From Hexactinellida sp. DTS-2022 (lineage: Eukaryota > Porifera > Hexactinellida): a DNA stretch of 64,000 nt. Under the pieces are notes generated by a model. The model had not been told where the DNA came from. It ran no database searches and saw only the letters and a list, made by a program, of their open reading frames with translations. The translations under genes and the position numbers were made by a program. The stretch covers positions 14,763,624 through 14,827,623 of the forward strand of contig JAPNXP010000002.1 in the NCBI GenBank assembly GCA_028753945.1, read 5' to 3'. This document shows positions 1 to 64,000 of this stretch, piece after piece (positions within the stretch are counted from its first letter, which is position 1; each line of letters starts with the position of its first letter).

Positions 1-1055
1 GTCTGTAGTGCTTCAGTGACTTCATTCCTGGGAGCGTTAGCAAATTCTTGAGCTATAATAGATCTCCATTTCTTAATTTGATATTTCATAAGTGTATCTG
101 GTATTGACTGTCTTTTGATGACTGGCTTGTTGGCACCTCTGGATGCAAAGTAGAGTCTGATGGCCTCGTGTCCCACTTCATCTTTGTGTTTATCTGTCAG
201 TTGCATCATTGCCTCGAACACATTCTTTGGTTGTAGGGTTCCGTCTCTGAGCATTGTCCAATCTCCTTTTACTTCTAGTTCGTTGTCTTCATATTTGTTC
301 TCTACATAAGTTATGACAGGCTCAATGTCAAGATAACATTTTGCTAACTCTTTTACAATAATTATCAGGCTATTTAATTTATCTTTGAAACTCCTTTTTC
401 CAACATCCACAACATGTGTCAGTATAATGAGGAGATTGGGTCTGACTTTGTCTATAATTTTCAGCTTGCTAAGAGCACGGAACATACGTACAACTTGTGA
501 GTTGTCCCCTACTATCCTGTTATCACTCGCCTTGATAGCAACCATTACAATACTGGGGTAACATTTGTATGCGATTGAGCCTAAGTATGGGTGATTTGAG
601 ATAAATTGATCGATCGTGGCCATATTCAGAATGTCTTGCTCCTCTCCTCTTGCGTCATTCCAACCTGGCATATCTATGAACCCAATTTGTAGATTAGAAA
701 CTCCCCAATCGTCACTCTCCATTGTCGCTACATACTCTGTGACAAGTTTTGTGTCAGATGCCTTTTCATCTGATATACTGATAACATCAAACCCGAACAT
801 ATGATTCAAAGATTGCGATTTCCCAGCACCAGTCACCCCGTACACAAATATAATAGCCTCATTACAAGATCTATGTGCTTTCAGACTGTTTCCTACCATT
901 TCCATTCCTCGATTTAATATCCCTTTTTTTGATAGCAAATATGCCTTAAATATGTTGTCTGGTAGCTCAAAATATTTTTCAATACTTTCACTGGTTATTA
1001 TAGAAGTCTCAACTTCCTCATCTGTTATTTCTAGAAAACCCAACTTTTCTGCCAT
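1..1055 (-). CDS. GTPase-MACPF family paralogue A (5' part, runs off the left edge)
   Basis: The reading frame is open from an ATG at 1055 to the window edge, about 351 codons with no stop. It carries the AIG1/GIMAP-like GTPase domain: P-loop GVTGAGKS, a DMPGW G3 box, and LTHV where NKxD would normally be. It is closely related to the gene at 1371-4802, which lies immediately upstream of it on this strand. Parts of the two genes are nearly identical, for example 541-795 against 4318-4572 and 1-290 against 3778-4067. Other parts, such as 300-420, are clearly diverged, so the pair looks mosaic. The MACPF and C-terminal parts would lie left of the window, so its tail type (Hint or CaaX) is unknown. 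GTPase assignment is secure; biological role is inferred only. Confidence 0.85.
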   Translation of the reverse strand, partial: MAEKLGFLEITDEEVETSIITSESIEKYFELPDNIFKAYLLSKKGILNRGMEMVGNSLKAHRSCNEAIIFVYGVTGAGKSQSLNHMFGFDVISISDEKASDTKLVTEYVATMESDDWGVSNLQIGFIDMPGWNDARGEEQDILNMATIDQFISNHPYLGSIAYKCYPSIVMVAIKASDNRIVGDNSQVVRMFRALSKLKIIDKVRPNLLIILTHVVDVGKRSFKDKLNSLIIIVKELAKCYLDIEPVITYVENKYEDNELEVKGDWTMLRDGTLQPKNVFEAMMQLTDKHKDEVGHEAIRLYFASRGANKPVIKRQSIPDTLMKYQIKKWRSIIAQEFANAPRNEVTEALQ

Positions 1056-1370
1056 GTTTGTTTGTTATTTTACTAGGAATAGCTTTTGTTGTATTTATTG
1101 GCAAATTGCCTCCTATAAATACATTATATGCAACATTTGATATGCTTTCAAGCAAAGGCCTACTCAATTACAATCTTCCTACATTGCTTAATTAATGTTT
1201 ACCAATGGTAACATTGAGTTCCTTGTGAAAGTACTCAACTTCCAAATCCATTTAAATATATGCTTAGAGACATTATTTAATCAGGACTCTGCTTAGTTCC
1301 TTAATTAATTACAAACACTCATTCAAAAAATATAGCACAAAAAACTATTGTCGTTATAAAGTTATTCCAA
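1056..1370. other. Intergenic spacer, AT-rich
   Basis: No coding potential is seen. It separates the 3' end of paralogue B from the ATG of paralogue A and probably holds the promoter of A, but no motif stands out enough to call. Confidence 0.5.
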
Positions 1371-2093
1371 TTATACAGAATTGAGCAACCACAGACAGCA
1401 CTTGTGTATGTGTGTGTTTGTGTCCATCTGGCGACTCAGCACACTCCCCGCACCCAACTTACATGCCACACGTACTGGTGTCAGCACACAGTGACCCACT
1501 CTATGCATACCAAACTGGTGCACCAGTCCACTAGTCACACTGCGACACACGCCACTCCACAGCCAGCTGCTGCTGCTGCTGTCTGATTGAGAGTGAGTAG
1601 AGAGATGACTGTACACACTGGCTGCTATGCCATCCACCACAATGAATCCGTTGTTGGTGAAGGGAGCGTAGTACCCCACCTGTGTACATGTGTGTATGTG
1701 TAGCACGGGCACTGAGATGAGTGTGTGGGAGTCTCCTCTCTCCCCCTCCTCCTTCCCATCCAGCTGCTGCTGCTGCTGCTGCTGCTGGGACAGACAGGGA
1801 GAGAGAAAGTGGATACTGTGTCCCACTCGCAACTGATCAGCTGGCACTGGTCTCCTCTGGTCTCCACTCAGGATCAGATGGCTAGCAGAGATGTGCAGGT
1901 GTCCGTGAGGATGTGTGATGTGGATGAATGTGGCTGTGATGTGTGTGTCTCGGTGTGCCCAGAGGTACACTCTGGAGTAGACAGGTTTGCCTGTAGTTGG
2001 ATGGATGGATAACACGTGGTCTCCTATCTTCAATTCATCCATCCTAACTCTCTCTCCTCCTCTCAACTCCACTCTTGCATTCCCTGGGAAACA
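1371..2093 (-). other. Hedgehog-type Hint domain of paralogue B
   Basis: Codes for residues 904-1143. The nucleophile Cys is residue 904, preceded by Ala. Hint position 72 is His and position 69 is Ser, matching the Thr/His pair of Hedgehog autoprocessing domains. The Asp that activates sterol in Hedgehog aligns with His 47. The tail after the Hint core is Ser-rich with scattered Cys. The module is about 98% identical in DNA to 5441-6172. Confidence 0.85.
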
Positions 2094-4802
2094 AGCAGGT
2101 TCTTCGTCTCCAGTTACAACTTGATCAACCAGAATATCCGCAAATTCATGTTTGACCTTCAAAGAATAATGCCCCTTTCCCACTTTTGTCCCAACACTTA
2201 ATATCTTTGAATGTAAACATTTGTTTTGTTTCTTATCCATGTAAATAATGACATCTCCTTTTCTTAAATCGCTTGCCAAGGCCATCATACTTACCTTTCT
2301 AGGAAATCCTTTAACCTGTTTTATTGTATGATTGCCCCCAATAAGCAATTCACCGTATTCATGTTCAATATGCAAATATTCCAATTCCTTTTCCTCTTCT
2401 GATGAATTAAGTTTAACAACCATTAAATATTTTATTTCCCAAGGATCTATGCACATTATAGTATCCCCAAACTCAACTCGACGGATCTCATTAGTATAAA
2501 AATTAAGGGGCTGACCTTGGATAATAGTGGCGTTTTCCGGGAACCCACCAGGTGCTTTATCTAGGGTTTCTGATTTATAAACCGATGAGATTGATTCTCT
2601 TCTTAAATGAGCATCACCTAGATTGTCGATCATGGATGGTAGTAAATGTATCTCAGTTAAAATTTCCTCTTGTAAAGTTGTTTCAAGGAGAACTTCAAAT
2701 ACAATGTCTCGTACGAATCCTTGGGAAGCATCTTTTACTTGGATACCTCTATGACTGTCAACAAGCGATACAAGTTGATAGATTTGTAATTGTTTAGAAT
2801 TTGTTGAGCGAAAAACATCCAAAGTTATAGGTTTCTCATAGAGAGAGATAGTCCATTGTTGCCATATCTGTGGAGTGATTGTGGTTAGAGTAAATTGACC
2901 AGGATAGTCACCGCCCCTCCAATTCAGGACCTGTCTCCCGATTGATTCAAACATCTGTTCTGCCTCATGAATGTCCTCACTGGCTAAAGATAAGGAAGCT
3001 GGATCATCTCCAGACTCTAACCTGTCAAGCAAGCTGTTGATGTACAAGGAGATGTGTTCCTGCACATACATGGCCTCCCTCTCTTCCATCTCCAACTCTC
3101 CCTCTACACACCCTCCACACTCACAACCAACAACCACCCAGTGTCCATACGTGTTGAGGAAGTCAACATACTCTCTCCTCACTAGATTCCCCTCTGCAAT
3201 GCCACTCTCGGGAAGAGCAGCCACTGCCTCCTTGAAGCCAGGACTGAGTTGAGACGCTAACAGCTGATGGTCAGATAGAATCAACTTGACTGTGTAGATA
3301 CTATAGATTATCTGGAATTGGTACTTAACGGGTATTTCTGTTGATGGTGAAGTTAGCATTTGGCCTGTCAGCTTATCGTGTGCAAAATCAGATTCACTCA
3401 ATCGCTTCCATTGCACTCGTCGTTTTTCCATGGGCTTAACTACATGCATGGACTTTGGTAACTTCACTCCTCTCTGAACATACCACTCACTGGACAGCTC
3501 CAGTGTAGGAGTGCGAGTCAGTTCGCCTGTCTCTGCATTCAGGCCATAGCCAATGTTGTGGAGAATGTTTGGGAACTCGTAGGGCTTCACTCCACAGCCT
3601 TCTACTAACGACTGATTCTCGATCAGTGAGAGTTGGTACGGAGCTAGTCTCTCTTGCACCTGGTTCAATGTCATGGACTGGAGAGAGTCTAACTGAGTGA
3701 GTAACCGAGCATTTAACTCAATCATAAGAGTAACCAGACTTCTCTCAGTACATATGTCAGGGTGACTGTGTGCATAGGTCTGTAGTGCTTCAGTGACTTC
3801 ATTCCTGGGAGCGTTAGCAAATTCTTGAGCTATAATAGATCTCCATTTCTTAATTTGATATTGCATAAGTGTATCTGGTAATGACTGTCTTTTGATGACT
3901 GGCTTGTTGGCACCTCTGGATGGAAAGTAGAGTCTGATGGCCTCATGTCCCACTTCATCTTTGTGCTTATCTGTCAGTTGCATCATTGCCTCGAACACAT
4001 TCTTTGGTTGTAGGGTTCCGTCTCTGAGCATTGTCCAATCTCCTTTTACTTCTAGTTCGTTTTCTTCGATTTCGTTATCCATGTACACGATTGTAGGCTC
4101 ACTATCCAAGTAGTTTATAGCTAATTCTCTCACAATTGTTGTAATAGTATCTAACCTTTTTTTGAACGACTTTATACCAACTTTCATTACATGTGTCAGT
4201 ATAATGAGGAGATTGGGTCTGACTTTGTCTATAATTTTCAGCTTAGTCAGAGCGCGGAACATGCGTACAATCCTTGAATTTTCCCCCACTAATCGATTAT
4301 CATTTGCGTCGATTGCAACCATTACAATACTGGGGTAACATTTGTATGCGATTGAGGCTAAGTATGGGTGATTGGAGATAAATTGATCGATCGTGGCCAT
4401 ATTCAGAATGTCTTGCTCCTCTCCACTTGCGTCATTCCAACCTGGCATATCTATGAACCCAATTTGTAGATTAGAAACTCCCCAATCGTCACTCTCCATT
4501 GTCGCTACATACTCTGTGACAAGTTTTGTGTCAGATGCCTTTTCATCTGATATACTGATAACATCAAACCCAAATAGATGGTTTAAGGATGATGTTTTTC
4601 CAGCTCCCGTTAATCCGTATACAAATATTATAGCCTCATTACAAGACCTATGCGCTTTCAGACTTTTTCCTACCATTTCCATCCCTCGACCCAACTCTCC
4701 TTCTCTGGCCAAGTCACGTGCTTCACGAAGATTGTTCGGTAAATTGAAGTATTTTCTCAAGCCCAGAACCGTTGATTCATTAGAACAAAGTTTCTCCGCC
4801 AT
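1371..4802 (-). CDS. GTPase-MACPF-pseudoHint-Hint protein, paralogue B
   Basis: Single-exon gene of 1143 codons. Residues 55-300 form an AIG1/GIMAP-like GTPase domain: P-loop G63-T70 (GLTGAGKT), G3 box D118-G121, and LTHV at 202-205 in the G4 position. Residues about 320-400 are helical. Residues about 400-720 look like a MACPF domain; the hallmark lies at 545-564 (Y-x-x-F-x-x-x-YGHW ... GG). Residues 753-903 resemble a decayed Hint domain starting GFPENA, with Gly where the catalytic Cys belongs. Residues 904-1143 form a Hedgehog-type Hint domain starting CFPGNARV, with the GD-VLS strand, a conserved His at Hint position 72 and the block GYYAPFTNNGFIVVDG. A polyGln run sits in a Hint loop. 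I infer an intracellular, membrane-acting GTPase whose tail is autoprocessed. GTPase and Hint calls are strong; the MACPF call rests on motif and length. Confidence 0.9.
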   Translation of the reverse strand: MAEKLCSNESTVLGLRKYFNLPNNLREARDLAREGELGRGMEMVGKSLKAHRSCNEAIIFVYGLTGAGKTSSLNHLFGFDVISISDEKASDTKLVTEYVATMESDDWGVSNLQIGFIDMPGWNDASGEEQDILNMATIDQFISNHPYLASIAYKCYPSIVMVAIDANDNRLVGENSRIVRMFRALTKLKIIDKVRPNLLIILTHVMKVGIKSFKKRLDTITTIVRELAINYLDSEPTIVYMDNEIEENELEVKGDWTMLRDGTLQPKNVFEAMMQLTDKHKDEVGHEAIRLYFPSRGANKPVIKRQSLPDTLMQYQIKKWRSIIAQEFANAPRNEVTEALQTYAHSHPDICTERSLVTLMIELNARLLTQLDSLQSMTLNQVQERLAPYQLSLIENQSLVEGCGVKPYEFPNILHNIGYGLNAETGELTRTPTLELSSEWYVQRGVKLPKSMHVVKPMEKRRVQWKRLSESDFAHDKLTGQMLTSPSTEIPVKYQFQIIYSIYTVKLILSDHQLLASQLSPGFKEAVAALPESGIAEGNLVRREYVDFLNTYGHWVVVGCECGGCVEGELEMEEREAMYVQEHISLYINSLLDRLESGDDPASLSLASEDIHEAEQMFESIGRQVLNWRGGDYPGQFTLTTITPQIWQQWTISLYEKPITLDVFRSTNSKQLQIYQLVSLVDSHRGIQVKDASQGFVRDIVFEVLLETTLQEEILTEIHLLPSMIDNLGDAHLRRESISSVYKSETLDKAPGGFPENATIIQGQPLNFYTNEIRRVEFGDTIMCIDPWEIKYLMVVKLNSSEEEKELEYLHIEHEYGELLIGGNHTIKQVKGFPRKVSMMALASDLRKGDVIIYMDKKQNKCLHSKILSVGTKVGKGHYSLKVKHEFADILVDQVVTGDEEPACFPGNARVELRGGERVRMDELKIGDHVLSIHPTTGKPVYSRVYLWAHRDTHITATFIHITHPHGHLHISASHLILSGDQRRPVPADQLRVGHSIHFLSPCLSQQQQQQQQLDGKEEGERGDSHTLISVPVLHIHTCTQVGYYAPFTNNGFIVVDGIAASVYSHLSTHSQSDSSSSSWLWSGVCRSVTSGLVHQFGMHRVGHCVLTPVRVACKLGAGSVLSRQMDTNTHIHKCCLWLLNSV
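1751..1790. repeat. CTG/CAG trinucleotide repeat in the Hint coding sequence
   Basis: A run of about eight CTG units on the plus strand encodes eight Gln on the minus strand, in the loop between the two halves of the Hint domain. The same tract, with the same length, occurs in paralogue C at about 5830-5869. Confidence 0.9.
2094..2546 (-). other. Degenerate Hint-like domain of paralogue B
   Basis: Codes for residues 753-903. The order of conserved blocks follows the intact Hint next to it: GFPENA opening, FGDTIMCIDP, EYGELLIGGNH, LRKGDVIIYM, then KVGKGHYSLK ... ILVDQVV. The catalytic Cys is replaced by Gly, so it should not self-cleave. Assignment is by block order and spacing, not by a profile search. 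Confidence 0.65.
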
Positions 4803-5440
4803 TATGTTTGTGAGTGATACCGTATACTATACTTTATTTATTCTTATATTATAACATATTTATTCAAAAGTTAATAGATCTATTTCATATCCATAATAAC
4901 CACTTGAGCCTACTCATTTCTTTACATTTGGGGAATTATAGGACATTTATCATCTGATTTAAAACTAATAATACTTTGCACTTTGTTAATATTTCTAACA
5001 CAAATTTATTGTCTATAGCGTCATACTTTTGCACTCGAGTCTGTGACCCTCACTTGTATTACAATCGAATTTATTTATATGCAGGCTGTATTTTGTACAA
5101 TAAAAAACAATGCACGTAGCACATAACATTATAATTTTGGGTCGGAACTCGGAAGATGTAAATATTTTTTTTCTTTGGTATTATGACTTGCCCTACAATA
5201 TTTCAAGTCTGTAGCTATTCTTGGTATTGTTATAATTGCCAAAATGTAAACTTGTATTTTTGTTCCAAGACTATTAATTTCCATGAGTTGAGAACTGAGT
5301 AACTGAAGCTAAATCTTATTGTTATTTATAACGACATATTTTAAATCACTCAGTAATCAATTATCCATTAGAAAAAAACAAATTTAATAAGATATTCGTA
5401 TTATCATAACGTGTTTTAATTAAGCCATTTTAACAAAGTT
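4803..5440. other. Intergenic spacer, AT-rich
   Basis: Lies between the ATG of paralogue B and the stop of paralogue C. It is AT-rich with no convincing coding sequence or inverted-repeat element. The similarity between the two Hint modules stops at about the stop codons and does not continue here. Confidence 0.5.
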
Positions 5441-6172
5441 TCATATATTCCTGTATACGTTGAGTAACCACAGACAGTACTTGTGTATGTGTGTGTTTGT
5501 GTCCATCTGGCGACTCAGCACACTCCCCGCTCCCAACTTACATGCCACTCGTACTGGTGTCAGCACACACTGACCCACTCTATGCATACCAAACTGGTGC
5601 ACCAGTCCACTAGTCACACTGCGACACACGCCACTCCACAGCTTGCTGCTGCTGCTGCTGTCTGATTGAGAGTGAGCAGAGAGATGACTGTACACACTGG
5701 CTGCTATGCCATCCACCACAATGAATCCGTTGTTGGTGAAGGGAGCGTAGTACCCCACCTGTGTACACGTGTGTATGTGTAGCACGGGCACTGAGATGAG
5801 TGTGTGGGAGTCTCCTCTCTCCCCCTCCTCCTTCCCATCCAGCTGCTGCTGCTGCTGCTGCTGCTGGGACAGACAGAGAGAGAGAAAGTGGATACTGTCT
5901 CCCACTCGCAACTGATCAGCTGGCACTGGTCTCCTCTGGTCTCCACTCAGGATCAGATGGCTAGCAGAGATGTGCAGGTGTCCGTGAGGATGTGTGATGT
6001 GGAGGAATGTGGCTGTGATGTGTGTGTCTCGATGTGCCCAGAGGTACACTCTGGAGTAGACAGGTTTGCCTGTAGTTGGATGGATGGATAACACGTGGTC
6101 TCCTATCTTCAATTCATCCATCCTAACTCTCTCTCCTCCTCTCAACAGCACTCTTGCATTCCCTGGGAAACA
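5441..6172 (-). other. Hedgehog-type Hint domain of paralogue C
   Basis: Codes for residues 961-1203. The nucleophile Cys961 is preceded by His. Comparing by eye with 1371-2093, I count about 15 mismatches and no gap over about 710 bases. The C-terminal few residues differ because the homology ends there. Confidence 0.85.
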
Positions 6173-9052
6173 ATGCTCCTTTGGTTTTGTGATCACTAGA
6201 TCGATAACCAAATAAGTACTTTTTGTTGATGGATAAAAACAACCAACATGTTGTTCAAGAGACAGATTTGTTATTTTGGTAAATTTAATCCTCATGTCCA
6301 GTCGATTACAGATGCAGATATAGTCTCCAACACTCAAAGATATTGCTCTAACAAAACCTTCTTTTATTTCATCATTATACAACTTGTAACGCATAATTAA
6401 TTGTTTGAAACCTACTGTTAACTTTCCTTCAACGAATGTAATAACAATATAATTATGCTCTCTTTCGTTATTTCCGGGATTAGTCATGATACGGGAAAAA
6501 GTAAAGTTATTCCTTATGGGACAGAAGCAAACTGCATTAACAGGATTGTCGCCAGCCTCTGCTATCCTTTGTTGCAATTGATTAAGTGTAACTTCCTCGA
6601 TTCTATTACTCTCATTTTCTTTTATTAAGACAACAGAAGAGCCTGGATACCCAACTAATGCTTTTCTGTAAGTGTTTGTGCTCGCTTGGTTGGAAGCATC
6701 TCTTCTAGTAGGCGGTGTGGGCGGAGGAATCGGTTCATTTTGTTTAATTTCACCGATATCGGGATTAGGATTCGCTGCATATGATAAGTTAGATCGCTGA
6801 AATAAGCCAGACTCATATAATGAACTGTTTCCAAAGGAATTATCACGATCTCTGTTTTCACATATAGGAAAGGGAAATAGACTACTGTTAATTGAAGGAA
6901 AACTAACGCTGGCTTTGAGATCATTTTCAATATTAGTTAGAGCCTTGTTTAACTCTCCACCTTTAACATGATCATAGCATTCTATCAAGTTCGATAATTT
7001 CATCATATTCCCTACGTTAGTTGGATCTAGGACGAGTGGAATACTGTACAAGCTTCCAACCCAGGTATCATGGATTCTGGAATTTAGATTCCCGATAGTC
7101 TCACAGTAAGGAGGAGCCCTACCACCAAAGAACTTTACCTTGGTATTATAAAATTCTTCAATTATATCTCGATAATCTTGGAGAAAGTCTTTGTTCATAT
7201 ACTCATCATTCCGAGAGCTATTTGAGAGGATAGACTCAATGCAATTCCGTAAAATAGGCTGTACAACCTTGCATCTCGATTCTTCTAACTTCAATTTAAT
7301 TGTTCCTTCTATACAGCCCCCACATGAAGTTTTAACTATAATAAAATGCCCGTAGTGGCCAAAAAAGTTTTTGTATTCATCATATATCGATTGATCTACT
7401 TGAGCATTTTGAAATTTGGGAGGGAGATTATTAATGGAGTCTTGTAGAGTTTGTTTCAGTTTGACATCTCTCGGATGTTTGGAATTAAAATAGATTTCGT
7501 AAACAATTTCTTTAATAAAAAATGTCAACTCAAACTCCCTATACTCCACGGGATAAATTACCTGACCCTCCTCAGACAAGCATGTGATGATCTCAGTCTC
7601 TGTTGAGATGATGGTGGAGAATTCTATTATTCGTTTTTCAGAATTATGAAACTTATTTACCTTTAAAAAAGATGGAATTTCCAATCCCTGCGAGATTTGA
7701 AATGTGTTGGGTACATCTACTATTTGTTGTTCTGAGGCAGTTTTGATATCACCATTGTCAATTATACAAGTAGTTAAGATACGCTCATAGAGAAAGGGAA
7801 AAACCATAGGGATAACTTTGAACAAATCAATGATAAGTGCCAATTCAAAGTCTTGCAAGACATAAGATTCTAGCTTGTATTGAACATCTGCTATATTTAA
7901 ATTAGCAAAGTCCTCTGCATTATGAAACGGACTATCGAGAAGTTCCGAAATCAATGGTCTTACTTGCTCTTTTTTACAATTTGGCATATTAGTTCCTACA
8001 TAATGCTCGATCATTTGAGTCACTTCACTGAGCCTGGTGCCAACTCGACTTCCTCGTATAATTAAGTTACGCCACTTTTGAATCGCTTTATCACTGACAT
8101 TAACAGATGTAACTCTTCCCTCCTCTACAGGTTGGAAATTTTTTCGGGATTCGAAAAATAATCTGACAACTTCAATTCCTACTTCATCTTTATATGTATT
8201 CATTTGTTCGATTAAACTTAGGAATACGTTTAGCGGTTGTTTTGTACCATTCTCAACATCATTTTCATCATCAGGAAGTATTGTCCAATCACCATCTTCC
8301 TTCAATGGAGGGTTACGATTCTCGACAGTATTTTCAACCCAGACGAACGGTGGTTCAAACCCAAATTCTTTTCTACATAATCTTTGGTATAATTCTTGTT
8401 TTATCTTTATCATTTTTATAGGTATGGACATTGTATTTGTCATCACAATAACAACATTATTCCTTCTCTTGTCTATTATGTGCAATTGCCTTATTGCCTT
8501 TAGCATAAGCACGGCAGGACTAGCTAAATCATTGGGTCTGTTGTCGGTAGCAGATACGATTATCATTATTATGTTCGGGTAGCACTTGGGAGCGCCCCTC
8601 CCTAAATGCGGGTGTTCAGCAATGAATTTCTCGATTGTTGCCATGTTAACGGCCTGTGTGTACGTACCTCCCCCATCCCCCCACCCGGGGACGTCGACAA
8701 AACTAATTTTAAGATTGCTTACTTCCCAGTTCGCACTAGGCAGACAGGACACGTAGTACACCACGTCTCGAGTGCAAGAAGACTCAGATGAGACACTGGC
8801 CAGGTCCATGTCGAACAAGTGGTTCAGAGTAGAGGACTTACCCGCTCCACTCTGACCGAAAGTGAAGATTATAGCTTCATTCATCGCTCTGCCTATTTCG
8901 ATACTAGACTCGACTAAATAGAGTCCTTTGTGCATAAAGTATTTGCGCTTAGCCGTAGCCAGCTCCATGGGAGTTGAAGGTAGTCTCATTTCGCAACCCG
9001 TTGGGATGTAGTGCTCATGCTGTTGTATTATTTCTGGAGAGTTAGTCGCCAT
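5441..9052 (-). CDS. GTPase-MACPF-pseudoHint-Hint protein, paralogue C
   Basis: Single-exon gene of 1203 codons with the same order as paralogue B. P-loop is G66-S73 (GQSGAGKS), the G3 box is DVPGWGD, and the G4 position reads MTNTM. The MACPF hallmark (YGHF ... CGGCIEG) lies at about residues 560-585. A Pro-rich linker (PIPPPTPP) precedes a decayed Hint at residues 801-960, which begins GYPGSS. An intact Hint runs from Cys961 to the end (CFPGNARV). Outside the intact Hint the protein is strongly diverged from B, whereas the Hint itself is nearly identical, pointing to recent sharing of that module. The start ATG follows an AT-rich upstream region. Function is inferred: a GTP-regulated membrane-acting protein with an autoprocessing tail. 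Confidence 0.9.
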   Translation of the reverse strand: MATNSPEIIQQHEHYIPTGCEMRLPSTPMELATAKRKYFMHKGLYLVESSIEIGRAMNEAIIFTFGQSGAGKSSTLNHLFDMDLASVSSESSCTRDVVYYVSCLPSANWEVSNLKISFVDVPGWGDGGGTYTQAVNMATIEKFIAEHPHLGRGAPKCYPNIIMIIVSATDNRPNDLASPAVLMLKAIRQLHIIDKRRNNVVIVMTNTMSIPIKMIKIKQELYQRLCRKEFGFEPPFVWVENTVENRNPPLKEDGDWTILPDDENDVENGTKQPLNVFLSLIEQMNTYKDEVGIEVVRLFFESRKNFQPVEEGRVTSVNVSDKAIQKWRNLIIRGSRVGTRLSEVTQMIEHYVGTNMPNCKKEQVRPLISELLDSPFHNAEDFANLNIADVQYKLESYVLQDFELALIIDLFKVIPMVFPFLYERILTTCIIDNGDIKTASEQQIVDVPNTFQISQGLEIPSFLKVNKFHNSEKRIIEFSTIISTETEIITCLSEEGQVIYPVEYREFELTFFIKEIVYEIYFNSKHPRDVKLKQTLQDSINNLPPKFQNAQVDQSIYDEYKNFFGHYGHFIIVKTSCGGCIEGTIKLKLEESRCKVVQPILRNCIESILSNSSRNDEYMNKDFLQDYRDIIEEFYNTKVKFFGGRAPPYCETIGNLNSRIHDTWVGSLYSIPLVLDPTNVGNMMKLSNLIECYDHVKGGELNKALTNIENDLKASVSFPSINSSLFPFPICENRDRDNSFGNSSLYESGLFQRSNLSYAANPNPDIGEIKQNEPIPPPTPPTRRDASNQASTNTYRKALVGYPGSSVVLIKENESNRIEEVTLNQLQQRIAEAGDNPVNAVCFCPIRNNFTFSRIMTNPGNNEREHNYIVITFVEGKLTVGFKQLIMRYKLYNDEIKEGFVRAISLSVGDYICICNRLDMRIKFTKITNLSLEQHVGCFYPSTKSTYLVIDLVITKPKEHCFPGNARVLLRGGERVRMDELKIGDHVLSIHPTTGKPVYSRVYLWAHRDTHITATFLHITHPHGHLHISASHLILSGDQRRPVPADQLRVGDSIHFLSLCLSQQQQQQQQLDGKEEGERGDSHTLISVPVLHIHTCTQVGYYAPFTNNGFIVVDGIAASVYSHLSAHSQSDSSSSSKLWSGVCRSVTSGLVHQFGMHRVGQCVLTPVRVACKLGAGSVLSRQMDTNTHIHKYCLWLLNVYRNI
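6173..6652 (-). other. Degenerate Hint-like domain of paralogue C
   Basis: Codes for residues 801-960. It starts GYPGSS with Gly in place of the catalytic Cys. The final strand block, VGCFYPSTKSTYLVID, lines up closely with VGYYAPFTNNGFIVVD of the intact Hint. The usual His of the second motif appears as Gln (LTVGFKQLIM). It is far more diverged from its counterpart in B than the intact Hints are from each other. Confidence 0.65.
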
Positions 9053-9337
9053 AGAGTGTACGTATATTTAGGTTTAATAATTAATGCAGACAACTGAAAT
9101 TATCCCTTTTTAGACGGAGACACCCAATATTCCTTTTGTTAATGCTCTAACCAATCCTATTCATATTAAATGAGAACGATCCTATTGGATTACACTAACA
9201 GTGTAACAGATTATTTACAATTATACTTTGCAAATTTGAGGGAATTTTTTAATACAAAAGCAATTAACTAGCAATGGATTCGCATAAAATACAACTAAAA
9301 TATTCATACAAAAAATTAATAAAAATATCAAAAAATG

Positions 9338-11644
9338 TTAAAATATCCTACAAGGAGAAGGTTTCGACTTTGCAAATTCACTCGCTAACACTCTGGAGGT
9401 AATTTGAATGGGAATGTCAAGCGTTTCTATTTCTTGTATACTATTTACAGTATTTCTATCAGGGTCATCGTATACCAAAAAGTACATATCATTCATAGGT
9501 ATTTCATTTTGAAATTGTTCCTCAAGTGCTCTTAGAAAGGAAATCGCCAGTTCTGTATCCCATTTACTCAAAAGAGCAGAAATTTGACAAACGTGTACAA
9601 TATTTTCTAATAAAATAAACTTTTTACATAGATTATTTTTCCATTTGTCCCAATCTGTTGAATTTAAATCTTTCAGCTTTGAAGCATGGTAGCATTCTTC
9701 ACCCCCACTCCATACGATAGGTGAATTAAGCAATTTATCAAATAAAGACATTGAATATGAGTTCATGCCTTCAGAATAACTTTGGTATGATAATTTCCCG
9801 TCTTTAAGTTCCTCGAAATGCATCCATAATAACTTTTTCAAATCCAGACTTACTCTAGAAAAATCATCTTTATTCATATTTGGACCCAAAGTAAAGTCGA
9901 CAGATCCGCTAATTTCTCCCCCAAAGCTCACACCAAGCACACACTGAGTGCCATACTTGTCTATAAATGAACTGTAAGAGTCTGAGAAATTCCTATGAGG
10001 ATGATCGGACACGTATTTAGGAAGAGAGTTAACTGTCTTAACAAATGCATTTTCCATTTGTTTGCAATTAATATTTGATAGATCATAGGCAATATTGAAC
10101 AACTCATATTGTATTGCGAATGAAATGGTGCCTTTGCCATTAGAGAACATACTCCATTTCGCCAAATTAAAGCGACAATGAACAAGCAGTCTCCCTCTGG
10201 AAGAGTAATGTGTATTCTCGGGAATATGGGTCCCTATCTCATAGCAATACTTCAACTCATCTATGGAGATAATCGGGAACTTGAGTATATTTTCACGTGG
10301 AAATACCCCACAGCCTAGCATATGAAAACTTAAACAATCTAATGGCTTAACTTTGAATAGTTCGAACATGAGAATTCTCTCCTGCCTGTTCATGGAGAAA
10401 GGGAACAATTGTAGGTTAACCTCCTCTATGTTCTTGCTACTCAGATCCGCTGCGCTAACTAACTGTACTTCTTGCAAGCGATGCATGAGTGGTAAAATCG
10501 TTTCATAAGCCAGAGATGACAAGTGAGGAAATCTTTTCGCTGCAATACAAGCATTAATGCATTTATTAGCTTCGCAGTCAAAGCTAAGATTAAACTCAGA
10601 CTCAAAAATCTTTTTCCATTTATAAATATCAGGTTTGCAGTCGATTCCCTTAAAAATACCCTCAGAAGACCCTAATTTTCTTTCAGCATAAATTTGTATA
10701 CTCTTTCTATTATCAAAAAGTAATCGAATTGCCTCGACTCCAATTTCATCACCTGATTGTTTCATGAGAGAAATCATAGTATCAAACAGATTTAGTGGCT
10801 GTTTAGTAAGATTTGGCAACAGTGTCCAGTCACCACGTGTTTTAAGATCCTCAAGTTCATTATCAATAAACACAATTGGAAAACTGACACCAAAATATAA
10901 TCTTGCCAAGTTATCAACCAACTCGAATTTTCTCTTCAGATTTTCAGAAAATCTAGATAGAGGACGAAGTGACATTACATGTGTTAGCACTATCACTACG
11001 TTGGTCCGAACTTTATCTATTACTGATAATTTGGAGAGCATTCTTAACATTTTAGCAAATTGAGAATTTAAATCGCCCATTCTATTGTCGTTCGCACTAA
11101 TGACTATCATTACAATGTTTGGGTATAGTCTGTTTTGGGAGAAAGGAGAGCGGAGAAATGGATGATTCGAAAAAAAATTATCAATATTAGCGAGATTCTC
11201 AATATCTTTCTCATCAGAAGCAGTGTCACCGAAACCGGGCGTATCTACGAATCCTAACTCCAATTCTGTCACATTCCAATGGGTACTATCCATGGTTACT
11301 ACGTACTCAATAACATCCTTAGTACACGACTTGTTGTCAGATGTTGGAATTAGTTCGGTCTTAAACAAATGATTGAGAGTGGATGATTTGCCATGGCCTG
11401 TTATCCCATATAGGAATATCATCGCTTCATAGGGATTTCGGTAGGCTTTGAGGCTGCTTCCTACTAGCTGACTCGCCTGGTGGTAAGAACATTTATTTAT
11501 CAATTTATTTAAATCATCAAGGTTTTTCGGAAGACACATAGTGGTATTTGATCGCAGCATATCAAATGTATTGGAACGAGGATGAAGACTTATGGGGAGT
11601 GAACCAGCTTTGCCTAATTCTTGGTCAATATTAATTCTTGCCAT
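9338..11644 (-). CDS. GTPase-MACPF protein with CaaX box, paralogue D
   Basis: Single-exon gene of 768 codons; the start chosen is the first ATG (MARINID). P-loop G80-S87 is GITGHGKS, the G3 box is DTPGFGD and the G4 position is LTHV. The MACPF hallmark lies at about residues 555-580 (FIDKYGTQ ... FGGEISG). There is no Hint domain. The protein instead ends SKPSPCRIF, a CaaX box (CRIF) expected to be geranylgeranylated in the cytosol, so the mature protein would sit on the cytosolic face of a membrane. It lies between paralogues C and E on the same strand. The GTPase call is strong, the MACPF call good, prenylation predicted from the motif. Confidence 0.88.
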   Translation of the reverse strand: MARINIDQELGKAGSLPISLHPRSNTFDMLRSNTTMCLPKNLDDLNKLINKCSYHQASQLVGSSLKAYRNPYEAMIFLYGITGHGKSSTLNHLFKTELIPTSDNKSCTKDVIEYVVTMDSTHWNVTELELGFVDTPGFGDTASDEKDIENLANIDNFFSNHPFLRSPFSQNRLYPNIVMIVISANDNRMGDLNSQFAKMLRMLSKLSVIDKVRTNVVIVLTHVMSLRPLSRFSENLKRKFELVDNLARLYFGVSFPIVFIDNELEDLKTRGDWTLLPNLTKQPLNLFDTMISLMKQSGDEIGVEAIRLLFDNRKSIQIYAERKLGSSEGIFKGIDCKPDIYKWKKIFESEFNLSFDCEANKCINACIAAKRFPHLSSLAYETILPLMHRLQEVQLVSAADLSSKNIEEVNLQLFPFSMNRQERILMFELFKVKPLDCLSFHMLGCGVFPRENILKFPIISIDELKYCYEIGTHIPENTHYSSRGRLLVHCRFNLAKWSMFSNGKGTISFAIQYELFNIAYDLSNINCKQMENAFVKTVNSLPKYVSDHPHRNFSDSYSSFIDKYGTQCVLGVSFGGEISGSVDFTLGPNMNKDDFSRVSLDLKKLLWMHFEELKDGKLSYQSYSEGMNSYSMSLFDKLLNSPIVWSGGEECYHASKLKDLNSTDWDKWKNNLCKKFILLENIVHVCQISALLSKWDTELAISFLRALEEQFQNEIPMNDMYFLVYDDPDRNTVNSIQEIETLDIPIQITSRVLASEFAKSKPSPCRIF
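11636..11644 (-). other. Start of paralogue D (start choice)
   Basis: The reading frame is open a few codons upstream of 11644, but without an ATG. The first ATG at 11644-11642 gives MARINID and is the likely start. Confidence 0.6.
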
Positions 11645-11922
11645 ACTTAATAACAAAGGGGGCTAGTCATTGAAGTAAATTCAAAGTTGGTATATTTCCA
11701 AATTCGTCTTCGTTAAAAGGAAGATTTCACCGATATACTAATTGGTTACAACTCTATACTTATAAGATTAAGGATTTAACTAAACAGAGATTATAATGTA
11801 TCTAAATTTTACTAAAGTTTAATTGAACAACGTGGTTAAAAATAGAAATAGGGGCACCTGTACAAGTTAATAATATTCCAAATATAATACAGCGAGCAAA
11901 AATTGATAAAAAACAAGTACAT

Positions 11923-14175
11923 TCATAGAATAACACACATGGAAGTAGTGTTTTCTGATTTAGCAGCCTGGGCGGCTGATTTCCGAAAATCTTTAGGTAT
12001 AACTTTAGATTCAATAAAATCCCATTCGTGTCTACCAGGATTCTCAGATACAGGGAAAACATGGCTTTCTAACCCCAATTCCTGTTCTTGTGCTTGAATA
12101 GCCTTGTTTATCGATTGATACTTCTCAGTATTCATTCTAGCGATTATTTTTTGTATACTTACAAGACCTAGCATTGTCTGTAAAGGAATAAACTTCATGC
12201 ACAGGGTATCCACCCAACAGGACCAAAATATTGGGGTGAGAGTTCTAAAATTGGTTGAGTGGAACTTATCTTCACCACCTTTCCATGTGATTGGTAGATC
12301 ACACAATTTCTCGAACATTTCAATTGAATTTTCATCGATAATTGAGGGATAATCTAAACGGGTAAGATTAGATCCCTTCTGCAAAGTTTCAAAGAATAAT
12401 TTGAGCAACATAGATATTTTGTATGTTTCGCCGTTATCTTCGATAGAGCCTTCGGGGAGGTCAACAAATCCGTTGATTTCTCCCCCATAGCTCACACCTA
12501 GCGCACATCGAGTGCCGAACTTATCAATAAAACTCTTGTACGCATCTGTGGCTATCTTGTTGGTTTGATCAGAATTTGGCAGAGAGTTTATTGCTTTAAC
12601 GAATGTGTGATCCATTTGTTGACCAGTTATTTTCTTAAAATCAATAGAGACATTAAATAACTCGTATTGCACTGCGAAAGAGACAACGGGTTTACTGGAA
12701 GAAAATCTAGATAATCTGACCCAATTAAAGTTGCAATTCACGAGGAGACTCCCTTTGGAGTTGAACTGAGAATTTTCGGGAATGTGGGTTCCCAACTCAT
12801 AACAATATTTCAATTCTTTTGCGGAAATTATTGGAAGTTTTGTTTTTTCTAAAGAAATATATCCACAACCCAATCTATCGATATGTTTTAGGTTCTCCAA
12901 AGGTTTTACCTTGAACAGTTCAAACAAAAGGATTCTCTCGAGTTTGTTGAGTTGAAATGGAATTAGGATCCTATTTATTTCCTCAATATTCTTACTCTTC
13001 ATGTCCTGTACTGTGTTTAAGCTAACTTCTTGCAGCTTGTGCAGGAGAGGGAGAATCGTTTCGTACGTAAGAGATGACAATTGAGGCAAACGTTTCTCTT
13101 CCACACAGGACAGAATTAATTTGGATACCTCACTGTCAATAAGAACTGTGAATTCAGTTGCTACGATATTCGTCCATTTCTGGATGTCAGCAGTAGTACT
13201 GTTGTTTAAGTGAGACTCGCAATCTCTCCTATTCCAAATCTCAATGTCTTTGCCCTGATCGAAGAGCAATCGCACTGCCTCCACCCCCATCTCATCTCCA
13301 GATAGTTTCATGAGAGCAATCATTGCGTCGAACAGATTCAGAGGCTGCTTGGTGCCATCTGGTAGCAGCGTCCAATCTCCACACTTCTCGAGCTCTTCCT
13401 CCTCAGCTAAATTCTCAACCACAACGACAGGCGGATCCACGCCGAGATGAAGTCGCACTAGGTTCTTTAGATTTTTAATTTGTTCATCTCTCTTCTCGGT
13501 ATACTTCTTTGGAGGACGGATAAACAAGGCACATGTAAGCACAATTATAACATTCGGGCATATCTTGTCTACGATACTCAGTTTGGACAGCACTCGGAGC
13601 ATTTTGGAAAGTTGAGAGTTAAATCCTAGAATTCTGGGGTCCCCTGCTCTTACGACTATCATAACAATGTTTGGATAGAATTTCAAATGAAGTTGTTGCG
13701 AATCGAGATAAGGATGGGAAGTTAGAAAATGCTCAATATTAGCGAGATCGTTTATGCTATTTCCATTGGTGTCGCCCCAGCCAGGCGTGTCAATGAATCC
13801 TATGTCCAGTCCGGTTACATTCCAATGGATACTATTCATCGTTGTCACGTACTCTATTACCTTATTGGTACTGGATTTAGAATCAGATGTGGGAATGAGT
13901 TTAGTATTGAATAAATGGTTTAGTGTGGTGGATTTACCAGCACCTGACAGTCCATAGAGAAATACCATTGCTTCGTATGGGTTCCTATGAGCCCTCAGGC
14001 TGCGAGAAATCAGTTCACTCGCCTTGTGGTCACAAGATTTCAACAGTTCTTTAACTTCACTTGGTGTCTTAGGAAGAGGAATGACTATGTTAGTTTTTTT
14101 CCTTTGGCTCTTTGATTCAGGTCGAACAAGTAGAGAGGATCGTACTATGGTATCGTCCGACATTTCGAAGGCCAT
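11923..14175 (-). CDS. GTPase-MACPF protein with CaaX box, paralogue E
   Basis: Single-exon gene of 750 codons, the most upstream member of the array. P-loop G75-S82 is GLSGAGKS, the G3 box is DTPGWGD, and the G4 position reads LTCAL. The MACPF hallmark is at about residues 545-570 (FIDKFGTR ... YGGEING). It ends TTSMCVIL, a CaaX box whose final Leu predicts geranylgeranylation. It is the closest relative of paralogue D in layout and ending. There is no Hint remnant. An alternative ATG four codons downstream (MSDDT) is also possible. Role inferred as for the other members. Confidence 0.88.
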   Translation of the reverse strand: MAFEMSDDTIVRSSLLVRPESKSQRKKTNIVIPLPKTPSEVKELLKSCDHKASELISRSLRAHRNPYEAMVFLYGLSGAGKSTTLNHLFNTKLIPTSDSKSSTNKVIEYVTTMNSIHWNVTGLDIGFIDTPGWGDTNGNSINDLANIEHFLTSHPYLDSQQLHLKFYPNIVMIVVRAGDPRILGFNSQLSKMLRVLSKLSIVDKICPNVIIVLTCALFIRPPKKYTEKRDEQIKNLKNLVRLHLGVDPPVVVVENLAEEEELEKCGDWTLLPDGTKQPLNLFDAMIALMKLSGDEMGVEAVRLLFDQGKDIEIWNRRDCESHLNNSTTADIQKWTNIVATEFTVLIDSEVSKLILSCVEEKRLPQLSSLTYETILPLLHKLQEVSLNTVQDMKSKNIEEINRILIPFQLNKLERILLFELFKVKPLENLKHIDRLGCGYISLEKTKLPIISAKELKYCYELGTHIPENSQFNSKGSLLVNCNFNWVRLSRFSSSKPVVSFAVQYELFNVSIDFKKITGQQMDHTFVKAINSLPNSDQTNKIATDAYKSFIDKFGTRCALGVSYGGEINGFVDLPEGSIEDNGETYKISMLLKLFFETLQKGSNLTRLDYPSIIDENSIEMFEKLCDLPITWKGGEDKFHSTNFRTLTPIFWSCWVDTLCMKFIPLQTMLGLVSIQKIIARMNTEKYQSINKAIQAQEQELGLESHVFPVSENPGRHEWDFIESKVIPKDFRKSAAQAAKSENTTSMCVIL

Positions 14176-14387
14176 TTATTATAAATAACTATGCACAATA
14201 ATTATAGCATGTTGGATAAAATACCTAACTTAAATGTGTTTCAAAATGAAAACTTTCATTGTTAATTAGTAATAACTTTCTCTGTCCATAACCGCAAGTT
14301 AAAATAAAAACCTGACATAAACACATAAATAGAATTTTACATAGAAAGAGTACTCACATACAGAACAGAATAGAATTTCATGAGTTT

Positions 14388-15350
14388 CTATTTACGAATC
14401 TTACACTCGATTGCTTGCGGGTCGCACCCTTCATACAGCTCAAGCAGGGGACTATCCAATAAGTCGTCTCTCACGCAGGCACACCGCTTAGTACGGATTG
14501 TAGAATCAAAGTATTTACGCGGTTTCCCGACCCAGCTCCTATCTATGCCCCCACTCTGGTCGCTGCACCAGACCACCTGCCCATCTGCCTGATTGAACCT
14601 GAACAGAACAGACTCAATACACACATTAAGTTACACAATCGAAACTAACCTTCCGTTACAAGGTGGGAACTTGACCTTTTCTTGATGTTGCAGAGACTTA
14701 TGTCTGTTGGCGGTCTTAAGCAGTTTCTCGGCGTGCAACAGAGCTGGTCTCACCGCTCCCTCCTCATCGAAATAAGTACCAATCAGTCTACCTACAAAAA
14801 TGTATTCCTCGTCATACATATTAACCCAATCAGCTATCGACCGGATTGAATCATGATCCAATTCTGTGATGTCATCTATGAGTCCCTCCTCATTAAACTC
14901 CCCCGTAGCAAATGCCTTGGTCCCGTCCACCCCGGCAAAGAATGGGTAGCTACCGTCTGCGTGGTATGATTGTCCCTCGGTGACGTCATATACCCTCCCC
15001 ATAATGGCTAATAGGATAGGTGACCCATTTGCATCGTGTTTGGCCAACTCCTCCCTCGTGAACAGGTGACCTGTTAATGATGAGTCTCCAAAGTATGGAC
15101 CTTTCGTATCGGTGGCCTTTGAAACAGACATAGAAACAGCTTTGTCTGTTTCGAAGTAATTAAGAACATAGAGAGTGTAGATAATGATACAGATCAGAAT
15201 AATGATTATTATCTTTGCCGAAGTGTAAATGAAATAGAAATTTTGTTTGTCATCAACGGGTTCTTGTTCTGTTTTCTTTTCAGTTTCCTTCTTAGAGGGT
15301 TTGGGACCCGAGGCTGCTCCTCTGTGTACAAGTTTGCTCGAATCTGTCAT
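14388..15350 (-). CDS. CYB5D2: Neuferricin (cytochrome b5 domain-containing 2)
   Basis: Two exons, 15350-14650 and 14598-14388, joined by a 51-base GT-AG intron, giving 303 aa. It is a membrane-anchored haem-binding protein of the MAPR/cytochrome b5 group. A hydrophobic segment at about residues 55-75 (rich in Ile) is followed by the cyt-b5-like domain: LFTREELAKHD, AIMGRVYDVTEG and GSYPFFAGVDGTKAF. The second exon supplies the conserved Cys-containing C-terminal region (VVWCSDQSGG, WVGKPRKY). The reading phase across the junction is consistent (CNGR then FNQADGQ). The ATG at 15350 gives MTDSSKL. Confidence 0.9.
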
Positions 15351-15446
15351 TTTAATCTGCAATTTCAGTTCTAATTGTACCTAATTACATAGTATACATT
15401 CAACTGTTTTTATGTAATTTCATAGATGTATAAGACCATATGCAGT

Positions 15447-15655
15447 GATGTTTTGGGGGGGGGGCTCGGGGGGGCGCGCCCCCCCACTTATTTCGCTAGG
15501 GGGGGCGCTTATATCCCAGGGGGGGCGCTCCTTCCTATCAGTTATCTATAGAATTCATTATTGGGGGCCGTTTTCACCTATGTTTTCTAAGAAAATGCTA
15601 AATTTGAAAATGGAGCGCCCCCCCACTTATTTTTTTGGCAAAACACCACTGACCA
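15447..15655. repeat. GC-rich inverted-repeat element (MITE-like)
   Basis: The left end reads ATGTTTTGGGGGGGG and the right end is its rough complement (CCCCCCCACTTATTTTTTTGGCAAAACAC). The blocks GGGGGGGCGC and CCCCCCACTTATT recur inside. It looks like a short non-autonomous transposon, much richer in G+C than its surroundings. Confidence 0.5.
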
Positions 15656-15756
15656 TATGGCTAGTAAACTGAAACTCATCAGAAAAAATAAATATGCAGA
15701 TAAAATACCTCTCACAGTCATAGATAAATATGCGAATGTCCTAGCGGTTGAACCCA

Positions 15757-15778
15757 TGAATGAATGAATGAATGAAAT
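15757..15778. repeat. Short GAAT tandem repeat
   Basis: Five or so units of TGAA/GAAT in a row beside the duplicated ACSS exon. Confidence 0.7.
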
Positions 15779-15814
15779 ACCGTATCCGTGTTGAAATAAA
15801 ACTAAATTTCGTAG

Positions 15815-16024
15815 CAAATCTAGAATTTGATAGGTTTGATTGCGAAGAGCTGCTCCACAACGCTGGCATCTGCCATGGTGCTAATGTCTCCCAACTCGTG
15901 GTCATTGACGGCAATCTTCCTGAGCACTCTACGCATTATCTTACCGGAGCGGGTCTTCGGGAGACCGGGGGCATTGTGTATCGCGTCTGGGGCGGCAAAT
16001 TTACCGATTTTCTCACGGACTATT
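15815..16024 (-). pseudogene. Inverted duplicate of the last ACSS exon
   Basis: On the minus strand this encodes [11 protein letters not shown] through to FAIKPIKF and a stop at 15820, the C-terminal part of acetyl-CoA synthetase. It includes the acetylation-site motif [11 protein letters not shown]. It is nearly identical to the true last exon at 26310-26509. The match also covers the intron acceptor (AATAG before TCCGTG) and a few bases past the stop, so it looks like a DNA-level copy, not a reverse-transcribed mRNA. No other ACSS exon lies nearby, so it is probably non-functional. Confidence 0.8.
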
Positions 16025-16181
16025 TGATTGTATATAAAGATTAATCGGGTCAAAGCAACCTGGTCCCGTGTTGACTCTATTAAACTATTCGAGGAACTGA
16101 ATTAATTAACATAACGTTTGAACGGGCCTCGTGTAATATATTTGGATTTTACAATATCTGATATCTAACCAGTGTATTATA

Positions 16182-17094
16182 CATAGGCGTAGAAGTAGCC
16201 CGGGCGGCCCGGGTAGATTTTGGATCGAATTATCAGTTTACTATAATAGCATTATTCTTACAGATGATGCCTTCTCAAAAACTTATATACAGTGGAGCCT
16301 CCCATAACGGACACTCCAAATAGCGGACAACCTCTAAATAACGGACAGCCCTCGTGGCACGGATTTATTTATTTAGCATACCGTATGTCTAATAGAAAAG
16401 CAACCTCTAAATAGCGGACAACCTCTAAATAACGGACAACGGTTCCGGTCCAAAGGTGTCCGTTGTTCAGAGGCTCTACTGTAGTGCACTTTATTGAATT
16501 TCTCATTCAATTGTGTAAACCTTATTTGTTAGTGTTGTAGTTACTTGCTATATACCTTGACAGGTGTAAGTCTCCAACCTGCTCCCAGAGAATGTCTAAA
16601 AGGTATATTGACGATGGCTCAAAACAGCCAAGTATCGCTAATTATTTCCCGTCGGCTAAAATACTGAAGCTGAAAATATTCAATTTGGGAGTAGTATTTA
16701 TTTGTAGGGTTAATTAATTAATTCATTAATAACCCCAATAATATATTACTCCCGAAATTGAATATTTTTTAGCCGACCATGGAAATAGTTAGCGATACTT
16801 GGCTGTTTTGAGCCATCGTCAAAATGCCTTTTAGACATTCTCGGAGAGCAGGTTGGACACTAACACCTGTCAAGGTATATTTCAACTACAATACTAACAA
16901 TAAGGAATACGCAATAGAATGAGAAATTCAATAAAGTGCACTATATAAGTCTTTGGGCATCATCGGTAAATTGTAGTATTATAGTAAATTGATAATTCGA
17001 TCCAAATTATACTCGGGCCGCGCGGGCTACTTCTACGCCTATAATGTCTCGCCCGGGCAGATTTTAGTGATTTGGGGAAACCTTTACGCCTATG
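16182..17094. mobile_element. Foldback (hairpin) transposon, hAT-like, about 0.9 kb
   Basis: The ends are CATAGGCGTA (16182) and TACGCCTATG (17094), flanked by an 8-base direct repeat GTATTATA at 16174-16181 and 17095-17102. That target duplication length fits hAT elements. The two halves are long inverted copies of each other: the left arm runs to about 16710 and the right arm from about 16720 to 17042. They meet at an AT-rich centre around GGTTAATTAATTAATTCA. A smaller element is nested in the left arm. No transposase is encoded. Confidence 0.8.
16290..16481. mobile_element. 192-bp Tc1/pogo-like MITE nested in the left arm
   Basis: The ends are CAGTGGAGCCTC and GAGGCTCTACTG with TA on both sides (16288-16289 and 16482-16483). 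The matching right arm of the hairpin near 16940 preserves the uninterrupted site (complement of CTTATATAGTGCAC), which proves a TA-duplicating insertion. Confidence 0.88.
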
Positions 17095-17321
17095 GTATTA
17101 TACAGCCATTTGTAAATACGCTCCTAATCCTGGTCTGATCTAATTTTCATACGCCTAAGGCCTAAATCACAAATTCTATATGTTCGCGCTCCTAATTAAA
17201 ATTTCCCCTAAAATCATACTCCAAAAGGAGCGTCTCGCGCTCCTGGATTCCCTGTAAATTCTAACTCTCGTGCTCGCTATTAGCAGTTTGATTATTCGCT
17301 ATTAGCAGTGTTACTATTCGC

Positions 17322-19802
<2,481 letters not shown>

Positions 19803-20019
19803 CACAATAATTATACAGAATTCGGTTTTAATTAATCTGTAACAACAACAACGGAACTGTTCGTTTGGTATTATAACTTACAACACTGCACTCATGTGGA
19901 TTCAGTATGTTGTGTCGCATGAATAACATTAATAGATCACCCTTGGTATACAACGAGTATGGCAGCATGGAATGTTGGCACTTGTAACTTGTGTATGAAC
20001 TGACTTGATTAGAGAGGGA

Positions 20020-23000
20020 ATGGCTTCACACATAACCGGGGAGGTGTACGCCCCCTCCTGCGAGGTCTCGAAGGAGGCCCACGTGCGCAGCATGGAGGAG
20101 TACAGAGAGATGTACAAACGGTCGGTAGCAGACCCCGTCCAGTTCTGGTCCGAGATAGCTGAGCAGTTCTACTGGAAGCAGAAGTGGGAAGCGGGCAGCG
20201 AGCTGAGGTATAACTTCGATGTGAACAAGGGCGGCGTCCGTGTGGAGTGGTTCAGAGGAGCGGTGACTAACATCTGCTACAACTGTCTGGACAGACACGT
20301 GCGAGACGGGAGAGGAGACGCTATTGCGTTCTACTGGTGAGTTAGTTGTGCGGCAGAGCTGTGCAGTAGTGAGTGAGTGTGTGTGTGTAGGGAAGGGAAT
20401 GACCCAGCTGACAAGAGAGAGACGAGCTACCAGGAGCTGCTGAGCGAAGTGTGCAGACTAGCCAACTGTCTGAAGAAACTGGGTTTGTACGCTATTGAGT
20501 AGGCATTGGAGAGCATAGTGTGGTTAGTGTGTGGGTAATCAGGTGGTTAGTGTGTGTGTGTGTGTGCAGGTGTGAAGAAGGGAGATCGAGTGGGGATCTA
20601 CTTGCCTATGGTGCTAGAGCTTGTCGTGACTATGCTAGCGTGTGCGAGAGTTGGAGCTATTCACTCCGTCGTGGTGAGTTAATGGACCATGGACTGATCC
20701 GAATGAATTGTGTGCTATCTTGTTACAGCGGCTGTTATGCTATTTTGTTAGTTTGCTGGATTCTCTGCTAACTCTCTCGCTGACCGAATACTCGACTCGA
20801 AGTGCGACCTGATCATCACAGCAGGTATCAGCTGTTAATGATGGATGGACCAGGGACACGTAGGGAGTGCATTGTTTGCTTTAGATGGGATGTACCGAGG
20901 GAGTAAATATGTCAAACTTGAAGAAATAGCTGACGAGGCGCTCCTGCTCTGCGAATCCAAGTTAGATACTATTATAAGCTGCTGTGTGTGGGCGTAGTTA
21001 GCTTGTCTCCTTGTAGAGGGTTTCTCCCCAAGAGCTGCATTCTGTTCAGAAACATGAACACGAAGAAACAGGAGAAGGACCCAGCGCCTAACTATAAACC
21101 CAAGACATCTGTAAGCGAAGTAATAATCAACATAATTATAACTTAGCTTATATGGAAATAACTTATATGTAGACCGTCTAGAAATAGACCAGGTTTTCTT
21201 ACACATAAATTTACTATTACCCATATACGGCAGGGCTCTTAGTTTGTATGGGCTTTTTTGACACCTAGAAATAGACCGTCTACATATAAGGATGCTCGCT
21301 TGTATGTAATACTATCAGTTCCTACTTATTTGTCAAATGGAGCCCTAGTTAAGTACATACCATTGGTGCATCTGGTTGCTACTTACGCTGTCCACAGGCC
21401 GTGAGTTGGCTGGAGTGGACAGAGCTGATGAGCGCCGCTGCTGACTGGTGCGAGCCAGAATGGGTGGACGCTGAGACCGAACTGTTCATGCTGTACACGA
21501 GGTGCTGCTACCTAACAACAGTATTGGTAACTTGCTATGTACTAATTGAGTTGTTTGTGATAGCGGGTCGACTGGTAAGCCCAAAGGAGTGGTCCACACA
21601 CACGGAGGATACATGCTGTACACCGCCACTACATTCAAGTTTGTCCCTACTTCTCTGTATAACTAATACAAGCTATTCACTGTGTGTTGTTAGATATGTG
21701 TTCGACTACCATGCTCCCGAGGTATTCTTCTGCACAGCAGACATTGGGTGGATAACAGGGCACTCATACATCACCTATGGACCTCTAGCCACTGGGGCTA
21801 CCAGCCTTATGGTGAGTACAGTGGAACCTCGTTAGTACCAACACGGTTAGTTAGAATTTCCGGTTAATACGAACACTATTTCAATTCCCTTCAAAGCCTT
21901 TTCAATACAAATGATTTTGGTTATTACCAATTTGGTTAAGGCGAACGCATTTTGACGGTCCCCTGGTGTTCGTAATAACGAGGTTCTAATATTTCCTATT
22001 ATGTTTCTCAATTGATTGATTCTCAGTTCGAAGGCATTCCTACCCACCCAGACGCTGGGAGGTTTTGGCAACTCGTCGACACTTATAAAGTCAGCAAGTT
22101 ATACACAGCTCCTACTGCTATACGGCTGTTAATGAAGTTTGGGGATGAACTTGTTCGGAGGTACTTTAATAGGTTTTTGATCTCAAATTATTCTCTCTTA
22201 TTGTTCTTCCTTCTAGCAAACTTACAATTGATTTTATTATAAGGCTTACTTGTATGTCGGCCAACACCTTTCATTATAAAAACTCGGCTTTGCACAGGCC
22301 GATATACGGTATACGAAATTCATTTATCATATTACCCTGTAGTTACTCGAGGAAGAGTTTGAAGATCTTGGGTACTGTTGGTGAGCCTATTAATCCCGAG
22401 GCTTGGAAGTGGTACTACGAGGTAGTGGGAGAGAAGAGATGCTCCATTGTGGATACTTGGTGGCAGACAGAAACGGTTATTATTATACTAATTTCCTATA
22501 ACACATTATTTGTATGATTTAATAGGGCGGACATATGTTAACACCTCTACCAGGATGCACTCCGCAAAAGCCAGGATCTGCTGTGAGTTGTAGCAGCAGT
22601 AAGGAATAAATTTCATTAATTATTTATACTTTTAGACGTTTCCATTCTTTGGGATTTCTCCAGCTATCTTTGACGAAAACGGGAATGAGATAGAAGGGGA
22701 AGGAGAAGGCTACTTGGTAATTCTTAGCAAATAATCTTATTTGCTATGAGAATATTCCTGTTAGTATATCCATTCATTCGCTAGGTCATCAAGGAGCCTT
22801 GGCCTAGCATGATGAGGACTGTGTATGGAGATCATGAACGGTTTGAGTCTACATATTTTAAGAAGTTCCCTGGATACTATTTGACTGGAGATGGTATTTA
22901 GTTGTGAATACTTTACCCTAGCTAACAGCATAGTACATTCCTATTGTGTTGTTAGGTTGCTACAGAGACAAGGAGGGCTTTTACTGGCTGACAGGGCGAA

Positions 23001-26000
23001 CTGATGACGTATTGAATGTGAGTGGACACAGACTGGGAACAGCTGAGCTGGAATCTGCTCTCGTGCAGCACTCAGATGTAGTGGAAGCTGCAGTGGTTAG
23101 TTGTATGGGTTCTAATTAGATATTATGTTAAGTGGAATATTTCGTGGGTTCAAAGTAATCATAGCATTTGTAGCTTTGTTTTATATTCGTTTTGTAATTC
23201 AAACTAAAAACACGCTACAATTAATGAAAATCAAATTAAATTTTAATTTTGTGTAAAATATTTTCTCTTTTATCTTAAAGCTTGTCCATTTTTGTGGATT
23301 TTTTTCTCTCCCCGTAAAAATAGCATCTCGATATGAAACACTTGCTTTGGTATATGTGTGTAGGTTGCTGGAAAACATGAGGTGAAAGGAGAGAGTATAT
23401 ACTGCTTCGTAACTCTAAGACAGGTGATTTATTTTATCCATATTTGCTATATCAACATTTCTTATAAGCTTTATATTAATTTTCTTCCTCTTAAAATGGA
23501 CAACTTAACGATAGCATTTTCCACATGATGTTTGAATTATGATCTCCTATGCAATCTTGTTTCGATTTACATATTAATTTGGTTAATTACACCACTTCCT
23601 CTTCATTAATGAATCCAGATGGATATGTACCTAATTGCATTTATTTGCTGGCCCTACGGGATTGGTACCTTTTGATTAACAATAATCATACTACGTACTT
23701 ATAATCGATATATTAATAAAACACAATCGTTCTTTGTGTGTTTATTTGTTTAAGTAATTGTTTGAACGTTTGTTTGCTAAATTCGACGTATTAAATTAAG
23801 AAATACAGTCAGGTCTGCTTATTATGAACAAGATTTCGTCTGCTTAATATGAAGATTTTTTATTTTGAACAAACCCTATGCCCGGCGGGCCGGGCCTATG
23901 GTCCCAATTTAACAACTTACATAGGGTTTGTATTAAGTTGAGTTCGCTTATTATGAAGTCTCTCTATTATGAACACAATTTTTGGTCCCTTGAATGTTCA
24001 TAATAAAAGAACCTGACTGTATGATTGTCTGAAAAGATTGCAATAAATGTTATATAATTAATTAATCCAATTCTACCTAAGATATCTTTTACTCTTCATT
24101 TTTAGTAGACTTTGAAATAATTTAATCCTTTGGTTATGTGCTAATTGATTAAACTTTCATAATGTATGGTTTTGATAGGGGCGGCAACTTTGTCTATTAC
24201 AAGTAATTCTAATTATACCCAAGCAATGGCTTGGAAATATAGCTTACAAGATTACACCCTTTCTATTAAATGGGTTTGCCAGTAAGTCTAACCACGCCTT
24301 AAAAATATTGTTAATTTCACATCACTTTTATTCAATTAACAGAAAGTAATTTGTAATATTATTCTCTAATTATTAATTAGTGTGACTATGTAATTGAAAT
24401 GCAATACTGTATGTGTGTGACTAGTACACTTGGATGCAGTTGGTTTCACTGTCACAAGAGGTAATTATCTGTTCATCTCCGCCTAGCACAACGCCGATAG
24501 GACGATACAGCGCGTCTCTCCCGAGCACCTGTTTCAGACTGTAGTCGTTTGAGAATATCTTTATGCACTGCCCCTTGGGATCCGGGATGATAACATTTCC
24601 GTTGCTATCCAGTTCGAAGAAGAACACAACCGACATCTGCTTTTCTTGTCCTGTGAGCGGCAGGCTCCACAAATGCCCCCCCTCCATTGTGAACCCGTGC
24701 ACCCTATTGTCGTCCCTCGTCAGTACGTATATCTGTCCGCCGCGTATCTTTATGTCCGTCGGGAAAGTTAGGTGTCTCGCGCCAAAGCTCCACAGAGGCT
24801 GGAGCTCAGTATTGAATACCTGAATGCGATTGTTGTTCGTATCGCACACATACACTCTGCTGTTGATGACGTATAGGCTAGTGGGCGATGCCAGCTGTCC
24901 CTCTCTGTTTCCTGCGTTAGTTATCCTCTCAACACAGGTGCCGCCTCTGCGGAACTTGAACACCCCGTCCAGACTCACGTCTGTCACGTACACGTAGTTA
25001 TTCGCGTAGAACACGCCCGAGGGCTCCTCTAGCTCCGCGTTCCCGATCTCCCGGCAGAAGTTCCCCTCTAGGTTCAGCACCTCTATGCGACTGTTGCCGC
25101 TGTCCGCTATGTACAGCTCGTTACGCTGCACATCCACGGAGACTGCGCGTGGCGCTTTCACCTCGCACATCCCGACTCCCCTCTTGCAGGTGCTAATGAC
25201 TGGCGTGGTGCGGTTGATGTACTGAGGCAGAACCTCTATTAGCGAGATGCCAGTTACCTCCTGCTGTAGCTTAGACTTATAGCAACGTATGTCCAACAGT
25301 TCCAGCTTCATAACCTCGATGCGTTTGTCCCTCAGCTCGTTAATGTCCCTCTGTATGCTGAGGCGGTGCTGCTCCTTCTGGGCAGAGAGGAGATTGCTGC
25401 TCATATTGGACAGCATGGACTCTTTGGCGAACTCAAGCTGATATATCGCGGTGTTCAAATCTATGTTTTGTTTATTTTTATCTTTTATTTCTTCGAGCTG
25501 CGCTAGCATTGCTTGTTTTCTGTTTTCTACGAATGTTATTATTTCCTGGAAAGTATGGATAATGTACTCTTTCAGTCTAACGTATGCTTGATCGAGATTT
25601 TCCTGTGCATTCGCCATATTATGTGTATTTGTGTTGTATTATTGTTGCAAGATTATTCAGAAATTTTATAATTCTCTTTCTCTTTCTGTATTTATTAGCT
25701 GCAAGCTACTGCCTACATTGCACTAACGTTGGTAGTAGTATTAGTAGTTGCAAATGCTATGAATTTCAACATGCATTATTAGTTTATTTATCCTATAACA
25801 GACTATTAATTACATAGTTAATTAGTTTGAGATGTCTGTGACATGAGTTGCTTGGCTAATTAAATGACTTGCTTCTTAATTATTTTATTGTAGATCTTAA
25901 GTAATCATCCCATTTATGAACACATCTCCGATATCGGAGATTACCAGGAATTTATTATTATTACTGCTTTAAAGAACTATTATTTCATAGGGAGCCGAAT

Positions 26001-26509
26001 TCTCCATAGAAATTGCGAAGCAACTGGTGGCGCTTGGTTAGTTTTATTATATTTATTAACTGTGCTTCACACGGGAATCTTAATGTCTCGAAACTACAGT
26101 CAACTCTCGTTATAACGAAGTGCTTTGGGACTTGTAATTCCTTCGTTATATCCGGATATTAGTTTATAAGCGGATAATAATTAATACATTTAATGCTCTG
26201 GGGGAAAATCTTCATTTCTTTATATCCGACTTCGTTATAGCGGAGTTCACTGTTGTATATTTTTTTTTTCAATTACCAGTGGATATCTATAAGTTATGTA
26301 TTCTAATAGTCCGTGAGAAAATCGGTAAATTTGCAGCCCCAGACGCGATACACAATGCCCCCGGTCTCCCTAAGACCCGCTCCGGTAAGATAATGCGTAG
26401 AGTGCTCAGGAAGATTGCCGTCAATGACCACGAGCTGGGAGACATTAGCACCATGGCAGATGCCAGCGTTGTGGAGCAGCTCTTCTCAATCAAACCTATC
26501 AAATTCTAG
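20020..26509 (+). CDS. ACSS2: Acetyl-CoA synthetase, ACSS2-type
   Basis: Makes acetyl-CoA from acetate, ATP and CoA via acetyl-AMP. I can place 18 exons in consistent phase: 20020-20336, 20391-20482, 20570-20673, 20752-20824, 20885-20960, 21017-21110, 21398-21501, 21564-21638, 21694-21811, 22027-22160, 22343-22475, 22526-22582, 22636-22716, 22785-22893, 22956-23095, 23364-23423, 25991-26036 and 26310-26509. They give about 670 aa. Hallmarks are the P-loop-like [48 protein letters not shown] and the regulatory Lys motif [11 protein letters not shown]. No clear mitochondrial leader is seen, so the cytosolic/nuclear form is more likely. The 2.6 kb intron 16 carries an antisense NHL gene. Confidence 0.93.
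21160..21288. repeat. Inverted-repeat element in ACSS intron 6
   Basis: Ends CTTATATGTAGACCGTCTAGAAATAGACC and its complement (AGAAATAGACCGTCTACATATAAG) face each other about 130 bases apart. Confidence 0.65.
21819..21989. mobile_element. Tc1/pogo-like MITE in ACSS intron 9
   Basis: Left end CAGTGGAACCTCGTTAGTAC; right end TTCGTAATAACGAGGTTCTA, slightly decayed. Confidence 0.7.
23806..24019. mobile_element. MITE, CAGTCAGGT family
   Basis: Ends CAGTCAGGTCTGCTTATTAT and its complement (TAATAAAAGAACCTGACTG). A relative lies at 38245-38437 and a decayed one at about 63130-63290. It sits in the large ACSS intron, before the nested NHL gene. Confidence 0.75.
24421..25617 (-). CDS. Coiled-coil/NHL-repeat protein, nested in an ACSS intron
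   Basis: Single-exon gene of 398 codons, wholly inside ACSS intron 16 on the opposite strand. Residues 1-115 are helical and charged and should form a coiled coil. Residues about 140-398 are NHL-type beta-propeller repeats with recurring blocks such as [16 protein letters not shown] and [12 protein letters not shown]. The arrangement resembles the B-box/coiled-coil/NHL part of TRIM2/TRIM71-like proteins but has no RING or B-box. The substrate or partner is unknown. It has the same length (398 aa) and layout as the gene at 60092-61288. Confidence 0.85.
   Translation of the reverse strand: MANAQENLDQAYVRLKEYIIHTFQEIITFVENRKQAMLAQLEEIKDKNKQNIDLNTAIYQLEFAKESMLSNMSSNLLSAQKEQHRLSIQRDINELRDKRIEVMKLELLDIRCYKSKLQQEVTGISLIEVLPQYINRTTPVISTCKRGVGMCEVKAPRAVSVDVQRNELYIADSGNSRIEVLNLEGNFCREIGNAELEEPSGVFYANNYVYVTDVSLDGVFKFRRGGTCVERITNAGNREGQLASPTSLYVINSRVYVCDTNNNRIQVFNTELQPLWSFGARHLTFPTDIKIRGGQIYVLTRDDNRVHGFTMEGGHLWSLPLTGQEKQMSVVFFFELDSNGNVIIPDPKGQCIKIFSNDYSLKQVLGRDALYRPIGVVLGGDEQIITSCDSETNCIQVY
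26097..26252. mobile_element. MITE, CAGT..CTCGTTATAACGAAG family
   Basis: Ends CAGTCAACTCTCGTTATAAC and GTTATAGCGGAGTTCACTG, located in the last ACSS intron. Relatives lie at 38756-38925 and 59083-59239. Confidence 0.75.
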
Positions 26510-26877
26510 ATTTGATAAATAGCTTCCTTCCTTGTTTTGAATTCAGATAATATTGCCGTTACTTTTACATAGAAGCAGAATAGGAAAAGTTCTTATAGGT
26601 TTTTCACGAGATTCCATATCCTTACTCAATCGGTAGTAACATTTTATTTATAATATTTTTTAGTTGATTATTTTGCATTAGGTGCTAATTTCTATATTCT
26701 GAATTTCTGATAGTACAATATTTTCTACTTTTACAAAAGTATCGAGTATTATACTTGAAACCTCAAATTTTAACTAGTGTCACTTACTTCTACATTCATA
26801 ATTGGTTAGGAAAGAATATTTTGTGACTCATCAGAAACCACTAGATACTAACTACTATTGTATGAATAGCTATTATA
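26510..26877. other. Intergenic spacer, AT-rich
   Basis: Holds the ACSS 3' flank and the upstream region of the KH gene. No element or coding sequence stands out. Confidence 0.5.
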
Positions 26878-28710
26878 ATGTACACTGGGTTTGACACTCG
26901 CCCCATCAGGGATAGAATGGACGATCTGGACAAGAGAGTATACGATCAGCTGATGGCAGAGAGAGACAGTCTCGACAGTTCGTTTGTGAACGCAATACGA
27001 CTTCTCGATGACGAGATATCAAACCTGAGAGCCAAGGCTACCGGTCTGGCGCCTGGGGAGGTTGTTCTGACAGAGAAAATACTAGTCCCTGTCGACGATA
27101 ACCCCGGAGTCAGTCTTAGTCAAATTTCTCATTAGCCCTACTTATATGTCGGCCAACACCTTTCAATATAAAACCCGGCTTCGCAAAGGTGTTTTTATCG
27201 TAAAAAGATGACCTTGCCAGTGTCTGAAATTTTTGTTAGAAAAGTTTTGGCCGAAATAGTATAAGTACGTATTCCCTTCTTTCTTGAGTGTATTATTTGT
27301 TTGTGTCTCGTAGTATAACTTTGTTGGGAAGCTGCTGGGCCCGAAAGGAATAACGCTGAAGAGCATGCAGGGAGACACGGGCACTAAGATGACTATACTG
27401 GGGAAAGGGTCTGTACGGAACAAAGCTAAGGTAAGTATGTACCTTGGGTCCTGGATTATAATCAACGCTTTTTAGCAATACAGTAGAACCTCGTTAGTAC
27501 GAACACCAGTGAACCGTCAAAATGTGTTCGTCTTATCCATAATTCGTATTAACCGAAGTCATTTATACTTAAAACACTTTAATTAAGGGACTGAAATAAT
27601 GTTGGTATTAACCGGAATTTCGTACTAACGAGGTTCTGCTGTACTTGTGTGAAATTGAATATTTGAACTTTGGTTTCAGGAGGACGAGCTGAGGACCTCT
27701 GGCAGCAAGGAGTGGGAGCATCTGAAGGACCCCCTCTACGTGTTCATAGAGGCTAGAGGCCCTCCCAACCTGGCCAAGGCTAAAATGGCAGCTGCAATAG
27801 CGGAGGTCAAGAAGATGCTTATTCCACAGGCAAGTGTACATATAGCATTCCAATAGTACACCAATGTAACTAATTATAAGGCCATTCAAACGTTACGTAA
27901 CGCAAATTTCAGGGAAATTATACACTCTTTTTGGACCATGTTGTAATACAAAAATAATGGTCTGTCACACCCCTTAGAAGCGTTACGTAAGTTTGAATGG
28001 CCCCTAATATATTTAACACTGTTGAACCATGGATTTGTTAATTACCTCAGTGCTAGTCTGATTGTCTCCTGTTAGGACCCACACTTTGACGCTATCCGTC
28101 ACGAGCAGAGGTTCATGATGGGCTTCATCCCCCCTCCCGGGCAGATGGCCCCTCCGCCCCCCGAAGCGATGGGCCCCATGAGGGGGAGGGGGCGCGGTCG
28201 CGGCGGACCCCGGGGCCCCAGAGGCAGGGGACTCGGACGCGGAGCCAACGGCCCCCCGTCTATGGGACCCATGCACCATGGATCCGTCTCTCCTCCAGGC
28301 CGCAGCTCCGAAACAGTAAGATTCGTAATTCGTATTAATTAATAAATCCAAAGATTAACAGCCAAGTTATTTGAAATATTTATTTATTTTGTAACTTAGG
28401 GACATGATGGTAGATTCTCTAACCCGCACTAGTGAGTTAAATTTCTGTTTTATGTTATTCCAATTAACTAATTATTTTTCTATTTATACCCTCCCTACAT
28501 CTATCAGTGGTTCTATGGATGGTAGCTACAGAGGTCAGTAACTCTCCTACTCGCACCTCAACTTATTTCCAGTTTTATTGCATTCCAATTGTTCCTTAAG
28601 GTAACTCTGAGTGGAAGCCAGCTCCTCGCAGTGGCAGGAGCTACAGAGAGCATCCGTATGATAGAGTTGCTAAGGCTGAGTATGGACACGAAATGCACCA
28701 TCCCTACTAG
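26878..28710 (+). CDS. KH-domain STAR RNA-binding protein, KHDRBS/Sam68-like
   Basis: Seven exons: 26878-27108, 27314-27430, 27680-27829, 28076-28315, 28400-28431, 28508-28533 and 28601-28710, giving 301 aa. The N-terminus has a QUA1-like helix ([13 protein letters not shown]). The KH domain carries [16 protein letters not shown] and [10 protein letters not shown], followed by [11 protein letters not shown]. An Arg-Gly-rich stretch ([17 protein letters not shown]) and a Tyr-containing tail ([11 protein letters not shown] ... HHPY) match Sam68-type proteins, which regulate splicing and bind SH3/SH2 partners. The third intron starts with GC, not GT (CAG|GCAAGT at 27830). Family assignment is firm; the exact orthologue is not. 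Confidence 0.88.
27481..27641. mobile_element. Tc1/pogo-like MITE in the KH gene
   Basis: Ends CAGTAGAACCTCGTTAGTAC and GTACTAACGAGGTTCTGCTG; a well preserved copy in the second intron. Confidence 0.85.
27879..28004. repeat. MITE with GGCCATTCAAACGTTACGTAACG ends
   Basis: Left end GGCCATTCAAACGTTACGTA and right end GCGTTACGTAAGTTTGAATGGCC, in the third intron of the KH gene. Related copies lie at about 50395-50612 and, decayed, at 47915-48150 in MCM7 introns. Confidence 0.75.
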
Positions 28711-29993
28711 TCGTAAGTGATATTAATCTCATCCCGCAACTCCACATAAACCTTAGATAATCCATTAACTGGTCCCCGGTATAAAGGCTTTATGTCTATT
28801 CTTGATAATAGTTAGATAGAGGAAACATTATTTAATTACCGCTAAGTATATAGTAAATTGTGTCATTGTAAACTTACAATACAATTCGAATCAAATTAAT
28901 AAAAATTAGGTCACAATTGAATAATAATTTAGAATTAATAATTAATTAATTAAACCAAGCAGTTATGATTATGTAAATCGAAGAGACCATGGGTTAATTA
29001 ATTCAGTATGTTGCTTTGGGAGCCAATTATGTCAACTAATTAATTACGTAGTGCTAATTACTAACCCAGGATTTAACTTCTGCATAATATATTGTTTAAA
29101 AAATTGTTTAATTATTAATACTTAGTGATGATAAGTTGCCAAAGATAAAATTGCCAAACACTTAACTACTATATTACATGATTAATTAAAGCCAACACCA
29201 TTACATACTTAATATGGTATACTGATTATTAATTAACAATAAACTGTTCCATTTAATGCGTTCTATCCACTATAGCTACTCCTGTCTTAAATACGTAGAA
29301 GCAGAAGGGAACTAACTAGCCAGTTAACAAATAACTCAACTCAGTCTGTCTGATTAGAATCTCAAACTCACTCATTTATTGAGTCTACTCTCTAATAATA
29401 TGAATAATAATAATAATAGTATAATAATTGTCCTTCATATCAATCTTAATATAGTTTTAAAGATATTTACACAAGATAATAAACTATGTTTCTATAAATA
29501 AACTAATGCCCTTTTATCATAATTCAATATTTCATATTTCATATTGATTAACTAATGGTAGGACAGATAATTTAAAATCCGGGAGGATAAGTAATATGTA
29601 TTCTTTCTAAATTTACAAACAAGTTAGTACATAGTTATAAACTTATTTCAATACAAGTTTAAACAGAATTATTTTCTTAAATATTATTCAATTTCATCAC
29701 TCACAACAAACTAACTCATCCACAAATATAGAAATAAGACAGGAGTTTCAGTTATTAATTATCAGAGAAGAGTTTATTGCGCAAACAAATCAACTTTTAA
29801 ATATTTGCCACAAATAAATTTGCTGCTACAACTTAGGTTTAAGTACGACTAAATTATCATTAATCTTCTGTTAAATATTTACCACGATTTGAATTAGGTG
29901 ATACAACTTAGGTTTTAAGTACGACTAAATTATCATTAATCTTCTACACACATACGTTAATTAGTAGATAGAGCTAACTAACAATACTTAGTA
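28711..29993. other. Long AT-rich intergenic region
   Basis: About 1.3 kb dominated by AATTAATTAA-type sequence. A 45-50 base segment (ACTTAGGTTT..AAGTACGACTAAATTATCATTAATCTTCT) occurs twice, at about 29830 and 29909, just before GATAD1. No gene is visible. Confidence 0.6.
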
Positions 29994-30794
29994 ATGTCCT
30001 CTGAACTGAAAACTAGAAGTAGTAGTCGCGGTAGCGTTTCCGACTCTGCCTCCCTCCCCTGCCCCTCCCCCACCTCCTCCAATGCCACCGGTGTGTCCTG
30101 CACCCTCTGTGGCACGAAAGAGAGCCTCATGTGGCTCCCACAAATTGACCCCGCCTCTTCCCAGCCCCAGCCCCAGTCCTCCGACCAGTTCGTGCTCTGC
30201 GCGGCCTGCACAGCTGACCAGCATCCGAGCAGTCACTACACGCGCCAGAGCTCAAGCAGGAAGCAGCGCAGCAGCTCTGTCAGCAGCACCGCCGCTCCCA
30301 GGGAGAAAGAGAGACCGATGCCAACCTCTTCCGACGCCGTCCAGCCCACGCCCGAACAGGCGCCAACAGCTGATCCCCAGCCCGCCCCAGACACCACCCC
30401 GTTCCGGCGGCCCCGAAAGAGCAAGCCCTCCCACGCCTACATGCAACCCTCCACCTCCGTATGCGACCGCGCGTACCACGACGGAATCAGGTTTGAGTCC
30501 GGAGACATCGTGTCTCTCATAGACAGAGACAACCAGGGCATTTACTTCGCTATGATTCGCGGGCTAATCAGTGATATAGAGGCCAACAAGTTTGCGTTTC
30601 TAACCTGGCTCCTTCCCTTGGAACCTGTCCATGTTAAGTCTATAAATAAGCCAGCCTTCCTGCCCAGTAAGTACTGCATGGGTCCACAGGACTACGTGCC
30701 TAGGAGCATCGCTTGCTTGCGGTTCGAGTGTAGTTCTCCTCTCTCCCCTTCCTATAGGTACCCAAAGAGCAAGTTAGATTCTCCTTTCTTGTAA
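29994..30794 (+). CDS. GATAD1: GATA zinc finger domain-containing protein 1
   Basis: Single-exon gene, 266 aa. The N-terminal finger is seen as CTLCGTKESLMW followed by CAAC. The middle is low-complexity, rich in Ser and Pro. The C-terminal module reads FESGDIVSLIDRDNQGIYFAMIRG, then FAFLTWLLPL, then CMGPQDYVPR, matching the conserved GATAD1 C-terminus. In other animals GATAD1 is a chromatin factor linked to H3K4me3-reading complexes. Codon use is more GC-rich than the flanks. Confidence 0.88.
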   Translation: MSSELKTRSSSRGSVSDSASLPCPSPTSSNATGVSCTLCGTKESLMWLPQIDPASSQPQPQSSDQFVLCAACTADQHPSSHYTRQSSSRKQRSSSVSSTAAPREKERPMPTSSDAVQPTPEQAPTADPQPAPDTTPFRRPRKSKPSHAYMQPSTSVCDRAYHDGIRFESGDIVSLIDRDNQGIYFAMIRGLISDIEANKFAFLTWLLPLEPVHVKSINKPAFLPSKYCMGPQDYVPRSIACLRFECSSPLSPSYRYPKSKLDSPFL

Positions 30795-30903
30795 CAATAT
30801 ATTTGTATGTACACAGTTATTAAGAATTTTCGTCTGTTGTAATTTTAGTTGTTTTGTATACTGTGTCTAACATATTTCCGAGTGCACCTTAGTTACCGAA
30901 CAG

Positions 30904-33291
30904 ATGAAGATTAGCTGGAGTTTATTATTTCTCTTATTTCTAATTCGAAGTACAATTTCGAGAATCCAACTCCCTAAGAGAACAGTCCCCGACACACTCA
31001 GAGAAGCGATCGTTTCAGAAATTCAGTTTCAAAACCCGGAACATTTCGCGTTTAAACACCGCCAAAAACGTGACTCGTCTTGTAAAGAGCCAACACTAGA
31101 TACACAGATAGTGCCTGATGTCAATGCGCTGCACGAAGAGAAAGACAATATTAAGATGAAATGGTTGGACGGAGATAACATACTAATGTTAGCATCTGAC
31201 AGAGCTATAAACAGTCCTATTCCAAGCACTGATACTTCTGTTTGGTTCATAGATGCGACTAATGCTGGCTCTGTTCTAGTATTGAACCAAGATTCCCATG
31301 TAACTCAACTTATTCTAACTCTAGTCGTTAATCCATTGGATAAATCCAACGCTATATTAATAGCTGCTGATCTTAAAACTATATTCGTACTACATGGTAG
31401 AACCTGGTCGGAAAGCACTTTTCCTGAAGAACTATCGATTCCCAGAAATTCGTTGTTAGACGACGAAACATTGCAAGCTATTCTCTTCCATCCCACGAAC
31501 CCCGGTTACGTGATGCTAGTCTTCGGTCAGCTGATATTCTACTCGAGAGACTCCGGCGCTGAGTGGCACGAGGGGCCTGACAATGTGGCTAAGTACAGGT
31601 GGGGACTTAATGACACGGTTTTCTTCGCAACAGTGTATAGCTCTCTATACAGTCCGCTCTACTCATCACACGACCTATTCGCCACTAACGAGCTTATACA
31701 GGCACACGCTATTACTTGGTATTACGAAAATGGTATACTCTTAATCTCAAAGCAGAATGAAAACGATCCCACCAACAAAACCCGGACTATTTGGGTGTCA
31801 ACTGATTTAGGCGACAGCTTCAACCAAGCTTACATTCCGGAGGTGTCAGCTGATCAGTTCTATGAAGTTATTGCTATAACAGAGAGCTATGCGATGCTCC
31901 ATCTAGGGAATAACTCGTGCTCAAGTGGACAGCTATTTATATCTGACAGCAAGTTCACCAGCTACACATTATCTCTCAACGACCACTACTCTCAGTCTTT
32001 CTACCAAGTACAGTCTATTCGCGGTGTCTACATTGCTTCTATTCCTCTCTCTACGAACGGTCGAAAGGTTAGGACACTAATCACGTACAATGCAGGGGCT
32101 GAATGGCTGCGCATACCGTCTGACAACTGTCCTTCTCAAGAAACAAACTGTAATTTGCATATCTACGTCACCGATGTGCTCAAGAGGAATGTGGAAGAAG
32201 TTCAGTCTCTTGCTACCGCTAATGGCCTCATATTAGGATACGGGGTGACTGGCGAATATCTAGATTTGCGGGACACCACTCAACTAAAGCTGTTCATCTC
32301 GAACGACGGCGGGTATACCTGGAAGGAGTCTCTTGGCTCAGAATACCAAGTCTTGATCGGTAACTACGGCAACCTGTTGGTAGCCATAAGATACGATGGA
32401 GCCTCAGACACGGGCTGTGTTCCGGTGTCCATGGTTCTAATAGCGCGTGAGCAGGGCGAGTGCTGGGCCAAAGTCAGTCTGCCTACCAGCAATATTGGAG
32501 ACTTTAAGTACTGCGGAGTTAACATGGAGCCGGGGGCCAGTAGCATGAAGGCGTTCTTCTGGGGAGTATATGGTAACTCGCCCGAGTGGTCATTCCTGGT
32601 TATAGACTTTCAAGAGGCGCTGGACAGACAGTGTGGAACAGCTGATTTCGAGACTTTCACCCCGCACCTGGCCACGGGCTGTCTCTTCGGCTATAACGAA
32701 ACGTTCCAGCGAGTCATGAAGGACAGTATTTGCTATATCGGAACAAACAAAGCTGAGCTGACAGAGCACGACATTAGCCCTTGCGAGTGTGATCTGGAGT
32801 TTGATTTCGAGTGTGATTTCGGCTTCGAGAGGCAGCCAGGTGCGAACACGACCTGTAGTCCTATTCCGGGATACGACGTGGGTCAGCACTGTCTGCCGGG
32901 CAGTCCCACGTACAGGGTTAACCCGTTGGGTCTGCGGTTAATAGCAGGAGACCGCTGTGAGGGGGCGAGTGACGTAATCAAGGAGAATATCAAGCACTGT
33001 TCGAACTTTGACGGAGGGGTTGACTACTTGCTTAATTTCCTAAATTCGCATCAGACAAGCTCAATACTGACTGCACTATGTTTTCTGTTCACAGTGGTTC
33101 TGTGTGTTTGTCTAGCCACTTTCTTTATTATACGAATCTGGCTACGGAAGAACAAATCTACTGAAGTTATTGCTTACAAGAGTTTGTTGGACGCGGTTAA
33201 TACTGATGATAGCTCTCTGGGGGAATCTGACCCTGAGAAGGGTAGACTGTTTGATAAGGACAACGATGATATTGAACCTTTGGAAATTTGA
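30904..33291 (+). CDS. SORT1: Sortilin-type VPS10 receptor
   Basis: Single-exon gene, 795 aa. A signal peptide (MKISWSLLFLLFLI) is followed by a propeptide with a furin-type site (RQKRD at about residue 60). The body is a VPS10 propeller with Asp-box-like turns (STDLGDSF, SNDGGYTW) and the Cys-rich 10CC module near 590-720 (ISPCECDLEFDFECDFGFER). One membrane segment lies at about 718-742. The short tail has YKSL, a Yxx-phi sorting signal, and an acidic end (NDDIEPLEI). It should shuttle ligands between the Golgi, endosomes and the cell surface. The lack of introns is unusual for this gene. Confidence 0.92.
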   Translation: MKISWSLLFLLFLIRSTISRIQLPKRTVPDTLREAIVSEIQFQNPEHFAFKHRQKRDSSCKEPTLDTQIVPDVNALHEEKDNIKMKWLDGDNILMLASDRAINSPIPSTDTSVWFIDATNAGSVLVLNQDSHVTQLILTLVVNPLDKSNAILIAADLKTIFVLHGRTWSESTFPEELSIPRNSLLDDETLQAILFHPTNPGYVMLVFGQLIFYSRDSGAEWHEGPDNVAKYRWGLNDTVFFATVYSSLYSPLYSSHDLFATNELIQAHAITWYYENGILLISKQNENDPTNKTRTIWVSTDLGDSFNQAYIPEVSADQFYEVIAITESYAMLHLGNNSCSSGQLFISDSKFTSYTLSLNDHYSQSFYQVQSIRGVYIASIPLSTNGRKVRTLITYNAGAEWLRIPSDNCPSQETNCNLHIYVTDVLKRNVEEVQSLATANGLILGYGVTGEYLDLRDTTQLKLFISNDGGYTWKESLGSEYQVLIGNYGNLLVAIRYDGASDTGCVPVSMVLIAREQGECWAKVSLPTSNIGDFKYCGVNMEPGASSMKAFFWGVYGNSPEWSFLVIDFQEALDRQCGTADFETFTPHLATGCLFGYNETFQRVMKDSICYIGTNKAELTEHDISPCECDLEFDFECDFGFERQPGANTTCSPIPGYDVGQHCLPGSPTYRVNPLGLRLIAGDRCEGASDVIKENIKHCSNFDGGVDYLLNFLNSHQTSSILTALCFLFTVVLCVCLATFFIIRIWLRKNKSTEVIAYKSLLDAVNTDDSSLGESDPEKGRLFDKDNDDIEPLEI

Positions 33292-34031
33292 TTTCAAATC
33301 TATATTATATTTAATTAATTAACACCTATTGTATATACTGTGGTAGTTCTACCAGATTGTATTGAAATCTGTTCATTCATAATTATACTTATATTTACAG
33401 ATTTATAAAGGGGCTCACTTCTGCTCGCTTTATTTGTTGTACACATAATCAGCTATTTCTACAAGAGGTATACAGTAGAACCTCGTTTGTACGAACACCA
33501 TGGTAGCCGGAATTCGTATTACCCAATTTAGTGTGTATTATTTCTATTGAAAAGTTGGTGAATGTACAAAATTAATTTGGAAATTATTGAAAATGTAGGA
33601 GCACAAAAGTAGCACGTCACTTCTATGCAATTGAAAGAGATAGAGAAAGTGTGTAAACCGTGATTTTTTTGTAAAATCAAGCACTGTATGTTTGATTGAA
33701 ATGTGACACTGTATCCGATCGACCGCCTACAGTTAAATCCTAATATGGAAGTTACATACCAGGCCTTCATTTGGTGCGGCGCGCACCCAAGGAGTATAGT
33801 TTAGGGGAAAATGCTCGAAGGGTGCGTGAAATTGGAATTAATTTGGATGCGCGATTGTAAAATAAACATCACCTAGGGTGTGGGGAACTCTTAGGGCTAG
33901 ATGAATATCCTACGAGCTACGACTGATATGGTAAACTAGAATATAATTTTGCAATATCAAGATTTATTGCATTACGTAGCACTAAGTTCCGAGATTCATT
34001 TGTTGTCTTTAATTTTGTTTCGTTATTAGAT
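33292..34031. other. Intergenic region with a MITE fragment
   Basis: Contains a Tc1/pogo-like left end at 33473-33536 (CAGTAGAACCTCGTTTGTAC) without a matching right end. The rest is AT-rich with no gene seen. Confidence 0.6.
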
Positions 34032-34379
34032 ATGGCCAAGAATTTAGGCAAATTGTTGTTGTATGGAATTAGTATTGTGTCGAGAGCTTTCACTCAGGCT
34101 ATGAAAGTTGAATTGTCTTCGATCCAATTTGCTAGACGAAGCGCCGAGGATGATGGAAGGGACCCCGATAATACTGTTGCGTCTAATTCTCTTGCAGGAA
34201 TAACACTAGAAGAAGCTAAACAAATCTTGCATCTCAAATCTATTAAACCTTGTGAAGTTCAGCGAAGATATGAATATTTATTTACAATCAACGACAAAAA
34301 TGATGGTGGCTCTTTTTACATTCAATCAAAGATATTTAGGGCCAAGCAGAGAATTGATTTTGAAATGCTTAAAAAATAA
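34032..34379 (+). CDS. PAM16: Mitochondrial import motor subunit PAM16/Magmas
   Basis: Single-exon gene, 115 aa, normal length for the family. It is a J-like protein that pairs with PAM18 at the TIM23 import motor on the matrix side. The N-terminus is hydrophobic (LGKLLLYGISIVSRAFTQA). The J-like part reads ITLEEAKQILHLKS, then RYEYLFTINDK ... FYIQSKIFRAKQRID. The HPD motif of true J proteins is absent, as expected for Pam16. Confidence 0.93.
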   Translation: MAKNLGKLLLYGISIVSRAFTQAMKVELSSIQFARRSAEDDGRDPDNTVASNSLAGITLEEAKQILHLKSIKPCEVQRRYEYLFTINDKNDGGSFYIQSKIFRAKQRIDFEMLKK

Positions 34380-34844
34380 ATTGAAACAGTGGATGACACT
34401 AGTTTAGCATGATACATTAAATTTAAATAAATGTAACCAACTATTCTAAACTTATACGATGAAAACACAAGGCTGGATGGAATCTATATATACTGTATTT
34501 ACGCGTAACTAGAAACCTGGGAATGAACTAATGCACAATTAATGTCGTACAGTTTAACGCGAGTTTGCTAATTAATTACCACAAGCCGGTTCTAATATTG
34601 TCTGAGGTTGTACGTAAATTCTCTACAGATTAATGCTTTAATATCAGGATAATTGTGGTGTAGTGGAGTTTGTAACTTGACTACACTATTTATTAGTCTG
34701 AGTATCATTCGAAAGTACAGTGCAACACAATCAATATGACATCCGTACATCTCTCCAAGATCATTTCTGAATAGGCTGTTTAGAGACATGAAGTAGATTG
34801 TTATAGTAAATACAATTATAGATTAGAATATTGCTTATGTAAGT
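34380..34844. other. Intergenic spacer
   Basis: AT-rich; nothing identifiable. Confidence 0.5.
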
Positions 34845-34889
34845 ATGTATATGATTGTAATATTAGCTCCCATTACATTTGCTTTGAAT

Positions 34890-35990
34890 ATGAGTGAAGA
34901 AAACAGTACAGAGCATAAGGAGGACTGCGATTACGATGGGTTTGGCGCTTGGGTCTGCGAGAGGTATGTGAGTGGGTCTCGGGACCTCCCTCCGACCCCC
35001 AGGAACTTGTTCCGACCGGAAATGGGTATCGAGGTGATTGATGGGAATTCTCATAACACGTGGCGTTTAGGGTCTATTGCCCGGGTTAGTGGGGATTTTG
35101 TGTTGGCACATTTTGACGGCTGGAATGTGAATTTGGATGTCTGGCACCGATGGGACGCGCCTGAGATTCGTCCAGTCGGTACTTGTCAGGCTATTGGACA
35201 TGAGCTCCATCCTCCATACCAAAGCGACGATGGTGTCACCTGGAAGAGGACTGGAAATTGGGATTCCTATCTCGCTGCTAAGAATAGTGTTGCAGCTCCT
35301 ATCGAGGCATTCTCAAAGCTGTTTGTATCAGAGGTCAGTGAGTGTTCTATGATACAGTCTCTATTTGTACTCTCGGCCAACAAGGTAGCCTCAGTTGCCC
35401 ACTGCTACATCGGGCTGAGACAAATAATCGGGCCACACCTGGAGGCGAAACTGAAGCATACCAAAGTATGCACGATCTGCTCTACTGCCTATCTGCTAGG
35501 TTACAAGTGTGTTAAGGCTTTCACGCTACAGAAGCAACTTAGATCGCCTGAAGGGAGACTGAGCCAAACCGGATCAGTTTGCTCTCTGCCCTGTTTAGCT
35601 TATTTCAAGGAATCGTTTATCGGTAATTCTCTAAACTACCAGCATAAAAGCACTGTACATCCCCCGTTTGCCCATTTGTTTACCAAATCTTCTCGCGTGT
35701 GCACAATACCCTATCCGCAAAATTCTGATATGCCGTCTGTTGGGAATCTGTTCCGACCTGGAATGAAGATTGAAGCTGTCGAATCATATAGTGTCGATCC
35801 CAGCTACCTTACTATGTGCTGTCCTTCTACCATTCTGCGTTCCTCTGGGGATGAAGTTTTCATAAAATTTGATGGGAGGAGCAACTTCTCTATCTGGCTC
35901 TACTGGTACTCTCCTCTCATGCGTTCCATTGGTACCACTAGGTCGTTAGGAAAATTTCTTACTGATTACTTTATCCGCGACGAACCATGA
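34890..35990 (+). CDS. MBT-repeat protein with Cys-rich module (first part)
   Basis: The frame is open from an ATG at 34845, but that start gives an odd hydrophobic leader; the ATG at 34890 (MSEENST) is preferred. An MBT-like repeat is seen at the start (LFRPEMGIEVIDG ... FDGWNVNLDVWHRWDAPEIRPVG), then a Cys-containing module (AAPIEAFSKLF ... CTICSTAYLLGYKC ... CSLPCLAYFKES), then a second MBT-like repeat (LFRPGMKIEAVES ... FDGRSNFSIWLYWYSPLMRSIG). The frame ends at TGA 35988-35990. A second Cys module continues in the same frame directly after the TGA. MBT repeats read methylated histone lysines; whether this protein does is not shown. Confidence 0.75.
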   Translation: MSEENSTEHKEDCDYDGFGAWVCERYVSGSRDLPPTPRNLFRPEMGIEVIDGNSHNTWRLGSIARVSGDFVLAHFDGWNVNLDVWHRWDAPEIRPVGTCQAIGHELHPPYQSDDGVTWKRTGNWDSYLAAKNSVAAPIEAFSKLFVSEVSECSMIQSLFVLSANKVASVAHCYIGLRQIIGPHLEAKLKHTKVCTICSTAYLLGYKCVKAFTLQKQLRSPEGRLSQTGSVCSLPCLAYFKESFIGNSLNYQHKSTVHPPFAHLFTKSSRVCTIPYPQNSDMPSVGNLFRPGMKIEAVESYSVDPSYLTMCCPSTILRSSGDEVFIKFDGRSNFSIWLYWYSPLMRSIGTTRSLGKFLTDYFIRDEP

Positions 35991-36371
35991 CTGACATTTT
36001 GTTGGCAGAAGTATTTGAAAGCTACTAATTCTATTGCAGCGCCACCTAATGCATTTTCTAAACTCTACATTTGTGAGTTTTCCACTACGAGTGATGTTGC
36101 TCCTCTTAGTGTATTAGCTACCAATGCAGTATTGGAATTCAGGGACAAGTTCAAGTTATCTCACTGTACACGAATATTCCCGTTTCAAATTAACGGTAAA
36201 CCCTTCCAAGTGAAGCAGTGTTTCATTTGTAAGAAGCTCTACTGCAAAGGCTGGTTTGCTATCCCAGCTTTCACGGTCCCCAAGCTGTCTCATTCATCTG
36301 AGACAGCTAAGCTTTGCTCTAGGCGCTGTCTCACTGAGTTCCATAGGAGCAGCATAGGGTCTTTTGTGTAA
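35991..36371 (+). CDS. Continuation of the MBT protein after an in-frame TGA
   Basis: In frame with the preceding part, this encodes KYLKATNSIAAPPNAFSKLY ... CFICKKLYCKGW ... CSRRCLTEFHRSS. It is a second copy of the Cys-rich module found in the first part, so the ancestral protein was [MBT + Cys module] twice. Only one TGA interrupts it. It may be a broken 3' end, a readthrough extension, or joined by an intron I cannot find. Confidence 0.6.
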   Translation: MTFCWQKYLKATNSIAAPPNAFSKLYICEFSTTSDVAPLSVLATNAVLEFRDKFKLSHCTRIFPFQINGKPFQVKQCFICKKLYCKGWFAIPAFTVPKLSHSSETAKLCSRRCLTEFHRSSIGSFV

Positions 36372-36786
36372 ATACAAACATTATTCGAGCTAATTATTTT
36401 CATCTAAATATAATATATTAATTTGTACAGTAAATCCCGTTATATACATATTCCTCAGACAGATAAAGTAGTTGATTTATTCCTCGCTTATAATAGTTAA
36501 TGAAAGGTCCCTTGGACTTCGTATAACGACTAACGAGTCACCTGCGATCCCTTCGGTCTCGGTCGTTTCGCGACGAATTACTCAATTGCTATTCTGTCTC
36601 GCTTTTGCTATTTATTTCAACTAAAAACAGCAACCATATTCGCAGTAGACATACTCACCATAGAGTATTCTCTACTGTATATCTATTCAACATTCGCCAT
36701 ATATGTACTGTCGAAAGCTAGCCTCTAGAATATAGTAGATTATTTATTACCTATATTGATCTATAATCCTGTTGTAAGCTAGTTCT
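36372..36786. other. Intergenic region with decayed repeat
   Basis: A sequence beginning TACAGTAAATCCCGTTATATAC at about 36427 resembles the left end of the CAGT..TATAAC repeat group; its right end is not clear. Confidence 0.4.
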
Positions 36787-39410
36787 ATGGGGTGTGGCAG
36801 CTCAAAGAATACACCAGTAATAACGAATGCAATGCGCATACAAATAGCGCCTGAACAGACTCCCATTGACAATGTACTGTTCACAAAATCAACTCCGCTC
36901 TTTGTCCGCTCCGCTTCAGAACCAAACACAGCTGTAATTACTGTCGGCAAGCCAGGCGTGTCCGTCCGCCCTCCCTCCAACCCGGTGCGGTCCCCCTCCA
37001 GCTCCTCTCTGGCCCCGGGTCTCAGGAGGAGACTCAGCGCCAGGAGAAGTGCCGCCTCTGTCATCAGGGTGGAGCCTCGCGCGTCTGATGACGTCACGCA
37101 GAGTCAGGTGACTCGTGTCTCCTCTCTGCTATTTATAGACATAGGCGTCGCCCCTTGGGGTCAGGAGGCGATAGTATCTTTCGGACCCTCCCCCCCCACT
37201 AATATTTTGTTCAATGGTTAACAAAATATATGCAACTTGTATAAAATTTAATGGTTAACAAAATATATGCCACGTGTATAAAATTTAAAAATTTTCGCTC
37301 CCAACAACATTGTTAATTGGGGGTCGAAAGTATCAATTTCCGTCTAATATTGTCGATCGAGCTCCTATTTATAGTTCTCTGTGCCAGGTGTCTGCGTGCA
37401 GTCGCGAGACGGCTGACAGCGGTTTCCTGGAGGGGAGCAGCGCGGGCTCCAGGAGACAGGAGGAGGAGATACTCGAGTTTATAGCTGAGCACGTTACATG
37501 TCCAACTGACACCGTCAGGCCAGTCACGCCCGGTAAGATCCTATTGCCAGCCAACCCTTTTTAAACGTTTAATGAATTATAATTTGAATATTACGTGTTT
37601 GAATCTAAATCACTACTTTATTATTCTTATTGAATATTTAGATTTGTCGATAGAAGGGACTAATTTTCAGCCTCCCAAGCAGAGATCAGTGTTTATACCA
37701 AAACATTCGCATCTTCCCGGTTCTGTTGAGACAGCACAGTTAGTTACTACAGCGAATATTCTAGAAAAAGCGCCTCTACCCCCTATACACAATAGAGTTA
37801 TTAAAAGTTTCACTTTTGAAGAGAAATCAGCTCAGAAGAAGCTAATTGAACAAAGTTTTGAAGTTATTGAAAGGCCTCCATCTCGAGGAGGTACATACCT
37901 AATTAATAGTAATTATGCATAGTTAGGCCATGCCAATAGTTTGTTGTGAGCTACTATTTTCTATAAATTATAATGGAAACTAACTAGCCCATATGTCCTA
38001 CCAATTCTCAATTTGAATATACAGTCAACTCCGCTTAATAAAGTCACCTCGTTACCAGGTTACTTCCGATTAAGCGGAGAAGTCTATTAACCTAAAATAT
38101 ATTAAGCCAAACTATCATTCCGTCCTATAAATCATTTGAAATTCTTAACCGAATAAGCAGATAAATCTATTAACCGGTGGCTCTATTATGCGGAGTCGAC
38201 TGTACTCCTTTGTACCTTTTATTATAATTGCTGTATTACATATACAGTCAGGTTCTTTTATTATGAACTTCAAGGCACCAAAAATTGTGTTTATAATAGA
38301 GAGACTTCATGATAAGCGAACTCAACTTAATACAAACCCTATGTAAGTTTTTAAATTGGGACCGTAGGGTTTGTTCATAATAAAAAATCTTCATATTAAG
38401 CATACGAAATCTTGTTCATAATAAGCAGACCTGACTGTATTTATGTTTGTAGGGTTGGCATTTGATATTTTGATGGACGTTCCGACTGAGAAGAAGAGAG
38501 CTCTGATACCGATTGAGTTTCGCAAGAAGAGACGCTCTGCTGCAGAGCTGGAAGATAAGCTAGCAACCGCAGAGGAGAGAAGCAATGTCAGTTATATTCT
38601 ACCAACAAACACACTGAGTTCGAATATACAATCGACTCCGCTTAATTGGGTCACTTTGGCCAAAGGGTAGTTTGACATTATTTAACTGAAAAATTAACGA
38701 ACAAAATTCTAATTCCGTTCCGTATATCATGTGAAGTGTTGACCCAATTAATATACAGTAGACTCTCGTTATAACGAAGTGCTTGGGACCTATAAATTCC
38801 TTCGTTATATCCGGATATTCATTATAAGCGGATAATAATTATTGCATTTAGTGCTCTGGGGGGAAATATCCATTTCATTATAAGCGGTTCGTTATATCCG
38901 ACTTCGCTATAACGAGAGTTCACTGTAGTATAAAAGCGTAGTCTACTGTATACGTATATTATGTGATATTGTGTTGCTTAGAATAGGGGGAGAGATATAA
39001 TTAGCAGCTTGGTAGAGCAGAGAGAGATCGATGAGAAGAGAGTTAAAGAGCAACAAGAAAAGTATCAGAAATCTGTTGAAAACAGAGAGGCTACCTTAGG
39101 TGTCAGGTACAGTGCACTATCAATAATATTATATTGATTTTTGCAGCATACTTTTTTTACAGCATGCTGTGATAAAAACTATTAATCTAGTATAGTGTAG
39201 TGCGGTGATTATTCCTCTGGTGTTCGTATAACCTGCTATATTACTATATGTACCCTCTAGGCTTATTTAAATACCTCTGTTAGAATGCGTACAATGTCAA
39301 ATAACAGAGATGCTGCTATAATAATGCAAGCTCACAAGGTGCTACAGAAAGTAGAGAATGCGCATAGGGAATCAAACCCGCCCTCTCCAGCAGCTGAAAA
39401 TACAAGCTAA
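36787..39410 (+). CDS. STMND1: Stathmin-domain protein (STMND1-like)
   Basis: Six exons placed in phase: 36787-37107, 37388-37532, 37642-37890, 38453-38586, 38982-39101 and 39261-39410, about 372 aa. The donor of exon 5 is the least certain. The N-terminus MGCGSSK fits N-myristoylation at Gly2 and palmitoylation at Cys3, so the protein should be membrane-tethered. The stathmin-like part starts at AFDILMDVPTEKK, continues RRSAAELEDKLATAEERS, then a helical region (EQREIDEKRVKEQQEKYQ) and VLQKVENAHRES. Stathmins bind tubulin; here that is family knowledge only. The intron between exons 3 and 4 carries two MITEs. Confidence 0.8.
37205..37290. repeat. Two-copy tandem repeat in STMND1 intron 1
   Basis: A unit of about 44 bases containing GGTTAACAAAATATATGC and GTATAAAATTTAA occurs twice in a row. 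Confidence 0.7.
38022..38202. mobile_element. MITE, CAGTCAACTCCGCTTAAT family
   Basis: Ends CAGTCAACTCCGCTTAATAA and ATTATGCGGAGTCGACTG, inside a STMND1 intron. Confidence 0.8.
38245..38437. mobile_element. MITE, CAGTCAGGT family
   Basis: Ends CAGTCAGGTTCTTTTATTAT and AATAAGCAGACCTGACTG. It ends 15 bases before a STMND1 exon (38453). Same family as 23806-24019, in the opposite orientation. Confidence 0.8.
38756..38925. mobile_element. MITE, CAGTAGACTCTCGTTATAACG family
   Basis: Ends CAGTAGACTCTCGTTATAAC and GCTATAACGAGAGTTCACTG, in the intron between STMND1 exons 4 and 5. Confidence 0.8.
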
Positions 39411-39595
39411 AGATGAGTCTAATACACTGACAACCAGATCACTTCAAGGAATGTATATATATAATATCTACAGATAATGACGGTTTAATATCAGAACTTT
39501 GAGCTCTGCACAGTACTTGATCAAAATATAAACAGTATTGGTTTATTCATACAAATAACATTTATTATAATTACAAAATGCATTTACAAAGGAAG

Positions 39596-41701
39596 TCATT
39601 TATTCCCTAAAACTGCCACTATTATAATAATCATAATTATAATTGAGACTAACAGGCAGCCTGATACTGAGGAGATTATGCAGATTATCCAATACATCTT
39701 TTTACGTGATTTTACCTAAAACAATACAAGTGTAATTAAGAACAAATGCGAAATAAATCAAGGCCCTATGTGTGTCGTGTAATCTGTTAGCTGACCTGGT
39801 ACACTTTAGCGTCTTGAAGCTGTCTTCCGGCTAGTCTTGTGTGTTCAGTTGCTCTTCCCACGTGATCTTCTACTGCGTCTAAATGTACAGTTAATCTGTG
39901 TAAGGGAATTATTATAATTATACAGTAGATTCTCGTTAATACGAACACTAGGGGACCGTCAAAATTTGTTCGTATTACATACATTTCAATTTTGTGGAAT
40001 TAAACTTTGTACTTTTAACCAATTTTTCGCCTTATCAGTCTTATTAACGAGAGTCTACTGTATTTAATACAGTTTATAATTAAAATTTTCCATTCCCCTA
40101 TTTGGTTTGGTTATTTACCAATCACGACTCCTTGGTCTGCTATCAGGTTGGCTATGTCTTGCATTACAGTTCTCATCTCCGTAATATCTCTCTAGTAAAC
40201 ACGAATATAAGCAGATTATAATCCCTTAACAGCGTTTAGTTATAACTTATAACTACTTACTTCTAACTCTAGGATAGCCTCGTGTCTCTCTCGCACTGCT
40301 TGCGCGTCGTTCGTTACCCTTAGGAGACAAGTAGAACCATACATTTATAAATACCATATTTCTCCGAAGATTATAGGCAAACTAATATTCAATAAAATAT
40401 GACAATTTGGATTGACACCTTTTCAATATAAAAACCCAGCTTCTAAATGGTGAAATATTGGTGTTAAAAATTGCAACAGAAAAGTAGATGTACAAAGTAA
40501 TTTATTTGGAATACGTATAATGCATTATTAATTTATTATTATATTTACAATTTATATTATACTACTTACATGTGTCTTTGTGTATTATTATGTTCATCAA
40601 ACGGATTGGGACCCTCATCAAACGGGTTTGGCCCCTCGTCGAATGGGTTTTGTCCCGTATTTCCCTGTGCTTCTTGCTGCATCACCGATCTCTCCAGCTT
40701 CTTCTTAAGATTCTATGCAACATTCAGTGTACATACTGTCCTCAATTTAATTGCAAAGTATTGCTTACATTTGCTGTCCTATCGAACTCTTCGAGTAGAT
40801 TATTGAATTCGTTCCTTAGCTGTGTCAGTGTAGCTTGATCCATTCTCTACACACAACAAGTCACGTACCCTGTGAGAAACCGCATTCTATACTTACTCTA
40901 ACGTTGCTGTTTCCTCTCGTCATGCTCGTCATGGTGGTGATGTGAGTCAGAATTATTTTTAGGTTTTCTGTTATCTTCTTCTCTGTGTCCTTTCTATTAT
41001 TTCAAATTTCAATACAGTCGAAACCGGTTTTTATAACACCGGGGTTTTCTAACTAATCGTTTTATTCTAACTAACTACTATTTATCCTAAATGTGTAAGA
41101 AATTCCAAATTTGGTTTATTTTCAATCAGTTTTTTCTAACTATCGGATTTTACTTACTTTATTTCATGCAAAGAACTGGTTAGAAACCGGTTTCTACTGT
41201 ATACGATCTGGATTAAGTATGTATATATTAAATTAATGTACGTACATTGACTCTATGAGCTGTGCGTTGTCCCTCTTGGTTGCCAGGTTAATGGACAGTT
41301 TCCGCAGAATCTGACCTATAAGTACACAATTCGCATTACACACCTTATCAATATTGTCTTACTACTTACAGTCTATCTTAACTGCCGCCATCATAGTTCT
41401 CGTTACTTCTTCAAGATGTTGGAAGTTCATAGAATCATCTAGATTTCAAATCGATAAATCAAAATACAGGGCAACCGCAATAGCTGGTCCAATGTTATTC
41501 CATAAATTAGTTCGGCTTTAAATTATCTGAACTGTAGATAACCGAATATATTTGACTGGTCCCAACGAGTTCGGATTATCGGGGTTGCACAGTAAAATTA
41601 AACTCATTAGACTTTACAGTTTAGTATAACTCACCTCCAGAGTTAATAAATCTAGCATGATCATCTTCAAAAGCTCCGTATTTGTGTTTCCTTCCAGCCA
41701 T
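39596..41701 (-). CDS. STX7: Qa-SNARE, syntaxin 7/12-like
   Basis: Ten exons on the minus strand: 41701-41635, 41438-41370, 41315-41246, 40993-40897, 40846-40769, 40712-40570, 40318-40261, 40191-40119, 39878-39796 and 39715-39596, about 285 aa with consistent phases. The N-terminal Habc-like helices include QILRKLSINLATKRDNAQLI. The SNARE helix runs RERHEAILELERDITEMR, VMQDIANLIADQGVVIDAVE, with the zero-layer Gln in ADQG. The tail anchor follows RKK (MYWIICIISSV ... IIIIVAVLGNK). It should act in endosomal fusion. A linker before the SNARE helix has three NPF motifs in a row, which bind EH domains in other proteins. Confidence 0.88.
39923..40060. mobile_element. Tc1/pogo-like MITE in a syntaxin intron
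   Basis: Ends CAGTAGATTCTCGTTAATAC and TATTAACGAGAGTCTACTG. Confidence 0.8.
41015..41199. mobile_element. MITE, CAGTCGAAACCGGTTTTTA family
   Basis: Ends CAGTCGAAACCGGTTTTTAT and GGTTAGAAACCGGTTTCTACTG, in a syntaxin intron. Confidence 0.75.
41466..41592. mobile_element. MITE, CAGGGCAACCGC family
   Basis: Ends CAGGGCAACCGCAATAGC and ATTATCGGGGTTGCACAGT, in the first syntaxin intron. Confidence 0.6.
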
Positions 41702-42164
41702 AGCTCAACCCGATTGAATTTAGTTCTTTATTTAATATACTGATTGGTTATTGAATTGGAAAGATTTATATATATTTGCAAAGCATAAGAATGTGTATGA
41801 AAGATGATCAGTTCTAATTACTCCTAGCCTAGGGTCACTTGGCTGGTCAGATGTTTGATTTGTTCTTTAATTATCAAGTTACAACAATATTATATAACTT
41901 TTATCATAATCTAGTCCTAAATGATGGGAATCGCTTCTAGGCTAATTTAATATGAATAAATGTGGGCTGCGTATTTGAAAGCTTATTTTCACACATTTTT
42001 TTTTCAGAAAGTATTTTATTTTCGATCATTAAATCATAAAAATGTTATTACAGAAATTAATTAATAACACTGAAATACTGATTTGAGATCTAAAGTTAGA
42101 GCTGATATATTCCGACGCTTGAAATGGGATTAACTTAGGAAACGCTCCCACCAGAACCACTTAA
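41702..42164. promoter_or_regulatory. Shared upstream region of STX7-like and PUS10 genes
   Basis: Head-to-head genes are separated by 463 bases that hold no other gene, so it probably contains both promoters. AT-rich; no specific motif called. Confidence 0.45.
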
Positions 42165-43592
42165 ATGGCAGCAAAACTCGACACCTTAGACCCGTTCATA
42201 TGTGTCCACTGTCTCACCAGACTTGGCATCTCCACTGCAACTCAAATCGAATCAGAAGAAGTGGAAATGTCCAGTAAAGCTAAACGTCAGAAGTTAGATA
42301 CAAACGCATCTGATTTAGACACAACATTGCTCTCGGATATCTGTACAGTATGTCTTGATATCTTGAATCCGTTGTTTGTACACAAAATCTCATCGGCTGT
42401 TGTAGCTGATTTTGTGGAGCAGAACTATGATTCGACTACGTTTGCTATTTCTACCATTATCCCCTTCTCCATTTGGGTCAGAGAGTATCTCACGTGTTTA
42501 GCAAATGGTTTAACTTTCATTTTTCAAGACAGAAAATCTGCTTTGAAGCGGCAGCTCAGAAAGCTGTACTCAGCTTGCATTGCCGGCTGCTCTAACAGTA
42601 GCATCCGGTACGATCCGATTAGCAATCTGGAGATTACAATAGAGATAGGCCATCAAGAGGCCGACTCACAGGTCTCTCTAATGGACACACTGCTCTACCC
42701 GCTAGACCAGCAGAGGAGAGCGAAACCTAACACCTCGATTGTCACGTTTGCAACTGTAGAGCGCATTCTGCTCTATGATGATCTCGCGAAATTCCGCGAT
42801 TTGAACGTTTTTCCGTTGGTAAGAGTTGCTTCTCATTGCGAGTTGTCAAAAATCAGTTATACGAGTGCACCGGTCTACCTGGCAGGGAGATACAACAAAT
42901 ACTCGCGGAATATCTCACAAACACCTTGGTCATTAGAAGGAGAGGAAGTCAAACTAGAATCAGTAGAGAATATAATCTCAGGGCCGGTTATGCGAATATT
43001 CTCGCCTTCTGAGATTAAGTTCACCGCTTCAGGCAGAGAGGATATCGATGTTAGGATGCTCGGCACCGGAAGACCGTTTCTGCTAGAACTCTTGAACCCC
43101 AAAAGGACATCTCAAAGCAAGGAGAGATGCAAGCGAATACAGGACGAACTGAATGGAAACAAGTTTGTTAATGTCTCCCTGTTCACAACTGCAGCCAAGA
43201 GTCACACTCCGCTTATAAAGACTGGGGAGGCAATGAATAAAACGTATAAAGCGTTGCTATTCTCAAACTGTGGGTTTTCAAACGAACACATTAGTACAAT
43301 GAATGATGCTAAAGATATAGAACTCAAACAGAAGACGCCTATACGTGTTCTCCACAGGAGATCGCCTGCAACGCGGGTTAGAACAGTCTACACGATGTCT
43401 GCACTGCTCCGTGACGAGTGGCATGCTACTGTGGACCTCACCACTCAGTCAGGAACCTACATCAAGGAGTTCGTACACGGAGACATGGGAAGGACGCAGC
43501 CTAACCTCAGACAGCTGCTGGGACTGCCTGACCTGGATATCGTAGAACTAGACGTACTTAATGTAGCTTTGGAATGGCCTGTTAACAAATAG
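42165..43592 (+). CDS. PUS10: tRNA pseudouridine synthase Pus10
   Basis: Single-exon gene, 475 aa, slightly shorter than vertebrate forms. It forms pseudouridine at positions 54/55 of tRNA. Cys pairs near the N-terminus (CVHCLTRLG and CTVCLDIL) fit the zinc-binding part. The catalytic region reads GREDIDVRMLGTGRPFLLEL, with the Asp of DVRML as the expected nucleophile. Further conserved parts are KTPIRVLHRRS and QSGTYIKEFVHGDMGRT near the C-terminus. Confidence 0.93.
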   Translation: MAAKLDTLDPFICVHCLTRLGISTATQIESEEVEMSSKAKRQKLDTNASDLDTTLLSDICTVCLDILNPLFVHKISSAVVADFVEQNYDSTTFAISTIIPFSIWVREYLTCLANGLTFIFQDRKSALKRQLRKLYSACIAGCSNSSIRYDPISNLEITIEIGHQEADSQVSLMDTLLYPLDQQRRAKPNTSIVTFATVERILLYDDLAKFRDLNVFPLVRVASHCELSKISYTSAPVYLAGRYNKYSRNISQTPWSLEGEEVKLESVENIISGPVMRIFSPSEIKFTASGREDIDVRMLGTGRPFLLELLNPKRTSQSKERCKRIQDELNGNKFVNVSLFTTAAKSHTPLIKTGEAMNKTYKALLFSNCGFSNEHISTMNDAKDIELKQKTPIRVLHRRSPATRVRTVYTMSALLRDEWHATVDLTTQSGTYIKEFVHGDMGRTQPNLRQLLGLPDLDIVELDVLNVALEWPVNK

Positions 43593-43702
43593 CATTATTA
43601 CAATTTGTTTGTAATTAAAAAATAATGTATTTATGAATTGATATTATACAGGATAAAGTGCATTAGATTCTGTAGAGTTTCAAATCCACTTATAAAATGC
43701 GG

Positions 43703-45925
43703 TCATGTGTTTGTGTCTGTCTGACTGTTTTGTTTAACTTGTAACTTGGTGATACCATTCTGTCCCTTCATGCTCTCGGCACACGGACACACCCTTATAG
43801 CAGACGGGTGTTTGCCTGCACAGGAAAATAGCATAGGCTCCGGGTTAACCACGCACATTCCTGGTTTGTTATTCGCTGTCACGTACTGAGCTGGTGCGTA
43901 GTCTATGAAGTCTGGTGCGTGAGATTCAGGTCCCATTGAGAATGAGCAGTTCAGGTAGTCACCTGTATCATCCAGACTGTTGATCAGCGGAAATAAATTT
44001 CTCTCGCAAATCATTCGGTCTCTCCAACAGGCCTCCTTGCACGACTCTCCTACCTTTGAGATTCTTCTCTTTAGCAAGCTAGAGTCTGTCCAGTCGCCCC
44101 GTTTCTCCCCCTTGAACACCTCCACCCCACAAACAATGAAGTGGCCTGACCTGAAATCGGTCGGCTCTATCTGAACGAATCGAGCCGGCAGGTTTATATC
44201 GCCCCACACGTAAGAGAGCCTTCCGTCCAGGAAATTCTTGCTAACATAGAGTCTGCGCGTGAAGTCCAGGAGCGAGACTTTGAAAGAGTTGAACACTTTC
44301 CAAGAAGTGGCTGTATTCCAGTCGGAACATAGAGTGACACGTATCTTTCTGATCCACACCTCCGTGTCGAGGTCAACCTCCACCCACGGTTTGGTCCCTG
44401 GCTCGCTCCAGAAACAATATCTATTCTCCTTCTCTCCATTCGTAATATATCCCGCGCTGAACCCCTTATAGTGAGGCGACGCATTCACTTGTTTCCCCAG
44501 AGCAGCGTTGCTGCCATCACACAAGTCCTGTCTGTTGAGGAGAATGGCTAATCTCTCTAGGAACCCGACAGAGGTGAATTCGTAGGGAATAAAGGGAGGC
44601 AGCGGATCAGACTTCAGTATTTTAATCAGAATATTCCTGACTGTATCAGCATCGATTGTATCTATTGTGTAGACGTAGGGTTCGCCGACATACTTTTCTA
44701 GGTAAGAGTGTTGCGAAGTTATAGCGCGACTTGTTGGCTTGCCAGAGAAAAACTTGTCGTTTTCTCGGTTTTTCGGTGTATCGAATTTGTGCTGCAGAAA
44801 TACTGTACCCACTGCAAGTGCCTCGAAAGGGCCGGGTCCATCGTAGGGGTAGCCTAAGCCCACGAATAGCTTGGCTTCCCTTAGTAGCATAGTTACGTCA
44901 TTGGATTTGAGGAATCCATGGTTGATAATGTTGTCTGGCAGGTGTGGGTCTGTTTCGCGAAATGTTGAGTGTACTTCGAAGAACTCGGATACCATTTGCA
45001 ACAAAGGAATGTTATGTCTCTGGTAGAAAAGCGACTGGGTTAACTTGCCGTATACGACTGCTATGTTTCTGCTGACAGACTCTACGGGACTTGTGCTAGA
45101 CTGTGGGATTACAAATCCTAGGAAAGAATTGTCCGGCGTGTCGGGGTAGAATGTCCAGAACTGCTTAGTGTCTTCGAAATTCCATTTTGCATAACTTTCC
45201 TGTGTATTGAAGTCAGCTGTTCTGAAGTTGTATCTCGGCTCAGTTCCATACACATCCAACACTCTTATGTTGCATTTGTATTTCAAGAACATTTCTAGAC
45301 TCTCCAGGGCTCTAACTCCCGTATAGTCCGTGAATACGAGATCGAACATTGCAGTGGTATTCTTCGCAGTTAGTAGCGCGTTTCTATCGGTTACGATACT
45401 AACCCTGTGTCCCAGGATGTACAGCCCGGCTATTAGGTCGCTCCACTGAATCAGCTCCCCCAGGTAGCCCCCTCTGAAGGCGTTATCCGCGAAGTTATAC
45501 GCGTTATACTCGCTGAGCAGTCCCGGGAATACCAGCACGCTCCTGGGACTGTTCTCCCGCAGGTGGGGGGTCTGCTTTAAGCTCTCAAACGCTCTCTCCC
45601 AATCCGCTGAGAGCCGCGAGATCCGCTGTCTGATCCACAGCAGCCTGCGGCCCTGGGATAGGAACATGTTGGAGTTTACGAACGAGCCTAAGTCTGGCAT
45701 TTTGTTAGACTGCACTAACATGTTTGGTAACCAAACTGAGTCCCTACCCCCCGTCTGCTCCCAGTGGGCCTGTCTCCTCTCCCGCCGACAGTCGTAGCAG
45801 CTGTTGAGGATAAAGTGGCCGCACACCAACGTCCATATGCAGACACAGCTCACGAATAGGGTCCTGGAGGACAGCCGCATCGTAAGGCAATTCCTGAACC
45901 GAAATCTATGAATCTTAAAATACAT
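43703..45925 (-). CDS. MGAT5: MGAT5-like N-acetylglucosaminyltransferase with inserted discoidin-like domain
   Basis: Single-exon gene, about 740 aa from the ATG at 45925. It adds beta-1,6 GlcNAc branches to N-glycans in the Golgi. A type II anchor lies near residues 20-45 (TLFVSCVCIWTLVCGHFIL). Catalytic parts include FRGGYLGELIQWSDLIAGLY, RVLDVYGTEP, TPDNSFLGFV, KLFVGLGYPYDGPGPFEA and YVYTIDTID. The family's Cys-rich C-terminus is present (CKEACWRDRMICE ... LFSCAGKHPSAIRVCPC). Between the two, at about residues 475-625, sits an extra domain (YCFWSEPGTKPWVEVDLD ... ARFVQIEPTDF ... FIVCGVEVFKG) resembling a discoidin/F5-8C-type carbohydrate-binding fold. Confidence 0.9.
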   Translation of the reverse strand: MYFKIHRFRFRNCLTMRLSSRTLFVSCVCIWTLVCGHFILNSCYDCRRERRQAHWEQTGGRDSVWLPNMLVQSNKMPDLGSFVNSNMFLSQGRRLLWIRQRISRLSADWERAFESLKQTPHLRENSPRSVLVFPGLLSEYNAYNFADNAFRGGYLGELIQWSDLIAGLYILGHRVSIVTDRNALLTAKNTTAMFDLVFTDYTGVRALESLEMFLKYKCNIRVLDVYGTEPRYNFRTADFNTQESYAKWNFEDTKQFWTFYPDTPDNSFLGFVIPQSSTSPVESVSRNIAVVYGKLTQSLFYQRHNIPLLQMVSEFFEVHSTFRETDPHLPDNIINHGFLKSNDVTMLLREAKLFVGLGYPYDGPGPFEALAVGTVFLQHKFDTPKNRENDKFFSGKPTSRAITSQHSYLEKYVGEPYVYTIDTIDADTVRNILIKILKSDPLPPFIPYEFTSVGFLERLAILLNRQDLCDGSNAALGKQVNASPHYKGFSAGYITNGEKENRYCFWSEPGTKPWVEVDLDTEVWIRKIRVTLCSDWNTATSWKVFNSFKVSLLDFTRRLYVSKNFLDGRLSYVWGDINLPARFVQIEPTDFRSGHFIVCGVEVFKGEKRGDWTDSSLLKRRISKVGESCKEACWRDRMICERNLFPLINSLDDTGDYLNCSFSMGPESHAPDFIDYAPAQYVTANNKPGMCVVNPEPMLFSCAGKHPSAIRVCPCAESMKGQNGITKLQVKQNSQTDTNT

Positions 45926-46346
45926 CCGAGCTAGAAACAATACTATTCATTAGCAGTCACTCGGCATTTATAATTGTCATAAACACAACCAGTTGAACTA
46001 AGCCATTCAATAATGACAACTCTACACTTGCTACGTGTTGGACCGTATTTTCACAAAGAACTGGTATCAAACTAAAAGGTGACAGGATATTTGTTATTGT
46101 TTAATTACAAGTGTAATGTTATTGGAATCCACATTCAAGCGAATCTATTGTTCTGCTACATTTGAGGGGAATATTTGTACTGAATTAATGTCTATGTTTG
46201 TAACTTAGCACTCAATATAGGATTATACTATTCATTCAGTAAATGCTGTTGAATCAAAACTTTATAGTAGTCTCTATGCAAACTCACTTGCAATCATGAA
46301 TAAAAGTGAATTTTAATAATTAAAATGGAAAATACTATTTTTGAAA
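45926..46346. promoter_or_regulatory. Shared upstream region of MGAT5-like and roadblock genes
   Basis: The two genes are divergent with 421 bases between their start codons, so this is likely to hold both promoters. No coding sequence; no motif called. Confidence 0.4.
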
Positions 46347-46727
46347 ATGTCCTCTCCTCCTGGTGCTAACCGTCCCACTACCAGCCAGGCGGCTCACGCA
46401 GAGGCGTCCAGTCACGCCGCCGAGATTTGGGAGCGAATACAATTGGTGCCGGGGGTGATCGGTCTGTTTCTAGTCGATTCAGAGAATATCCTAATTAAAT
46501 CTACTCTCGACAACTCCACCACTGCCCAGTACTCCACTCCCCTCAAGCCGCTGCTAGATCTCGCTCTTAGGACCGTCAGGGACCTGAATCCGCTCGACAG
46601 AATGCAGACTCTAAGGATCGCAACTCTCAACTACGAGATTATGATATTCCCAGAAAAGTGCTACTTCCTAATCGCTATTCAGCACAACAAGAATGCTAAG
46701 TATCTCAAGCCTCTCGAAACCTATTAA
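46347..46727 (+). CDS. DYNLRB1: Dynein light chain, roadblock type
   Basis: Single-exon gene, 126 aa from the ATG at 46347 (MSSPPGANRP). The roadblock/LC7 domain is complete: IWERIQLVPGVIGLFLVD, the middle helix LLDLALRTVRDLNPLDRM, and the strand LRIATLNYEIMIFPEKCYFLIAIQ. An N-terminal extension of about 25 residues is longer than usual. It should be a dimeric cargo-linked subunit of cytoplasmic dynein. Confidence 0.93.
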   Translation: MSSPPGANRPTTSQAAHAEASSHAAEIWERIQLVPGVIGLFLVDSENILIKSTLDNSTTAQYSTPLKPLLDLALRTVRDLNPLDRMQTLRIATLNYEIMIFPEKCYFLIAIQHNKNAKYLKPLETY

Positions 46728-46795
46728 TTATTAACAAGCATAGTTATATACTGTTGTGTGAGATTATTAAACTGTTATTAACTTAATATAAATAT

Positions 46796-46978
46796 AGTAG
46801 ACTCATTGCATGAATACGAACACCAGGGGACCATGTAAATATGTCATTATTATCCGGAAATTCGTATTAACCTAATAAAGTGCTTTGTATAGGCTAGGGG
46901 AATTAAACCTTGTTACGTATCATTAATCGATATAATATTTCGCCTTATCCATGTTCGTACTAACGAGAGTGCTGTATA
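46796..46978. mobile_element. Tc1/pogo-like MITE between DYNLRB1 and MCM7
   Basis: Left part TAGTAGACTCATTGCATGAA followed by TACGAACACCAGGGGACC; right part GTTCGTACTAACGAGAGTGC. Accounts for most of the 313-base gap. Confidence 0.65.
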
Positions 46979-47040
46979 CTGCTATGATTAACATACCATT
47001 GCCCCCCACTGGTTACTGTCTGCAGCAGTCATTATAGAGA

Positions 47041-50000
47041 ATGCCGGTCGCTGACTACACAGAGGAGAAGAAGAAGATGCAGCGCTTCTTCCGGGAGTTC
47101 TACATGAGCAGCTCTGGGCCCCAGGGCCCGGGAAAGCTGTTCAAGTACCTGGAGCGAATAACCGCACTGGCGCATAGGGAGGAGGTGGAGCTGGTGATAG
47201 AGCTCGATGACGTCAGTGAGTTTGACGTGGATCTGGCGGATGCTATTCGTCAGAATGCGCGGCGGTACCAACAGCTGTTCTCTGAGGTTGTGTTTGAAAT
47301 GCTACCAGAGCTGAGGACTAGGTAGATATACCTATTCATAAGTAATATTGTGGTGCTACGTAATATAAATACATAGTATTTCACAGGAGAACATTCAAAA
47401 TACTACCAATCTGTATGCCATTGAAATAGTACTTGTTTAAAAAAAGTTGGAAAAATGTTATTCTTTTTGTTGTTGTTAGGTTGAAGTAACTAACAATATA
47501 CGTACGTATATTTATTGAATTAATCGAGAACGTATACAGTGGACACATATCAACGGGTCTAATTAATCGAGATTAACACCTACTACTAACTTTACTGTTA
47601 CTGTTACACACAGGGACGTGGCTCCCAAAGACGCGCTGGACGTGTTCGTGGAGCACCGTCTGCTGCTGCGCCAGCGGGCCCAGCAGTCCGCGCAGGAATC
47701 TCTCCGAGACATCCGTCGCAGCTACCCGCCCGACCTCCTCAGGAGATTCGAGGTCTACTTCAAGGCCAGCTCCCAGCAGCCCCTCATCTCCGTGCGAGAG
47801 CTGAAAGCGCAGCACATCGGCAAACTGATCACTGCGCGCGGAATCGTAACCAGGGCTACCGAGGTACAGCTATACGTTACGGAACGCGAATTCTCGAGAA
47901 AATAGACATTCCCCTAGGGCCTATGCATAGGCGACAACTTTTAAGGCAACAATAAATTTGGGGATTGGTCCTAATTTGGAAAAACTCAAAAAATTATACC
48001 TCAAACCTTGATGGTTAGGGGAGGTCTGACCCCGAAAAAAAGTTGGCGCCCCAATGTCAAGATTTTCTGACCATTTTGGCAAAAATACTGGTCTGTCACA
48101 CTTTTGTTAACTACATCCCTTGGAAGCGTTACTTAGCGTTTGAACGTCCCCACATCTTATCTACAAGGATGTATTTATTTATACTTAAGCATGCTCCCTC
48201 AGGTGAAGCCGTCAGTGCAGGTGGCTACCTACACGTGCGACCAGTGCGGTGCCGAGACATACCAGCCGGTTAACGGATCCAGCTTCATGCCTCTCTCCGC
48301 CTGTCCCAGTGCTGAGTGCCAGCACAACAAGTCCGGCGGGAGGCTCTACATGCAGACGCGAGGCTCCAAGTTCATCAGATTCCAGGTACACTTGTGTAGC
48401 CAATTACATAGCAAGGTTGCAACTTAGTACAGTATAATCTCGTTATTACATGTGTGTTATAGACATGTCTGGTTAATACGAACACTATTTCAGTCCCATT
48501 CAAAGCCTTTCAATACAAATTATACCGGTTATTGCGAATTCAGGATATGGCAAACACATTTTAACGGTTTTTACTAACGAGGTTATATTGTAGTTCAATT
48601 TCCCTTCGACCCAAATTACCAAATATATTTGGTTGAACATCGGTTAACAACTTCGTTTGAATTAGTATTCGCTTGAAGCGGTTCATACACACGCTATTCC
48701 ATACTGATCTTATATAATATATTCTGCAGGAGTTGAGGGTGCAGGAACAGGGCGACCAGGTCCCGGTGGGGAATGTGCCGCGATCTGTGACAGTGCAGGC
48801 CTCAGGCGAGGTGACGAGACTGTCGATACCGGGGGACCACGTGTCCATAACCGGAGTGTTCCTGCCCGCTCTGAGGACCGGCTTCAAGCAGTTCTCACAG
48901 GGAATGCTCGCGGACACATTTCTAGAAGCGCACAGGATAGTCAAACTGAAGAAGACAGATGTGGTGAGTCAGCTATATATGCGTACAGATACTCACGTTA
49001 ATAGGGCCACTCTGTTCCTATTTTTATTAATAGTTCCGTTTGGTGAATTCCTATTATAATTATCACTGCGTATATTTGTACCTGAAAGCCCCTACCTATT
49101 AAATGTCAGACGTACATATTAGGATGAGAAACCCTCGCTAATTAGAAAGCAAATACGAATAGTCGAATACACATTATGACACAGTCTCCTTCAGAGCATT
49201 TTCAATATATATGATACTGGTTAATACGAATTCCGGATAAGGCGAACACATTTTGTCGGTCCCCTGGTGTTCCTATAAGAGACTCTACGTATACTGTTGT
49301 GTTCACGTGTCAGGAAGACGAGACGGAGGAGGGAGACCTCACAGAGGAGGACCTGGAACAGCTGGCTTCCCAACAGGACTTCTACGAGACGCTGGCGGTG
49401 TCGCTCGCGCCGGAGATATACGGACACGAGGATGTGAAGAAGGCGCTGCTGCTGCTGCTGGTGGGCGGCGTGGAGAGGAGCACGCGAGGTGTCAAGATCC
49501 GCGGGAGCATAAACATATGTCTGATGGGAGACCCGGGGGTGGCCAAGAGCCAGCTGCTGGCCTACATAGACAGAGTCGCTCCTCGCAGTCAGTACACCAC
49601 CGGGCGCGGCAGCTCGGGCGTGGGGCTCACGGCTGCGGTTATGAAGGACCCGGTGACTGGGGAGTTCGTGTTGGAGGGCGGGGCTCTGGTGCTGGCTGAC
49701 CAGGGCGTCTGCTGCATAGACGAGTTCGATAAGATGATGGACTCTGACAGGTATGGCTTATGCTATAGTGTAATGTGATTGTTCTTATTACAGTAGAACC
49801 TGCGTAATCCGACCCCTTATAAACTGGAATTCGCATTAATCCAACACAAATTTCCTCTCCCAATGCAATGAGCGTCATATAATTGGAATTTCAACTATAT
49901 TCTGGAACTCTCCTTAACCGACACATTATTCCTGTCCCAACGAGTGTCCGACTCTCAGGTTCTAATTATTATCTTTAATAGGACTGCTATACACGAGGTG

Positions 50001-51377
50001 ATGGAGCAACAGACCATATCCATTGCCAAAGCTGGGATAATAGCAACGCTTAACGCCCGCGCTTCGATCCTAGCGGCGGCTAACCCTGCTTACGGACGCT
50101 ACAACATAAAGAAATCAGCTGAGGCCAACATACAGCTGCCAGCGGCGCTCCTCTCTCGGTTCGACCTCCTCTGGCTGATCAGAGACAAGAGCGATCCTGA
50201 GAACGATCTGAGACTGGCACAGCACATAACCTACGTGCACATGCACGGGATACAGCCCAAGAGCACCATCAAGCCCATAGACATCAACCTGATGGCCAGA
50301 TACCTCAACAACTGCAGGAAGCACACCCCTATTGTAAGGATACCTCTATATTATAGGGGTTGTCAAGCGTTATTAAGGACACCTCTATATTATAGGGACT
50401 GTCAAGCAATAAGTATGTAACGCAAAATCCTGAAATATACTGGTGGAAAAATAATGATTTTATATAAAAATAGAATACAAATCACAATTAATTGATTTAA
50501 ATAGATTTTTATGAAGGCTTTTTTACCATTTTGTGTTACAAGAAGGATGCTTTCACACACATTAGTTAACCATCACCCCTTTGAAAGCGTTACGTAACGT
50601 TTGAACGGCCCCCTTATTAGCATTGCCCGTTATATGTGCATTGTATAGGTCCCTAGCAGCCTGAATGAGTACATAACGAGCGCGTATGTAGAGCTACGCA
50701 AAGAGGCTCGCTGCCAACAAGCTAAACACACACAGACGTTTGTGAGTGCCAGGACGCTGCTGGCTATTCTGCGGCTTTCCACGGCTCTGACCAAACTGCG
50801 GTTGTCTGACATTGTTGAGAAAGATGACGTTAAGGAAGCTATTCGGCTGATAGAAATGTCGAAGTCTTCTCTCTACGACGAGGCCGAGAAGCAGAGCGGG
50901 GTTAATCCGGTGGACGCAGTGTTTGGTATTATCCGGGACGCGTCTCTCGGGGCTAAGAACAACGTGCTGGGATTCGAGGACGCCAGACAGAGAGCTCTGG
51001 CCAAAGGGTTAGCTAAGTTTCATGAGCTAAGTGTCATAGGGGAGAGGAAAATATATTGTAATAAGTTAATGCTGTTGTTGTCTTAGTTTTTATGCAGTAG
51101 ACCTCAAAATTTGTTCATATTATCCTGAACCTGTATTAACCGGAGTCATTATTTACATGCATTTGTGTAGGGCCTGTAGGCAAGGGTAAATAAATTTTGT
51201 ACTCCTAACTGATATTCGCCTTATCCGTGTTTGATTAACGAGAGTTCTACTTTATTTAATAATTGTTTTTAATATCTTAGATACACTCCAGATCAGTTTG
51301 AAGCTTGCTTAGAAGAGTACGAGGCTCTCAACATTCTCCAAGTCAACCCTTCTCGCACTCGGATAACATTTGTCTGA
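47041..51377 (+). CDS. MCM7: DNA replication licensing factor MCM7
   Basis: Eight exons: 47041-47321, 47614-47863, 48203-48385, 48730-48963, 49314-49750, 49982-50333, 50649-51007 and 51281-51377, giving 730 aa with consistent phases. It is a subunit of the MCM2-7 helicase. The zinc-binding part has YTCDQCGAE and CPSAECQHN. The ATPase has Walker [14 protein letters not shown], Walker [10 protein letters not shown], and the arginine-finger region [11 protein letters not shown]. It ends [11 protein letters not shown], the typical MCM7 ending. Several introns contain MITEs (48430-48590, 49791-49968, 50395-50612, about 51090-51256). Confidence 0.95.
48430..48590. mobile_element. Tc1/pogo-like MITE in MCM7 intron 3
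   Basis: Left end CAGTATAATCTCGTTATTAC; right end TTACTAACGAGGTTATATTG. Confidence 0.7.
50395..50612. repeat. MITE with GTTACGTAACG-type ends, MCM7 intron 6
   Basis: The right end AAGCGTTACGTAACGTTTGA..ACGGCCCCC matches the element at 27879-28004; the left end is partly decayed (AGTATGTAACGCAAAATC). Confidence 0.6.
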
Positions 51378-52268
51378 CGCACACACACACACACACACTG
51401 CACTTATTCTATAGACTCATTGTTCGATTAATAGCACCATACATCACTAACTATATTATAAGTGACTGTTATGCTATTTTAACTAGACACTAACTAGCAC
51501 AAATTAGTAATGTTACAATAGAGAAATAATCAACTACGTATAGTAAATTGTTATCACATCTTTCTGGAAAATAAATACCATTACAACTAATTGTACATTT
51601 TAGTTATACTACACTAGAATGTCAAATTAATTATGAAGGTTTTATTCTTTATTTTGTAATTTCTAATGTTTTTGTGTTGATGCCTGATGGATTGGCTTGT
51701 TCTCGATTATATTTATTACATTCCTGCTGAGTTACTAACTATGCTTGGTGATGTAATCACAAAATCAATTTCATTCATATTCTTATCTTCTACTCATCTG
51801 ATATTCGTCTTCCTCAATGGATTGATATGTTAAATGGAAAATGATTTAGAAAGAGATAATCAAGAAAATTGGAGATGAAAAAAGAAGTTTTATGGATTTT
51901 CTATATTTGCATATCTTGGCCTGTGTTTGGCCTTATAATTTATTTAGTTCATTAATCACTTCTCAATGTATTTACAATGGCGAGACTTCCATGTACAGTA
52001 AGATTGGTATCAACAAAAGTGATTTCTCTTAAAAGAATAAATTCGCCTATTCGCCTATTAGCATACATTTTCTGTGGAAATGCGATTTGGTATTAAGCAA
52101 GCCTGTATTTAGAATTGTAAGGGAATCCTTATTGAGTGTTTATGAACTTCTATAAAGAGATTTGTTTTGCAAGTAGATATTATTTATAAATAATATGTGT
52201 ATATATATATTAATTATTTAATAATGTACATTTTTATAATTTTTATTAGCGATCTTGCTTTCTCATCA
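51378..52268. other. AT-rich intergenic region
   Basis: Starts with a (AC)n run at 51379-51400 just after the MCM7 stop. The rest is AT-rich with no gene or element that I can support. Confidence 0.5.
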
Positions 52269-52988
52269 ATGGATGTTATACATAATTTACTATCACTTCC
52301 TGCAACATACTTTATCTCTGTGTATTTCTTCCTTTTATTTGTTTCCCTCTGTATATCCTACAAGAATAAACTCAGCACTTTTATGAAGAACGCATTTGTG
52401 GGGTACAATGTATTATGTTTGTTTATCAACTTGCTATCTAGTATTTTATTAATTGGTCTTGAAATAGGGGAAAATTGGGCTTTTGAGTTGGTCATATTTG
52501 GGAAAGATGATATATTAGGGCTCTTTTATTTGAGTAAAATAATGGAGATGCTAGAGGCAGTATTTTTACTGTTTTTTCTAAACAAACACAAGACTTATGT
52601 GTTCCCGATTTGTGCTGATGTCCCAATGTTTTTCCTAGCTGACTATGCTTACAATTTTGCACAGTTCAAGTCTTTCTGTAGAATAATACTTATAAATTCT
52701 ATTTTTCAAATATTAATACACCTTTATTATTGTATTTCTGTTGTTTATTTTGGAGAATTCCAGACAAAATTATTTGGATTTATTCTAACAACTTTGCAGT
52801 TACTGGAATACACAGCTTTTACTATACTGGCAACAATAGGATACATTTATTCAGGAAATGGTGTTTTCGTGTCTTTCCTAATTTTGATCACTTTTTGTTA
52901 TTTCATAATAATTATAATAGATATTGAAAAGTTAATTCGAAGAGACGACTTGAAAAATGATCAGAAAGAAGGCAATACATTTATTTAA
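52269..52988 (+). CDS. Degenerate ELO-family (fatty-acid elongase-like) protein
   Basis: Single exon, about 239 aa from the ATG at 52269 (MDVIHNLL), multi-pass hydrophobic. The fold and spacing follow the elongase next door: KIMEMLEAVF for KILELMDTLF, FLADYAYNFAQFK for LLADYTYSVSPWK, and NSIFQILIHLYYCIS for NSFVHIWMYSYYAVS. The catalytic His box (HIFHH next door) reads ICADV, and the Asp of the first motif is Glu. It should therefore not be an active elongase. It has no frameshift, so it may be a functional non-enzyme. Confidence 0.75.
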   Translation: MDVIHNLLSLPATYFISVYFFLLFVSLCISYKNKLSTFMKNAFVGYNVLCLFINLLSSILLIGLEIGENWAFELVIFGKDDILGLFYLSKIMEMLEAVFLLFFLNKHKTYVFPICADVPMFFLADYAYNFAQFKSFCRIILINSIFQILIHLYYCISVVYFGEFQTKLFGFILTTLQLLEYTAFTILATIGYIYSGNGVFVSFLILITFCYFIIIIIDIEKLIRRDDLKNDQKEGNTFI

Positions 52989-53591
52989 CAAGGAAATTGT
53001 TGAGTTTCCTACATATTTTTTGGAGCTATCGTTACACTTTGCATGGTACCGATAATTAATTCATTTTTAATATTTATTCTACTATTGCATATCCAGATAG
53101 GGTTCGTATAATTGTATTTTTAACGAATTTATTGTGTTATGAATTAAATAAGCCCCGATACAACAAGATCACTTTTTCGCAAGTGTATTCTATGCAAAAC
53201 TCGTATTGCTATTAGCAAGTATTCAGATTTGTGTCTTATTATTAGTGGAGACTATCTACCAACATTATTAAATACTTCAAATTAAAAATTTGCAAATTTT
53301 GTGAATCAATTCAAAATTATATAAATACCAATAATTATTATATAAAGGTAATACATAATAATCTTGTTAGTACGAAAACGATTAATGTGAAACTCCGGTT
53401 AATACGAACACTATTTCAGTCCCCTTCAAAACCTTTCAATGCAAAGATACCGGTTATTTCGAATTCTAGATAAGGCCAACAAATTTTGGTTCGTACTACT
53501 GAGGTTCTACTGTAAATTGTATTGCAAGTGATCTGTATTCATATACCAAATCTTAACTGCTTACATTTAGAAATTAATTAGTGTATATAGT
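52989..53591. other. Intergenic region with one MITE
   Basis: Contains a decayed Tc1/pogo-like element at about 53357-53513 (inner left part GAAACTCCGGTTAATACGAA, right end ACTACTGAGGTTCTACTG). The remainder is AT-rich. Confidence 0.6.
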
Positions 53592-54293
53592 ATGGAGACT
53601 CGTGTTTTTATAAATTTTATGAATCTCACATCTTTCCCGATATTCCTTGCTTACCTTCTGGCTCTGCCCTTGTCTCGCGTATGGGTGCGCGTAATGCCTA
53701 AGCTCGAGCTGAAATGGACACTGGTTGTGTACAATATACTGTGTGTCTGTATCAGTATAGTTTGTACAGTAGTCGGGTTTAAGGAGTTCTTATCACAGGG
53801 ATCAGTGTTTGATTTGGTGGAGGTGAGTGGTCTGTTGAAACAGATATTCTTTCTATATTGGATGAGCAAGATCTTAGAGTTAATGGATACCTTATTCATG
53901 GTGCTAAAGCACAGCTTGCATCAAATGAGCTTTCTTCACATATTCCACCATTCCAGCATGGTGCTACTTGCCGACTACACATACTCTGTGTCTCCATGGA
54001 AACCAATCAGTGTTGTTATATTCCTAAACTCATTTGTGCATATTTGGATGTACTCCTATTACGCAGTGTCCGTAGTGAGGAAAGTGGATAATTCTTGGAA
54101 GAAAGTAATCACTCACCTTCAGCTGGCTCAGTTTGTGATCGGCCTCTTCTTCTCCGTGCCAGGGTACCTGTACCACGGATTCTGCGTATACAGCGTTATG
54201 TACACTTTGTCCATGATTCTACTGTTTGGTAACTTCTACTACAATGCATTTATTAAGAAGAGATTTAAGAAAAATATTGAAAAATCTACTTAG
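53592..54293 (+). CDS. Very-long-chain fatty acid elongase (ELO family)
   Basis: Single exon, 233 aa, with five to seven hydrophobic helices. The family signatures are intact: KILELMDTLFMVLKH, the catalytic box FLHIFHHSSM, and NSFVHIWMYSYYAVS. The end is basic (KKRFKKN), an ER-type terminus. It condenses malonyl-CoA with acyl-CoA in the ER. Which ELOVL class it belongs to is not clear. Tandem with the degenerate copy upstream. Confidence 0.9.
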   Translation: METRVFINFMNLTSFPIFLAYLLALPLSRVWVRVMPKLELKWTLVVYNILCVCISIVCTVVGFKEFLSQGSVFDLVEVSGLLKQIFFLYWMSKILELMDTLFMVLKHSLHQMSFLHIFHHSSMVLLADYTYSVSPWKPISVVIFLNSFVHIWMYSYYAVSVVRKVDNSWKKVITHLQLAQFVIGLFFSVPGYLYHGFCVYSVMYTLSMILLFGNFYYNAFIKKRFKKNIEKST

Positions 54294-54513
54294 CTAGTTA
54301 TTTGAAGCGAATTGCCGCAAAACGACATTTCGAAATAGATTTTTGAAATTATAATATACGTATTAATGCATTATTTGTGATTCGTAAGAATTATTACATT
54401 GTTTTATCTTTCCTAATTTCTACATTGTAATTATCAAGGTTACATTATTTCCTATTAAATACTGCAACATTATTATACTCCAGCATACTATACTATAACA
54501 GTAGTTGCATGCG

Positions 54514-57500
54514 ATGTCGAAAAGCACACACAACTTCCTGGATCGCTGCCGAGTGGTGCTTGACTCGAGTCAGCAGGTGTGTGTCAAGGAGGTGCACACC
54601 AGTGGCTGCTTCTACCTGCAGCTGCTGGAGACTGATGACGCGTACAAACTGGACGAGATGTACTCCCGCTTAGGGAGGGAGGGCGGGAGGCTCCCCTGGA
54701 AGAAGTACACGCCCAGACTGGGAGAGATTATACTATCTTACTCCACGTGAGTTGTATACATACAGGAGATCGTTGTAGTTATGTGAGATAAATAATGAAT
54801 TACAATTTATAACACACAATGTAAGAACTCAAATCTACAAAAGTCTAGAACAGATAAACAAGCTATTTAGACATACTACTTCAGTTTGTCATATTCTAGA
54901 ATTCTAGCGTTACTCAGTCGTATCATGCATTTGTAAGGCTAGGGGAAATACACCTAGTTCGCCTTACCTGTATTCGTATTAAGAGAGTCTACTGCATATA
55001 TTGCTTGCAAGAACTAACTAATCGTGTGCTGTGTAGAGCTCGAGGCACTTTATGCAGATCAGAAGTGGTCAGCTTGTTGGGCTACTACAACCAGGTGCGT
55101 GTGTTCCACGTGGACTATGGATCCTACGAGAGCATCTCTCTCTCCCACATAAGCGCCCTGCCCACCCACGCACTGCAGCCCACGAGACAGGCCGTCAAGT
55201 GCTGTCTGTCGGACGCCACTTGTCTGACGCCGGAGGGCCTGGACACCCTCAGGGCGCTCAGCCTCGAGAAGGAGCTGCAGGGGAAGCTGCAGTGGAGCTA
55301 CGATCTGATCTGCTACTACGTCACGCTAGTGCAGCAGAGCGGCAAGTCATCCATTGGGGAGCTGCTGATGTCCCAGGGCATGGCAACGCCACTGGTCAGA
55401 TGCAATGTGCTAGAGCCTGGCTTAGAGGTAAGTATTGTATACAGATAATCATACTAACTGCAATATACAGTCGGTTATAACGTAATGGAAATAAGTACGT
55501 ATTAACCGAGTTAATTAGACTTTCAATTTTTATTTATGGAGAAAAAATTTATATTTTTAGGTTGCATGAGTTTACTCTACATAGAAATACATACTGCTTT
55601 ATCAACTTGGTTAAATAGACTTCTACCCAGGTGCGTATAACCGAGTTCTACTGTATGTAGGCTTCCTGTCACCTGTCGACTGTCATATCTCCGTCTGAGC
55701 TCTACTTCCGCTTCTCAGCTGATCTCCAAACTCTGAAAGAGCTCCAGGAAATGATAAACTCGTCTCGCCTGTCTCCCTTTAAGTCCATGGCTCCCCTCTC
55801 CGACAAGCTCACCCGGGAGGGCGCCTACTGTCTGATACAGAGCCCAGCTGATCTGCTCAAGTACCGCGCGAGGGTCATCTGTGTCCGTCCCTCCGACCGG
55901 ACCGCACAGGTCCACCTGCTCGACTTCGGACACAAAATAAACGTGCGTAACCTCTCTACTGTTAACTGCTATAGATCAGCGATTCCCAACCGTGTACCCC
56001 CTAGAACATATTTGGCATCCTGTGGACCCTCCCATTGCCGTAATACATCTTGTGGACCCCAGGTTGGGAGCACTGCTATATATAGTGTGCACCGTTAGGT
56101 TACGTACGAACAGCTGTTCAGCATGACCCCGGACACGGCTGAGCAGACGGCCCTCTGCTTCACGAGTTCTCTCAGTCTCAGGCCGCACTCGCTCGCGTGG
56201 GGACTCGAGGCCAGAGAGAGACTGCTCTCCCTGGGACAGAAGTACAGAATGCAGTTTGAAGTCTGTGTTAAGAACAGGATTGGGACTGTCCACTGGTTGC
56301 AGGTGTTCACACCTGACACCAATGAGCCTATTGAAGACTCTCTCTCGGACCTGTGTGTTGTGGAGAATAACTACTATCTGAGCATGTACAGGTCTCCGTA
56401 CGGACTTAGCATGGAAGTTAACGACAGCGAGACCGTATGTATCACTCACGTGGTGGACTGGAACAAGTTCTTTGTTCAGCTTACGAAGCACTCGGGGGAA
56501 CTCGATTGGCTCACTGAGAGGTACCTGTTGCCCGTGTGTGTTTGTATATTTATATTAGTTTAAGTTAAAGAGCTCAGCTCTCTAGGGCAGTTTTTAGTAT
56601 ATTGCAATATTGGTTCAGGCATTTATAATATCAGTTGCTCTCAGTTTATAAAATTGGCAATCAGGTAATCCCGTAATTATGCAAAGCTCATTAACTACTT
56701 AGAAAAAGCTGAGCTCTATTCAAGTACCGTATTTCCCCGAATCAATAAAAATGGCTTAGATGATAAACTAATGCCCATTCGTTTTTATCGTTGATAACTA
56801 AAGTGTAAATATATTTATTTAAGCAATTTCGGTATGTTACTGTCACCTCAATATTATTTTCTGGATTTTTTCACAAAAATTGAGGGTAAATTTGGCCCAC
56901 GAAAACAATGTGTTCTCCTATTTAATTAAATATATTTATTCCTTCAGACTGGCAGAGTCCTTCTCCGACACGGAGCTGGACGAGCAGTGGCTGCGGAGTC
57001 CCACTGAGGGCGTCCTGTGCGCCGCTCCCTACTACGAGGCCAACACCTGGGCGAGAGCCGTGGTGACGAGTGTTCCCCACAGCACAGCTGACAAAGTGCA
57101 GCTCTTCTACATAGACTACGGGAACAAGGATGAGGCTAGTCTCTGCACCCTTGGGACATCTTTTGATATCAAATTAATACAAATATCCCCTTAGGTGCTG
57201 CCTTACGATCTCAAGATTATTCCTACGTTTGCAATGCACTATCCCGCTATGTCCATTAAGTGCGGCCTGTACAGCACCAAGCGACTGCCTACCTACAATC
57301 TGGAGGATTTCCGGTGGTTAGTCGCGCAGAAAGCTCTCTTCATGACTGTGCACGAAATAAATGCTGGTTAGACTCTTGTAGCGTTTCAGTGATATTCTAC
57401 ATTTCGGATTATTTAAGGTTTAATTAATTTATGGAATAACATTGGGACTAGCAGCTGTGTTCTGATAATCGAAATTGCACTGTATTCGTATTCGGGTTTA

Positions 57501-60500
57501 GTTATGCTACAGTATATTTGAATACACAATATCTTGGTTTGTCAAATAAGCAAACATTTTGAGACGTTCGAGCCTCTCTAAAAGTGTCCAGATAAATGAA
57601 CCAATGTCCATGGAATTATCTGTATTAAGTTGTCAGATATATCCACTGTAACACTGTAGATCGCTACTTGGTGTCGCTAGTGGATAAGATGGCCGGGGGC
57701 ACTGACATCCTGGTGTCCCTCGAGCTGAGATCTCAGTCCCCTGCCTGTTCCCTGAGCCCCCCTCCCCCCACCTGCACCTCCCCCCCTCTCAGCCCAGCGG
57801 CCATCCCCATGCGCTCCCTCCCTCTCAACAAGGTAGTCAGGGTCCTATGCACCCTCGCGGACTCACCTAACCACTTCAAATGTCAAGTGAGCTCTGTCAC
57901 CTACTGGTTAATACAGAGAGTGCCGGATATAAGAATATATTCGGGAACTGCATATTGTGTTCTTATAACCAACATAAATATACAGGGTATATGGAAATAG
58001 TTTTCCAATATAATGTTATTATAACCAGTATGTTCTTATAACTGGTGTTCTTATATCCGGTATCTACTGTAGTGACATTATACGTATTATATTGTAGCTG
58101 CTGTCTCGCTCCGAGAGTACCCTGTCTGTTCTCACCAAGACTCTGCAGCAGGTCGCTACAGACACGGCCACACGGCTCAACACGAGAGATATCAGATTGG
58201 GTACACAGTGTATTACACACTTTATACATTATACTCTCCTTAATAGGAACACCAGGGGATTGTTCGTATTATGCGGAATTCGTATTAACCGGAGTCAATT
58301 AGTGCATTTATATAGGCTAGGGGAATTAAATGTTGTACTCCTTAACCGATATTTCTCCTTATCCGTGTTCTTATTAACGAGAGTCTATATAGAAAATTAA
58401 TCAGAGAATAATTATTCACTTTAACCCGTATAGGAATGCCTGTGATAGCTTACAACAATAAAGAGAGCCTTTGGTACAGAGCTGTTATTCTTAAGAAGGA
58501 GCAACGAGGTTTCACAGTAGACTTGGTGGACTTTGGAAATACAATTAAGATTCAGGCCCACGAGATGACACAACTTCCTGTACAGTTAATAGCGATCCCA
58601 GCTTTTGGAATAACCTGCAAGATCAACCTTGACATTCCACTTAAGTGGTCAGATGAGGACTGCAATGTCTTTAAGAGTGTGAGTAATAAACACTTTAATA
58701 ATTAGTATTTATTCTTAATCAGTACTCTTGTACCTAAAGTTGCTTCTTTCCCACGAAAATCTTATTTTAGATAATTTTAGGTAAAACTTTCAAAGCAGTT
58801 CTTAAGTCTGTTCAGAAGCGGTTATACGGAATTGATATCTGCGAGCAAGATATTCTTACCAAGCTAAAGTCTATCGGTAAGATTATAATATACTATTTGC
58901 TTTATCTCCTGTGATATGAAATGTTATAGGAATTGATACAAAAAAGCCAAAACACAACTGTGGTCCGAAACGCTTTCTTAATTCCCTAAAGCTGAAAGCA
59001 GGATTTGAGAGCAGAGTGGTTATAACGCACGTTGATAATCCAGGTCGCTTCTTCTGCCAGGTTAGCAGCTAATGCAAATATATACTGTGAACTCCCCTTA
59101 TAACAAGTCGGATATAACGAAATGTAGTTTTCCCCCAGAGCACTATATGCATTAATTATTATCCACTTATAACGAATATCCGGATATAACGAAGGAATTT
59201 ACAGGTCCCAAGCACTTCGTTATAACGAGAGTTTACTGTAGTAACTAGTTTCTAAACTCCGTTTATATATTAGTTGGAGGATAACGTCGCTATGTACACA
59301 GAATTCCAGCAGTACCTCAGCCAAACAGAGATCTCTCCCGAACAGGCCTACTTCGAGGAAGGCGACTACTGCATTGCACTCTACGTGATGGGGAATGCTT
59401 TCTACAGAGCTAGGGTATATACTACACTACTCATACAATTGGGGAGTATCAGGGGTTTATCTAGGATTTTCTTGGCGGCACTTTATTATGGTGGAAAAAT
59501 TTTTACGGCACTCTTAAAGTGTCAGCCATAATAGATAATCGGTTAAATACAATTAAAATTTATACGGAACCCAAACAAGGGTTTATCCTGGAATTTCTGG
59601 GCCAGAAAATCTGACCAAATTAAGTGCCAATCCGGCACCTAAATGGAATCATACTAACAAGCACATTGGCACCTCAACCGATGCTAGATAAACCCTGGAG
59701 AGTATAGTACACAACTCATTAGTCTCCCCTAGATACTCTCTATCGACTACACACACCACACAGCAGATATTCTATTCGTAGACTTTGGTAGCAGAGAGAT
59801 TGCTAGCTTCGATTCTCTAAGAACAATTCCTGAAAAGTTAACTCAGTTCCCCATGCAAGCTATTTGCTGCTCCTTGTGGGGCGTACACCCCATCGGGACC
59901 CTCGAGGAGGGGGGCTGGCACTCAGATTCGAAACCTCTCGTGGAGAAATTCTTCGGTAGTTTGTTTTGTTTACTTTACATTTATTATTAATTCTCTACTC
60001 TCAAAACATACATGCAATCTCTATAGCTAGCTATTATGAATGTTATATATATATACAGTTATTCTAACAACAGACTGAGTCGAATGGAGTGTCAGTATAT
60101 TTGGAAGGCGCCTTCATTGTTCTCGCAGACATGTATTATCCTGGAGTCCTCTGTCACTGCTATTCCTCTCGGGAAGTGTAGGCTAGCCGAACCAAGCGTG
60201 TTATGTTCCTCTCCTTGCTTAGAGAATATCTTGATGCAATTTCCGAATTTGTCGCTAATTAGGAAGTTCTTATGGTTGTCCCGGGTGAAGAAGTACGCTT
60301 CAATAATAGGATCTGTTTGACCCTTCAGATGTATAACATTGTTGAGCACCTCATCCTTGCTATAACGGAGTATTGAATTGCTAACTGTGTTTAGGACGTA
60401 GAAATATTTATTACTGAACATAATATCGGACGGCAATTTGAGTTCTTTATTTGTTAGTCTTCTTTTGAAGTTCAAGTTTTCATCCAGTATTTGTATTCTG

Positions 60501-63500
60501 TTGTTATTAAAATCACATACATAGACAGTGTGATTTGAGAATGCTACACCTGTTGGATTCAAAAATTCTCTCATGTGACTTCCTTCGCCTTTCACCTTTT
60601 TCTCTAATTCTCCGTTAAGTTTGAACTTGAACAGTGCGTGCTGTAAGTTATCAGTTACAAACAGTGCCTCAGTTGTCAAAGCTAGACCTCTGGGGCTCTC
60701 TATCTGTACTTGTGTGAATTCTCTGAGGAACTCCCCTTCCAGGTTGTGGATAACAATTCGATGATTGCCTGAGTCTGCGATGTAGATTTCATTTCTCTCC
60801 TCAACTAATGCAATATAGAACGGTACTAGAAAGTCCCCGTGGCCGTTTCCCAGGCTGCAAGTAGAATGGAAGGGATGTCTTCGCAAGGAATAGCTCGGAT
60901 CCGAAAGGATTAGATTTACCTTACCCAGGGCATTATTTAACTCGGATTCATTCCAAAATAGTTCATGTTTAGACATTATATTTGTGGATGCTTTCTTTCG
61001 TTTCCAATCCTCGATTTGTTTGTCGATTACCTCTAAAGAAATCAGTTTGCTGTCTCCTAGGAGATTGCTGGTAAGCAGATTTGCCCCTGCGTCTCTGAAC
61101 TGCTGTAGCTGTTTTATAGCACCGTCCGCTTCGGTACTTCTCTCATAACTCTTCTTTAGGTTCTTGAGACGTTTCATAATTGTATCTTTCTTTTCATCTA
61201 CCAGCTTGTGGTATCTATCAAATGCACTGATTATCCGATCTTCTAGATTCTTGTACTCTTGTTCGAAATCATTTTCTTCGCTTGCCATTATCTTCCAATA
61301 TACGACCGCGTGTAATTACAATATTTATAAAAATAAATACTTTTGTTACTACTATCAGTACGTACACCAAACTTGGCCTACACAATTATATAAGTTCTGA
61401 GATATTATGCAATCTGATACACTCCAACTAATTTGTTTAATTAATCTTATTATAACTAAACTCTATACTTAGAAAACAAAAAATACATTCTATTTAGAAA
61501 TTACCAAAAATGAAAGATTTACAAAAAATTCGAGATACTTCAAATCTGAAGTTTCGCATCTTTCATTCATGCTGCGCGTACGTACAGTTAGTTTGGTCGT
61601 TGACAATTAGTTCCCCATCTGCCACGTATTGCCCAATGCCGTTCCGCTTCGCTGCCTCAATCATTGCATTCTTTGTATCATTCGTAATGAAACGAGCTCG
61701 AGTATAGAAGTTAATCCCGATGAATAGTTCGAGATCAAATAATTCAACGCACTGGAATTCGATAACCCAGTCGTATCCCCCAGTCTCCTTGTTGATTCCT
61801 ACGTCTACCACTGTGTCCGGAATTCTGATTCCCTTCAGGATAGTCACATTCACCCACCCAGTGAACACGCCCCTTTCCTCGGTCAGGTTAAACATTAACT
61901 TGTTTTGGTATTCCTTATGAGCGCATTCGAGGGTAAAATTGTCATAAATCATATTAAGTTTTGGTAAAAATACTTTGTTAGCTCGCTGGCATTTGCAGAA
62001 CTTAGGCTGGGTATAGTCGTGATAGAGAGTTTCGTAGTAGAGACCTTCGAACTTGGTGATGTTGAAACTTTGTTTCACATAATCTGATCGAATTTCTTGT
62101 TGTTTGGGGCAACTATCTGAGCTGACCATTGTTGAGAGTATGCAGCATAGGAATGTTGATAAAATACAGTAATTTGCTAACTTCATTTCTTAATTACAAA
62201 GTTGTAAATGAGTTATAATAATTTCCTATTAGATTCTGACTATATTTTGGTTAAATTCCAAGAAGTGGAATATGACGACTTTTTCCTGTCTAAAGCAACA
62301 GTGGAAATATTGGAGCCACTTGGCTTGGTAGACCAGTTAGTAAACGAAGGGTTTGCAATCACCACTCGGAAACAAGACATACCTACTTATAGTCCCCTAG
62401 AAGGTTCCATCATAAAGGTCAGTAGAACAAGTGTTCATCTAACAGAATAACTTTTACTTAACTTTGGGATTTACAGGTCTCAAAAAATTTCCATATGGCC
62501 ATCGTATGGAACCTGCCAAACTGTCATACAAAAATTTTAATATACGACAAGCAAAATTCGAGCCTCATAAACTACTGTTGCACAGGTTTTATATTTGGTT
62601 TTATGAAAATTTGGCCTACTAACGTCTTATGGCATCCAACGTATGATCGTATGCCTAATTTTTGAGGCCTGCGGGGTTGTCTAATAACAATTCCTCAATT
62701 AGCAATTGCTTTTAGGTCCCAAGAGTATTAGTACATTAGCAAGTGTAAATGTGATTTGCTATAAGTTAATAAACTGTTATTAATTGCAGTATGTAAGATA
62801 CTTTATTTACTTTATTTGAATCCTAAGGTGGTAGTGAGCCACCTGACCCCAGAGCACCTGGTGTACTGCGTCCCCTCTGCTCACGGGTTGTTGATAGACC
62901 AGCTCGTGGCAGACCTGGCTTCCTGTGGGTCGCACGCGCCGCTCCTCTCTCCTAAGGTGGGCGGGGTCGTTGTTGCTAAGAGCCCGACCAGCGGACTCTG
63001 GAACAGAGCTAGGATCCTATCTAGGATTGGGAAACTGAAGTTTGAAGTCACTTACATAGACATTGGTATGTAAGCTAAAGTGGTTTTAGTATAACTTTAT
63101 AATGAGAGCAGTTCGAACTAGTAAGTCAACTGTAATTATTACGTCCGCTTTTGTGAACAAGCTCTGCTTAATATGAAAACTTTTTATTATGAAGATGCCC
63201 TATTGTCCAAATTTAAAGACGACATAGTGTTTATATTAACTAAGTTTAGTTCGCTTATTATGAAATCTGTTTATAATTAACAAAAATATACTATATTATA
63301 ATTTATTATAATTATAGCTTACTTGTCCAATCGTGTAGGAACTAAAGAGATAGTAGAGATAGCGAATATTCGCTTGCTTCCGTTATACGCAGCATCAATC
63401 CCATGCCAGACTTTCCCCTGCACAATTCCACGGCTCGATGACTATATCACAGCTTCCAACTACGTAGAGCTGTTCAGGGGCCTCGCGGGTGGGGGCACTC

Positions 63501-63652
63501 TCCTCTGCGAAATTTGTAGCGTCGCTGTTGACGGTCTATACAACATTTCTCTAAAGCTACCTGGAGGGGAAAACCTGGTCGACGAGCTGGTTAATCAAGG
63601 AGCGTTATTTAGGAAACTCAATGCTAGCAATGACTGTGAGTTTATATCCTAG
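54514..63652 (+). CDS. Multi-Tudor domain protein, TDRD1-like (3' end may lie outside)
   Basis: Sixteen exons in phase: 54514-54746, 55037-55427, 55661-55942, 56099-56520, 56948-57134, 57195-57366, 57660-57886, 58098-58200, 58434-58678, 58771-58876, 58930-59060, 59274-59414, 59733-59955, 62233-62417, 62828-63065 and 63318-63652. The first fifteen plus the last give up to 1206 aa. At least five Tudor repeats are visible by their core (VRVFHVDYGS, VHLLDFGHK, VQLFYIDYGNKDE, VDLVDFGNT, ILFVDFGSRE, VTYIDIG). Such proteins bind methylated Piwi proteins in germ granules. Intron 5 begins with GC. A strong GTGAGT at 63636 suggests the gene continues to the right. Confidence 0.85.
55468..55653. mobile_element. 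MITE next to a Tudor-gene acceptor
   Basis: Left part CAGTCGGTTATAACGTAATG; right end GTATAACCGAGTTCTACTG. It ends seven bases before exon 3 (55661), so the polypyrimidine part of this acceptor comes from the element. Confidence 0.7.
55976..56085. mobile_element. hAT-like MITE in a Tudor-gene intron
   Basis: Ends CAGCGATTCCCAACC and GGTTGGGAGCACTG, related to the copy at 19364-19492. Confidence 0.75.
58230..58392. mobile_element. Tc1/pogo-like MITE in a Tudor-gene intron
   Basis: Left part CTCTCCTTAATAGGAACACC; right part GTTCTTATTAACGAGAGTC. Related but diverged. Confidence 0.6.
59083..59239. mobile_element. MITE, GTTATAACGAGAGT family
   Basis: Left end ACTGTGAACTCCCCTTATAAC; right end CGTTATAACGAGAGTTTACTG, in the intron before Tudor exon 12. 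Confidence 0.75.
59455..59695. repeat. Inverted-repeat element with GGGTTTATCTAG ends
   Basis: Left CAGGGGTTTATCTAGGATTT and right ATGCTAGATAAACCCTG face each other; an internal piece (GGGTTTATCCTGGAATTTC) repeats the end. Confidence 0.65.
60092..61288 (-). CDS. Coiled-coil/NHL-repeat protein, nested in a Tudor-gene intron
   Basis: Single-exon gene of 398 codons on the opposite strand to its host, inside the intron 59956-62232. Residues 1-100 are charged and helical (coiled coil). From about residue 155 on it has NHL-type propeller repeats: IYIADSGNHRIVIHNLEG, ESPRGLALTTEALFVTD, VYVCDFNNNRIQILDENL, FPRGIAVTEDSRIIHV. It shares length, layout and nested position with 24421-25617 but is clearly diverged from it. 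Function not known. Confidence 0.87.
   Translation of the reverse strand: MASEENDFEQEYKNLEDRIISAFDRYHKLVDEKKDTIMKRLKNLKKSYERSTEADGAIKQLQQFRDAGANLLTSNLLGDSKLISLEVIDKQIEDWKRKKASTNIMSKHELFWNESELNNALGKVNLILSDPSYSLRRHPFHSTCSLGNGHGDFLVPFYIALVEERNEIYIADSGNHRIVIHNLEGEFLREFTQVQIESPRGLALTTEALFVTDNLQHALFKFKLNGELEKKVKGEGSHMREFLNPTGVAFSNHTVYVCDFNNNRIQILDENLNFKRRLTNKELKLPSDIMFSNKYFYVLNTVSNSILRYSKDEVLNNVIHLKGQTDPIIEAYFFTRDNHKNFLISDKFGNCIKIFSKQGEEHNTLGSASLHFPRGIAVTEDSRIIHVCENNEGAFQIY
61563..62186 (-). CDS. Secreted lipocalin-like protein, nested in the same intron
   Basis: Single-exon gene of 207 codons. A signal peptide (MKLANYCILSTFLCCILSTM) is followed by the lipocalin start motif FNITKFEGLYYETLYHDYTQ, then CKCQRA. 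The usual G-x-W is G-L-Y here. Several Asn-x-Thr sites and a late Cys (TNCTYAQHE) fit a secreted, disulfide-bonded carrier of a small hydrophobic ligand. It lies 274 bases upstream of the NHL gene on the same strand. Call rests on one motif plus length, so it is moderate. Confidence 0.65.
   Translation of the reverse strand: MKLANYCILSTFLCCILSTMVSSDSCPKQQEIRSDYVKQSFNITKFEGLYYETLYHDYTQPKFCKCQRANKVFLPKLNMIYDNFTLECAHKEYQNKLMFNLTEERGVFTGWVNVTILKGIRIPDTVVDVGINKETGGYDWVIEFQCVELFDLELFIGINFYTRARFITNDTKNAMIEAAKRNGIGQYVADGELIVNDQTNCTYAQHE
62476..62685. repeat. Inverted-repeat element in a Tudor-gene intron
   Basis: Left AGGTCTCAAAAAATTTCCATATG and right CGTATGCCTAATTTTTGAGGCCT are rough complements, with CATCGTATGGAA and AACGTATGATCG just inside. 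Confidence 0.55.
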
Positions 63653-64000
63653 ATGTAGTGCAGAATTTATCATAAGACGCCTGTAAAATTATATGATTTA
63701 GAGGCAACCTTAAGTTTAAAACTACTTCCTATGTAACCGCCCCATAATGTTTGTATAGTAAAACCTTTATGGGTAACTAATTGTATTAATTTGATGCAAA
63801 CCTTTTGGAATATCTATGTCGCCAACAAATGAAAGTTTTAATCAAATCCTCGTTATTTACCAACAAATTATCTAATATCCCTTTGGTAGAGATTTGTATT
63901 AGAATTAGTGTCATTATCATTAGGATCAATTTAGGGAATTTCCAGTATTTACCAGTTTTATTGATTAATTAATTAAAACCTAGTTGCCTTTCTTATACAA
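63653..64000. other. AT-rich right edge, likely intron or 3' flank of the Tudor gene
   Basis: No coding sequence found. If the GTGAGT at 63636 is used, this is intron sequence. Confidence 0.4.

What the first reader, a model, noticed from the sequence alone, without database searches (positions are those of the whole stretch)
1371..9052. GTPase-MACPF-Hint fusion proteins: an apparently new domain architecture
Two complete single-exon genes join an AIG1/GIMAP-like GTPase, a MACPF-type pore-domain signature and a Hedgehog-type Hint domain in one chain. I know of no described protein with this order. MACPF proteins insert into membranes; AIG1-type GTPases switch or assemble on membranes; Hint domains self-cleave and can attach a lipid. 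Together they suggest a membrane attack or remodelling protein that is GTP-gated and processed at its tail, possibly in immunity.
Basis: partly seen in the sequence, partly recalled or inferred. Interest (0 to 1): 0.92.

Follow-up and report, generated by a model that had tools for sequence, protein, structure and literature searches.

The report
GTPase-perforin-Hint proteins of glass sponges
A glass-sponge-like genome carries a family of proteins that join a GTP switch, a perforin-type membrane-attack domain and a hedgehog-type self-cutting tail, while sister genes carry a prenyl-lipid signal at the matching spot, which suggests that these are lipid-anchored intracellular membrane-attack or remodelling proteins.

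Summary
Two intact minus-strand frames (1371-4802, 1143 aa; 5441-9052, 1203 aa) encode GTPase - MACPF - Hint - SRR proteins. Profiles and predicted structures support each part: Toc34/GIMAP-type GTPase, perforin-type MACPF, hedgehog Hint. Of 59 homologues, 57 carry Pfam Hint and 38 align over 90% or more; every named one is from the glass sponge Oopsacas minuta.

New points. (1) A dead Hint precedes the live one: Gly for the catalytic Cys in 43 of 43. (2) The live Hint keeps Cys and the TxxH His, but its general-base Asp is His in 71 of 71 ungapped rows, the swap made in the engineered D303H hedgehog, which is active on more sterols. (3) The two Hint-less neighbours end in CaaX boxes, as do 15 of 15 kept members of their clade, behind a linker motif that also precedes many Hints; Hint and CaaX look like alternative lipid anchors. 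(4) Hints are homogenised within contigs.

AIG1-GTPase + Hint fusions are known; MACPF between them was not found in the library searched. Lipidation, pore formation and immunity are inferred.

The parts
1371..4802 (-). Gene A, 1143 aa: GTPase - helical linker - MACPF - dead Hint - live Hint - SRR, single open frame
3813..4742 (-). Gene A GTPase (about residues 21-330), P-loop GLTGAGKT, Toc34/GIMAP-type fold
2712..3527 (-). Gene A MACPF domain (about residues 426-697)
   Evidence: (below cut-off)
2103..2546 (-). Gene A dead Hint (residues 753-900), Gly at the catalytic Cys
1605..2093 (-). Gene A live Hint (residues 904-1066); Cys904, His950 at the D303 position, His975 of TxxH
1374..1556 (-). 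Gene A SRR-like helices with H-x4-P-x-R (H1104)
5441..9052 (-). Gene B, 1203 aa, same architecture
8063..8983 (-). Gene B GTPase (about residues 24-330), P-loop GQSGAGKS
   Evidence: MMR_HSR1 1.7e-6; boundaries approximate
6908..7765 (-). Gene B MACPF domain (about residues 430-715)
   Evidence: MACPF 3.2e-6, above cut-off; boundaries inferred from gene A
6182..6652 (-). Gene B dead Hint (from Gly801, GYPGSS)
   Evidence: by alignment; not in the hhalign set
5684..6172 (-). Gene B live Hint (from Cys961)
5444..5635 (-). Gene B SRR-like region; Q at the H of the HPR motif
1381..2094 (-). Hint cassette, 97.9% identical over 714 nt to 5460-6173, starting at the catalytic Cys codon
5460..6173 (-). 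Partner of the homogenised Hint cassette
9338..11644 (-). Gene C, 768 aa: GTPase - MACPF, no Hint, ends CRIF
9341..9352 (-). Gene C CaaX box CRIF
11923..14175 (-). Gene D, 750 aa: GTPase - MACPF, no Hint, ends CVIL
11926..11937 (-). Gene D CaaX box CVIL
3..1055 (-). Gene E, GTPase part of a further paralogue, cut by the window edge; 84% aa identity to gene A over 327 residues

Best explanation
These are cytosolic, lipid-anchored MACPF proteins under control of a septin/Toc34/GIMAP-type GTPase. Shown by sequence and predicted structure: the domains, their order and conservation, Hint active-site residues with an SRR-like region, no hydrophobic N-terminal signal in the four complete window proteins, and a CaaX box in place of the Hint in two sister genes behind a matching linker. 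Inferred: the live Hint makes a thioester at its Cys and passes the upstream chain to a sterol (or a similar lipid alcohol), shedding the Hint-SRR tail and leaving GTPase-MACPF-(dead Hint) tethered by its C-terminus to a membrane from the cytosolic side; the CaaX sisters reach the same state by prenylation. GTP binding and assembly of the GTPase would then cluster the MACPF domains, which insert into or deform the membrane, most likely as a cell-autonomous defence module.
Against: No biochemistry, expression or localisation data. The residue before the live Cys is seldom Gly, unlike hedgehog (10 of 71 rows). The first SRR histidine of the HPR motif is replaced in 44 of 70 rows, gene B included. 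In tandem-Hint proteins the linker motif lies before the dead Hint, not the live one (27 vs 1 of 43). The CaaX swap is one clade, probably one event; 6 Hint-less proteins of two other lineages have neither Hint nor CaaX; and P0071, a shorter relative of genes C and D that ends before the tail (680 aa), has no CaaX and was left out of the tree. Six tandem-Hint members have Ala for the P-loop Lys. Some MACPF proteins (astrotactin-2, among the matches) are not known as pore formers (recalled).
Confidence: 0.5

Rival explanations
1. The Hint is an autoinhibitory cap: it self-cleaves by hydrolysis or with a small nucleophile, without lipid transfer, and release of the tail activates the MACPF part.
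For: Hint active-site residues kept; the -1 residue and the SRR histidine often differ from hedgehog; dead Hint retained as a possible docking domain.
Against: SRR Pro and Arg conserved and the profile match runs through the SRR; the sister clade has CaaX boxes at the matching site, which points to lipidation rather than removal; CaaX members have no cap.
Confidence: 0.2
2. A membrane-remodelling or scaffolding protein of normal tissue, for example in the syncytium of glass sponges, with a MACPF domain that does not form pores.
For: Glass sponges are syncytial (abstract start of PMC5684314 in the listing); astrotactin-2 is among the structural matches; recognisable counterparts across contigs.
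Against: Paralogues on one contig have a median N-part identity of only 25-30% in 10 of 12 contigs, a diversity more typical of defence families (established knowledge); the best MACPF matches are mostly pore formers.
Confidence: 0.2
3. The Hint behaves chiefly as a gene-conversion cassette that spreads over the tandem array; its biochemical role is minor.
For: Hint identity between paralogues exceeds that between best N-part matches in 38 of 47 rows; the window pair is 97.9% identical from the Cys codon on.
Against: Cys and TxxH His are invariant also in diverged single-Hint members whose Hints are only 36-41% identical to the nearest Hint on their contig; proximity in tandem arrays explains conversion without a selfish role.
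Confidence: 0.08
4. Assembly or reading-frame artefact joining neighbouring genes.
For: None found; transcripts were not available.
Against: Single open frames with full-length homologues on other contigs, some annotated for Oopsacas minuta in NCBI.
Confidence: 0.01

Closest known systems
GmGIN1 of the fungus Glomus mosseae (passages of PMC2362128)
   Same: AIG1-like GTPase followed by a bona fide Hog domain, no signal peptide
   Different: No MACPF domain is mentioned in the passages seen; described there as a single gene
AIG1-Hint proteins of the snail Biomphalaria and CARD-AIG1-HINT proteins of lancelets (passages of PMC7053062, PMC12373286)
   Same: Immune-type GTPase with C-terminal Hint, expanded family, no signal peptides in the snail set
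   Different: No MACPF described in these chains in the passages seen; the window GTPases do not reach the AIG1 cut-off
Hedgehog Hog domain (Hint + SRR)
   Same: Fold, catalytic Cys, TxxH His, SRR Pro/Arg
   Different: No Hedge signalling domain; general base Asp is His; -1 residue seldom Gly; no hydrophobic N-terminus
Perforin, complement C6-C9, MPEG1, Mpf2Ba1, GNIP1 (MACPF)
   Same: MACPF fold with helical clusters beside the sheet
   Different: Here in a chain with a GTPase and, in four window proteins, without a hydrophobic N-terminus
Toc34/GIMAP/septin GTPases
   Same: Fold, P-loop, DxPG; some GIMAPs and Toc GTPases are membrane anchored (recalled)
   Different: No Pfam AIG1 hit above cut-off in the window; carries MACPF and Hint
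Tandem AIG1 gene cluster of Aphrocallistes vastus, 38 of 50 genes on one scaffold single-exon (section 6 of PMC10282587)
   Same: Glass sponge, tandem, largely single exon, GTPase family
   Different: MACPF and Hint are not mentioned in the main text; whether these are the same genes was not tested

Membership tests
MACPF/perforin family (PF01823) | Pfam profile above curated cut-off | tested here: inconclusive
   met by genes B, C and D; gene A 16.3 bits vs 21.5 cut-off, not met
MACPF/perforin family (PF01823) | MACPF fold with helical clusters beside a bent sheet | tested here: met
MACPF/perforin family (PF01823) | Oligomeric pore or membrane insertion | not testable with these tools
   needs liposome or cell assays
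Hedgehog-type Hint/Hog domain | Pfam Hint above cut-off and hedgehog fold | tested here: met
   genes A and B; gene A
Hedgehog-type Hint/Hog domain | Catalytic Cys and TxxH His | tested here: met
   Cys 73 of 73; His 71 of 71 ungapped; the T position is S or T
Hedgehog-type Hint/Hog domain | General base Asp303 | tested here: not met
   His in 71 of 71 ungapped; the D303H variant of hedgehog is active (PMC9163320)
Hedgehog-type Hint/Hog domain | Sterol recognition region with H-P-R motif | tested here: inconclusive
   P 67, R 60, H 26 of 70 rows; gene A has all three, gene B has Q for H
Hedgehog-type Hint/Hog domain | Sterol transfer activity | not testable with these tools
   needs biochemistry
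Hedgehog protein | N-terminal Hedge domain | tested here: not met
   one search lists no Hedge domain; N-terminus is GTPase-MACPF
AIG1/GIMAP family (PF04548) | Pfam AIG1 above curated cut-off | tested here: not met
   gene C 22.9 and gene D 20.5 bits vs 27; not listed for genes A, B and E; some homologues carry it in the precomputed column
AIG1/GIMAP family (PF04548) | Toc34/GIMAP-type G domain fold | tested here: met
   Toc34 ranks above GIMAP
CaaX prenylated proteins | C-terminal C-a-a-X | tested here: met
   genes C (CRIF) and D (CVIL), 15 of 15 kept in the clade; prenylation itself not tested

The most novel reading that the evidence does not exclude
Glass sponges evolved a family of self-lipidating, GTP-switched, cytosolic perforins. 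A natural D303H-type hedgehog Hint, which should accept a wide range of sterols, cuts its own protein at a membrane and leaves it sterol-anchored; in a sister clade a CaaX prenyl box has replaced the Hint at the matching cysteine; in the tandem-Hint clade the original Hint died (Cys to Gly) and a second Hint, kept alike within each array by gene conversion, was added behind it. Sterol transfer would thus be an interchangeable membrane-anchoring device outside hedgehog signalling, in an intracellular membrane-attack system.
Probability: 0.3. Interest if true: 0.9.

Novelty: new variant of a known kind. Interest (0 to 1): 0.74.

Why it matters
Protein cholesteroylation is known almost only from hedgehog (recalled; PMC7242414's abstract start says much the same). 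A family in which a hedgehog-type Hint and a CaaX box occupy the same place gives an evolutionary argument that Hint lipidation is a general anchoring device, and a direct test of it. The natural His at the general-base position offers an enzyme for testing why that swap widens sterol use. A MACPF domain driven by a GIMAP/Toc-type GTPase would be a new design for intracellular membrane attack, in an early animal lineage whose immunity is little known.

Tried and rejected
Chance match or fused gene model: rejected. AIG1 as family name for the GTPase: not adopted, cut-off not met in the window. A recent whole-gene duplication as cause of the near-identical Hints: rejected, as the rest is about 28% identical in protein. 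Purifying selection alone as cause: rejected, since paralogues beat best N-part matches in 38 of 47 rows. 'All Hint-less members have CaaX': rejected, 6 do not, nor does the short P0071. Viral fold library: matches to proteins named MACPF, AIG1 or Hint of giant viruses and phages; no row of the 50 shown is named for all three; not pursued. Pore-forming strength of the helical clusters was not computed.

Limits of my counts. Searches used references that leave out the start Met, so residue numbers there are one lower; one search took gene C from an internal point (763 aa; the ATG at 11644 gives 768), and so did; alignments A1 and A2 hold it without its first Met. In one search the script's labels 'H1' and 'H2' were wrong for 18 of the 43 tandem-Hint proteins (a text pattern missed them); one search shows by alignment that all 43 carry the Gly of the dead Hint. 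One search kept 94 of 108 sequences; 14 short or partial ones were dropped. The Hint pattern counted 71 proteins: it included P0102, a fragment without Pfam Hint, and missed 8 with Pfam Hint (P0074, P0083, P0086, P0088, P0090-P0093). The linker motif was chosen after looking at the tails, then counted with shuffles and control stretches. A first pattern gave 10 of 15, 9 of 30 and 10 of 43; the other pattern gave 10 of 15, 24 of 30 and 32 of 43, with 0 of 43 before the live Cys of tandem proteins. A 499-nt '100%' match is an overlap of my own two extracts. The -1 residue tally mixes in the 15 CaaX proteins, whose Cys the aligner put in the same column; I use the listing instead.
Full report
What is there. 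The low end of the window holds five minus-strand paralogues in a row: gene E (3-1055, cut by the window edge), gene A (1371-4802, 1143 aa), gene B (5441-9052, 1203 aa), gene C (9338-11644, 768 aa) and gene D (11923-14175, 750 aa). A protein-against-DNA search with residues 1-760 of gene B found these five and no further copy in the window. The finding concerns genes A and B. Other window genes (sortilin, PUS10, a family-18 glycosyltransferase, MBT and NHL repeats) fit an animal genome, and gene D is 68% identical to LOD99_14043 of the glass sponge Oopsacas minuta.

The order is conserved. Gene B found 59 homologues, 57 of 59 with Pfam Hint and 34 of 59 with Pfam MACPF, at 26-86% identity; 38 of 59 align over 90% or more of the query. 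Gene D found 25 rows; a profile found 63. The named ones are all Oopsacas minuta. LOD99_14043 and LOD99_14044 are Hint-less relatives of genes C and D, and 14045-14047 carry Hint, so a similar array probably exists there.

A dead Hint in front of the live one. In tandem-Hint proteins the stretch between MACPF and Hint aligns to the live Hint (hhalign probability 99.5, E 2.4e-23, 27 sequences given). At the place of the catalytic Cys all 43 have Gly. The midpoint-rooted tree places the 43 in one branch (support 0.87).

The live Hint looks active. Cys is kept in 73 of 73; the His of TxxH in 71 of 71, with two more rows gapped. At the general-base position (hedgehog D303, D46 in Hint numbering; mapping from the alignments) the family has His in 71 of 71. 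The review PMC9163320 (passages read) says that D303H hedgehog keeps structure and activity and gains activity on coprostanol (over 200-fold) and epicoprostanol (over 300-fold). Whether His is common at this place in other non-hedgehog Hog domains was not tested. The SRR motif H-x4-P-x-R (PMC7906309, passages) is whole in gene A; over the family P is kept in 67, R in 60 and H in 26 of 70 rows. Against a plain hedgehog copy: the residue before the Cys is often Ala, Ser or Thr, and Gly in 10 of 71 rows.

CaaX in place of Hint. Gene C ends CRIF, gene D CVIL, and all 15 kept members of their clade end in C-x-[IL]-[LFI]. P0071, a 680-aa relative whose frame ends before the tail, has no CaaX and was dropped from the tree. 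Of the 71 proteins that the pattern called Hint-bearing, three have Cys at -4 (CRNV, CYSS, CKRT), and of the eight Pfam-Hint proteins that it missed two do (CITK, CIEK); none of the five has an aliphatic residue at -2. Eleven to sixteen residues before the CaaX Cys lies a motif R..A[ASTGV] (15 of 15; shuffles mean 0.89, maximum 6). It also lies 15-20 residues before the live Hint Cys in 12 of 30 single-Hint proteins (shuffles 0.93, maximum 7) and 11-18 before the dead-Hint Gly in 27 of 43 tandem-Hint proteins (3.54, maximum 10), but before the live Cys of only 1 of 43 of these; control stretches upstream gave 1 of 15, 0 of 30 and 3 of 43. The motif was picked by eye, so these counts are descriptive. 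The simplest reading: one ancestral linker leads to one C-terminal modification site, served by a Hint or by a CaaX box; in the tandem clade the Hint at that site died and a new one stands behind it. Limits: the CaaX clade is probably one event, and six Hint-less proteins (P0058, P0059, P0073, P0094-P0096) have neither signal.

Concerted evolution of the Hint. Genes A and B share 97.9% of 714 nt from the Cys codon onward while residues 24-712 of gene B are about 28.6% identical to gene A. Over 241 codons from the Cys on, 17 differ (the last being gene A's stop), 6 of them synonymous. Across 47 rows, the Hint is closer to a paralogue on the same contig than to the best N-part match on another contig in 38; the N-part shows the reverse in 46. 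The nine exceptions include the diverged single-Hint group P0053, P0054, P0055 and P0075.

GTPase. Of 94 aligned proteins, 86 keep GxxxxGK[ST]. Of the 8 that fail, 6 (P0011, P0015, P0020, P0024, P0030, P0051) have Ala for the Lys and form one group in the tree; P0010 and P0045 are gapped there. Five of these six keep a live Hint at full length; P0051 ends soon after the Cys.

How it may work. With no hydrophobic N-terminus in genes A-D the chain is probably cytosolic. I infer: the GTPase switches or assembles; the Hint passes the chain to a sterol at a membrane; the shed tail leaves a C-terminally anchored GTPase-MACPF; clustered MACPF domains then insert into or bend the membrane. The CaaX sisters reach an anchored state by prenylation. 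Defence is the likeliest purpose, from the many diverged tandem paralogues, but nothing here tests it.

What is known. AIG1-type GTPase + Hint or Hog: GmGIN1 (PMC2362128, passages), Biomphalaria (PMC7053062, passages), lancelets and some fungi with CARD (PMC12373286, passages). The Aphrocallistes vastus genome paper (PMC10282587, section 6 read) describes a tandem cluster of largely single-exon AIG1 genes and mentions immune-gene expansions; a word search of its main text found no MACPF, perforin or hedgehog, and in the passages shown 'hint' means gene-prediction hints. A word search of the Oopsacas genome paper (PMC10280926) found no hint, hedgehog, MACPF, perforin or GTPase. Searches for MACPF with Hint domain, AIG1, GIMAP, hexactinellid or sponge listed no paper whose title or abstract start shows the three together; of the papers listed I opened only PMC12373286, which holds the words but, in the passages read, for separate proteins; the other three listed were not opened. 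The library is open-access only.

Noticed in passing
3-1055, minus strand: Fifth paralogue cut by the window edge: GTPase part 84% identical in protein and 89% in DNA to gene A, much closer than A and B are to each other in this part, so a more recent duplication or conversion.
   Followed up: partly
homologues P0011, P0015, P0020, P0024, P0030, P0051: One group of tandem-Hint proteins has Ala for the P-loop Lys (GVSGTGAS and similar): probable pseudo-GTPases; five of the six keep a full-length live Hint.
   Followed up: partly
   Followed up: no
24421-25617 and 60092-61288, minus strand: Two single-frame NHL-repeat proteins, both 398 aa and collinear but only 30% identical: an old duplicate pair about 35 kb apart.
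   Followed up: partly
43703-45940, minus strand: Glycosyltransferase family 18 (MGAT5-like) protein with a weak F5/8 type C match behind the catalytic part (E 9e-4, below cut-off).
   Followed up: no
52197-52988, plus strand: 263-aa hydrophobic frame without a Pfam match at 0.01; looks like a multi-pass membrane protein by eye.
   Followed up: no
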